Positions 1-32,985 of a stretch of 32,985 nucleotides of DNA are shown one piece after another. The notes under the pieces were generated by a model. That model was not told the DNA's origin. It made no database searches and saw only the letters and a list, made by a program, of their open reading frames with translations. Every line of letters starts with the position of its first letter. Position 1 is the stretch's first letter. The position numbers were made by a program, and so were the translations under genes. The DNA is taken from assembly GCA_019449555.1 (NCBI GenBank), contig JAGRPN010000373.1, forward strand, positions 1 to 32,985. Reading direction: 5' to 3'. Source of the stretch: Ramlibacter sp. GTDB lineage: Bacteria > Pseudomonadota > Gammaproteobacteria > Burkholderiales > Burkholderiaceae_C.

Positions 1-405
1 GCCCTCACGGCCGAATCGGACTTTGCCCGCTTCACTGCGCCGGATGTCGCGCCCGAGGTGAAGAACGCGGCGCTCAAGAAGCTCTTCACCGATCCGCGCT
101 ACAACGTCATGGATGGGCTCGACGTCTACGTGGACGATTATTCGAAGCCTGACCCCGTACCTGCCACGATGCTGCGCCAGCTCGCCAGCGCCAAATTCCT
201 GGGCCTGTTCGATCAAGAGGAACGTGAGGAAGAGGCTGCCCGCCGGGCAAGGGATGTTGCGGATAACCCCACCGCGCAAAGCGTGGCACAGTCCGGGACC
301 GTTCCACCCGCAGTAGCCACGCCGCCCGACGATGCCGACCCTGATTTGCGATTGCAACAAGACCATGCCGCTCCAGGAGAAGGCCCTGGGCGCGGCACTG
401 GGTGA
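1..405 (+). CDS. DUF3306 domain protein, 3' part only
   Basis: The reading frame is open from base 1, so the true start lies upstream of the window. The visible 134 residues contain the DUF3306 core: a DFARF-like segment, then AALKKLFTDPRYNVMDGLDVY, then DDYSKPDPVP and a FLGLF segment, followed by an acidic and proline/alanine-rich tail. DUF3306 proteins are small, of unknown function, and recur (often with DUF3305) beside formate dehydrogenase operons in betaproteobacteria. The context here agrees, since a multi-cluster ferredoxin, a TorD-like chaperone and fdh genes follow. Its last 74 bases overlap the start of the next gene in another frame, which suggests translational coupling. Family assignment is by motif recognition; the biochemical role is unknown. 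Confidence 0.85.
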   Translation, partial: ALTAESDFARFTAPDVAPEVKNAALKKLFTDPRYNVMDGLDVYVDDYSKPDPVPATMLRQLASAKFLGLFDQEEREEEAARRARDVADNPTAQSVAQSGTVPPAVATPPDDADPDLRLQQDHAAPGEGPGRGTG

Positions 406-2434
406 AGAGCTAACCCTCCACTCGAGCTTGTGCCGGCGCGAAGCCGGCGCGTTCCAGCAGGCGCTGCAGGGCAGCGGCGAGTTGGTTGTCGCCTGCACCC
501 AGGAGCAGCGGCTATTCGGCGAATTGGCCGGACGGGCGCAGGGCGCAGAGCGCCCGATCCGCTTCGTGAACATCCGCGAAACCGGCGGCTGGAGCCGCGA
601 CGCGTCGCGCGCCATGCCCAAGATCGCGGCTTTGCTGGCGGCGGCGCATTTGCCCGATCCCGAGCCGGTGCCGACCGTCACCTACACCAGCGCCGGGCGC
701 TTGCTGGTGATCGGCCCGATCGAGCAGGCCGAGTGCGTGGCAGCGCTCGTAGCCGACGTGCTGGACGTGACGCTGTTCACGCAGGGCGGCGCCGGAGCGC
801 AGGAGCGGCGTTTCCCGGTCCTGGGCGGCCGCATCGAGAGTGTGAAGGGCTGGCTGGGCGCATTCGACGTGACGTTCAGCCGTGACAACCCGATCGACCT
901 CGATTTGTGCACCCGCTGCAATGCGTGCGTGGCGGCATGCCCGGAAGGCGCCATCGGGCTCGACTACCAGATCGACCTGGCTCGCTGCGCCTCGCATCGC
1001 GCCTGCGTGAAGGTGTGCGAGGCCGCCGGCGCGATCGACTTCAGCCGCGAAGCCGAATCGTGCAGCGAAAATTTCGACCTGGTGCTCGATCTGCGCTCGC
1101 AACCGGCGTTCCTGCAGCACGCCCCGCCGCAAGGGTATTTCTTCGTTCCCCCCGCCGCGGGCGACGGCAGGGGCATGCCCGCCGACCTGCTCGCCGTCGT
1201 GCTCAAGCTGCGCGAGATGGTGGGCGAGTTCGAGAAGCCGAAGTTCTTCGCCTACAAGGCCAAGCTCTGCGCCCACAGCCGCAACGAAAAGGTGGGCTGC
1301 AACGCCTGCGTCGAGATCTGCTCCGCCGAGGCGATCGCCAGTGACCGGGCGCACCAGCAGGTCAAGGTCAATTCGCAGTTGTGCGTGGGCTGCGGCGCCT
1401 GCACCACGGTCTGCCCGACGGGTGCATTGACGTATGCGTACCCACGGGCCGCGGAGCAGGGCGTCAAGTTCAAGACGTTGCTTTCCACCTACACGAAAGC
1501 CGGGGGACGCGACGCCGTGCTGCTGCTCCACAGCCAGGAACGCGGCCAGGCGCTGGTCGAAGAGGTCGGCCGCGCGGCGCAGCTGGGCGTGGCGCAGGGC
1601 GTGCCTGCCAATGTGATCCCGGTGCCGGTGTGGCACACCGCGAGCACGGGCCTCGACCTGTGGCTCAGCGCCATCGCGTTCGGTGCTTCGCGCGTCGTGG
1701 TCCTCACGACCGATGAAGAGGCACTGCAATACCGCGATGCATTGCGCGAACAGATGGAAGTCGCGCAGACGATCCTGAACGGGCTGGGCTATGCGGGCGA
1801 GCACTTCAAGCTCGTTCGTGCGGGCAACCTCGCCGATCTCGACCAGGAACTGCAACTGCTGCTCGCGGGCCGCACGGCGGTGCCGCAGGTCGCCGCGCGT
1901 TTTGCCGTCGCGCCGGAAAAGCGCAGCACCCTGGAGCTGGCGCTCGACCACCTGATCGAACATGCGCCGGCCCGGCCCGAAGCGATCGCGCTGCCCGCCG
2001 CGGGTGCGCCGTTCGGCGCCATTGCCGTCGCCAAGGACAAGTGCACGATGTGCCTGAGCTGCGTCAGCGCCTGTCCGGCCGGTGCATTGCAGGACAACCC
2101 CGAGCTGCCGCAGTTGCGCTTCATCGAGAAGAACTGCGTCCAATGCGGCCTGTGCGCCACCACCTGCCCCGAGCGGGCGATCGCGCTTGAGCCGCGCCTG
2201 TTGCTCACGAGCGAGCGCAGGCAAGCGCGGGTGCTCAACGAAATGCAGCCGTACGGGTGCGTGCGCTGCGGCAAGCCGTTCGGCACGCTCAAGGCCGTCG
2301 AGGCCATGATCGGCAAACTGGCCGGGCATTCGATGTTCCAGGGCGCGGCCCTGGAGCGGCTGAAGATGTGCGGCGATTGCCGCGTGATCGACATGTATTC
2401 GGCGACCGACGAAGTCAAGATCACGAATCTCTGA
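332..2434 (+). CDS. multi-cluster 4Fe-4S ferredoxin-like protein of the formate dehydrogenase locus
   Basis: 700 residues. Cysteine groups typical of bacterial ferredoxins occur near residues 193-203 (CTRCNACVAACP), about 218-230 (a looser set), 323-330 (CNACVEIC), 351-361 (CVGCGACTTVCP), 571-581 (CTMCLSCVSACP) and 602-612 (CVQCGLCATTCP). CVRC and CGDC pairs near the C-terminus could hold another metal. No signal peptide or membrane segment is seen, so it should be cytoplasmic. The region around 380-500 has no cysteine motif and resembles an alpha/beta, MvhD-like segment. The start at 332 is chosen because MPTLICDCNKTMPL looks like a genuine family N-terminus, although it lies inside the upstream gene. 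Such proteins accompany fdh operons and are presumed to carry electrons or serve cofactor assembly; the partner is unknown. The torD-like gene begins 15 bases after its stop. Confidence 0.85.
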   Translation: MPTLICDCNKTMPLQEKALGAALGEELTLHSSLCRREAGAFQQALQGSGELVVACTQEQRLFGELAGRAQGAERPIRFVNIRETGGWSRDASRAMPKIAALLAAAHLPDPEPVPTVTYTSAGRLLVIGPIEQAECVAALVADVLDVTLFTQGGAGAQERRFPVLGGRIESVKGWLGAFDVTFSRDNPIDLDLCTRCNACVAACPEGAIGLDYQIDLARCASHRACVKVCEAAGAIDFSREAESCSENFDLVLDLRSQPAFLQHAPPQGYFFVPPAAGDGRGMPADLLAVVLKLREMVGEFEKPKFFAYKAKLCAHSRNEKVGCNACVEICSAEAIASDRAHQQVKVNSQLCVGCGACTTVCPTGALTYAYPRAAEQGVKFKTLLSTYTKAGGRDAVLLLHSQERGQALVEEVGRAAQLGVAQGVPANVIPVPVWHTASTGLDLWLSAIAFGASRVVVLTTDEEALQYRDALREQMEVAQTILNGLGYAGEHFKLVRAGNLADLDQELQLLLAGRTAVPQVAARFAVAPEKRSTLELALDHLIEHAPARPEAIALPAAGAPFGAIAVAKDKCTMCLSCVSACPAGALQDNPELPQLRFIEKNCVQCGLCATTCPERAIALEPRLLLTSERRQARVLNEMQPYGCVRCGKPFGTLKAVEAMIGKLAGHSMFQGAALERLKMCGDCRVIDMYSATDEVKITNL

Positions 2435-2449
2435 CCCCAACCGATCAAG

Positions 2450-3082
2450 ATGAACTTGGCAGCCAATCCAAACGCACCCCCCGTTTCCTCCGCGCTCGAT
2501 GAGGAAACCGCCCGGGCCGAGGTCTACGGGCTGCTCGCGCAGCTTTACTACGCTGCTCCCGCCGGTGAACTGCTGGACGGGTTGCGGGTGGCCGTCACCG
2601 AGGCGCCGGCCGCGGGTGCGTTCCTCGAAGAGCCGTGGCGCAATCTCGTGGCCGCGGCCCGTGACCTGGACGCCCAGGCGTTGGCCGCCGAATACAGCAC
2701 GCTTTTCGGCGGCGTCGGCAAGCCCGAGGTGTATCTGTTCGGTTCCCACTACCTCAGCGGATTCCTCAACGAGAAGCCGCTGGCCCGCCTGCGCACGGAG
2801 CTCGCGGCTCTCGGGCTGGAGCGCGACGAGAGCGTGCCGGAAACCGAGGATCACATCGCCTACCTGTGCGAGGTGATGCGCTACCTGATCGCCGGCGACG
2901 ACGCCGCGGTGGCCAACCTCACACGCCAGCGCGACTTCTTCGCCACGCATCTGCAGCCCTGGGCGGCGGCGCTTTGCGACGCCATCGCGGCGCATCCGGC
3001 CGCGAACTTCTACAAGGCGCTGGCTGCTTTCACGCAGGCATTCATCAGCATCGAAGCGCAGGGCTTCGACATGCTGGGTTGA
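2450..3082 (+). CDS. TorD/DmsD-family molecular chaperone
   Basis: 210 residues, the usual length for TorD-family redox-enzyme maturation proteins. The central PETEDHIAYLCEVM segment matches the E-x-D-H signature of this all-helical family, and the Y-STLF segment near residue 85 also fits. Family members bind the Tat signal peptide of molybdenum enzymes and hold the apoprotein until the cofactor is inserted. The natural client here is the Tat-dependent FdhA encoded at 7027. It follows the polyferredoxin gene by 15 bases on the same strand. Its stop lies only 3 bases from the convergent stop of the sensor kinase gene, with no room for a terminator. Family assignment is strong; the client is inferred from context. 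Confidence 0.87.
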   Translation: MNLAANPNAPPVSSALDEETARAEVYGLLAQLYYAAPAGELLDGLRVAVTEAPAAGAFLEEPWRNLVAAARDLDAQALAAEYSTLFGGVGKPEVYLFGSHYLSGFLNEKPLARLRTELAALGLERDESVPETEDHIAYLCEVMRYLIAGDDAAVANLTRQRDFFATHLQPWAAALCDAIAAHPAANFYKALAAFTQAFISIEAQGFDMLG

Positions 3083-3085
3083 GGC

Positions 3086-5110
3086 TCAGCCGCCTGTCGG
3101 CCGGCCATTGTTGGTCGGCGCGCCGGATTCCGCCGGCGCCTGCGGTTCGGTCAGCAGCCGCACCCTGAACACGGCGCCGCCGCCGGGCGCATTGGCCGCC
3201 TCGATCGTGCCGCCATAGCGTTCCACCAGGCTCAGGCTGATCCACAGGCCCAGTCCGTTGCCGTCGCCGCGGGTGGTGAAGAACGGCTGGAACAGCCGCT
3301 CGCGCACGTGCGGCGAAAGCCCTGGGCCGGTATCCTGGATCTCGATCATCGTGCCGCAGGCCGCACCCTGCTGCAGCCAGTCCGCCGTGCGCAGCACGAG
3401 AGCGCCGCCGGCCGGCATCACCTGGACGGCATTGGTGATGAGGTTCAGCATGACCTGCTGGAGCTCCTGCCGGTTGAAGCCGGCGCGCCGCCGGGCCCGG
3501 TAGTCCTTCACGACGTCGATGCGCGTCTTCCCCAGCAGATGGCCGACCAGCACCAGGCATTCATCGAGCACGCGGTTCACGTCCAGCGCCTCGACGTAGC
3601 CGGCGTATTCGGTGGGACGCGCGTATTGCAGCAATTGCGTGACGATCAGGCGCATGCGCTCGACCTGCTCGTCGAGCAGTTTCAGTTCGGCCCGCACCGG
3701 CGCCGCCTGCTCGCCCAGGGTTTCGCGCATCAGGTCCAGGTTGCCCTGGATCACCGCGATCGGGTTGTTGATCTCGTGGGCGACGCTGGCCGTGAGCTGG
3801 CCGATCGCCGCCAGTTTTTCCGACTTCACCAGCTGCTGCTGCGCGCGCCGCAGGGAAGCGTTGCTGGCGGCGAGTTCGCGCGTGCGCTCCGCCACCTTGC
3901 GGTCGAGCTCGCCGGCCCAGCGCCGCAGGCTCTGGGTCTTTTCGTCGACGACGTCCAGCAGGTGGTCCAGGTGATTGGCGAGGGTGCCGATCTCGTCCTT
4001 CGCTTCCACCGGTCCCACCCGGGCGGTGTTGTGGCCTTCCTCCACCAGCTGCATCGTGCGGTTCATCTGCTCCACCGGCCGGAAGATGCTGCGCGCCCAG
4101 CGCAGCGAGAACAACGCTGCCAGCGTCATGACGATGATGAAGATCACGCCGATCACTCCCAGCATGCCGTACTTCACCAACCGGAACGGCTCTTCGAGGT
4201 AGCCCACGTACAGCATTCCCACGCGGCGGCCCGCGCCGTCCACCAGCGGCTCGTAGCCGGAAACGTACCAGTCGTTCACGACGAACGCGCGGTCCAGCCA
4301 CGTGCTGCCGCGCTTCAGGACCGCGTCGCTCACGGCGTGCGACACCCGGGTGCCGATGGCGCGTTCGTCCTTGAACAGGCGCACGTTGGTCGTGATGCGC
4401 ACGTCGTCCATGAACAGCGTGGCCGTGCCCTGGCTGCCGAACGGCAGCGAGCCTTCGGGATAGACGATGCGGTTGATGTGATCGATGAACGGCAGGTTCT
4501 GGTTCAGCAGCACGCCGCCTTGCACCTGCGCGTGCACGCGGCCGTCGTCGCCGAGCACGTTCGAGCGCGCCAGCACCACCAGTGCCCGGTCTTCGGCGGT
4601 GCGCTCGCTCGGGGCCGCATTGCGCGTCGCGATGATGGGAATACGGATGCGGCTGCCCAGTTGCGGGGCGAGACGCGTGAACTGCGCGCCCTCCACGATC
4701 GTCACCCGCGCGCCATGGGCGGGGCCGTCCGCCGGCTCCTGCGGCACCAGCGGCGCGTCAGGCACGGGGACGGCGACCAGGAAGTCGAGCCCGAGCGCCA
4801 CCCTCTGTTGTTCCAGCAGCCGTGCCAGCGCGACCGGCTCACGCGCCTGCAGCGCCTGGTGCAGCGCGTGCGAGGCGGCCACCGATTCGGTGCCGCCCCC
4901 CACTTCCGCGACCACCTGGTCGAAATAGCCGCGCGCCACGGCCAGGTCGCTGCGCACCTTCGTGATCAACAAGCGGTCGTAGGCGACGTCGCCCCAGATG
5001 AGGAGCGAGCCCACCAGCAGCGGCAAGACCACCCACAAGGGCAGCAGGGCCATCGCCAGCAATTTGTTGCGCACCGACTGCGCCAGCCAATCGCCGAACA
5101 TGCGCCTCAT
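3086..5110 (-). CDS. membrane sensor histidine kinase with Cache-like periplasmic domain
   Basis: 674 residues. Transmembrane helices are visible at about 18-40 and 317-340. The roughly 275-residue periplasmic region between them ends in a Cache-like block (WLDRAFVVNDWYVSGYEP and VGMLYVGY). A HAMP linker, a coiled coil (KVAERTRELAASNASLRRA) and a HisKA domain follow, with the phospho-acceptor histidine at about residue 445 in SVAHEINNP. The HATPase domain shows N (NLITNAV), G1 (DTGPGL) and G2 (GNGLGLW) boxes. It is downstream of and co-directional with the response regulator gene (10-base gap), so the two form one operon. The position between two parts of a formate dehydrogenase cluster suggests it controls fdh expression. 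The ligand is unknown; formate or another small carboxylate is a guess from the Cache fold. Confidence 0.9.
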   Translation of the reverse strand: MRRMFGDWLAQSVRNKLLAMALLPLWVVLPLLVGSLLIWGDVAYDRLLITKVRSDLAVARGYFDQVVAEVGGGTESVAASHALHQALQAREPVALARLLEQQRVALGLDFLVAVPVPDAPLVPQEPADGPAHGARVTIVEGAQFTRLAPQLGSRIRIPIIATRNAAPSERTAEDRALVVLARSNVLGDDGRVHAQVQGGVLLNQNLPFIDHINRIVYPEGSLPFGSQGTATLFMDDVRITTNVRLFKDERAIGTRVSHAVSDAVLKRGSTWLDRAFVVNDWYVSGYEPLVDGAGRRVGMLYVGYLEEPFRLVKYGMLGVIGVIFIIVMTLAALFSLRWARSIFRPVEQMNRTMQLVEEGHNTARVGPVEAKDEIGTLANHLDHLLDVVDEKTQSLRRWAGELDRKVAERTRELAASNASLRRAQQQLVKSEKLAAIGQLTASVAHEINNPIAVIQGNLDLMRETLGEQAAPVRAELKLLDEQVERMRLIVTQLLQYARPTEYAGYVEALDVNRVLDECLVLVGHLLGKTRIDVVKDYRARRRAGFNRQELQQVMLNLITNAVQVMPAGGALVLRTADWLQQGAACGTMIEIQDTGPGLSPHVRERLFQPFFTTRGDGNGLGLWISLSLVERYGGTIEAANAPGGGAVFRVRLLTEPQAPAESGAPTNNGRPTGG

Positions 5111-5120
5111 CGCATGCGGC

Positions 5121-6503
5121 TCAAGACGCCCAGTCGGCGACCCGCCGTTCCAGCGTGCGGCGGGAGATGCCCAGCAGCTGGGCCGCTTGCGTCTTGTCGC
5201 CCTGCACCGAGTCGAGCACCGACAGGATGTGCTGCTTTTCCAGCGTTTGCAGGTCGGTGGCAGGCGCCGCCGTGCGGGCCGGCCGCGACGGCGAGTAGAG
5301 CGCCGACACGTTCAGCGCGCCGAGGATCAGCGAGCGCTCGATCAGGTTGCGCAGCTCGCGCACATTGCCGGGCCAGTCGTACTGCATCAGATAGTTCATC
5401 TCGGCCTCGCTGATCACGAGCGGCAAGGTGCCGAGCGCGGGCGCGAGCTGCGCCATGAAATGCGCGACCAGTTGCGGGATGTCCTCCTTGTGCTCGCGCA
5501 GCGGCGGCAGCACCAGTTCCACTACCTGCAGCCGGTAGTACAGGTCCTTGCGGAAGCGCCCGGCGTCCACTTCGGCGGCCAGCGACCGATTGGTCGCGGC
5601 GACGATGCGCACGTTGACCGGCAGCAATTGCTCGCTGCCCACCGGGCGGATCTTCAGGTCCTCCAGCGCACGCAGCAACGTCGCTTGCAACGGCAGCGGC
5701 AGGTCGGCGACTTCGTCCAGGAACAGCGTGCCGCCCTGCGCGTAGTAGAAAAGGCCGTCGCGCGCCTTGCTGGCCCCGGTGAAGGCGCCTTTCGCATGCC
5801 CGAACAATTCGCTCTCCATCAGCTCGGGCGACATCGAGGCGCAGTTCACCGGCACGAACGGCCCCGCCGCGCGCGCGCTCAGCGCATGTACGGCACGGGC
5901 CACCAGTTCCTTGCCGGTGCCCGACTCGCCTTGCAGCAGCACCGTGCTGCTCACGGCGGCGACCCGCGCGAGCGACTGCGAGAGCCGCTCCATCGCGCGC
6001 GAACTGCCGACCAGGCCGCCACGCTGGGCCTGCTCGGGCGGCAGATTGCGCCGCAGCACGTAGTTCTCGCGTGCCAGCTCGGCCCGCTCGTAGCAGTGCT
6101 TGACCGAGTTCAGGATCTGCGGCACGCGGAACGGCTTGAGGATGAAGTCCGATGCGCCCGCGCGCAGCGCCTCGATGGCGGTATCGAGATCGGCGAACGC
6201 GGTGATCAGGACCACCTCGCCCGAGTACCCCGCCTCGCGCAGCTCCTTGAGCCACGCGACGCCGCTCTTGCCGGGCAGCGTGATATCCAGGACGATGAGG
6301 TCCACATGGTGGCCTCGCAGCAATTCGGCGCCTTCTTCGGCGCTCGCCGCCTCCATCACGAAGTGGCAGCGGGGCACGAGCGTCTTCACCAGGAAATTGC
6401 GCATGCCCTCCTCGTCGTCGACGATGAGGATCGACCAGAACGGCCAGCCGTCGGCCGCCTTCTCGGAGCTCGGGGCGTGCGGGAGAGTCAACGGGTTGAA
6501 CAT
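5121..6503 (-). CDS. NtrC-family sigma-54-dependent response regulator
   Basis: 460 residues in three domains. The receiver domain (about 23-140) has acidic pocket D29/D30, phospho-acceptor D73 (VLDITLPG) and the switch lysine in FILKPF. The AAA+ domain (about 165-390) has Walker A GESGTGKE, the sigma-54 contact loop GAFTGA and a Walker B-like TLFLDEV. A Fis-type helix-turn-helix lies at the C-terminus (QAAQLLGISRRTLERRV). The intact GAFTGA loop implies it activates a sigma-54 promoter. A fitting promoter and a pair of palindromes lie immediately upstream, between this gene and the divergent fdh operon. It is transcribed together with the kinase gene. The fdh genes as target are inferred from position and sites. 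Confidence 0.94.
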   Translation of the reverse strand: MFNPLTLPHAPSSEKAADGWPFWSILIVDDEEGMRNFLVKTLVPRCHFVMEAASAEEGAELLRGHHVDLIVLDITLPGKSGVAWLKELREAGYSGEVVLITAFADLDTAIEALRAGASDFILKPFRVPQILNSVKHCYERAELARENYVLRRNLPPEQAQRGGLVGSSRAMERLSQSLARVAAVSSTVLLQGESGTGKELVARAVHALSARAAGPFVPVNCASMSPELMESELFGHAKGAFTGASKARDGLFYYAQGGTLFLDEVADLPLPLQATLLRALEDLKIRPVGSEQLLPVNVRIVAATNRSLAAEVDAGRFRKDLYYRLQVVELVLPPLREHKEDIPQLVAHFMAQLAPALGTLPLVISEAEMNYLMQYDWPGNVRELRNLIERSLILGALNVSALYSPSRPARTAAPATDLQTLEKQHILSVLDSVQGDKTQAAQLLGISRRTLERRVADWAS

Positions 6504-6570
6504 GAGCCAGGGCGATTCTCACCGATTGCGCACGAAGCCAATGGATGAGTTGCCGGAACAACGGTCCGAC

Positions 6571-6607
6571 GCGACAAGTTGTCGCGACCCGCGCGACAAC
6601 TTGTCGC
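6571..6607. promoter_or_regulatory. tandem palindromes, probable enhancer (UAS) for the sigma-54 regulator
   Basis: Two perfect 15-bp palindromes are present: GCGACAAGTTGTCGC at 6571-6585 and GCGACAACTTGTCGC at 6593-6607. They share the half-site GCGACAA and differ only in the central base. Their centres are 22 bp apart, about two helical turns, so two dimers would bind on the same face. They lie between the regulator start (6503) and a -24/-12 promoter about 70-100 bp downstream, the usual geometry for NtrC-type activators. Binding by the neighbouring regulator is an inference. Confidence 0.75.
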
Positions 6608-6671
6608 AGCGGGCAGGGGTGTTGCCATGCAACAAACAAGCGTCGCTGAGGCACGTGTGCGCCGGAACCGA

Positions 6672-6687
6672 TGGCATGCTTTCTGCT
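6672..6687 (+). promoter_or_regulatory. candidate sigma-54 (-24/-12) promoter of the fdh operon
   Basis: TGGCATGCTTTCTGCT has the required GG-N10-GC spacing and matches most positions of the TGGCACG-N4-TTGCW consensus. Transcription would begin near 6698, giving a leader of about 100 bases before the first gene at 6797. A sigma-54 activator is encoded next door and paired palindromes sit upstream, which together support the call. Confidence 0.65.
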
Positions 6688-6796
6688 GAGGCCGATGCTC
6701 CGTGTTTGTCTGGTTGCGCACGCACTTGACGGGCGTTACATTCGAGCGCCCCAAGTCGTTGAGTCCTCATCCGAGGGGACTATCAGGAGACCAGAC

Positions 6797-7003
6797 ATGA
6801 GCCAGCCGAAGAGCAAGCTTTCGCGCAGACAGCTTTTTGCAGGCGCAGGCACGGCAGGCGCCGTTGCCGCGGCCGCCAGCCTGCTGCCGGGCGCGGTGCA
6901 GCAACCGGTCGTCACCCCCGAAGCCAAGGAGCCACCCGCACGCGGCGGCGGCTACCAGCTCACCGATCACGTCAAGCGGTATTACAAGAGCACCCTCGTT
7001 TAA
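6797..7003 (+). CDS. small Tat-signal protein of formate dehydrogenase regions
   Basis: 68 residues. The N-terminus carries a twin-arginine motif (SRRQLF) followed by an alanine/glycine-rich hydrophobic stretch. The C-terminus reads GGGYQLTDHVKRYYKSTLV, which fits the Y-x-x-T-x-H-V-x-x-Y-Y signature of the family described as 'formate dehydrogenase region TAT target' (TIGR02811). The ATG at 6797 is chosen because AGGAG lies 8 bases upstream; a longer in-frame extension to 6671 would destroy the Tat signal. It is the first gene after the sigma-54 promoter, 23 bases before fdhA. Members of the family always sit beside fdh genes. The function is unknown; a role in FDH export or assembly is a guess. 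Confidence 0.9.
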   Translation: MSQPKSKLSRRQLFAGAGTAGAVAAAASLLPGAVQQPVVTPEAKEPPARGGGYQLTDHVKRYYKSTLV

Positions 7004-7026
7004 CGCCCACATCGGGAGAGTCCTCC

Positions 7027-9996
7027 ATGTTGCTGACCAAAAAGACGGGCGCCGGCCAGGCCGGTGCGCGTTCGCAGTTCGTTCATAGCCTGCAGCGCGG
7101 CCTGTCACGCGCGCTGCCCACCATGGACCGGCGCGCGTTCCTGCGCCGCTCGGGCCTCGGCGTGGGCGTGGGCATCGCGGCCTCTTCGCTGGCACTGGTC
7201 AAGAAGGCCAAGGCGGCCGACGGCACCCAGCCCGCCACCGGGCAGGGCAACATCGAGGTGAAGCGCACGGTGTGCACGCACTGCTCGGTCGGCTGCGCCA
7301 TCGACGCGGTGGTCGAGAACGGCGTGTGGGTGCGCCAGGAGCCTGTGTTCGATTCGCCGTTGAACCTGGGCGCGCATTGCGCCAAAGGCGCGGCGATCCG
7401 CGAGCATGGCCACGGCGAGTTCCGGCTGCGCTACCCGATGAAGCTGGTGAACGGCAAGTACGAGCGCATCAGCTGGGATACGGCCCTGAACGAGATCAGC
7501 GCGAAGATCCTCGAGCTGCGCAAGGCCAGCGGGCCGGATGCGATCTACTGGATCGGCTCCTCCAAGCACAGCAACGAGCAGTCGTACCTGATGCGCAAGT
7601 TCGTGAGCCTGTGGGGCAGCAACAACTGCGACCACCAGGCGCGCATCTGCCACTCCACCACGGTGGCCGGTGTGGCGAACACATGGGGCTACGGCGCCAT
7701 GACCAATTCGTACAACGACATGCAGAACAGCAAGTGCGCGTTGTACATCGGCTCGAACGCCGCCGAAGCGCACCCGGTGAGCATGCTGCACATGCTGCAC
7801 GCGAAGGAAAACGGCACGAAGATGATCGTGGTCGATCCGCGCTTCACCCGCACCGCGGCCAAGGCCGACGAATACGTGCGCATCCGCTCGGGCTCGGACA
7901 TCCCGTTCCTGTTCGGCCTGCTGTACCACGTGTTCAAGAACGGATGGGAGGATCCGAAGTACATCCACGACCGGGTCTATGGCATGGACGAGGTCAGGGC
8001 CGACGTGATGGCCAAGTGGACGCCCGACAAGGTTGAAGAGGCGTGCGGCGTGCCCGAGGCGCAGATGGCGAGGGTCGCCGAGATGATGGCGAAGAACCGC
8101 CCCTCGACGCTCGTGTGGTGCATGGGCCAGACCCAGCATTCGATCGGCAACGCGATGGTGCGCGCCTCGTGCATCGTGCAATTGGCGCTGGGCAACGTGG
8201 GCGTGCCGGGCGGCGGTGCGAACATCTTCCGCGGCCACGACAACGTGCAGGGCGCAACCGACATCGGCCCGAACCCGGATTCGCTGCCCGGCTACTACGG
8301 CATCGTCGAAGGATCGTGGCGCCACTTCGCCAAGGTCTGGAACGTCGATTACGACTGGATCAAGGGCCGCTTCGCCAGCCCGGCGATGATGAGCAAGCCA
8401 GGCATCACCGTGTCGCGCTGGATCGACGGCGTGCTGGAAAAGAACGAGCTGATCGACCAGGACTCGAACCTGCGAGCGGTGGTGTACTGGGGCCACGCAC
8501 CCAATTCGCAAACGCGCGGCCTGGAGATGAAGCGGGCAATGGACAAATTGGACCTGCTGGTCGTGGTGGACCCGTATCCGTCGGCCACTGCCGCCATGGC
8601 CGCGATGCCAGGCAAGCCGGAAGACCTGAACCCGAATCGCGCCGTGTACCTGCTGCCGGCCGCGACCCAGTTCGAGACCAGCGGGTCCGTGACTGCCTCC
8701 AACCGGTCGCTGCAATGGCGCGAGAAGGTGATCGAGCCGCTGTGGGAAAGCCGCACCGACCAGATGATCATGTACCAGCTGGCGGACAAGCTGGGCTTCG
8801 GCAAGGAGCTGGTCAAGAACTTCAAGATGCAGAAAGTGAAGGGCATGGACGAACCCATGCCCGAGGAAATCCTGCGCGAAGTCAACAAATCGTGCTGGAG
8901 CATCGGCTACACGGGCCAGAGCCCGGAGCGGCTGAAGGCGCACATGAAGAACATGGCGGCTTTCGACGTCAAGACGCTCAGGGCCAAGCCGGGAGTCAAG
9001 GACAAGGAAACCGGGTACGACCTGACCGGCGACTATTTCGGCCTGCCGTGGCCTTGCTTCGGCACCCCGGAACTCAAACATCCCGGCACCCACGTCCTTT
9101 ACAACACGTCCCAGCACGTGATGGACGGCGGCGGCAACTTCCGCGCGAACTTCGGTGTGGAGCGCAACGGCAAGAACCTGCTGGCGGAGGACGGCTCGGC
9201 GAGCAAGGGTGCCGACATCCAGACCGGCTATCCCGAGTTCGACCATGTGCTGATGAAGAAGCTCGGCTGGTGGGACGAACTCACCGACGTCGAGAAGGCG
9301 GCGGCCGAAGGCAAGAACTGGAAGACCGATTCGTCGGGCGGGATCATCCGCGTCGTGATGAAGAACCACGGCTGCTACCCCTTCGGCAATGCCAAGGCGC
9401 GCGCGGTGGTGTGGAACTTTCCCGACGGCATCCCCCAGCACCGCGAGCCGATCTACAGCACGCGGCCCGACCTGGTGGCCAAGTACCCGTCGCACGATGA
9501 CAAGAAGGCGTTCTGGCGGCTGCCCACGCTGTACAAGACGCTGCAGCAGAAGAACGTCACCGACAAGGTGGCGGAAAAATATCCGCTGATCCTCACCTCT
9601 GGGCGGCTGACCGAATTCGAAGGGGGCGGGGAGGAAACGCGCTCCAACCCCTGGCTGGCCGAATTGCAGCAGGAAGCCTTCGTCGAGATCAACCCGAAGT
9701 CGGCCGCCGATCGCGGCATCAAGCAGGGCGATCGCGTGTGGCTGATGACGCCGACCGGCGCGCGGCTGAACGTGCAGGCACTGGTCACCGAACGCGTGGG
9801 CCCCGACACCTGCTGGATGCCATTCCACTTCTCCGGGCGCTGGCAGGGCACCGACTTGCTGCCGTACTACCCGAGCGGCGCGGCGCCGGTGGTGCGCGGC
9901 GAGGCGGTGAACACCGCGACGACGTACGGCTACGACAGCGTCACCATGATGCAGGAAACCAAGACGACGATCTGCAACGTCGAGCGCGCGGCATAA
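7027..9996 (+). CDS. fdhA: formate dehydrogenase, molybdenum/tungsten catalytic subunit
   Basis: 989 residues. A twin-arginine signal (DRRAFLRRSG) near residue 34 indicates export with bound cofactor to the periplasmic side. The [4Fe-4S] ligands follow in the C-x2-C-x3-C-x27-C arrangement (VCTHCSVGC ... AHCAKGA). The active-site segment QARICHSTTVAGVANTWGYGAM aligns with the selenocysteine loop of E. coli FdnG. Here the residue is cysteine 208 (TGC codon), followed by the conserved histidine 209, so it is a Sec-independent enzyme. The remainder is a molybdopterin bis-MGD oxidoreductase fold with its C-terminal dinucleotide-binding domain. It oxidises formate to CO2 and passes electrons to FdhB. 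It is followed by fdhB after 10 bases. The metal, Mo or W, cannot be told from the sequence. Confidence 0.96.
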   Translation: MLLTKKTGAGQAGARSQFVHSLQRGLSRALPTMDRRAFLRRSGLGVGVGIAASSLALVKKAKAADGTQPATGQGNIEVKRTVCTHCSVGCAIDAVVENGVWVRQEPVFDSPLNLGAHCAKGAAIREHGHGEFRLRYPMKLVNGKYERISWDTALNEISAKILELRKASGPDAIYWIGSSKHSNEQSYLMRKFVSLWGSNNCDHQARICHSTTVAGVANTWGYGAMTNSYNDMQNSKCALYIGSNAAEAHPVSMLHMLHAKENGTKMIVVDPRFTRTAAKADEYVRIRSGSDIPFLFGLLYHVFKNGWEDPKYIHDRVYGMDEVRADVMAKWTPDKVEEACGVPEAQMARVAEMMAKNRPSTLVWCMGQTQHSIGNAMVRASCIVQLALGNVGVPGGGANIFRGHDNVQGATDIGPNPDSLPGYYGIVEGSWRHFAKVWNVDYDWIKGRFASPAMMSKPGITVSRWIDGVLEKNELIDQDSNLRAVVYWGHAPNSQTRGLEMKRAMDKLDLLVVVDPYPSATAAMAAMPGKPEDLNPNRAVYLLPAATQFETSGSVTASNRSLQWREKVIEPLWESRTDQMIMYQLADKLGFGKELVKNFKMQKVKGMDEPMPEEILREVNKSCWSIGYTGQSPERLKAHMKNMAAFDVKTLRAKPGVKDKETGYDLTGDYFGLPWPCFGTPELKHPGTHVLYNTSQHVMDGGGNFRANFGVERNGKNLLAEDGSASKGADIQTGYPEFDHVLMKKLGWWDELTDVEKAAAEGKNWKTDSSGGIIRVVMKNHGCYPFGNAKARAVVWNFPDGIPQHREPIYSTRPDLVAKYPSHDDKKAFWRLPTLYKTLQQKNVTDKVAEKYPLILTSGRLTEFEGGGEETRSNPWLAELQQEAFVEINPKSAADRGIKQGDRVWLMTPTGARLNVQALVTERVGPDTCWMPFHFSGRWQGTDLLPYYPSGAAPVVRGEAVNTATTYGYDSVTMMQETKTTICNVERAA

Positions 9997-10006
9997 GGGG
10001 AACACG

Positions 10007-10624
10007 ATGGCAAGAATGAAATTCATCTGCGACTCCGAGCGCTGCATCGAGTGCAACGGCTGCGTGACCGCGTGCAAGAACGAGCACGAGATCCCGTGGG
10101 GGGTCAACCGGCGGCGCGTCGTCACGCTCAACGACGGCATTCCCGGCGAGCGTTCGATCTCGGTGGCCTGCATGCACTGCTCGGACGCGCCTTGCATGGC
10201 GGTGTGCCCGGTCAACTGCTTCTACCGCACCGACGAGGGCGTGGTGCTGCACGACAAGGATGTTTGCATCGGCTGCGGTTATTGCAGCTATGCGTGCCCG
10301 TTCGGCGCGCCGCAGTTCCCCTCGTCCGGCCACTTCGGCGTGCGCGGCAAGATGGACAAGTGCACGTTCTGCGCCGGCGGGCCCGAAGCCAACGGCTCGC
10401 AGGCCGAGTTCGAGAAGTACGGGCGCAACCGGCTGGCCGAAGGCAAATTGCCGGCCTGCGCCGAGATGTGCTCGACCAAGGCGCTGATCGGAGGCGACGG
10501 CGACGTGGTCGCCGACATCTTCCGCAACCGCGTCATCAAGCGCGGCAAGGGCGCCGAAGCCTGGGGCTGGGGCACGGCATACGGTTCGAAGCAGGCGGGG
10601 CAGCCTGGGGGAGCGAAATCATGA
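10007..10624 (+). CDS. fdhB: formate dehydrogenase iron-sulfur (beta) subunit
   Basis: 205 residues with four ferredoxin-type cysteine groups: CIECNGCVTAC near the start, CMHCSDAPCMAVCP around 55-70, CIGCGYCSYACP around 87-98, and a split group (CTFC ... CAEMC) towards the C-terminus. This is the four-[4Fe-4S] layout of the electron-transfer subunits of formate dehydrogenases and other molybdopterin enzymes. It shuttles electrons from FdhA to the cytochrome b subunit. No membrane anchor helix is present, unlike E. coli FdnH, which matches the short 'FDH3' beta subunits. Its stop overlaps the start of the next gene (ATGA). Confidence 0.95.
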   Translation: MARMKFICDSERCIECNGCVTACKNEHEIPWGVNRRRVVTLNDGIPGERSISVACMHCSDAPCMAVCPVNCFYRTDEGVVLHDKDVCIGCGYCSYACPFGAPQFPSSGHFGVRGKMDKCTFCAGGPEANGSQAEFEKYGRNRLAEGKLPACAEMCSTKALIGGDGDVVADIFRNRVIKRGKGAEAWGWGTAYGSKQAGQPGGAKS

Positions 10625-10845
10625 AGCACACGTTGATCTTCGTGGCTGCCGTGCTTGCGTTGGCGGCCTGCACCGAAAAGCCGCAAACGATCGGCAGCAA
10701 TGCCAAAGTAGATGCGGCCGCCTACCAGGGCGCCACCCCGGTCTTCAGCGTCCCCGGCTGGAAGCCGGGCGACAAGGTCAGCTGGGAGCAGCAGCTCAAG
10801 ACCCGCCTCCAGAATGGCCAGAATGACTACAACCGGGTGAACTGA
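10621..10845 (+). CDS. small lipoprotein within the fdh operon
   Basis: 74 residues. A hydrophobic N-terminal segment ends in a lipobox (LAAC, cysteine near residue 17), so the product should be a lipid-anchored envelope protein. The mature part contains PVFSVPGWKPGDKVSWEQQL and ends in QNDYNRVN. The start codon overlaps the fdhB stop as ATGA, which indicates translational coupling and a role tied to FDH. I do not recognise a characterised family. It might help dock the periplasmic FdhAB onto the membrane subunit, but that is speculation. Confidence 0.8.
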   Translation: MKHTLIFVAAVLALAACTEKPQTIGSNAKVDAAAYQGATPVFSVPGWKPGDKVSWEQQLKTRLQNGQNDYNRVN

Positions 10846-10855
10846 AAGGCCGACG

Positions 10856-12055
10856 ATGCTGCGTCCATTGCTTCTGAGTTTCATCCTCGCCGCGAGCTCG
10901 GCTGCGTTCGCCCAGAACAAGGCCCCGGAGGATTTGCCGCCCCCGCCCGCCGGCGCGCCGGGCGCGCAAGGAGGCATCCAGAGCCAGAACATTTTCGACG
11001 TGAAGCCGGAGGTCAAGCCTGACGCGAGTTCCGACCCGAATTACCTCAAGCAGAACAATGCCGAGCGCAACAAGGTCCAGCCCGGCAACAACGCGCCGAT
11101 GTGGCGCGGCGTCGCCTCGGGCAGGGAAGGCTACAGCAGCCTGCCCAAGTCCCAGGCGCCGGAAGCCGGCATCCTGATCCAGGCCCCGGTGCAGTACCCG
11201 GGGTCGCGCATGACGACGGCCGGCGAAGCGTGGCGGCAGGTGCGCAACAACTGGATCGTTCCCTATGGTGGCGCGCTGTTCCTGATCGGTCTCGGTGCGT
11301 TGGCGATCTTCTTCTTCGGCAAGGGCCCTCTGGGCCACAGCGAAAACGAGGGGCGCGGCCGCAGGATCGAGCGCTTCACCCCATTCGAACGCTCGGCCCA
11401 TTGGGCCAACGCGATCGCTTTTTGCATTCTGGCGATTTCGGGGTTGGTGATGGCGTTCGGCAAGTTCTTCCTGCTCCCGGTCATGGGCTTGAGCCTGTAT
11501 GGCGGCCTGACCTACGTGCTCAAGAACCTGCACAACTTCGCGGGGCCTGTGTTTGCGGTGTCGCTCGTCATCGTGATCGTCACCTTCATCCGCGATGAGT
11601 TCCCCCAGAGTGGCGATCTCAGGTGGCTGCTTCGCATCGGCGGCGTGTTCAGCAAGTCGGGCGAAGAGCCGCCGTCGCACCGTTTCAATGCGGGCGAGAA
11701 GGTGGTGTTCTGGATCGGGGCGTTCGTGCTGGGCATCATCGTGGTCGGTTCCGGGCTGGTGATGGACATGCTCATCCCCAACGTCGTGTACGAGCGCGAC
11801 ACGATGCAGGTGGCCAACATGATTCACGGGGTGGCCGCGGTATTGATGGCGACGATCACCTTATTGCACATCTACCTGGGCACGATCGGGATGCGCGGCG
11901 CCTACAAGGCCATGCGTACCGGCTACGTGGACGAAGAATGGGCCCGGGAGCACCACGCGTACTGGTACGAGGACGTCCAGGCCGGCCGGATTCCGGCGCA
12001 GCGCAGCCAGCCGCTCACGGCGGCCGAGGATGTCGAGACGGCGCGGCCGGCGTGA
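10856..12055 (+). CDS. fdhC: formate dehydrogenase cytochrome b (gamma) subunit
   Basis: 399 residues. A cleavable signal peptide (about 1-19) precedes a proline-rich periplasmic stretch of about 110 residues. Five probable membrane helices follow, including segments near 138-155, 183-200, 222-240, 283-305 and 320-345. Candidate heme b ligands are the histidines in RSAHWANA, NLHNFAGP, MIHGVAAV and LLHIYLG. This corresponds to the cytochrome b556 subunit that accepts electrons from FdhB and reduces membrane quinone. The long N-terminal extension with signal peptide is typical of betaproteobacterial FDH gamma subunits and unlike E. coli FdnI. It begins 10 bases after the lipoprotein gene. Confidence 0.94.
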   Translation: MLRPLLLSFILAASSAAFAQNKAPEDLPPPPAGAPGAQGGIQSQNIFDVKPEVKPDASSDPNYLKQNNAERNKVQPGNNAPMWRGVASGREGYSSLPKSQAPEAGILIQAPVQYPGSRMTTAGEAWRQVRNNWIVPYGGALFLIGLGALAIFFFGKGPLGHSENEGRGRRIERFTPFERSAHWANAIAFCILAISGLVMAFGKFFLLPVMGLSLYGGLTYVLKNLHNFAGPVFAVSLVIVIVTFIRDEFPQSGDLRWLLRIGGVFSKSGEEPPSHRFNAGEKVVFWIGAFVLGIIVVGSGLVMDMLIPNVVYERDTMQVANMIHGVAAVLMATITLLHIYLGTIGMRGAYKAMRTGYVDEEWAREHHAYWYEDVQAGRIPAQRSQPLTAAEDVETARPA

Positions 12056-12080
12056 GCGACAACGCAGGAGAAAACAACTC

Positions 12081-12542
12081 ATGAAAACAGTTCTGGTATC
12101 CGGTGTGTTGGCGGCCGCTTGCGGCCTGGTGCTGGCCAAATTGCCGCCGCCCGACGATGCGGCCAAGGCCAAGGCGGCCGAAACCACCGCGAAGGCCGCG
12201 TGGCAGGCAAAGATCGATGCGTTTCAGCTCTGCAAGGCACAGGACCGGGTCGCGGCGGTTTACATGAAGAACGCCGGCAAGTCGGCGAAACCCGCAGCGG
12301 CCGCCCCGGCGCCCGCGGCCGCCGCCGCTTCCTCTGCCGCTGCCGCGGCAGCTCAGCCGGCCGCTTCCGGCACGCCTGTGGTGGCCAAGCCGCCGCCGCC
12401 ATGTGCCGACCCGGGCCCCTTCGCTTACAACCCGCCGGAGCAGAAACCGCTCGAGACCTCCGGTGCGCATTCGCCCAGCGGCACGGCGGCGAGCCCGCCC
12501 AGCGTCAAGCCCCACTCGGCCGAAATGAGCAAGAAGCCCTGA
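12081..12542 (+). CDS. secreted Ala/Pro-rich protein at the end of the fdh operon, function unknown
   Basis: 153 residues. The N-terminus (MKTVLVSGVLAAACGLVLAK) looks like a signal peptide. The mature part has a predicted helical segment with one cysteine (QLCKAQDRVAAVY), then an alanine-rich low-complexity linker, then a second cysteine in PPCADPGPFAYNPP. The two cysteines could form a disulfide. The ATG at 12081 is preceded by GGAG at a good distance, 25 bases after fdhC. The position suggests a periplasmic accessory of the FDH complex. I do not recognise a family with known function. Confidence 0.75.
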   Translation: MKTVLVSGVLAAACGLVLAKLPPPDDAAKAKAAETTAKAAWQAKIDAFQLCKAQDRVAAVYMKNAGKSAKPAAAAPAPAAAAASSAAAAAAQPAASGTPVVAKPPPPCADPGPFAYNPPEQKPLETSGAHSPSGTAASPPSVKPHSAEMSKKP

Positions 12543-12555
12543 CACCGGTATTCCT

Positions 12556-12589
12556 CCCCCCTCCGGGAGCGGGGGCCGAACAAGGCCCC
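12556..12589 (+). other. GC-rich competing hairpins between fdh operon and fdhD
   Basis: The interval can fold as CCCCC pairing with GGGGG (12556-12575), or alternatively as GGGGCC-gaacaa-GGCCCC (12572-12589). No T-tract follows, so it is not a clear intrinsic terminator. It may slow transcription between the structural genes and fdhD. Confidence 0.3.
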
Positions 12590-12629
12590 AGAAGCAGCCG
12601 CCGAGGAGTTTTGCGGTAGTCTTGCACCC

Positions 12630-13490
12630 ATGCGCCTGCCTTTCCTGACTGAAGCGCGCGCCCCGCTGACGCGTGAGATCGCGGCCGTGAATGAGCACGG
12701 CGAGGAAGGGGGCGTCTCGATCCCCGCCGAGCGGCCATTGACCGTCTACGTGGACCGGCGTGAACTGGTGACCCTGATGACCCTGGGCGCCCGGCCGGAG
12801 TGGCTGGTGCTGGGCTACCTGCGCAATCAGCGGCTGGTGCGCGCAGTGGACGAGGTCGAGTCGGTCACCGTCGACTGGGAGGTCGGGGCGGCCGCAGTGA
12901 AAACACGTTCCGGTATCGAGCGGATCGAGGAGCGCACCGCCCGGCGTGTGGTCACGACCGGCTGCGGCCAGGGCAGCGTGTTCGGCGGCCTGATGGACGA
13001 GATCGACGCGATCAGCCTGCCCGATGCGGCCATCACGCAGTCTCAGCTGTACGGGATCGTCAATGCGATCCGGCTCCAGGAGAGCACCTACAAATCCGCC
13101 GGCTCGGTCCACGGCTGCGCGCTGTTCAGCGGCGAGGAGATGCTCCTGTTCGTCGAGGACGTGGGCCGCCACAACGCCATCGACACGATCGCGGGCTGGA
13201 TGTGGCTGCAGGAGACTGCGCCCGAGGACCGGGCGAGCGCCGGCGCGCCGCTGGTTTTCTACACCACCGGCCGCTTGACCAGCGAGATGGTCATGAAGTC
13301 GGCGCAGATGGGGGTGCCGATCGTCGTCTCGCGCAGCGGCATCACGCAGATGGGCCACGACATCGCGCTGCGACTGGGCCTGTGCGCCATCGGCCGCGCG
13401 GCCAACCGCCGCTTCCTGTGCTACACGGCGCCTCATCGCTTGCAGCTGCAACCCGAGCTGGCCGGACCGAAGTTGCGCGCCGTCGCCTGA
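12630..13490 (+). CDS. fdhD: FdhD, sulfurtransferase for formate dehydrogenase cofactor
   Basis: 286 residues, the usual FdhD length. Recognisable segments are RPLTVYVD, the TTGCGQGS motif (cysteine 112), HGCALF, the VEDVGRHNAIDT signature and YTTGRLTSEMVMKSAQMG. FdhD passes sulfur from a cysteine desulfurase to the bis-MGD cofactor and is required for FDH activity. Many FdhD proteins have two cysteines in a C-x-x-C loop, whereas this one has a single cysteine there (CGQG). It lies 87 bases downstream of the fdh structural genes on the same strand. Confidence 0.95.
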   Translation: MRLPFLTEARAPLTREIAAVNEHGEEGGVSIPAERPLTVYVDRRELVTLMTLGARPEWLVLGYLRNQRLVRAVDEVESVTVDWEVGAAAVKTRSGIERIEERTARRVVTTGCGQGSVFGGLMDEIDAISLPDAAITQSQLYGIVNAIRLQESTYKSAGSVHGCALFSGEEMLLFVEDVGRHNAIDTIAGWMWLQETAPEDRASAGAPLVFYTTGRLTSEMVMKSAQMGVPIVVSRSGITQMGHDIALRLGLCAIGRAANRRFLCYTAPHRLQLQPELAGPKLRAVA

Positions 13491-13524
13491 AAGCGCGTCC
13501 CGGCGGGGGTGGCATGATGCCGCC

Positions 13525-14946
13525 ATGGACGTGCCATCCGAGGTCCAGGCCACTTGCGACCCGCAATTCATGCAGCGGCCGCTGCGCAGCTGGTTGTGGG
13601 AAGGCTTGCGGGCGGGTTTCTTCCTGCCGCCGCGCATTGCAGGTGAGCAGCCTGCGCCGCGGCAGGTTGCCCTCCTGCTGCTCGTCATCTCCGGCTTGGA
13701 GATCGCCCTCGCCAGGTTCGAACTGGAGGGTCCGGCCAGTTTCGACCTGAGGGGCTGGCTTTTTCCATGGTGGAGTACCGGCGCACTCTTGCTTCTTGCC
13801 TGGTGGGTCCTGCCTCTGCAGCGAGCGGACGACCGTCCAGCCGGGCTGGCGGCATGGTTCGCGTTGTGGATGGGCGCGGTGCTACCGGCCAACACGGCGT
13901 CGCAACTGCTGGGCATCGCTCAGGCGCACGGCGTGCTGCCGGACCTGCTCGAAACGTCGGCCGTCGCAACCTGGTCGCTCTACGCGGTCTTATGGACATG
14001 GACGGCGGGCGCCGTGTTGCGGTTCACCCATTTTTTCGGGGTGGATCGGCTGGGTCTCGGCGTTCTGGCAGCGGGCATGCTGCTGTTCGGGCTGACGGCC
14101 TTGCAGTTTCCGGACAGCCCCTGGCAAGTGGAGCAGACCTCCGCCAGCCGCGGTCAACGCCTCGAGCTGACCCAGGAACTGTTCGAGACTCAGCAGATGC
14201 TGATGCGGCAGGCCATCGCCGGCATCGCGCCCGAGCGGCGCGGCGTGATCGACGTGTACGCGTTGGTGTTCTCTCCGTATGCCGGCGAAGACGTATTCCT
14301 GCGGGAATCGAATATGGTCGCCACAGTGCTGACTGAACGCTTCGACGTCGCGGGCCGCGTGCTGCAGCTGGCCAACAACCGCACAACAGCGTCGAAACTG
14401 CCATGGGCGACCACGTTGAACCTGAAGCGGGCGATCGAAGGTATTGCCGCCCGCATGGACCGCGAGCACGATGTGCTGGTCGTCTATCTCACTTCGCACG
14501 CCGGCGCGCGGTTCCAGCTCGCCGCTGAGCACGAACCGCTGCGCGTTCAGCCGCTGAGCCCGGGCGAATTGCGGCGGATGCTCGACCAGGCCGGCATCCG
14601 CAACCGTGTCATCGCCGTTTCGGCCTGCCTCTCGGGCAACTGGGTCGGGCCGCTCGCGAGCGAGACCACGCTGGTGATGACGGCCGCGGACGCGAATCAC
14701 ACTTCCTACGGCTGCGGTCGCCTGTCGCACCTGACGTTCTTCGGCCGCGCCGTGTTCGACGAGCAACTGCGCGCGACCCATTCGTTCGAACAGGCTTTCG
14801 CGGCTGCCGTCCCGGTGATCCGCCGGCGTGAGGAGGTGGCCGGCAAGACCGATGGTTTCTCCAATCCGCAGATCAGCGTCGGCGAAAAGATCCGCCCCGT
14901 GCTGCGCGAGCTCGAGCGCAGGCTGGACGCCGCAGCCGAGAAATAG
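13525..14946 (+). CDS. membrane-anchored C13 (legumain/caspase-like) peptidase
   Basis: 473 residues. The N-terminal half has about four to five hydrophobic segments (for example 51-65, 84-97, 110-120, 151-165, 176-195). The C-terminal half resembles family C13 cysteine peptidases. A strand rich in valine ends with the candidate catalytic histidine 325 (VVYLTSHAG), and the candidate catalytic cysteine 368 lies in VIAVSACLSGNW. The His-x-Gly-type and Ser-Ala-Cys-x-Ser-Gly motifs are the clan CD signature. It starts 34 bases after fdhD but is not an obvious FDH accessory. The substrate and orientation are unknown; the substrate could be a secreted or membrane protein. Confidence 0.82.
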   Translation: MDVPSEVQATCDPQFMQRPLRSWLWEGLRAGFFLPPRIAGEQPAPRQVALLLLVISGLEIALARFELEGPASFDLRGWLFPWWSTGALLLLAWWVLPLQRADDRPAGLAAWFALWMGAVLPANTASQLLGIAQAHGVLPDLLETSAVATWSLYAVLWTWTAGAVLRFTHFFGVDRLGLGVLAAGMLLFGLTALQFPDSPWQVEQTSASRGQRLELTQELFETQQMLMRQAIAGIAPERRGVIDVYALVFSPYAGEDVFLRESNMVATVLTERFDVAGRVLQLANNRTTASKLPWATTLNLKRAIEGIAARMDREHDVLVVYLTSHAGARFQLAAEHEPLRVQPLSPGELRRMLDQAGIRNRVIAVSACLSGNWVGPLASETTLVMTAADANHTSYGCGRLSHLTFFGRAVFDEQLRATHSFEQAFAAAVPVIRRREEVAGKTDGFSNPQISVGEKIRPVLRELERRLDAAAEK

Positions 14947-14989
14947 CCGGCCTAATCCCGGCCTGAGTCTGGTGCGGTAAGGTCGCGCC

Positions 14990-17509
14990 ATGGCGACTTC
15001 CTTCTGGCAATTGGGCTGGCGCACGCTTTGGCGCGACCTGCGCGCGGGCGAATTGCGGCTGTTGATCGTCGCCGTCACGCTGGCCGTCGCGGCCCTCACC
15101 GCGGTCGGGTTCTTTGCGGACCGGCTCCAGGGCGGCTTGGTGCGGGACGCACGCCAGCTGCTCGGCGGCGACGCGGTCATCGCAAGCGACAACCCGACAC
15201 CGCAAGCTTTCGTCGACAAGGCGCGGTCGCTCGGCCTGCAGTCGGTCGGCACCCTGAGCTTTCCCACGATGGCCAGGGCGCCCGACGCGCTGGGCGGCGC
15301 GAGCCGGCTCGTGGCACTGAAGGCCGTCCCGCGCGGCTACCCGCTGCGCGGCAGCGTGAAAGTGGCGCCGCAGGCCGACGCGCCCGCGGTGGACACGCAC
15401 AATGTGCCCGCGCCGGGCGAGGCCTGGGCGGATGCGTCGCTGCTCGAAGCTCTCGGGCTCAAGATCGGTGATGCACTGCTGCTGGGCGACACGCAATTGC
15501 GCCTCACTCGCCTGATCGCGCTCGAGCCGGACCGCGGCACCGGGTTCGTGAACTTCGCCCCTCGCGTGATGATGAACGCAGCCGATCTGCCTGCCAGCCG
15601 CTTGATCCAGCCCGCGAGCCGCGTCGGCTACCGCTTTGCCGTGGCGGGCGCCGAGCCGAGCGTGAAGGCGTTCGCGGCATGGGCGACGCAGGAGCTGAAG
15701 AAGCCGAACGTGCGTGGCGTGCGCGTGGAGTCGCTCGACAGCGGCCGCCCCGAAATGCGGCAGACGCTCGACCGGGCCGAGAAATTCCTCAACCTCGTGG
15801 CGCTGCTCGCTGCCTTGCTGAGCGCGGTCGCAGTGGCGCTCGCCGCACGCGGCTTTGCCGCCGCGCATCTGGACGATTGCGCGATGCTGCGGGTGCTTGG
15901 CCAGAGCCAGCGCACCATCGCGCTGAGCTACACGTTCGAGTTCGGCGTGGTCGGGATCGCTGCCAGCGCGGCGGGCGTGGCCATCGGGTTCGCGGTGCAT
16001 TTCGCATTCCTCTTGCTGCTGGCCGGCCTGGTCGAGACCGCGCTTCCGGCTGCCAGCCTGTGGCCGGTCGGATTCGGCATGTGCATGGGGCTCACGCTGC
16101 TGTTCGCCTTCGGGTTGCCGCCCGTGCTGCAGTTGGCGCAGGTGCCGCCGCTCAGGGTGATCCGGCGCGACCTGGGCAATCTCAAGCCCGCGTCGGCGGC
16201 CGTGCTCGCGATCGGCGTTGCCGGCTTCGCGGCTTTGTTGCTGGCGGCGAGCAGCGACCTGATGCTGGGCGCGATCGCCGTGGGCGGATTCGCCGGCGCG
16301 GCGCTGCTGTTCGCGGGACTGAGCTGGCTCGCGGTGAAGCTGCTGCGCCTGAGCGTGCACGAAACGACGGCGCCACGCTGGCTCGTGCTGGCGACGCGCC
16401 AGATCTCGGCGCGGCCGGCCTACGCCGTGGTGCAAGTCAGCGCACTGGCGCTCGGTCTGCTCGCGCTCGTCCTGCTGGTGTTGCTGCGCACCGACCTGAT
16501 CGCGAGCTGGCGGCGCGCCACCCCTGCCGACGCACCCAACCGATTCGTGATCAATGTCATGCCGGAGCAGGGCGATGCTTTCCAGAAAGCGCTGCGCGAC
16601 GCGGGCGTGCGGAGCTTCGACTGGTACCCGATGATCCGCGGCCGCCTGGTGGCGGTGAACGGCAGGACCGCGACGCCCGACGATTACGTGGACGAACGCG
16701 CCAAGCGGCTGCTCGACCGCGAATTCAACCTCTCGAACAGCAGCGTGAAACCACCGCACAACCAACTGGTGGGCGGCCGCTGGCAACCCGAAGAAGCCGG
16801 CGCGGTGAGCGTCGAAGAAGGCATAGCCAACACGCTCGGATTGAAGCTGGGCGACACGCTGCGCTTCGACATCGGCGGCTTGCAGCAAGACGCGAAGATC
16901 ACTTCGCTGCGCAAGGTGGACTGGGGCTCGATGCGGGCGAATTTCTTCGTGATGTACCCGGTGAGCCGGCTGGGCGATGTGCCGGTGACCTATATGGCCG
17001 CGTTCCGCGCCCCCGCGCGCCAGGGCTTCGACAACCAGCTGGTGCGTGCGTTCCCGAACATCACGGCCGTGGACATGACCAGCACGATCAACCAGGTGCA
17101 GGGCGTGCTGGACAAGGTGATCCGTGCCGTGGAGTTCCTGTTCGGCTTTACGCTCGCCGCGGGAGTAATCGTGCTGTTCGCCGCCGTGACGGCGACGCGC
17201 GAAGAGCGCGCGCGCGAGTTCGCGATCATGCGCGCCGTGGGCGCCAGCGGCGCATTGCTGCGCCAGGTGCAGCGCGCGGAACTCGTGGGCGTGGGCTTGT
17301 TGGCGGGATTCCTCGCGAGCATCGTGGCGTCCGTCGTGGGCTGGGGGCTCGCGCACTATGCATTCAATTTCGAATGGACGGCCTCGGCGTGGGTACCGCT
17401 GGGTGGCGCTCTCGCCGGCGCGGCGCTCGCGCTGGCGGCGGGATGGTGGGGGCTGCGCGACGTGCTCAATCGCCCCGTGATCGAGACTCTGCGCCGCGCA
17501 CCGGAGTAA
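14990..17509 (+). CDS. FtsX-like ABC transporter permease (YbbP type)
   Basis: 839 residues. The N-terminal helix (LRLLIVAVTLAVAALTAVGF) is followed by a large periplasmic MacB-like domain. Hydrophobic clusters at roughly 260-500 and a second FtsX unit at about 715-835 include the characteristic REERAREFAIMRAVGAS segment. The duplicated FtsX layout and length match E. coli YbbP. The partner ATPase (YbbA type) and esterase TesA, neighbours in many genomes, are not in this window. Members are thought to act on envelope lipids or lipoproteins; the exact role is uncertain. Codon use looks like that of its neighbours. Confidence 0.88.
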   Translation: MATSFWQLGWRTLWRDLRAGELRLLIVAVTLAVAALTAVGFFADRLQGGLVRDARQLLGGDAVIASDNPTPQAFVDKARSLGLQSVGTLSFPTMARAPDALGGASRLVALKAVPRGYPLRGSVKVAPQADAPAVDTHNVPAPGEAWADASLLEALGLKIGDALLLGDTQLRLTRLIALEPDRGTGFVNFAPRVMMNAADLPASRLIQPASRVGYRFAVAGAEPSVKAFAAWATQELKKPNVRGVRVESLDSGRPEMRQTLDRAEKFLNLVALLAALLSAVAVALAARGFAAAHLDDCAMLRVLGQSQRTIALSYTFEFGVVGIAASAAGVAIGFAVHFAFLLLLAGLVETALPAASLWPVGFGMCMGLTLLFAFGLPPVLQLAQVPPLRVIRRDLGNLKPASAAVLAIGVAGFAALLLAASSDLMLGAIAVGGFAGAALLFAGLSWLAVKLLRLSVHETTAPRWLVLATRQISARPAYAVVQVSALALGLLALVLLVLLRTDLIASWRRATPADAPNRFVINVMPEQGDAFQKALRDAGVRSFDWYPMIRGRLVAVNGRTATPDDYVDERAKRLLDREFNLSNSSVKPPHNQLVGGRWQPEEAGAVSVEEGIANTLGLKLGDTLRFDIGGLQQDAKITSLRKVDWGSMRANFFVMYPVSRLGDVPVTYMAAFRAPARQGFDNQLVRAFPNITAVDMTSTINQVQGVLDKVIRAVEFLFGFTLAAGVIVLFAAVTATREERAREFAIMRAVGASGALLRQVQRAELVGVGLLAGFLASIVASVVGWGLAHYAFNFEWTASAWVPLGGALAGAALALAAGWWGLRDVLNRPVIETLRRAPE

Positions 17510-17696
17510 CGGCCGCATTCGAACGCGTCGCTGCGTTCGCGGGCGCAACGCGAACGACTCGAATGAAATGCAGAGTCGGAGTTTTCCGATTGCTGCGCGA
17601 GTACGCAACTTCGCAGGCAATCGAGATCGGATTTTTCTGACTGCTTGCGCTCGTTTCGCGATCCTTCGCGCTCTTCGCGTACGGTGTCCGTCTCCG

Positions 17697-17710
17697 TTGA
17701 CTTGCGTCAA
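17697..17710 (+). promoter_or_regulatory. FNR/DNR-type box upstream of nfnAB-korAB
   Basis: TTGACTTGCGTCAA is a perfect inverted repeat of TTGAC with a 4-base spacer, the form bound by FNR/DNR/NNR regulators of the CRP superfamily. Its centre (17703.5) is about 41 bases before the transcription start predicted from the downstream -10 element. That is the class II activator position. Confidence 0.75.
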
Positions 17711-17731
17711 CAACCCCTGCGCTTGCGCGGG

Positions 17732-17737
17732 CATACT
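17732..17737 (+). promoter_or_regulatory. candidate -10 element of the nfn-kor promoter
   Basis: CATACT matches four of six bases of TATAAT. It sits 22 bases after the end of the FNR-type box, the spacing expected of a class II FNR-dependent promoter with start near 17744. No good -35 is needed in that arrangement. Confidence 0.45.
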
Positions 17738-17863
17738 TCCTTCCAACCGATCGGTGGTGCTTCGGAGAGCCCTCACAAGGGCCTGGGCCACGGGTTGCGC
17801 GAGGAGATGCAGCCTGACCGGCGCCGAAGCCCGTCAGTGGCGGCCCAGATGAAGGCGAACGTT

Positions 17864-18781
17864 ATGTCCCAGTTCGAGATCGTGGCACGGGAGGATTTCT
17901 CGGAGGTCACCTATCTGCTCGAGGTGCGCCATCCGCTGATGGCCAAGGCGGCGAAACCCGGGCAATTCGTGATCGTGATGCTCAACGAGCACGGCGAGCG
18001 GATCCCCCTCACCATCGCCGACTACGATCGCACGCGCGGCACCATCACCCTCGTCATCCAGGCGGTGGGCAAGACCACCAGGCAGATGCAGCAGGAGTGC
18101 CGCGTGGGCACGCACCTGCACGGCATGGTCGGCCCGATGGGCATCCCCAGCCCGATCAGCCACGCGAAGAAAGTGCTTTGCGTCGGCGGCGGCCTCGGCG
18201 TTGCCCCGGTATTCCCGCAGGCGCGCGGCTTCAAGGAGGCCGGCGCCTACGTGATCGGCGTGCTCGGTTTCCGCAACAAGGACCTCGTGTTCTGGGAAGA
18301 CAAGTTCCGCGCCCAGTGCGACGAGCTCATCCTGTGCACCAACGACGGTTCGGCCGGCATGAAGGGCCTGATCACCGACGGCATCGCGGTCGCGCTGCAA
18401 GGCCATCCGGACATCGACGAGGTGGTGGCGATCGGCCCGCCGGTGATGATGAAGGCCTGCGCCGACGCGACGCGCGCGCGCAAGATCAAGACGATGGTCA
18501 GCGTCAACCCGATCATGGTGGACGGCACCGGCATGTGCGGCGGCTGCCGCGTGAAGGTCGGCGACAAGGTGAAATTCGCCTGTGTGGACGGTCCCGATTT
18601 CGACGGCCACCTGGTTGATTTCGACGACCTGATGTCGCGCTTGCGCCGCTACTCCACGGTGGAGAAAGAGGCCGAACAGCGCTGGTCGGACCACTGCCGC
18701 ATGGCGCAGGCCCCGGCGGTCAAGGCGCAGCTCGAGGCGCTCGAGCTGCCCGATCCGTCCGAGGAAGCCCTCGGTGGCTAG
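17864..18781 (+). CDS. nfnA: NfnA/SudB-type FAD and [2Fe-2S] subunit
   Basis: 305 residues. The ferredoxin-NADP reductase-like fold shows an FAD-binding region (GERIPLTIADYD) and an NAD-binding glycine-rich segment (CVGGGLGVAP). The C-terminal [2Fe-2S] motif has cysteines 225, 228 and 240 (MCGGCRV ... FACVDGP), preceded by the aspartate of VDGTGM that is a fourth ligand in NfnA. Together with the next gene this makes the heterodimer known as electron-bifurcating NADH-dependent ferredoxin:NADP oxidoreductase (NfnAB) or sulfide dehydrogenase (SudBA). The start at 17864 is preferred because GAAGG lies 8 bases upstream; an in-frame ATG at 17849 would add five residues. Adjacent ferredoxin-dependent korAB favours the Nfn role. 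Whether it bifurcates cannot be seen from sequence alone. Confidence 0.85.
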   Translation: MSQFEIVAREDFSEVTYLLEVRHPLMAKAAKPGQFVIVMLNEHGERIPLTIADYDRTRGTITLVIQAVGKTTRQMQQECRVGTHLHGMVGPMGIPSPISHAKKVLCVGGGLGVAPVFPQARGFKEAGAYVIGVLGFRNKDLVFWEDKFRAQCDELILCTNDGSAGMKGLITDGIAVALQGHPDIDEVVAIGPPVMMKACADATRARKIKTMVSVNPIMVDGTGMCGGCRVKVGDKVKFACVDGPDFDGHLVDFDDLMSRLRRYSTVEKEAEQRWSDHCRMAQAPAVKAQLEALELPDPSEEALGG

Positions 18782-18860
18782 CCAGTTTTTCCAGGCCGGG
18801 TCACTGCTGCAGGCCGCGGGTGTCCGGTGCATTTTCAAGCTTGAGTAAGAGGTGAACGGA

Positions 18861-20360
18861 ATGGCCAAGAAGAAAACGATTCGAACCATTCCCCAGGATC
18901 GCACGCCCATGCGCGAGCAGGATGCCAAGGCGCGGGCGAAGAATTTCGAAGAGGTCGCCTGCGGCTACAACCTCGAAGAGGCGCTGCGCGAGTCCGATCG
19001 CTGCCTGGAGTGCCCCGACGAGCCCTGCATTGCAGGCTGTCCGGTGGGCATCGACATCCCCGGGTTCATCCAGCAGATCGGCGCGCGCAACCTGCACGGC
19101 GCCTACGACATCCTCACCAGCACCAACCTGCTGCCTTCCATCTGCGGGCGCGTGTGCCCGCAGGAAAACCAGTGCGAAGGCGTGTGCACCGTCGGTGACT
19201 CGCTGGAACCGGTCGCCATCGGCAGGCTCGAGCGCTTCGTCGGCGACACCGCGATCAAGGAAGGCTGGACCAACATCCCGTACATCGAACCGACGCGGTT
19301 CCGCGTGGGCGTGGTCGGCTCGGGCCCGGCGGGCATGGCGTGCGCGGCCGACATGGCCAAGGCCGGCTGCGACGTCACGGTCTACGAGGCGTTCCACGAG
19401 CCGGGCGGCGTGCTGAAGTACGGCATCCCCGATTTCCGGCTTCCCAATACCGTCATCGATGCGGAGATCGACAAGCTGCGGCAGCTGGGCGTGAAGTTCG
19501 AATGCAACACGCTGGTGGGCCGCCTCTTCACGATCGAGCAGATGATCGAGGAGATGGGCTATCACGCGGTGTTCGTCGGTGTCGGCGCGGGGTACCCCAC
19601 GATGCTCAACATCCCGGGCGACTCGCTCAATGGCGTGCTCTCGGCCAACGAACTGCTGACGCGCTGCAACCTGATGCGCGCGCGCGATTTCCCCGCCTAC
19701 GACACGCCGCTGCCGATCGGCAAGCGTGTTGCCGTGGTCGGTGCGGGTAACACCGCGATGGACGCGATGCGCGTGTCGTTGCGGCTCGGGGCCGAGAAGG
19801 TCTATTGCATCTACCGGCGCTCGCGCACCGAGGCCCCGGCGCGGGTCGAGGAAGTGCATCACGCCGAGCAGGAAGGCGTCGAGTTCCACTGGCTCACCAA
19901 CCCGGTGGAAGTGCTGGGCGACGGCACGGGGTCGGTGCGCGGCATGCGCTGCGTGCGCATGGAGCTCGGCGAGCCGGACGAGTCCGGCCGCAGGCGTCCA
20001 GTGCCGGTGGCCGGCAGCGAGTTCGATTTCGAAGCGGACCTGATCGTCTATGCGATCGGCACCAATGCCAACCCCATCATGGGCCAGACGTCGAAGCTCA
20101 AGCTCAACAAATGGGGCTACATCGCCGCCGACGACCGGCTCGCGACCTCGATCGCCGGCGTGTTCGCGGGCGGCGACATCGTCACCGGCGCGGCCACCGT
20201 CATCCAGGCGATGGGCGCCGGCCGCAAGGCGGCGGCGAGCATGAAGGCGTATCTCGGCATCCGCGATCCATCGCTGGGTTACCGCCCGGCCGACGGCGCC
20301 TCGACATTTTTCGGCATCGATGCCAGGGAGCGCAATTTCGCGCGCGTACGTGTGGCCTAG
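18861..20360 (+). CDS. nfnB: NfnB/SudA-type FAD, Fe-S oxidoreductase (GltD-like)
   Basis: 499 residues. The N-terminal domain holds two [4Fe-4S] sites: C48, C51, C56 and C60 (RCLECPDEPCIAGCP), and a second group near 96-110 (ICGRVCPQENQCEGVC). An FAD-binding motif follows at about 152 (VGVVGSGPAGMACA) and an NAD(P)-binding motif at about 290 (VAVVGAGNTAMDAMR). A C-terminal FAD segment reads GVFAGGDIVTGAATVI. This is the glutamate synthase small-subunit fold as used by NfnB. In known NfnB the two clusters and FAD are the ferredoxin/NADPH side. The ATG at 18861 is preceded by AGAGG. The gene starts 79 bases after nfnA and is followed by korA. SudA (sulfide dehydrogenase) is the alternative name. 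Confidence 0.87.
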   Translation: MAKKKTIRTIPQDRTPMREQDAKARAKNFEEVACGYNLEEALRESDRCLECPDEPCIAGCPVGIDIPGFIQQIGARNLHGAYDILTSTNLLPSICGRVCPQENQCEGVCTVGDSLEPVAIGRLERFVGDTAIKEGWTNIPYIEPTRFRVGVVGSGPAGMACAADMAKAGCDVTVYEAFHEPGGVLKYGIPDFRLPNTVIDAEIDKLRQLGVKFECNTLVGRLFTIEQMIEEMGYHAVFVGVGAGYPTMLNIPGDSLNGVLSANELLTRCNLMRARDFPAYDTPLPIGKRVAVVGAGNTAMDAMRVSLRLGAEKVYCIYRRSRTEAPARVEEVHHAEQEGVEFHWLTNPVEVLGDGTGSVRGMRCVRMELGEPDESGRRRPVPVAGSEFDFEADLIVYAIGTNANPIMGQTSKLKLNKWGYIAADDRLATSIAGVFAGGDIVTGAATVIQAMGAGRKAAASMKAYLGIRDPSLGYRPADGASTFFGIDARERNFARVRVA

Positions 20361-20424
20361 CCGCGCAGGCGACTGACCTGCGCAGCAGCCGCGCCATCGT
20401 TTGAACAAGGGCTACGGAAACACC

Positions 20425-22350
20425 ATGGACGGAATGACCCTGCAAAAACCGGTCGGCGAGGCCGGCAAGACCGCCGCGGCACGCCGCGCCGCCGGGACGC
20501 CGACCCGGCTGAAAGAGCACATCGTCGAGATCATCAGCGACTCGGGCGAGGGCGCGCAGAAATGCGGCCAGTCGCTCGGCTCGATCGCGGCGCAGATGGG
20601 CAACGGGATCTGGACCACCGAGATCATCCCGGCGGAAATCCGGCCGCCGGCGCGCAGCGTGGCGGGCGCCAGCGGCAACCGCATCCGCATCGGCTCCGGG
20701 CCGATCACGAACGGCGGGGACAAGACCGATCTGGTGGTGTCCTTCAACGAGCAGGTGCTGCTCGGGCGCGTGCGCGCCAGGGAACTCAAGCCGGACTGCA
20801 TCATCCTGCTCGAAAGCATGTGGCGCAGCCACAAGGACCCGGCCATCGCGGCGTCTTACGTGGAGACCTACAGCCGCCTCGTCGCCGCGGGCTACAGGGT
20901 CTATGAAATCCCGATGGAGCAGGAGTGCCGCGCGCTCGTGGGCGAGGCCAAGCGCGGCAAGAACATGTTCGTGCTGGGCATGCTCTGCCAGCTTTACAGC
21001 CTGGACCTGAAGCTGGCCGTCGACCAGATCGAGCTGGCCTTCGGCAAGAAGGACCGCAAGGTCGTCGATTCGAACATCAAGCTGCTCGAGGGCGGTCACC
21101 GGTGGGCGCGCGAGCACCTCGATTTCTGCTTCAGCATTCCCGCCACGCGCGCCACCGAGCCGCAGATCGTCGTCAACGGCAACACCGCGCTCGCGCTGGG
21201 CGTGCTCGCTTCGGGCATGGAAATCTGCGCCATGTATCCGATCACGCCCGCCACCTCCGCTTCGCATTACCTGGCGGAGGTCTTCGAGAAAGTCGGCGGA
21301 GTGGTGCACCAGGCCGAGGACGAGATCGCGGCCTGCGCCTTCGCCGTCGGCGCGTCGTACGCGGGCAAGTGTGCGATCACCATCACCTCCGGCCCGGGTT
21401 ATTCGCTCAAGCAGGAGGCCATCGGTCTCGCGGTGATGGCGGAGATCCCGCTGGTCGTGGTCAACGTGCAGCGGGGCGGGCCCAGCACCGGGCAGCCGAC
21501 CAAGATGGAGCAGGGCGACCTGATGACGGCCATCTTCGGCAGCCACGGCGATGCGCCGAAGGTCGTGTTCGCGCCCGGCACCATCGAGGAGTGTTTCTAT
21601 GCCGCGATCACGGCACGCCGCATCGCGGAAACCTTCAACATGGTGGTCGTGATCCTGACCGACGCCGCCCTCGCCACGTCGCAGCAGCCGTTCCCCAGGC
21701 CGACGTTCGACGAGAGCTGGATGGCGCCACCGGTGGACCAGAGCCCCGTGCCCGCGGGTGTGAAACCCTACGACTGGGACGAAACGACGGGCCTGAGCCG
21801 GCGGTTCAAGCCGGGCCAGGCCGGCGGCATGCATACCGTGACCGGACTGGCGCACGACAGCGACAGCCACGTCGCCTACGACGCGGAGATCAACGAGCAG
21901 GCGCTGCGCTTCCGCAGCCTGAAGCTTGCCGCCTTCCAGAAGACGCTCAAACCGCCGAAGATCTTCGGCCCGCCCAAGGGCGATCTGCTGATCGTCGGCT
22001 GGGGCAGCACCAAGGGCGCGATCGAGGAAGCCGTCACCGGCCTGCGCGCGCAAGGCGTCAAGGCCTCCTCCATGCACCTGCAGTTCCTGCAGCCGATGGC
22101 CCCGGGCATCAAGGAAGCGATGAGCGGTTTCAAGCACGTCATCGCCATCGAGAGCAACTGGAGCGATCGCCCGCAGGACAAGATCATCGACGAGACCAAT
22201 CGCCGCTACTCGGCGCTCGCGATGCTGCTGCGGTCGCGCTACCTGGTCGACGTCGACTGCTTCAGCGAAGTCAGCGGCCAGCCGATCAAGCCCTCCACGA
22301 TCCGCCGGGTCGTCGCGGAGAAACTCAAGAAGAACGGAAAGGTGGCATAG
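20425..22350 (+). CDS. korA: 2-oxoglutarate:ferredoxin oxidoreductase, fused gamma-alpha subunit
   Basis: 641 residues. The N-terminal third (about 30-215) is the gamma domain (IISDSGEGAQKCGQ at its start) and the rest is the alpha domain, with the YPITP motif at 271-275 and QRGGPSTG at 349-356. The fused order and size agree with the roughly 66-kDa alpha subunit of KGOR described from Thauera aromatica. With KorB it interconverts 2-oxoglutarate plus CoA and succinyl-CoA plus CO2, using ferredoxin. The oxidative direction supplies low-potential electrons, and the reductive direction fixes CO2 in the reductive TCA cycle. The ATG at 20425 is chosen; a TTG at 20401 would add eight residues. 2-Oxoglutarate specificity is inferred from overall similarity; another 2-oxoacid is possible. 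Confidence 0.88.
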   Translation: MDGMTLQKPVGEAGKTAAARRAAGTPTRLKEHIVEIISDSGEGAQKCGQSLGSIAAQMGNGIWTTEIIPAEIRPPARSVAGASGNRIRIGSGPITNGGDKTDLVVSFNEQVLLGRVRARELKPDCIILLESMWRSHKDPAIAASYVETYSRLVAAGYRVYEIPMEQECRALVGEAKRGKNMFVLGMLCQLYSLDLKLAVDQIELAFGKKDRKVVDSNIKLLEGGHRWAREHLDFCFSIPATRATEPQIVVNGNTALALGVLASGMEICAMYPITPATSASHYLAEVFEKVGGVVHQAEDEIAACAFAVGASYAGKCAITITSGPGYSLKQEAIGLAVMAEIPLVVVNVQRGGPSTGQPTKMEQGDLMTAIFGSHGDAPKVVFAPGTIEECFYAAITARRIAETFNMVVVILTDAALATSQQPFPRPTFDESWMAPPVDQSPVPAGVKPYDWDETTGLSRRFKPGQAGGMHTVTGLAHDSDSHVAYDAEINEQALRFRSLKLAAFQKTLKPPKIFGPPKGDLLIVGWGSTKGAIEEAVTGLRAQGVKASSMHLQFLQPMAPGIKEAMSGFKHVIAIESNWSDRPQDKIIDETNRRYSALAMLLRSRYLVDVDCFSEVSGQPIKPSTIRRVVAEKLKKNGKVA

Positions 22351-22352
22351 CC

Positions 22353-23339
22353 ATGGACATGATGTCGCCCACGGAATGCCTGCTGCAGATGTGCGATGAG
22401 CACTTCGAGCTGGAAGACTATCAAAGCGGCGTGCCGCGCTGGTGCACCGGCTGCGGTGACAACGCCATCCTGGCGGCGGTGCAGCGGCTGTGCCGGGACG
22501 AGGGCCTGCGCCCCGAGAAGACGGTGTTCGTGTCGGGCATCGGATGCTCGAGCCGCTTCCCGCACTACATGAAGACCTACGGCTTCCACGGCATCCACGG
22601 CCGCGCGCTGCCGGTCGCGGAAGGCGTGAAGATGTCGCGCCCGGACCTCACGGTGTTCGTCAACACCGGTGACGGCGACTGCTGCAGCATCGGGGCCGCG
22701 CACTGGATCCACGCCATCCGCTACAACATGAACCTGACGGTGTTCCTGCACGACAACCAGATCTACGGGTTGACCAAGAAGCAGGCCTCGCCCACGTCGC
22801 CGATCGGAACGAAGAGCAACACCACGCCGCGCGGCAGCTATCTCGAAGCGCTGAACCCGCTGTCGGTGACGCTCGGCGTGCAGAACGTGTCGTTCGTGGC
22901 CCAGGCGGTCGATTGGGTGCCCGAGCTGCTGTTCGACATCGTCAAGGCGGCGTACCACCACAAGGGCCTGTCGTTCGTGCGCATCGTGCAGCGTTGCCCC
23001 GAATGGCTGCCCGAGGCGCTCGACCCCTGGATGCAGGACCCGAACCGGGTGCAGGTACTGCGCCATGCCGACGGCCTGCAGCCCAGCGCCGGCATCTCGA
23101 AGATCTACAAGAACCAGCTGGAACACGATCCGCTGGACATCGATCGCGCCCGCCAGATCGCCGGCCAGCACGAGGCCATTCCCGTCGGCATCCTGTACCG
23201 CAATCCGGCGGTACCGTGCTATGAGGACCTGCGGCGCTCCGACCGGATCGTCACGCCCGAATGGACCCGCTCCGGCCTGAACACCGAGCTCGACAAGTAC
23301 ACGGTCTGGCCGCAGGAAGCCGCCCGCAAGGTGGCCTAG
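22353..23339 (+). CDS. korB: 2-oxoglutarate:ferredoxin oxidoreductase, beta subunit (TPP, 4Fe-4S)
   Basis: 328 residues. The [4Fe-4S] ligands appear to be C31, C34 (WCTGCGD), C65 (IGCSSRFP) and C215 (QRCPEW). The thiamine diphosphate motif begins with G106-D107-G108-D109 and runs to N137-Q138 in FLHDNQIYGLTKKQ. The SGIGCSSRFPHYM and GIHGRALPVAEG segments are typical of KOR-type beta subunits. It starts two bases after the korA stop with GGAAAGG as ribosome-binding site, so the two are translated together. No separate ferredoxin-like delta subunit is present; the following gene carries a one-cluster ferredoxin tail and may serve instead. Confidence 0.9.
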   Translation: MDMMSPTECLLQMCDEHFELEDYQSGVPRWCTGCGDNAILAAVQRLCRDEGLRPEKTVFVSGIGCSSRFPHYMKTYGFHGIHGRALPVAEGVKMSRPDLTVFVNTGDGDCCSIGAAHWIHAIRYNMNLTVFLHDNQIYGLTKKQASPTSPIGTKSNTTPRGSYLEALNPLSVTLGVQNVSFVAQAVDWVPELLFDIVKAAYHHKGLSFVRIVQRCPEWLPEALDPWMQDPNRVQVLRHADGLQPSAGISKIYKNQLEHDPLDIDRARQIAGQHEAIPVGILYRNPAVPCYEDLRRSDRIVTPEWTRSGLNTELDKYTVWPQEAARKVA

Positions 23340-23394
23340 GGCCAGCCCGGTACACGACTCGCCCCGCCCCACACCGCCACACAGGTTGAACCCC

Positions 23395-25596
23395 ATGGAA
23401 GCCGATACCCAAGCGCATGTTGCATTTTTCCTGACCGGCCGGCGGCCGGGCGAATATCTCGACGCTGTGGACGGCCTGGACCTGCGTCCGGCGCTGTTCG
23501 CGGGCTATCGCGACCTCACGCCGCTGCGCTACGACTTCCCGCTCGTGCTCGAAGCCAAGGGCGCCGACCCGACCCGCGTGCAGTCGCTGTCGGGCCTGGT
23601 CGACAAGGCACTCGAAACCATCGCCAAGGGTGCCGACGCGGAGCGCATCCGCAAGCACGCTCTGCGGCTCGAGCAGGAAATCCGCGCGTTGGTGGCGGGC
23701 GGCGAATCGGGCACGCTCTCGGCGCTGCTGGAGCGCGCCGCCGGCAAGATCGGATCGGCCGATGCTTCATTCCAGGACAGCCTGCGGCGGCTGCGGCCGG
23801 CCATCAAGGCCGATGGCCCGGTGGTGGACTGCGACGCGGCACTGCCCCGGCGGCTGCTGCACCATGTGTGGGAAGCGGCGCAGGCCGAGAAGGCCGCGCG
23901 GTTCGGCAAGAAGCTCGAGCGGCTGGTCCTCAAGCTGTCGGCCGTCCTTCAATCCGATTTCGAGCGCTCGCCGCGCGGCCTGGCGGCCGATCGGCTGCAG
24001 GCCTCCGTCGGGGAGGGGTTCGCCGAGGCCTTCGACTTCGAAGCCATGTCGCGCGTATTGGTCAAGTCGCAGCTGTATGAAGGCATGCCGGCGGCGCGCA
24101 AGCGGCGCATCACGGACCTGCTGCGGGTGCTGAAGTCCCAGCGCTTCCTTGCCGGCGGCGATGCAGCGTCCAAGCTGTACGGGTTCACGTTCGACAGCTG
24201 CGGCGCCGCGCTGAAAGCCTATCGCGAGCGGCTGCCGCGACTGGTGGAAGTGGCGCGCGCCATCGTGATCGCCGAACTCGAGATCGACGGCGAGTACAAC
24301 TCGTCCCGGCACGACCCCATGTTCGAAGCGTACGGCGATGCCGGGCTGGAGCCGCAGGAACTCGCGGAGTTTCCCGATTACCTGGTGTGCGTGGACGCGG
24401 CGAAGTTAGACGACCAGGAGAACGCTCGCCTGATGGAAATCCTTTCATCCGGCCTGCCGATCAAGGTTCTATTGCAGATCGACGATCTCGCCGGGGATTC
24501 CGCGGCCGAACAGGGCAGCTACGCCAGCGCCCTGCGCAGCCGGCAGCTCGCCAGCCTGGCCATGGGCTTGAACGAGGTGTATGTGCTGCAGTCGAGCGCA
24601 TCCAACCTGTTCCAGTTTCGCGAGCGCGTGCTCAAGGGAGTGGCTTATCGCGGGCCGGCGTTGTTCAGCGTGTACTCCGGCGCGAGCGCCAAGGCCAGCG
24701 GACTGGCGCCCTACCTGATGGCCGCCGCGGCGATGGAATCGCGCGCCTTTCCTGCGTTTACCTACGATCCGTCCGCGGGCCCGAACTGGGCGGCACGGTT
24801 CTGCCTGGAGGCCAACTCGCAGGTGGAGCTCGACTGGCCGGTGCAGGGTTTCGCCTACGAGGACGAGGAGCACCAGAGCGTCTCCCAGGATATCGCCTTC
24901 ACGCTCGTCGATTTTCTCGCCACCGACCGTCGCTATGCGAACCATCTCGCGCGCGTGCCGCGCGAGAAGTGGAACGGCAGCATGATTCCTGTCGACGAGT
25001 CGCTGGCGCGCGATCGCAAGGGCTTGCCCGACAAGGTGCCCAGCCTGCTGATGATCGATGCCGACAACAAATTGCAGAAAGTCATCGTCGACCAGAGCCT
25101 GATCCGGCAGGCCAGCCGCTGCCGCGAGATGTGGCACAGCCTGCAGGAGCTGGGCGGCATCCACAACTCGCACGCCGAAGCACTGCTGGCGCGCGAGCAG
25201 AAGGCATGGCAGGAGCGCACGCGCCAGGAATCCGAAGCTGCGCGACCGGCCGCACCCGCTGCAGCCGATGCGTCGCCCGGGGCGGCGGCTGCGAGCCCCG
25301 CGCCGGCGGCTGCGGCCGCCGAAGCCGTGGAGGAGCCGCAGCGCTCGCCGGACGAGGCGTACATCGAGACCGCACGGTGTTCGACCTGCAACGAGTGCAC
25401 GCAACTCAACGGCAAGATGTTCGCCTACGACGGCAACAAGCAGGCCTACATCGCCGACGTCAACGCCGGAACCTATGCCCAGCTGGTGGAGGCCGCCGAG
25501 AATTGCCAGGTGGCCATCATCCACCCGGGCAAACCGCGCAACCCTGATGAGCCGGGGCTCGCCGAGTTGCTCAAGCGGGCCGAACCTTTTCTCTGA
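23395..25596 (+). CDS. large PFOR-like protein with C-terminal single-cluster ferredoxin domain
   Basis: 733 residues, of no family with a function known to me. Residues 1-370 are mostly helical, with no recognised motif. Residues about 380-470 (SLAMGLNEVYV, YRGPALFSVYSG, FPAFTYDPSAG) recall the C-terminal domain of pyruvate:ferredoxin oxidoreductase, but the GDG...N thiamine motif is absent. Then come a conserved-looking block (QELGGIHNSHAEALL), an Ala/Pro linker (about 620-650), and a ferredoxin-like tail with C662, C665, C668 and C704 (CSTCNEC ... NCQVAIIHPGKP). That tail suggests one [4Fe-4S] cluster. The ATG at 23395 is chosen; a TTG at 23386 is possible. Position after korB suggests a ferredoxin or docking partner for KorAB/NfnAB. 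Its 3' end overlaps the convergent hemerythrin gene. Confidence 0.7.
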   Translation: MEADTQAHVAFFLTGRRPGEYLDAVDGLDLRPALFAGYRDLTPLRYDFPLVLEAKGADPTRVQSLSGLVDKALETIAKGADAERIRKHALRLEQEIRALVAGGESGTLSALLERAAGKIGSADASFQDSLRRLRPAIKADGPVVDCDAALPRRLLHHVWEAAQAEKAARFGKKLERLVLKLSAVLQSDFERSPRGLAADRLQASVGEGFAEAFDFEAMSRVLVKSQLYEGMPAARKRRITDLLRVLKSQRFLAGGDAASKLYGFTFDSCGAALKAYRERLPRLVEVARAIVIAELEIDGEYNSSRHDPMFEAYGDAGLEPQELAEFPDYLVCVDAAKLDDQENARLMEILSSGLPIKVLLQIDDLAGDSAAEQGSYASALRSRQLASLAMGLNEVYVLQSSASNLFQFRERVLKGVAYRGPALFSVYSGASAKASGLAPYLMAAAAMESRAFPAFTYDPSAGPNWAARFCLEANSQVELDWPVQGFAYEDEEHQSVSQDIAFTLVDFLATDRRYANHLARVPREKWNGSMIPVDESLARDRKGLPDKVPSLLMIDADNKLQKVIVDQSLIRQASRCREMWHSLQELGGIHNSHAEALLAREQKAWQERTRQESEAARPAAPAAADASPGAAAASPAPAAAAAEAVEEPQRSPDEAYIETARCSTCNECTQLNGKMFAYDGNKQAYIADVNAGTYAQLVEAAENCQVAIIHPGKPRNPDEPGLAELLKRAEPFL

Positions 25597-26074
25597 GCGC
25601 GCGCGCGGCGACGGCCCGGGTCCACAGTTCGCGGGACTGCGGATAGACCACCGTCTCCTCGAGGGCGATGTGGCCCTTGCACAGGTCCACGAAGACCTGC
25701 ACGCCGTGCAGGAACTCCGCGGGGTCGGGCCAGTTGTTGCCGGAACCGATGGCGCTCAATTGGGGCGCCAGCTCGATCCAGTTTTCCTCGATCCAGCCAT
25801 GATCCTGCTGCAGGCTTTCCACCGTCGCCGTCAGCGCGGGATCGCCCAGCGCGAGCAGCGGCGGGAAAACGTTCTTTTCCTCCAGCCGGTGGTGCTCGCG
25901 CGACGTGCCTGAAAAGAAGGTTTCGATCGCGCGGGCACGCTCCTGCGCGGCGTTGTCGAAACCGTGGGTCTCGATCCGGCGCGCGAGCTCGGTCAGCGCT
26001 TCCAGTTGCGCCAGGATCTGTTGGTGGCATTCATCGAGCGCCTCGAAGGAGACGGGCTCGGTAACGACGCGCAT
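25571..26074 (-). CDS. hemerythrin-like (HHE) domain protein
   Basis: 167 residues. The four-helix hemerythrin signature is present: ECHQQIL near the start, REHHRLEEKNVFP around 60-72, QDHGWIEENW around 90-99, and CKGHIALEETVVYP around 131-144. These supply the histidine and carboxylate ligands for a di-iron site. Such proteins bind O2, NO or iron and serve in storage, sensing or protection. Its 3' end overlaps the convergent upstream ORF by 26 bases (25571-25596). It follows frdD on the same strand but beyond a strong terminator, and has its own FNR-like site, so it is probably a separate unit with related regulation. Confidence 0.88.
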   Translation of the reverse strand: MRVVTEPVSFEALDECHQQILAQLEALTELARRIETHGFDNAAQERARAIETFFSGTSREHHRLEEKNVFPPLLALGDPALTATVESLQQDHGWIEENWIELAPQLSAIGSGNNWPDPAEFLHGVQVFVDLCKGHIALEETVVYPQSRELWTRAVAARALREKVRPA

Positions 26075-26131
26075 GGGATTCTCCCAGTGAAAGTTGCCGG
26101 ATCCATGGTAGGCGCAAGACGCTGGAAGGAC

Positions 26132-26145
26132 TTAAGCCAAATCAA
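26132..26145 (-). promoter_or_regulatory. imperfect FNR-type site upstream of the hemerythrin gene
   Basis: Read on the minus strand the site is TTGATTTGGCTTAA: one perfect half (TTGAT) and one degenerate half (CTTAA against ATCAA). A -10-like TACCAT lies at 26110-26105, which places the site close to -41. The geometry fits a class II FNR promoter, but the match is partial. Confidence 0.4.
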
Positions 26146-26204
26146 TTCCAAACGCGATTTCCACCGCGCTGCGCAACGCTGCGTAACAGCGCGAAGCACG
26201 CATG

Positions 26205-26234
26205 AAAAAAGCCGCGCGGGCAGCGCGGCTTTTT
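26205..26234 (-). terminator. intrinsic terminator after frdD
   Basis: A 7-bp GC arm (GCCGCGC, 26211-26217) pairs with GCGCGGC (26223-26229) around the loop GGGCA. The arms are flanked by an A-run (26205-26210) and a T-run (26230-26234), so it can end transcripts in either direction. It lies 18 bases past the frdD stop and separates frd from the hemerythrin gene. Confidence 0.88.
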
Positions 26235-26251
26235 ACTGGGGAGCGATCCGC

Positions 26252-26608
26252 CTAGAAGCCGATCGACAGCAGGCTGGCGGCCGCGACGACCGTGATCACG
26301 AACGCGCTGCCATAGCACGCCAGCTTGGCCACCGGGCCGGGATGGATGCCCACGTCGTGCAGCGTGACCTTGATGCGGTGCGCGGCATGCCACGCGAACA
26401 GGAAGATGATCACGAACAGGAAGCCCTTGCCGAGCCAGTTCTGCGCGAACGCGTGCGCGCGCGGATAACTCAGCAAGTCGGGCCCGAACGGCCAGCCGAG
26501 CGGCGCGGCCAGGCCGGTGATGAACACCAGCATGGTGCCGAAGAGGGCGGCCAGCATGCCGCCGCCGCCGAACATGAGCCAGAAGATGGGTGCGTTCGAT
26601 CGCTTCAT
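26252..26608 (-). CDS. frdD: fumarate reductase membrane anchor subunit D
   Basis: 118 residues with three membrane helices (about 15-38, 62-82 and 93-115). The KRSNAPIFW N-terminus, the LSYPRAHAFAQN segment and AAHRIKVTLHDVGIH follow E. coli FrdD closely. With FrdC it anchors FrdAB and binds quinol; E. coli-type enzymes lack heme b. The start codon overlaps the frdC stop (ATGA). The small basic KRS N-terminus supports this start. In this operon the quinol is likely to be rhodoquinol, see rquA. Confidence 0.93.
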   Translation of the reverse strand: MKRSNAPIFWLMFGGGGMLAALFGTMLVFITGLAAPLGWPFGPDLLSYPRAHAFAQNWLGKGFLFVIIFLFAWHAAHRIKVTLHDVGIHPGPVAKLACYGSAFVITVVAAASLLSIGF

Positions 26609-27015
26609 TTCTTCCACCACCAGGTCAATGCGAACATCAGGACCGACACCACGATGGTGGCGATCCAGCCGGTGCGCGTGATGGCCGATGCGCTGACGCG
26701 CCGGCCGCCGAAATACATCATGGGCATCGTCTTGGGCATGATCTCGAACCAGCTGCGCGCGTGCACGGCGAACGACACCAGCAGCACGACGTGCAGCAGG
26801 ATGGAGCCGGGTGACTTGAGCGCCTCCAGCCAGCCGTTCCAGGCGGCCTCGCCCTGCGCCAGGCGAGTCACGCCGACGGCCAGCACGATCGCGTAGATGG
26901 CCACCGCGAACGCGGTTGCTTCGCGCAGCATGTAGGCCATGAAGAAGGGATCGCGCCGCCACCAGCCTTGCATCGGCCGGACATACGGTCGCCTCACTGC
27001 GGCTTTGCCGTTCAT
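26605..27015 (-). CDS. frdC: fumarate reductase membrane anchor subunit C
   Basis: 136 residues with three membrane helices (about 30-50, 68-88 and 110-130). RRPYVRPMQGWWRRDPFF and YMLREATA match the E. coli FrdC N-terminus, including the glutamate of MLRE that takes part in quinol oxidation in E. coli. HARSWFEIMPKTMP is also family-typical. Start and stop overlap frdB and frdD by ATGA, so the three genes are translationally coupled. Confidence 0.94.
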   Translation of the reverse strand: MNGKAAVRRPYVRPMQGWWRRDPFFMAYMLREATAFAVAIYAIVLAVGVTRLAQGEAAWNGWLEALKSPGSILLHVVLLVSFAVHARSWFEIMPKTMPMMYFGGRRVSASAITRTGWIATIVVSVLMFALTWWWKK

Positions 27016-27764
27016 TTGGACGCCCCTTTCGGTGACAGGAATCGCAGGAAATAGTCTTTGGCGCTGTTCACCTTGTTCTGGTTCACGGCGTTCGCAGGGT
27101 CCACGTGCTTGGGACAGACTACGGAGCAGTAGCCCACTGCGGAGCAGTCCCACACGCCTTCCTCCGTGCTCATGATTTCCATCCGCTCGTCGCGCGCGCC
27201 GTCGCGCGAATCGACGTTGTAGCGGTGCGCCAGGGACAGCACGCCCGGCCCAATGAAGTCCGGATTGAGGCCGAACTGCGGGCAGGCGGCGTAGCACAGC
27301 ATGCAGTTGATGCAGGAGCTGTATTGCTCGAACTGTTCGAGCTGCTCCGGCGTCTGCAGGTATTCGCCCTGGTCGAGCGTGCGCGGCTTCTTGGGGATGA
27401 TGTAGGGCTTGATCCCTTCGAGCTTCTTGACGAAGCCGTCCACGCTCACCACCAGGTCGCGCTCGATCGGGAAGTGAGCGAGCGCCTCGATGCGCACCGG
27501 CCCGGGCAGCAGGTCGCGCAGGAAGGTCTGGCACGACAGCTTGGGCGTGCCGTTGACCATCATGCCGCAGCTGCCGCAGATCGCCATCCGGCAGGACCAG
27601 CGGAAGCTGAGCGTGCCGTCGATGTCGTCCTTGATGTGCTGCAGCCCTTGCAGGACCGACATGTCGTCGGTGAATGGAACGTAGTAGCTCTGCCAGACCG
27701 GCTCATCCTCCTGCTCGGGCCGGTAGCGCAAGACCTGGATCTCGATTCGTTTGCTTTCAGGCAT
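27012..27764 (-). CDS. frdB: fumarate reductase iron-sulfur subunit
   Basis: 250 residues. The N-terminal [2Fe-2S] domain has the cysteines of SCRMAICGSCGMMVNG and the following SCQTFL. The C-terminal domain holds the [4Fe-4S] and [3Fe-4S] sites (CINCMLCYAACP and VGYCSVVCPKHVDP). The sequence tracks E. coli FrdB, including IERDLVVSVDGF and PQFGLNPDFIGP, which distinguishes it from SdhB. It conducts electrons from quinol in FrdCD to FAD in FrdA. The start overlaps the frdA stop by eight bases. Confidence 0.96.
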   Translation of the reverse strand: MPESKRIEIQVLRYRPEQEDEPVWQSYYVPFTDDMSVLQGLQHIKDDIDGTLSFRWSCRMAICGSCGMMVNGTPKLSCQTFLRDLLPGPVRIEALAHFPIERDLVVSVDGFVKKLEGIKPYIIPKKPRTLDQGEYLQTPEQLEQFEQYSSCINCMLCYAACPQFGLNPDFIGPGVLSLAHRYNVDSRDGARDERMEIMSTEEGVWDCSAVGYCSVVCPKHVDPANAVNQNKVNSAKDYFLRFLSPKGASK

Positions 27765-29550
27765 GGACTGCTTCCTCCTTCGCTTTGCGGTCGGCCTCTT
27801 CGCCGGCCGCCCCGTAAGCGCGTGTGCCCGGCGCCGAGGTGGTGATCTTGACCGGGCCGTACGCGATCTGCGGCGCATCCCCGCCGCGATAATAGGCGAG
27901 CGAATGCTTCAGGAAGTTCACGTCGTCCCGCGCCTCGAATCCGTCCAGCCGCTGATGCGAGCCGCGCGACTCGCGCCGGTTGAGCGCCGAGTGCGCCATC
28001 GCCTGCGCGACATCGAGCAGGAAACCCAGCTCGATCGCGACCAGCCAGTCGGTGTTCCAGCCCTTGGAATGGTCGTCCACCTGCACCTTCTTGTAGCGCT
28101 GCTTGAGTTCCAGCAGCTTGTCGCAGGTCGACTGCATGCTTGACGCGGTGCGATAGATACCGCAGCCGTCTTCCATGCTCTTGCCCATTTCACGGCGCAG
28201 CGAGGCGATGCGTTCGGTGCCGTCCGAGCGTGCCACGATGGCGAGCGCCTTGCGCTGCGCTTCCTCGGCAAGCTTCAGGAGGGTCCCCTCCTTGCCATGC
28301 GATACCGTCTTGCCGTAGGCGGCGGCCTGGACGCCGGCGACCTTGCCGAACACGATCAGTTCGGTCAGCGAGTTCGATCCGAGGCGGTTGGCGCCGTGGA
28401 TGCCTACGCTGGAGCATTCGCCCACCGAGTACAGGCCTGGCAGGGGCGCGGCCGTGTTGCCGTCGGCGGTGATGCCGCCCATCGAGTAGTGAACCCCGGG
28501 CAGCACGGGAATCGGCGCCTTGGCGGGATCGACGCCGAGGTATTCGACCGACAACTCATAGATCAGCGGCAGCCGTTCACGCAATTTCTTTTCACCCAGG
28601 TGACGCAAGTCGAGATGAACCACGTCGCCGTGCGGCCCGGCGATCGTGCGGCCCTTCTGCTTCTCGTGCCAGAAGGCCTGGCTCAACCGGTCGCGCGGGC
28701 CCAATTCCATCGCCTTGTTGCGCGGTGTCGGCTCGGCCGGGCCCAGGCCGTAATCCTGCAGGTAGCGGTAGCCGTCCTTGTTGAGGAGGAATCCGCCTTC
28801 GCCGCGGCACGCTTCGGTGAACAGCAGGCCGGTGCCCGGCATGCAGGTGGGGTGGTACTGGACGAACTCCATGTCACGCAGCGGCACGCCGTGGCGGTAC
28901 GCCAGCGCCATGCCGTCGCCCGTTACGATGCCGCCGTTGGTGTTCTCGCGGAACACGCGGCCGGCGCCCCCGGTGGCGATGATCACCGACTTGGCCTGGA
29001 TGAGGCGGAACTCGCCGGTCGCGATCTCGATCGCGAGGACGCCCTGCACGCGGCCCTCATCGACGAGGAGCTCGGCGCAGAAATGCTCGTCGAAGCGCTT
29101 GATCGATGGGTACTTGATGGAGGTCTGGAACAGCGTGTGCAGCATGTGGAAGCCGGTCTTGTCGGCCGCAAACCACGTGCGTTCGATCTTCATGCCGCCA
29201 AAGGCGCGCACGTTCGCGCGGCCGTCGGCCGTGCGGCTCCACGGACAGCCCCAGTGCTCCATCTGCACCATCTCTTCATGGGCCTGGCCCACGAAGAACT
29301 CGACCACGTCCTGCTCGCACAGCCAGTCGCCACCGGCCACCGTATCGTGGAAGTGCGCCTCCAGGCTGTCGTGCGACTGGGTGACAGCCGCCGCGCCGCC
29401 TTCCGCCGCCACGGTGTGGCTGCGCATGGGGTACACCTTGGAAATGAGGGCAATCGTCAGTGACGGATCGGCCTCGGCCACCGCGATAGCCGCCCGAAGG
29501 CCTGCTCCGCCGGCGCCGACGATCGCCACATCGGCCTTGAAGACATCCAT
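27757..29550 (-). CDS. frdA: fumarate reductase flavoprotein (catalytic) subunit
   Basis: 597 residues, close to E. coli FrdA (602). The dinucleotide motif is VGAGGAGLRAA at 11-21. The covalent FAD ligand is histidine 45 in MRSHTVAAEGG. Substrate and catalytic segments are FVQYHPT, TEACRGEGG, MELGPRDRLSQAFWHE (catalytic arginine) and HGANRLGSNSL. The overall likeness is to the enterobacterial quinol:fumarate reductase rather than to SdhA. It reduces fumarate to succinate at the cytoplasmic face. The ATG at 29550 is preceded by GAAGAGG. The gene lies 32 bases after rquA and begins a coupled frdABCD series. Quinol:fumarate reductases can run in reverse, so succinate oxidation is not excluded. 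Confidence 0.97.
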   Translation of the reverse strand: MDVFKADVAIVGAGGAGLRAAIAVAEADPSLTIALISKVYPMRSHTVAAEGGAAAVTQSHDSLEAHFHDTVAGGDWLCEQDVVEFFVGQAHEEMVQMEHWGCPWSRTADGRANVRAFGGMKIERTWFAADKTGFHMLHTLFQTSIKYPSIKRFDEHFCAELLVDEGRVQGVLAIEIATGEFRLIQAKSVIIATGGAGRVFRENTNGGIVTGDGMALAYRHGVPLRDMEFVQYHPTCMPGTGLLFTEACRGEGGFLLNKDGYRYLQDYGLGPAEPTPRNKAMELGPRDRLSQAFWHEKQKGRTIAGPHGDVVHLDLRHLGEKKLRERLPLIYELSVEYLGVDPAKAPIPVLPGVHYSMGGITADGNTAAPLPGLYSVGECSSVGIHGANRLGSNSLTELIVFGKVAGVQAAAYGKTVSHGKEGTLLKLAEEAQRKALAIVARSDGTERIASLRREMGKSMEDGCGIYRTASSMQSTCDKLLELKQRYKKVQVDDHSKGWNTDWLVAIELGFLLDVAQAMAHSALNRRESRGSHQRLDGFEARDDVNFLKHSLAYYRGGDAPQIAYGPVKITTSAPGTRAYGAAGEEADRKAKEEAVHA

Positions 29551-29582
29551 CTGCTGGCCTCTTCTTTCTTGGTTTGGAACGG

Positions 29583-30314
29583 TTAGCGGATCAGCACCAG
29601 TTTCTGGTACAGCCCGCCGTAATAGGTTTCCTTGGCGATGGAAGCCGGCCGGCCCTGCCGTGGCAGGAACGCCTCGATCTCGTTGTCCCAGAGATCCATC
29701 GCATAGGGCTCGAGCTTGCGGAACACGCCCGTCATCAGCAGTCGCAGCGGATGCATGCGCACCGGCCGGTGATAGTCCACGATGACGATCCTGCCGCCCG
29801 GCTTCACGACGCGCAGCGCCTCGGCCAGCGTGGCTCGCCGTACCGCCTCCGGCTGCTCGTGCAGCAGGAAAAACAGCAGCACCTGCTCGTAGCTGGCGTC
29901 CGGGCACGCCAGCGAAGAGGAGTCGCCTTGCAGCAGCGCGACCCGATCGTCAACGGGCAGCTTCTTGCCCAGGTTCAGCAACTGGATCGGAAGGATGTCG
30001 ACCACGTCCAGGCCCGCGTCGGGCGCCAGGCGCGCGAGCAGCCTGGGCGTCAGGTTGCCGTAGACGCAGGCCACCTGGAGCGTCCTGCCCGTGACTGTCT
30101 TGCCGAGCTCGGCAAGTGCCGCGTCGCGCAAGCGGCCGTAGTTGCCGAACAGGATCAGGTTGACCAGCCACTCGCGCTCGAACAACTGCACGGCGTTCGG
30201 GTGCACGTAAGCCCACCAGTACACCTGCTCGAGATAGCGGGGAATGGGCAGCAGCGTGCGAGCGGGAGCCGGTGCAGGCGCCGGAAAGACGTCTGCGATG
30301 GGCGGCGGTGGCAT
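29583..30314 (-). CDS. rquA: RquA, rhodoquinone biosynthesis enzyme
   Basis: 243 residues with a class I SAM methyltransferase-like fold. Segments that mark RquA are YWWAYVHP (32-39), WLVNLILFGNYGRLRDAALAEL (about 49-70), VACVYGNLTP (81-90), VLLFFLLHEQP (145-155) and KETYYGGLYQK at the C-terminus. The usual glycine-rich SAM motif is replaced by V-Y-G-x-L-T, a known hallmark of RquA. RquA converts ubiquinone to rhodoquinone, replacing a methoxy group by an amino group, with SAM as amino donor in published work. It is membrane-associated chemistry although no clear membrane helix is visible. The gene sits between a cytochrome c gene and frdA on the same strand, consistent with supply of the low-potential quinol used by FrdABCD. 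A plain methyltransferase is a much less likely reading. Confidence 0.92.
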   Translation of the reverse strand: MPPPPIADVFPAPAPAPARTLLPIPRYLEQVYWWAYVHPNAVQLFEREWLVNLILFGNYGRLRDAALAELGKTVTGRTLQVACVYGNLTPRLLARLAPDAGLDVVDILPIQLLNLGKKLPVDDRVALLQGDSSSLACPDASYEQVLLFFLLHEQPEAVRRATLAEALRVVKPGGRIVIVDYHRPVRMHPLRLLMTGVFRKLEPYAMDLWDNEIEAFLPRQGRPASIAKETYYGGLYQKLVLIR

Positions 30315-30352
30315 TGGAGGGGGTGTCCTGCGGCTCTACGGTCGTGGTGCGC

Positions 30353-30688
30353 CTACTGCGCCAGGATCCACTGCACCAGGTTCTTGACCTGGGCCGGATC
30401 CTTGTTGCTGACCGTCTTGTGCTCTTCCTCGCTGCCGTCGTCGAACTTGACCTTGGGCCCGGTCGTGATCAGGGTCGTGATTTTCGCCTCGCCGTCGGCT
30501 TTGCCCTTGTACTTGGCGGCGGTCTTCTTGAACGAGGGACCTTTCTTGTCCTTGTCCACCGAGTGGCACTTGGTGCAACCGTTGTCCTTGATCATCTTGT
30601 TGGCGGCGTCGGCGTCGACCGCGGCGCCGGCGGGCAGCGAGAACGCGAACACCGTGGCTGCGACTGCGAGGAGGGGGGTGACCTTCAT
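30353..30688 (-). CDS. small periplasmic monoheme c-type cytochrome
   Basis: 111 residues. A signal peptide (about 1-22, cleaved near AGA-AV) precedes a single CTKCH heme site (C38, C41, H42). The C-terminal helix (PAQVKNLVQWILAQ) is that of class I cytochromes. No methionine occurs after the heme site. The only other histidine is H90 in SEEEHKTV, so bis-histidine heme ligation is the simplest prediction, implying a lower potential than Met-ligated relatives. AGGAG precedes the ATG. The gene is 38 bases upstream of rquA and just downstream of an FNR-type box, so it is likely the first gene of the cyt-rquA-frd transcript. Its partner is unknown. Confidence 0.9.
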   Translation of the reverse strand: MKVTPLLAVAATVFAFSLPAGAAVDADAANKMIKDNGCTKCHSVDKDKKGPSFKKTAAKYKGKADGEAKITTLITTGPKVKFDDGSEEEHKTVSNKDPAQVKNLVQWILAQ

Positions 30689-30766
30689 GTTTCTGCTCCT
30701 GTGATTGAAGGGTTGATGACTATGTCTTTGATGTGATCATGTTGCCGCCGCGAACAGTGAGGGGGC

Positions 30767-30780
30767 TTGACTAATGTCAA
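30767..30780 (-). promoter_or_regulatory. FNR/DNR-type box upstream of the cytochrome c-rquA-frd operon
   Basis: TTGACTAATGTCAA is a perfect TTGAC inverted repeat with a 4-base spacer, identical in both half-sites to the box at 17697. A minus-strand -10-like CATGAT lies at 30741-30736, which puts the box centre roughly 41-45 bases before the start. The cytochrome gene starts at 30688. The rest of the 219-base gap (30689-30907) shows no gene. Confidence 0.72.
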
Positions 30781-30907
30781 CGGCTCCGGGTAGGAAAATG
30801 CTGATGCGGCGGCCATTTGGGTACTTCGATCGAGCCCATGTACGGGGCTGGCGCGCGGGCGGGAACAGTGGTTGCGTGCCAGCGGCGCGAGCCGCGCGCT
30901 CCCGGCC

Positions 30908-32985
30908 TCATTGCCACCTATACGTATACGTCACGCCGATGAAGCTCACGTTTTGCGTCGGCTTGCGGTTCACGGTGGTCCCGTCCGAATACACGAACGC
31001 CCTGCCGTTATAGGCCCAGGCCCAGTCGGTCCACGTGGATCGCTGGTGCCCGACTTCGACCCGTACCGCCGACGCCTTGTCGAGGGTGTACTTGCCGAAC
31101 AGCTTCAGGGTGGTCTGGCGGAACACGATGTCAGGCAGGCCGCCCGTGGCTGCCAGCAGCGCGGCCGTTCCAGCGCCCGCGGTCGCGTCGAGCGCCTGGG
31201 CAAACTCGCTGCGATCGTCCATGAACGAAAGCGTGCCGCCCACTTCGAGCTTGCCGGTGGGCTTGCCGGTGAACCCCAGTCCCACCGTGGTCGCCGTATC
31301 GTCGAAGGAAATGATCGTTTCTCCCGGGCGCGCCTGGTTCAGTCCCTGGCGGCCGCGCGAAAGGTAGCCGTTCAGGCTCCATTTGTCGTTCAGGACATAA
31401 GTCAAGTCCACGCCCAGCGAATTCATGTCGGAATCGCGCAGGCCGTAGCTGCTCGGCGAGCTGAACCTGTCCTTGCCGATCTCGCCGATGAACTGCAGCG
31501 CGAGCTTCTCGTTGGCCTGCCAGTCGGCTTGCAATTTCAGCTTGTCGCGCTTACGGTCCGCCAGCGTCGGCATGAAGATGCCGGTGGTGAACGCGACACC
31601 TGCCGCCGCGGTATCGGTCACTTCGGTGACCCCGAGGCCGCTGTTGTCCCGCAACCAGTTCGAACCGGTGCGCTTGCTGGTTTCGACACCGATCGCGCCG
31701 CTCACGTCCTCGGACATGCGGCGCCGCACTTCCGCGCGCAGCCCCGTCTCTTCGGTCTTCTGGCGCAGCGCCGTGATGCCGGCCACCGCACTGCTCGGCG
31801 TGAGGACGCCGCGGTCGATCGTCCGGTAATCCGCGCCGAGCGTGCCGCGGTAATCGCTCGAGAACTGGTAGGTTCCCTGCAGCTTGGCGCGCACGTCCTT
31901 GTACGGAAGCTGGTGGTTCGTGTAGGTCGAGGTTCCTTCGACGTTGTACAGGGCGAGCGGGGTGTCGTCGTCCCTGTTCTCGTAGCGCACATGGCCGGAG
32001 AGTGCCAGCTTGGGTATCGGCTTGGCGGTGAAGCCGACCTGCGCCAGCGTGGTGCTCACCTTGCCGCCCAGGTCGGAAACGCCCACCGGCGCCGCGAAGC
32101 CGGCTGCCGCGAAGTTCTGGTTCTGGGTGGCTTGGGAATACCCCAATTTGAAGTTCAGCAGGGTTGTCGGCGCCAGCGTGTAGCTGCCGGTCAGGTCCAG
32201 CTGGTGCGCCTGGTTGTCGGGGGGGAGCGCGACGGCGTTGTTCAGGATCGGCTGCAATCCGGTGGAAAGCGACACGAGCGAGCCCACGCCGTTGAACAGG
32301 CGATCGGGCACCGACGGGTTCAGGCTACCGTAGTCGTTACGGTAGAACGATCCGTAATAGCCGCCCGAAAGGCGCAGCCGCTCTCCGGCGAAGCTCACCC
32401 TGGCCTCGAGTTGGCTGTGATTCGACTTGATCGGTTCGGGCAACATGAGCACCGCCCAACCCGCGACGGAACTTGCTGTGGCGCCGCAGCCGGGGGCCAC
32501 CGGCGATGGGCATGCCATGCCAATGCCCCACAGGCGCGAGCCTTCCTTGTTCTCGCTCTTCACGCTGGCATCGAATTGCCAGGCCCTGCTGATCACTTTG
32601 GAGTAATCGAATCCGAGGCCAGTTCGCTTGGTCTTCAGATCCACGTCGGAGCCGGTACCCGGAGTCAGGGGCACCACCTGGGGTGTGGTCGTGCCCGCAC
32701 CGATCAGGCCGCTGTTGGGGATGGCGGTCTCGTGCCGAAGCAGCTCGCTGAAATCTGCGGAGAATTTCCAGTCGCCCTGCTTCTTCCAGCGGAAGCCCAG
32801 TTCGCGGTTGCCCGTGAGCAGGTCGCTCGCCCGGAATTCGACGGCGGTGCCTTTCTCGTTGTTGCGCCGGTAATAGTCGGCGCCGAAGATCCCGTACAGG
32901 GTGTTGCCGGGATTGAGGCCGTTGTACTGGTCGAACAGGGTGCGGTCGGCGCGGTCGCCGCTCACCGCGCCGGCGCCGACGCTGA
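30908..32985 (-). CDS. MtrB/PioB-type decaheme-associated outer-membrane beta-barrel, 3' part
   Basis: About 692 residues are visible; the frame stays open to the window end, so the N-terminus (signal peptide and any CxxC motif) is missing. The first visible residues, VSGDRADRTLFDQYNGLNPG, match the conserved S-D-x-x-F-x-x-Y-N-G-L segment after the first strands of MtrB-like porins. The rest is a long series of amphipathic strands with aromatic girdles and turns, as in large transmembrane barrels, ending in VSFIGVTYTYRWQ. In Fe(III) reducers and Fe(II) oxidisers this porin encloses a decaheme cytochrome (MtrA/PioA/DmsE) to carry electrons through the outer membrane. The cytochrome gene would be expected just beyond the window. 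It may be in the same transcript as, or a separate unit from, the downstream cytochrome c. Confidence 0.85.
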   Translation of the reverse strand, partial: SVGAGAVSGDRADRTLFDQYNGLNPGNTLYGIFGADYYRRNNEKGTAVEFRASDLLTGNRELGFRWKKQGDWKFSADFSELLRHETAIPNSGLIGAGTTTPQVVPLTPGTGSDVDLKTKRTGLGFDYSKVISRAWQFDASVKSENKEGSRLWGIGMACPSPVAPGCGATASSVAGWAVLMLPEPIKSNHSQLEARVSFAGERLRLSGGYYGSFYRNDYGSLNPSVPDRLFNGVGSLVSLSTGLQPILNNAVALPPDNQAHQLDLTGSYTLAPTTLLNFKLGYSQATQNQNFAAAGFAAPVGVSDLGGKVSTTLAQVGFTAKPIPKLALSGHVRYENRDDDTPLALYNVEGTSTYTNHQLPYKDVRAKLQGTYQFSSDYRGTLGADYRTIDRGVLTPSSAVAGITALRQKTEETGLRAEVRRRMSEDVSGAIGVETSKRTGSNWLRDNSGLGVTEVTDTAAAGVAFTTGIFMPTLADRKRDKLKLQADWQANEKLALQFIGEIGKDRFSSPSSYGLRDSDMNSLGVDLTYVLNDKWSLNGYLSRGRQGLNQARPGETIISFDDTATTVGLGFTGKPTGKLEVGGTLSFMDDRSEFAQALDATAGAGTAALLAATGGLPDIVFRQTTLKLFGKYTLDKASAVRVEVGHQRSTWTDWAWAYNGRAFVYSDGTTVNRKPTQNVSFIGVTYTYRWQ

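Follow-up and report, generated by a model that had tools for sequence, protein, structure and literature searches.

RquA and frdABCD downstream of an mtrB gene in Ramlibacter: a probable rhodoquinone-fumarate unit beside part of an extracellular electron conduit

Background

Why should a gene for rhodoquinone (RQ) biosynthesis stand directly in front of a fumarate reductase (FRD) gene set? The question is raised by a contig of Ramlibacter sp. (Burkholderiales; assembly GCA_019449555.1, contig JAGRPN010000373.1), analysed here as a single stretch of 32,985 nt ("the window"). RQ has a potential of about -63 mV.

Two observations in the literature bear on this question. Stairs 2018 (PMC5953543) found complex II and further respiratory genes no more than 15 genes away from rquA and suggested an operon; the window has the same proximity of rquA to complex II, while the section of that paper on rquA neighbourhoods gives no gene order, no mtr genes and no FNR-type site. 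Baker 2022 (PMC8805035) described frdABCD as a passenger beside the Group 4 betaproteobacterial mtrCAB, left its role open and named menaquinone genes as a need of the recipient. The neighbourhoods described there are of the same kind as ours, also with ccm genes, and rquA, UbiE and methyltransferase are absent from the main text of that paper. Caenimonas koreensis DSM 17982, cited in it for ccm genes, is our locus L046, and its Aquincola sp. S2 is probably our L051, which carries the same strain name. RQ is made by Rhodoferax ferrireducens (PMC6529003), an iron reducer whose genome encodes MtrCAB (PMC8805035). Finally, RquA was reported in 2024 mostly from Betaproteobacteria, with the O2-independent ubiquinone pathway in 73 of 84 cases and menaquinone in 5 (PMC11707229).

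Results

The original prediction placed an RquA-type gene 32 bases upstream of an E. coli-type frdABCD set, on one strand and with coupled starts, and both the coordinates and the family scores agree with this (Table 1). The rquA stop lies 32 bases from the frdA ATG (29550), frdA and frdB overlap by 8 bases, and frdB/frdC and frdC/frdD by 4 each (ATGA; frdD ATG at 26608). As a description of the row, rquA-frdABCD stood, but its membership was incomplete, as cytC within the row and mtrB upstream of it had been omitted. The row runs further, to cytC (38 bases upstream of rquA) and then, across a gap of 219 bases, to mtrB at the contig end; the gaps along cytC-rquA-frdA-frdB-frdC-frdD are 38, 32, -8, -4 and -4 bases. 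We propose cytC as the putative head of a cytC-rquA-frdABCD transcript, and infer co-transcription of these genes.

Table 1. Features of the rquA-frdABCD region in the window
Feature	Coordinates	Strand	Evidence or remark
mtrB, outer-membrane barrel of MtrCAB/PioAB conduits	30908..32983	-	TIGR03509, PF11854; cut by contig end
FNR-family-type palindrome TTGACATTAGTCAA	30767..30780	-	predicted site, 78 bases upstream of cytC start
cytC, monoheme cytochrome c, one CXXCH	30353..30688	-	PF00034
rquA, rhodoquinone biosynthesis, 243 aa	29583..30314	-	NF038261, RquA tree
frdA, fumarate reductase flavoprotein	27757..29550	-	TIGR01176 957 bits, cut-off 933
frdB, iron-sulfur subunit	27012..27764	-	NF009051 401 bits, over cut-off
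frdC, membrane anchor, conserved quinone-site Glu	26605..27015	-	PF02300 143 bits
frdD, membrane anchor	26252..26608	-	PF02313 136 bits; own equivalog cut-off passed
terminator-like hairpin 3' of frdD	26206..26234	-	A/U tract at stem base

That the 243-residue protein is RquA is borne out both by its score against the curated equivalog NF038261 (295 bits, cut-off 175) and by its placement in a tree of 102 RquA rows. The two motifs pointed out in it, VYGNLT (an altered SAM motif I) and HEQP, are indeed present; an alignment of 20 RquA rows shows no variation at the Y and G of the former or at the H, E and P of the latter. These letters are nevertheless common rather than diagnostic, since exact HEQP occurs in 74 of the 102 rows and VYGNL in 30. 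Together with the altered motif (VYG), the window RquA has two putative SAM-site Asp residues, D106 and D131, which stand 25 residues apart, as do the D118 and D143 that PMC9814641 names in R. rubrum, and which were equated with them by spacing alone, without aligning R. rubrum RquA; in the 20 rows D106 is invariant and D131 at least 90% conserved. This RquA would convert ubiquinone into RQ. Genomes of the order have two types of RquA, that of the window and one that we call AH-VYG, for which no match to Groups A and B of Stairs 2018 could be established. A search for rquA on plasmids gave zero matches at E 1e-15 among 72,556 records.

With its FrdC/FrdD-type anchors, the FRD is of the E. coli type (class D). 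FrdC scores 103 bits, under the NCBIfam equivalog cut-off of 143, and 143 bits against Pfam, well over the cut-off of 24. The best PDB match of FrdB is E. coli FRD (1kf6_B, E 5e-96), and the anchors match 1kf6_C (FrdC, E 3.6e-22) and 1kf6_D (FrdD, E 1.2e-22). FrdA keeps the E. coli active-site residues, and its Glu50 (Met counted) is as in E. coli FrdA. FrdC Glu29 and Trp86, FrdB Lys228 and FrdD Trp14, which we take to be quinone-site residues, are also the same as in E. coli. The four subunits, the FrdB and FrdC residues just named and the FAD and substrate residues are common to the window FRD and E. coli FrdABCD (1KF6). The claim that the FRD has been adapted to rhodoquinol finds no support in the form given, the compared quinone-site residues being identical to those of E. 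coli; no RQ-specific change was seen among the residues compared with E. coli and 35 rquA-linked rows, in which FrdC Arg28 varies in 3 and FrdC His82 in 1. Judged by these residues, the FRD looks fit for a low-potential quinol.

Where E. coli FrdD has Cys77, His is found in the window FrdD and in all 35 rquA-linked rows. As a marker for RQ this His was rejected, for Aeromonas caviae, presumably a menaquinone user, also has it, and unlinked rows have His (3/6) or Ser (3/6). His also stands at both positions aligned to the E. coli SDH heme ligands when the anchors are paired crosswise (FrdD-SdhC E 9e-4, FrdC-SdhD E 4e-3; straight pairing is worse, 0.48 and 0.04).

E. coli FRD works best with menaquinol (PMC6529003), whereas no menaquinone marker was found in the window's host: the search of its genome for menaquinone genes, suggested along with the original prediction, gave a best MenD score of 88.8 bits, under the cut-off of 244, and no match to MqnC, with one marker for each pathway and a genome 96% complete. 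Among 50 genomes with the window's RquA type, MenD is found in one. The host encodes the O2-independent ubiquinone route (UbiU 565 and UbiV 411 bits, both over cut-off), so that the substrate of RquA can be made without oxygen. It also has a separate sdh operon, with SdhA over cut-off, which frees the FRD for the reductive direction. From the sequence, an RQ-dependent FRD seems to us the best reading.

The arrangement recurs. Among 80 loci fetched by rquA, isolates included, 33 have frdA, directly behind rquA on the same strand in 23; elsewhere we found the tandem frdD-rquA (4), frd four genes upstream (1), and convergent (4) or divergent (1) arrangements. Since 23 of the 80 loci repeat the rquA-frdA tandem, isolates among them, it is not due to chance or to a chimera. 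The gene mtrB is present in 22 of the 80, in several gene orders, accompanied by decaheme genes of the MtrA type and at some loci also by genes of the OmcA/MtrC and NapC types. The MtrB of the window belongs to this barrel family (TIGR03509, 486.5 bits, cut-off 240). Relatives have the fuller row omcA/mtrC-mtrA-mtrB-cytC-rquA-frdABCD; the decaheme MtrA and MtrC/OmcA genes lie upstream of mtrB in these kin, and the window contig ends inside mtrB. Kin of cytC occupy the same place in L035, L036, L038, L039, L040 and L046, and no NapC/CymA gene was seen within the window. In both genomes of the order where mtrB and frdC are adjacent (G000, G264) rquA lies between them, as it does between mtrB and frd in 10 same-strand loci of the set fetched by rquA. 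On the RquA tree, which was quickly built and has a weak backbone, frd adjacency takes at least 17 changes and mtr adjacency at least 12, the labels for the latter including L057 and L062 with weak MtrB matches (76 and 54 bits); a test of the two adjacencies against each other by independent pairs had 5 supported pairs and gave no result.

Are these genes also associated across genomes? Many of the genomes compared here are fragmented MAGs. The sample of 300 genomes of the order has 28 with rquA and 272 without. FrdC is present in 10 and together with rquA in 6, against 0.9 expected (Fisher 6e-5; 4e-4 with the window's own genome excluded). MtrB shows no excess with rquA in the same 300 (4/28, expected 2.6, p 0.31); only FRD, and not MtrB, goes with rquA there. 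Among genomes of the window's RquA type FrdC is found in 37 of 50, against 4 of the 272 rquA-negative genomes, and MtrB in 49 of 77, compared with 24 of 272, an MtrB excess that comes from fetched, non-independent kin of that type (50/77 author-picked). MtrB also goes with MenD in the 300 genomes (5/15, expected 1.4, p 0.008), so that RQ is not the sole low-potential quinone found with it. The AH-VYG type accounts for 16 of the 28 rquA genomes, and FrdC is found in none of the 16: RQ can do without this FRD. Of the 10 genomes with FrdC, four lack both rquA and a MenD over cut-off, and 13 of the 50 rquA genomes lack FrdC; at L061 the contig end truncates frdA.

An FNR-type palindrome lies in the mtrB-cytC interval in all seven loci arranged mtrB-cytC-rquA-frdA, and upstream of 17/72 rquA units against 25/393 other units (Fisher 3e-5); at L049, which has mtrB-cytC-rquA but lacks frd, that interval contains no perfect site. 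Counted with up to 2 mismatches, palindromes in the window are in slight excess (9 against a mean of 3.65, a count that 2 of 100 shuffles also attain), and the weight of the site is in its place across loci and not in this count. Because it sits between mtrB and cytC, mtrB is probably transcribed apart. The hairpin 3' of frdD has a 12-bp stem (-21.5 kcal/mol, z -3.7); a pattern scan of the region found no excess of terminators (5, mean 5.9) and a sigma-70 scan found no promoter (0.6 expected).

Discussion

Taken together, these observations make it likely, in our opinion, that cytC-rquA-frdABCD is an anaerobic RQ-fumarate unit whose RQ acts as a hub shared with an mtrCAB conduit. The unit would be induced anaerobically; RquA would turn ubiquinone into RQ, and FrdABCD, in a host without detected menaquinone genes, would oxidise rhodoquinol and reduce fumarate. 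Added on, as we read it, to an mtrCAB conduit for extracellular electrons, the unit would have its RQ pool as a common hub, which electrons may enter from dehydrogenases or from outside via the conduit, and leave via FRD to fumarate or, alternatively, towards the conduit by way of a quinol dehydrogenase of the NapC/CymA type and cytochrome c. The gene order suggests RQ as the common quinone of the fumarate and Mtr branches.

It could instead be that RQ serves fumarate respiration only, and that mtrB is a neighbour within one respiratory island, with no electron flow in common. The FNR-type site and the gap that separate mtrB from cytC, the missing rquA-MtrB excess in the order and the 20 of 33 frdA-bearing rquA loci without an mtrB gene all fit this idea. 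Nine rquA loci, however, have mtrB and no frdA (L049, L053, L066, L068, L070, L072, L075, L084, L090), in differing orders and mostly with cytC or NapC-type genes. Six of these nine genomes have FrdC elsewhere, so that their RQ may serve FRD after all, but three (L049, L053, L084; all MAGs) have no FrdC in the genome. We consider an island without common flow rather unlikely.

It is improbable that frdABCD beside mtrCAB provides succinate for heme synthesis, or handles the electrons of a bidirectional conduit, with the quinone gene incidental. Both roles have been offered for the Group 4 betaproteobacterial mtrCAB-frdABCD (PMC8805035), yet they leave unexplained why a gene for a low-potential quinone should lie between mtrB and frd in G000, G264 and the 10 loci fetched by rquA. 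A bidirectional role is in itself compatible with an RQ hub. That FrdABCD is a second succinate dehydrogenase working on ubiquinone, with RQ used by another enzyme, is very improbable: overexpressed E. coli FRD can replace SDH (PMC3290573), but the genome has its own SDH locus, FrdA has Glu (as in 39/39 fetched FrdA rows) where the genome's SdhA has Gln, FrdC goes with rquA across genomes, and an FNR-type site precedes cytC.

Conclusion

The proximity of rquA to complex II genes was already published (PMC5953543); what is new here is the extension of the row by cytC and mtrB. The shared RQ hub that we favour joins two separate observations, rquA near complex II and, next to the mtrCAB of Betaproteobacteria, a frdABCD whose role was left open, in that the gene between mtr and frd would supply a low-potential quinone. 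We go one step further only tentatively, though with a serious chance of being right: RQ may be the dedicated low-potential quinone of MtrCAB in Betaproteobacteria lacking menaquinone, and mtrCAB-cytC-rquA-frdABCD a portable anaerobic module, equipped with its own quinone, through which extracellular electrons and fumarate are linked in either direction. It has been asked whether fumarate reductase and a low-potential quinone were gained together (PMC11707229), and our counts bear on this for one RquA type. The question of which quinone feeds the Mtr conduits of menaquinone-free iron or manganese reducers or oxidisers would thereby become testable.

Gene content of the window

The window is the complete contig G000:C214 (32,985 bases) of a 5.1 Mb genome in 458 contigs (completeness 96%, contamination 3%). 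The original prediction that rquA and frdABCD lie together on one strand is borne out by their minus-strand coordinates, by the 32 bases between rquA and frdA and by the overlap of the frd genes with one another; its gene row was nevertheless too short, leaving unmentioned cytC (a monoheme cytochrome c gene), 38 bases upstream of rquA, and mtrB (the outer-membrane barrel of the MtrCAB conduit), a further 219 bases away.

Features of the window and of other loci (G000, source genome)
Feature	Position	Strand	Remark
mtrB	30908-32983	minus	interrupted by contig end
cytC	30353-30688	minus	
rquA	29583-30314	minus	
frdA, frdB, frdC, frdD	29550 down to 26252	minus	hairpin after frdD
frdC	26605-27015	minus	
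frdD	26252-26608	minus	
hemerythrin-domain protein	25571-26074	minus	just past the hairpin
736-aa protein	23386-25596		beside 2-oxoacid:acceptor oxidoreductase genes; no NCBIfam or Pfam match at 1e-5
left half of window	332-13490	mostly plus	formate dehydrogenase-like molybdoenzyme with Fe-S and cytochrome b561 subunits; FdhD, NarJ-like chaperone, sensor kinase
second frdB-frdC-frdD (L115, end of G000:C108)	6868-10195		no frdA before; contig terminates within frdD; directly 5', a gene that by eye resembles cytochrome c oxidase subunit I
RquA-like gene (L116, G000:C415)	5709-6494		
four mtrA-mtrB pairs (L070, Herbaspirillum sp. ST 5-3)	3915-20334		flank a single rquA

The 243-residue protein proved to be RquA as proposed: it scores 295 bits against the curated model (cut-off 175), and in a tree built from 102 RquA rows it belongs to the side that comprises 90 of them. 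This tree divides RquA into two types, separated by long branches with full support and distinguishable at the altered SAM motif, which reads C-VYG (the window's type) or AH-VYG. The source genome also encodes a 262-aa RquA-like protein with a hydrophobic N-terminal stretch (108 bits, cut-off 175), which may represent a family branch of its own. Two rquA genes occur at separate places in single genomes elsewhere (L049/L063, L072/L076 and G203).

The fumarate reductase

The closest solved structure for FrdB, FrdC and FrdD of the window is the E. coli enzyme (1KF6), whose compared quinone-site residues are all retained, as are, in FrdA, the substrate residues listed in PMC10238741. FrdA keeps Glu where SdhA of the same genome has Gln. 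One His in FrdD and one in FrdC fall at the two positions that ligate heme b in E. coli SDH when the subunits are paired crosswise (FrdD with SdhC, FrdC with SdhD); at the first of these positions E. coli FRD has Cys, whereas FrdD of the window has His. Judged from this alignment, the enzyme may bind heme b.

A palindrome upstream of cytC

The palindrome TTGAY-N4-RTCAA, which we take to be the form of FNR-family sites, starts 80-140 bases 5' of the called cytC start in all seven mtrB-cytC-rquA-frdA loci (window, L035, L036, L038, L039, L040, L046), which are close kin of one another; L049, with mtrB-cytC-rquA and no frdA, has no such site. A perfect site lies at most 350 bases upstream of 17 of 72 rquA units; for the remaining units of those loci the count is 25 of 393 (p 3e-5). 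In this comparison a few units have almost no upstream sequence, and nine of 81 sets, the window included, were dropped (rquA not placed by the gene caller). Since the palindrome sits between mtrB and cytC, a transcript under oxygen control may begin at cytC. FNR sites are reported upstream of ubiTUV genes in PMC11707229.

Recurrence of the arrangement

Scanning with 20 RquA rows yielded at least 575 loci, of which the best 80 were taken with up to 10 kb of flank on each side. Among these best 80, frdA is present in 33: 23 have tandem rquA-frdA (Ramlibacter, Caenimonas, Aquabacterium, Piscinibacter and Rubrivivax included), four the order frdD-rquA (Competibacteraceae included), one has frd four genes upstream, four are convergent and one is divergent. 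mtrB is found in 22 of the 80, 13 of them also with frdA, and in 10 of these 13 mtrB, rquA and frdA follow in that order on a single strand; L049, L053, L066, L068, L070, L072, L075, L084 and L090 have mtrB without frdA. Of the 25 genes called for MtrA-type cytochromes in the same 80 loci, 24 encode 10 CXXCH motifs and one, a short call, encodes 9. The 20 OmcA/MtrC-type genes, 19 of which have 10 motifs, are spread over 12 mtrB loci and L077, which is without mtrB and has three of them. NapC/NirT-type genes occur in 13 loci (4 motifs in 11 of 13, 3 in two short calls), and putative ccm genes were also read. Checks against family models covered one MtrA gene, two OmcA/MtrC genes and two NapC genes. 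Rhodoferax ferrireducens RBP-1 (L039) has a contiguous row of two omcA/mtrC-type genes, mtrA, mtrB, cytC, rquA and frdABCD.

In one set of 300 genomes of the order Burkholderiales (rquA and MenD at their cut-offs, FrdC at least 119 bits, MtrB above 200 bits), positives numbered 28 for rquA, 10 for FrdC, 28 for MtrB and 15 for MenD. rquA and FrdC coincide in six genomes (expected 0.9, Fisher 6e-5), FrdC and MtrB in three (expected 0.9, p 0.06), rquA and MtrB in four (expected 2.6, p 0.31), rquA and MenD in one (expected 1.4), and FrdC and MenD in none. FrdC accompanies rquA in 6 of the 12 genomes that are not of the AH type and in none of the 16 that are (p 0.002, genomes treated as independent). 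Because MtrB accompanies MenD in 5 of the 15 MenD genomes against 1.4 expected (p 0.008), menaquinone probably serves some Mtr conduits of the order. Four genomes (G142, G248, G271 and G299; loci L126, L127, L125 and L128) have E. coli-type frdABCD with neither rquA nor MenD above cut-off.

Among 50 hand-chosen genomes of the fetched rquA loci, FrdC is present in 37, MtrB in 40 and MenD in one; the first 28 on the list (L035-L062), taken without selection, gave 19 with FrdC and 23 with MtrB. A further 27 add nine with MtrB, or 49 of 77 (L108 left out; L063 and L076 excluded because each is the second locus of a genome that had been counted before). The rquA-negative genomes of the order have FrdC in 4 of 272 and MtrB in 24 of 272; p values for this comparison assume independent genomes, which is untrue, and the two groups were sampled differently.

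Relation to published work

Stairs et al. 2018 (PMC5953543) place rquA near complex II genes and suggest operons, and Baker et al. 2022 (PMC8805035) report frdABCD adjoining Group 4 mtrCAB, leaving its role undecided; the latter's main text mentions no rquA or methyltransferase. Our L046, in which rquA lies between mtrB-cytC and frdA, is Caenimonas koreensis DSM 17982, a strain that Baker et al. name. A text search of the open-licence literature found no report of rquA with mtrB or of rhodoquinone (RQ) with mtrCAB, nor, judged by titles and the opening of abstracts, of RQ with extracellular electron transfer. The core arrangement is thus known in kind, and the joining of mtr, rquA and frd was not found in open-licence print.

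Proposed electron flow

Established directly are the genes with their order and families, a recurrent association between FRD and one RquA type, and a local one with Mtr genes. Published potentials are -63 mV for RQ, +100 mV for ubiquinone and +30 mV for fumarate (PMC6529003), and CymA of Shewanella is described as relaying quinol electrons to the Mtr conduit (PMC8805035), with menaquinone-7 as its cofactor according to the title of a cited reference. Rhodoferax ferrireducens produces RQ (PMC6529003) and encodes MtrCAB (PMC8805035). The formate dehydrogenase-like and 2-oxoacid oxidoreductase genes of the window, on the strand opposite to the rquA-frd row, would fit as electron donors, though nothing links them to that unit.

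The organism had been supposed to make no menaquinone and, with one marker per route, its genome agrees: the best MenD score (classical route) is 88.8 bits, under the cut-off of 244, and MqnC (futalosine route) has no match. ubiU and ubiV, of the O2-independent ubiquinone route, adjoin, both products scoring well above cut-off, and a separate SDH locus encodes SdhA above cut-off, with SdhC, SdhD, SdhB and the start of a downstream citrate synthase recognised by eye in the reading frames. Given the MenD and MqnC result, UbiU, UbiV and SDH, RQ would be the low-potential quinone of this organism; it would supply FRD and, we suggest, the Mtr branch as well.
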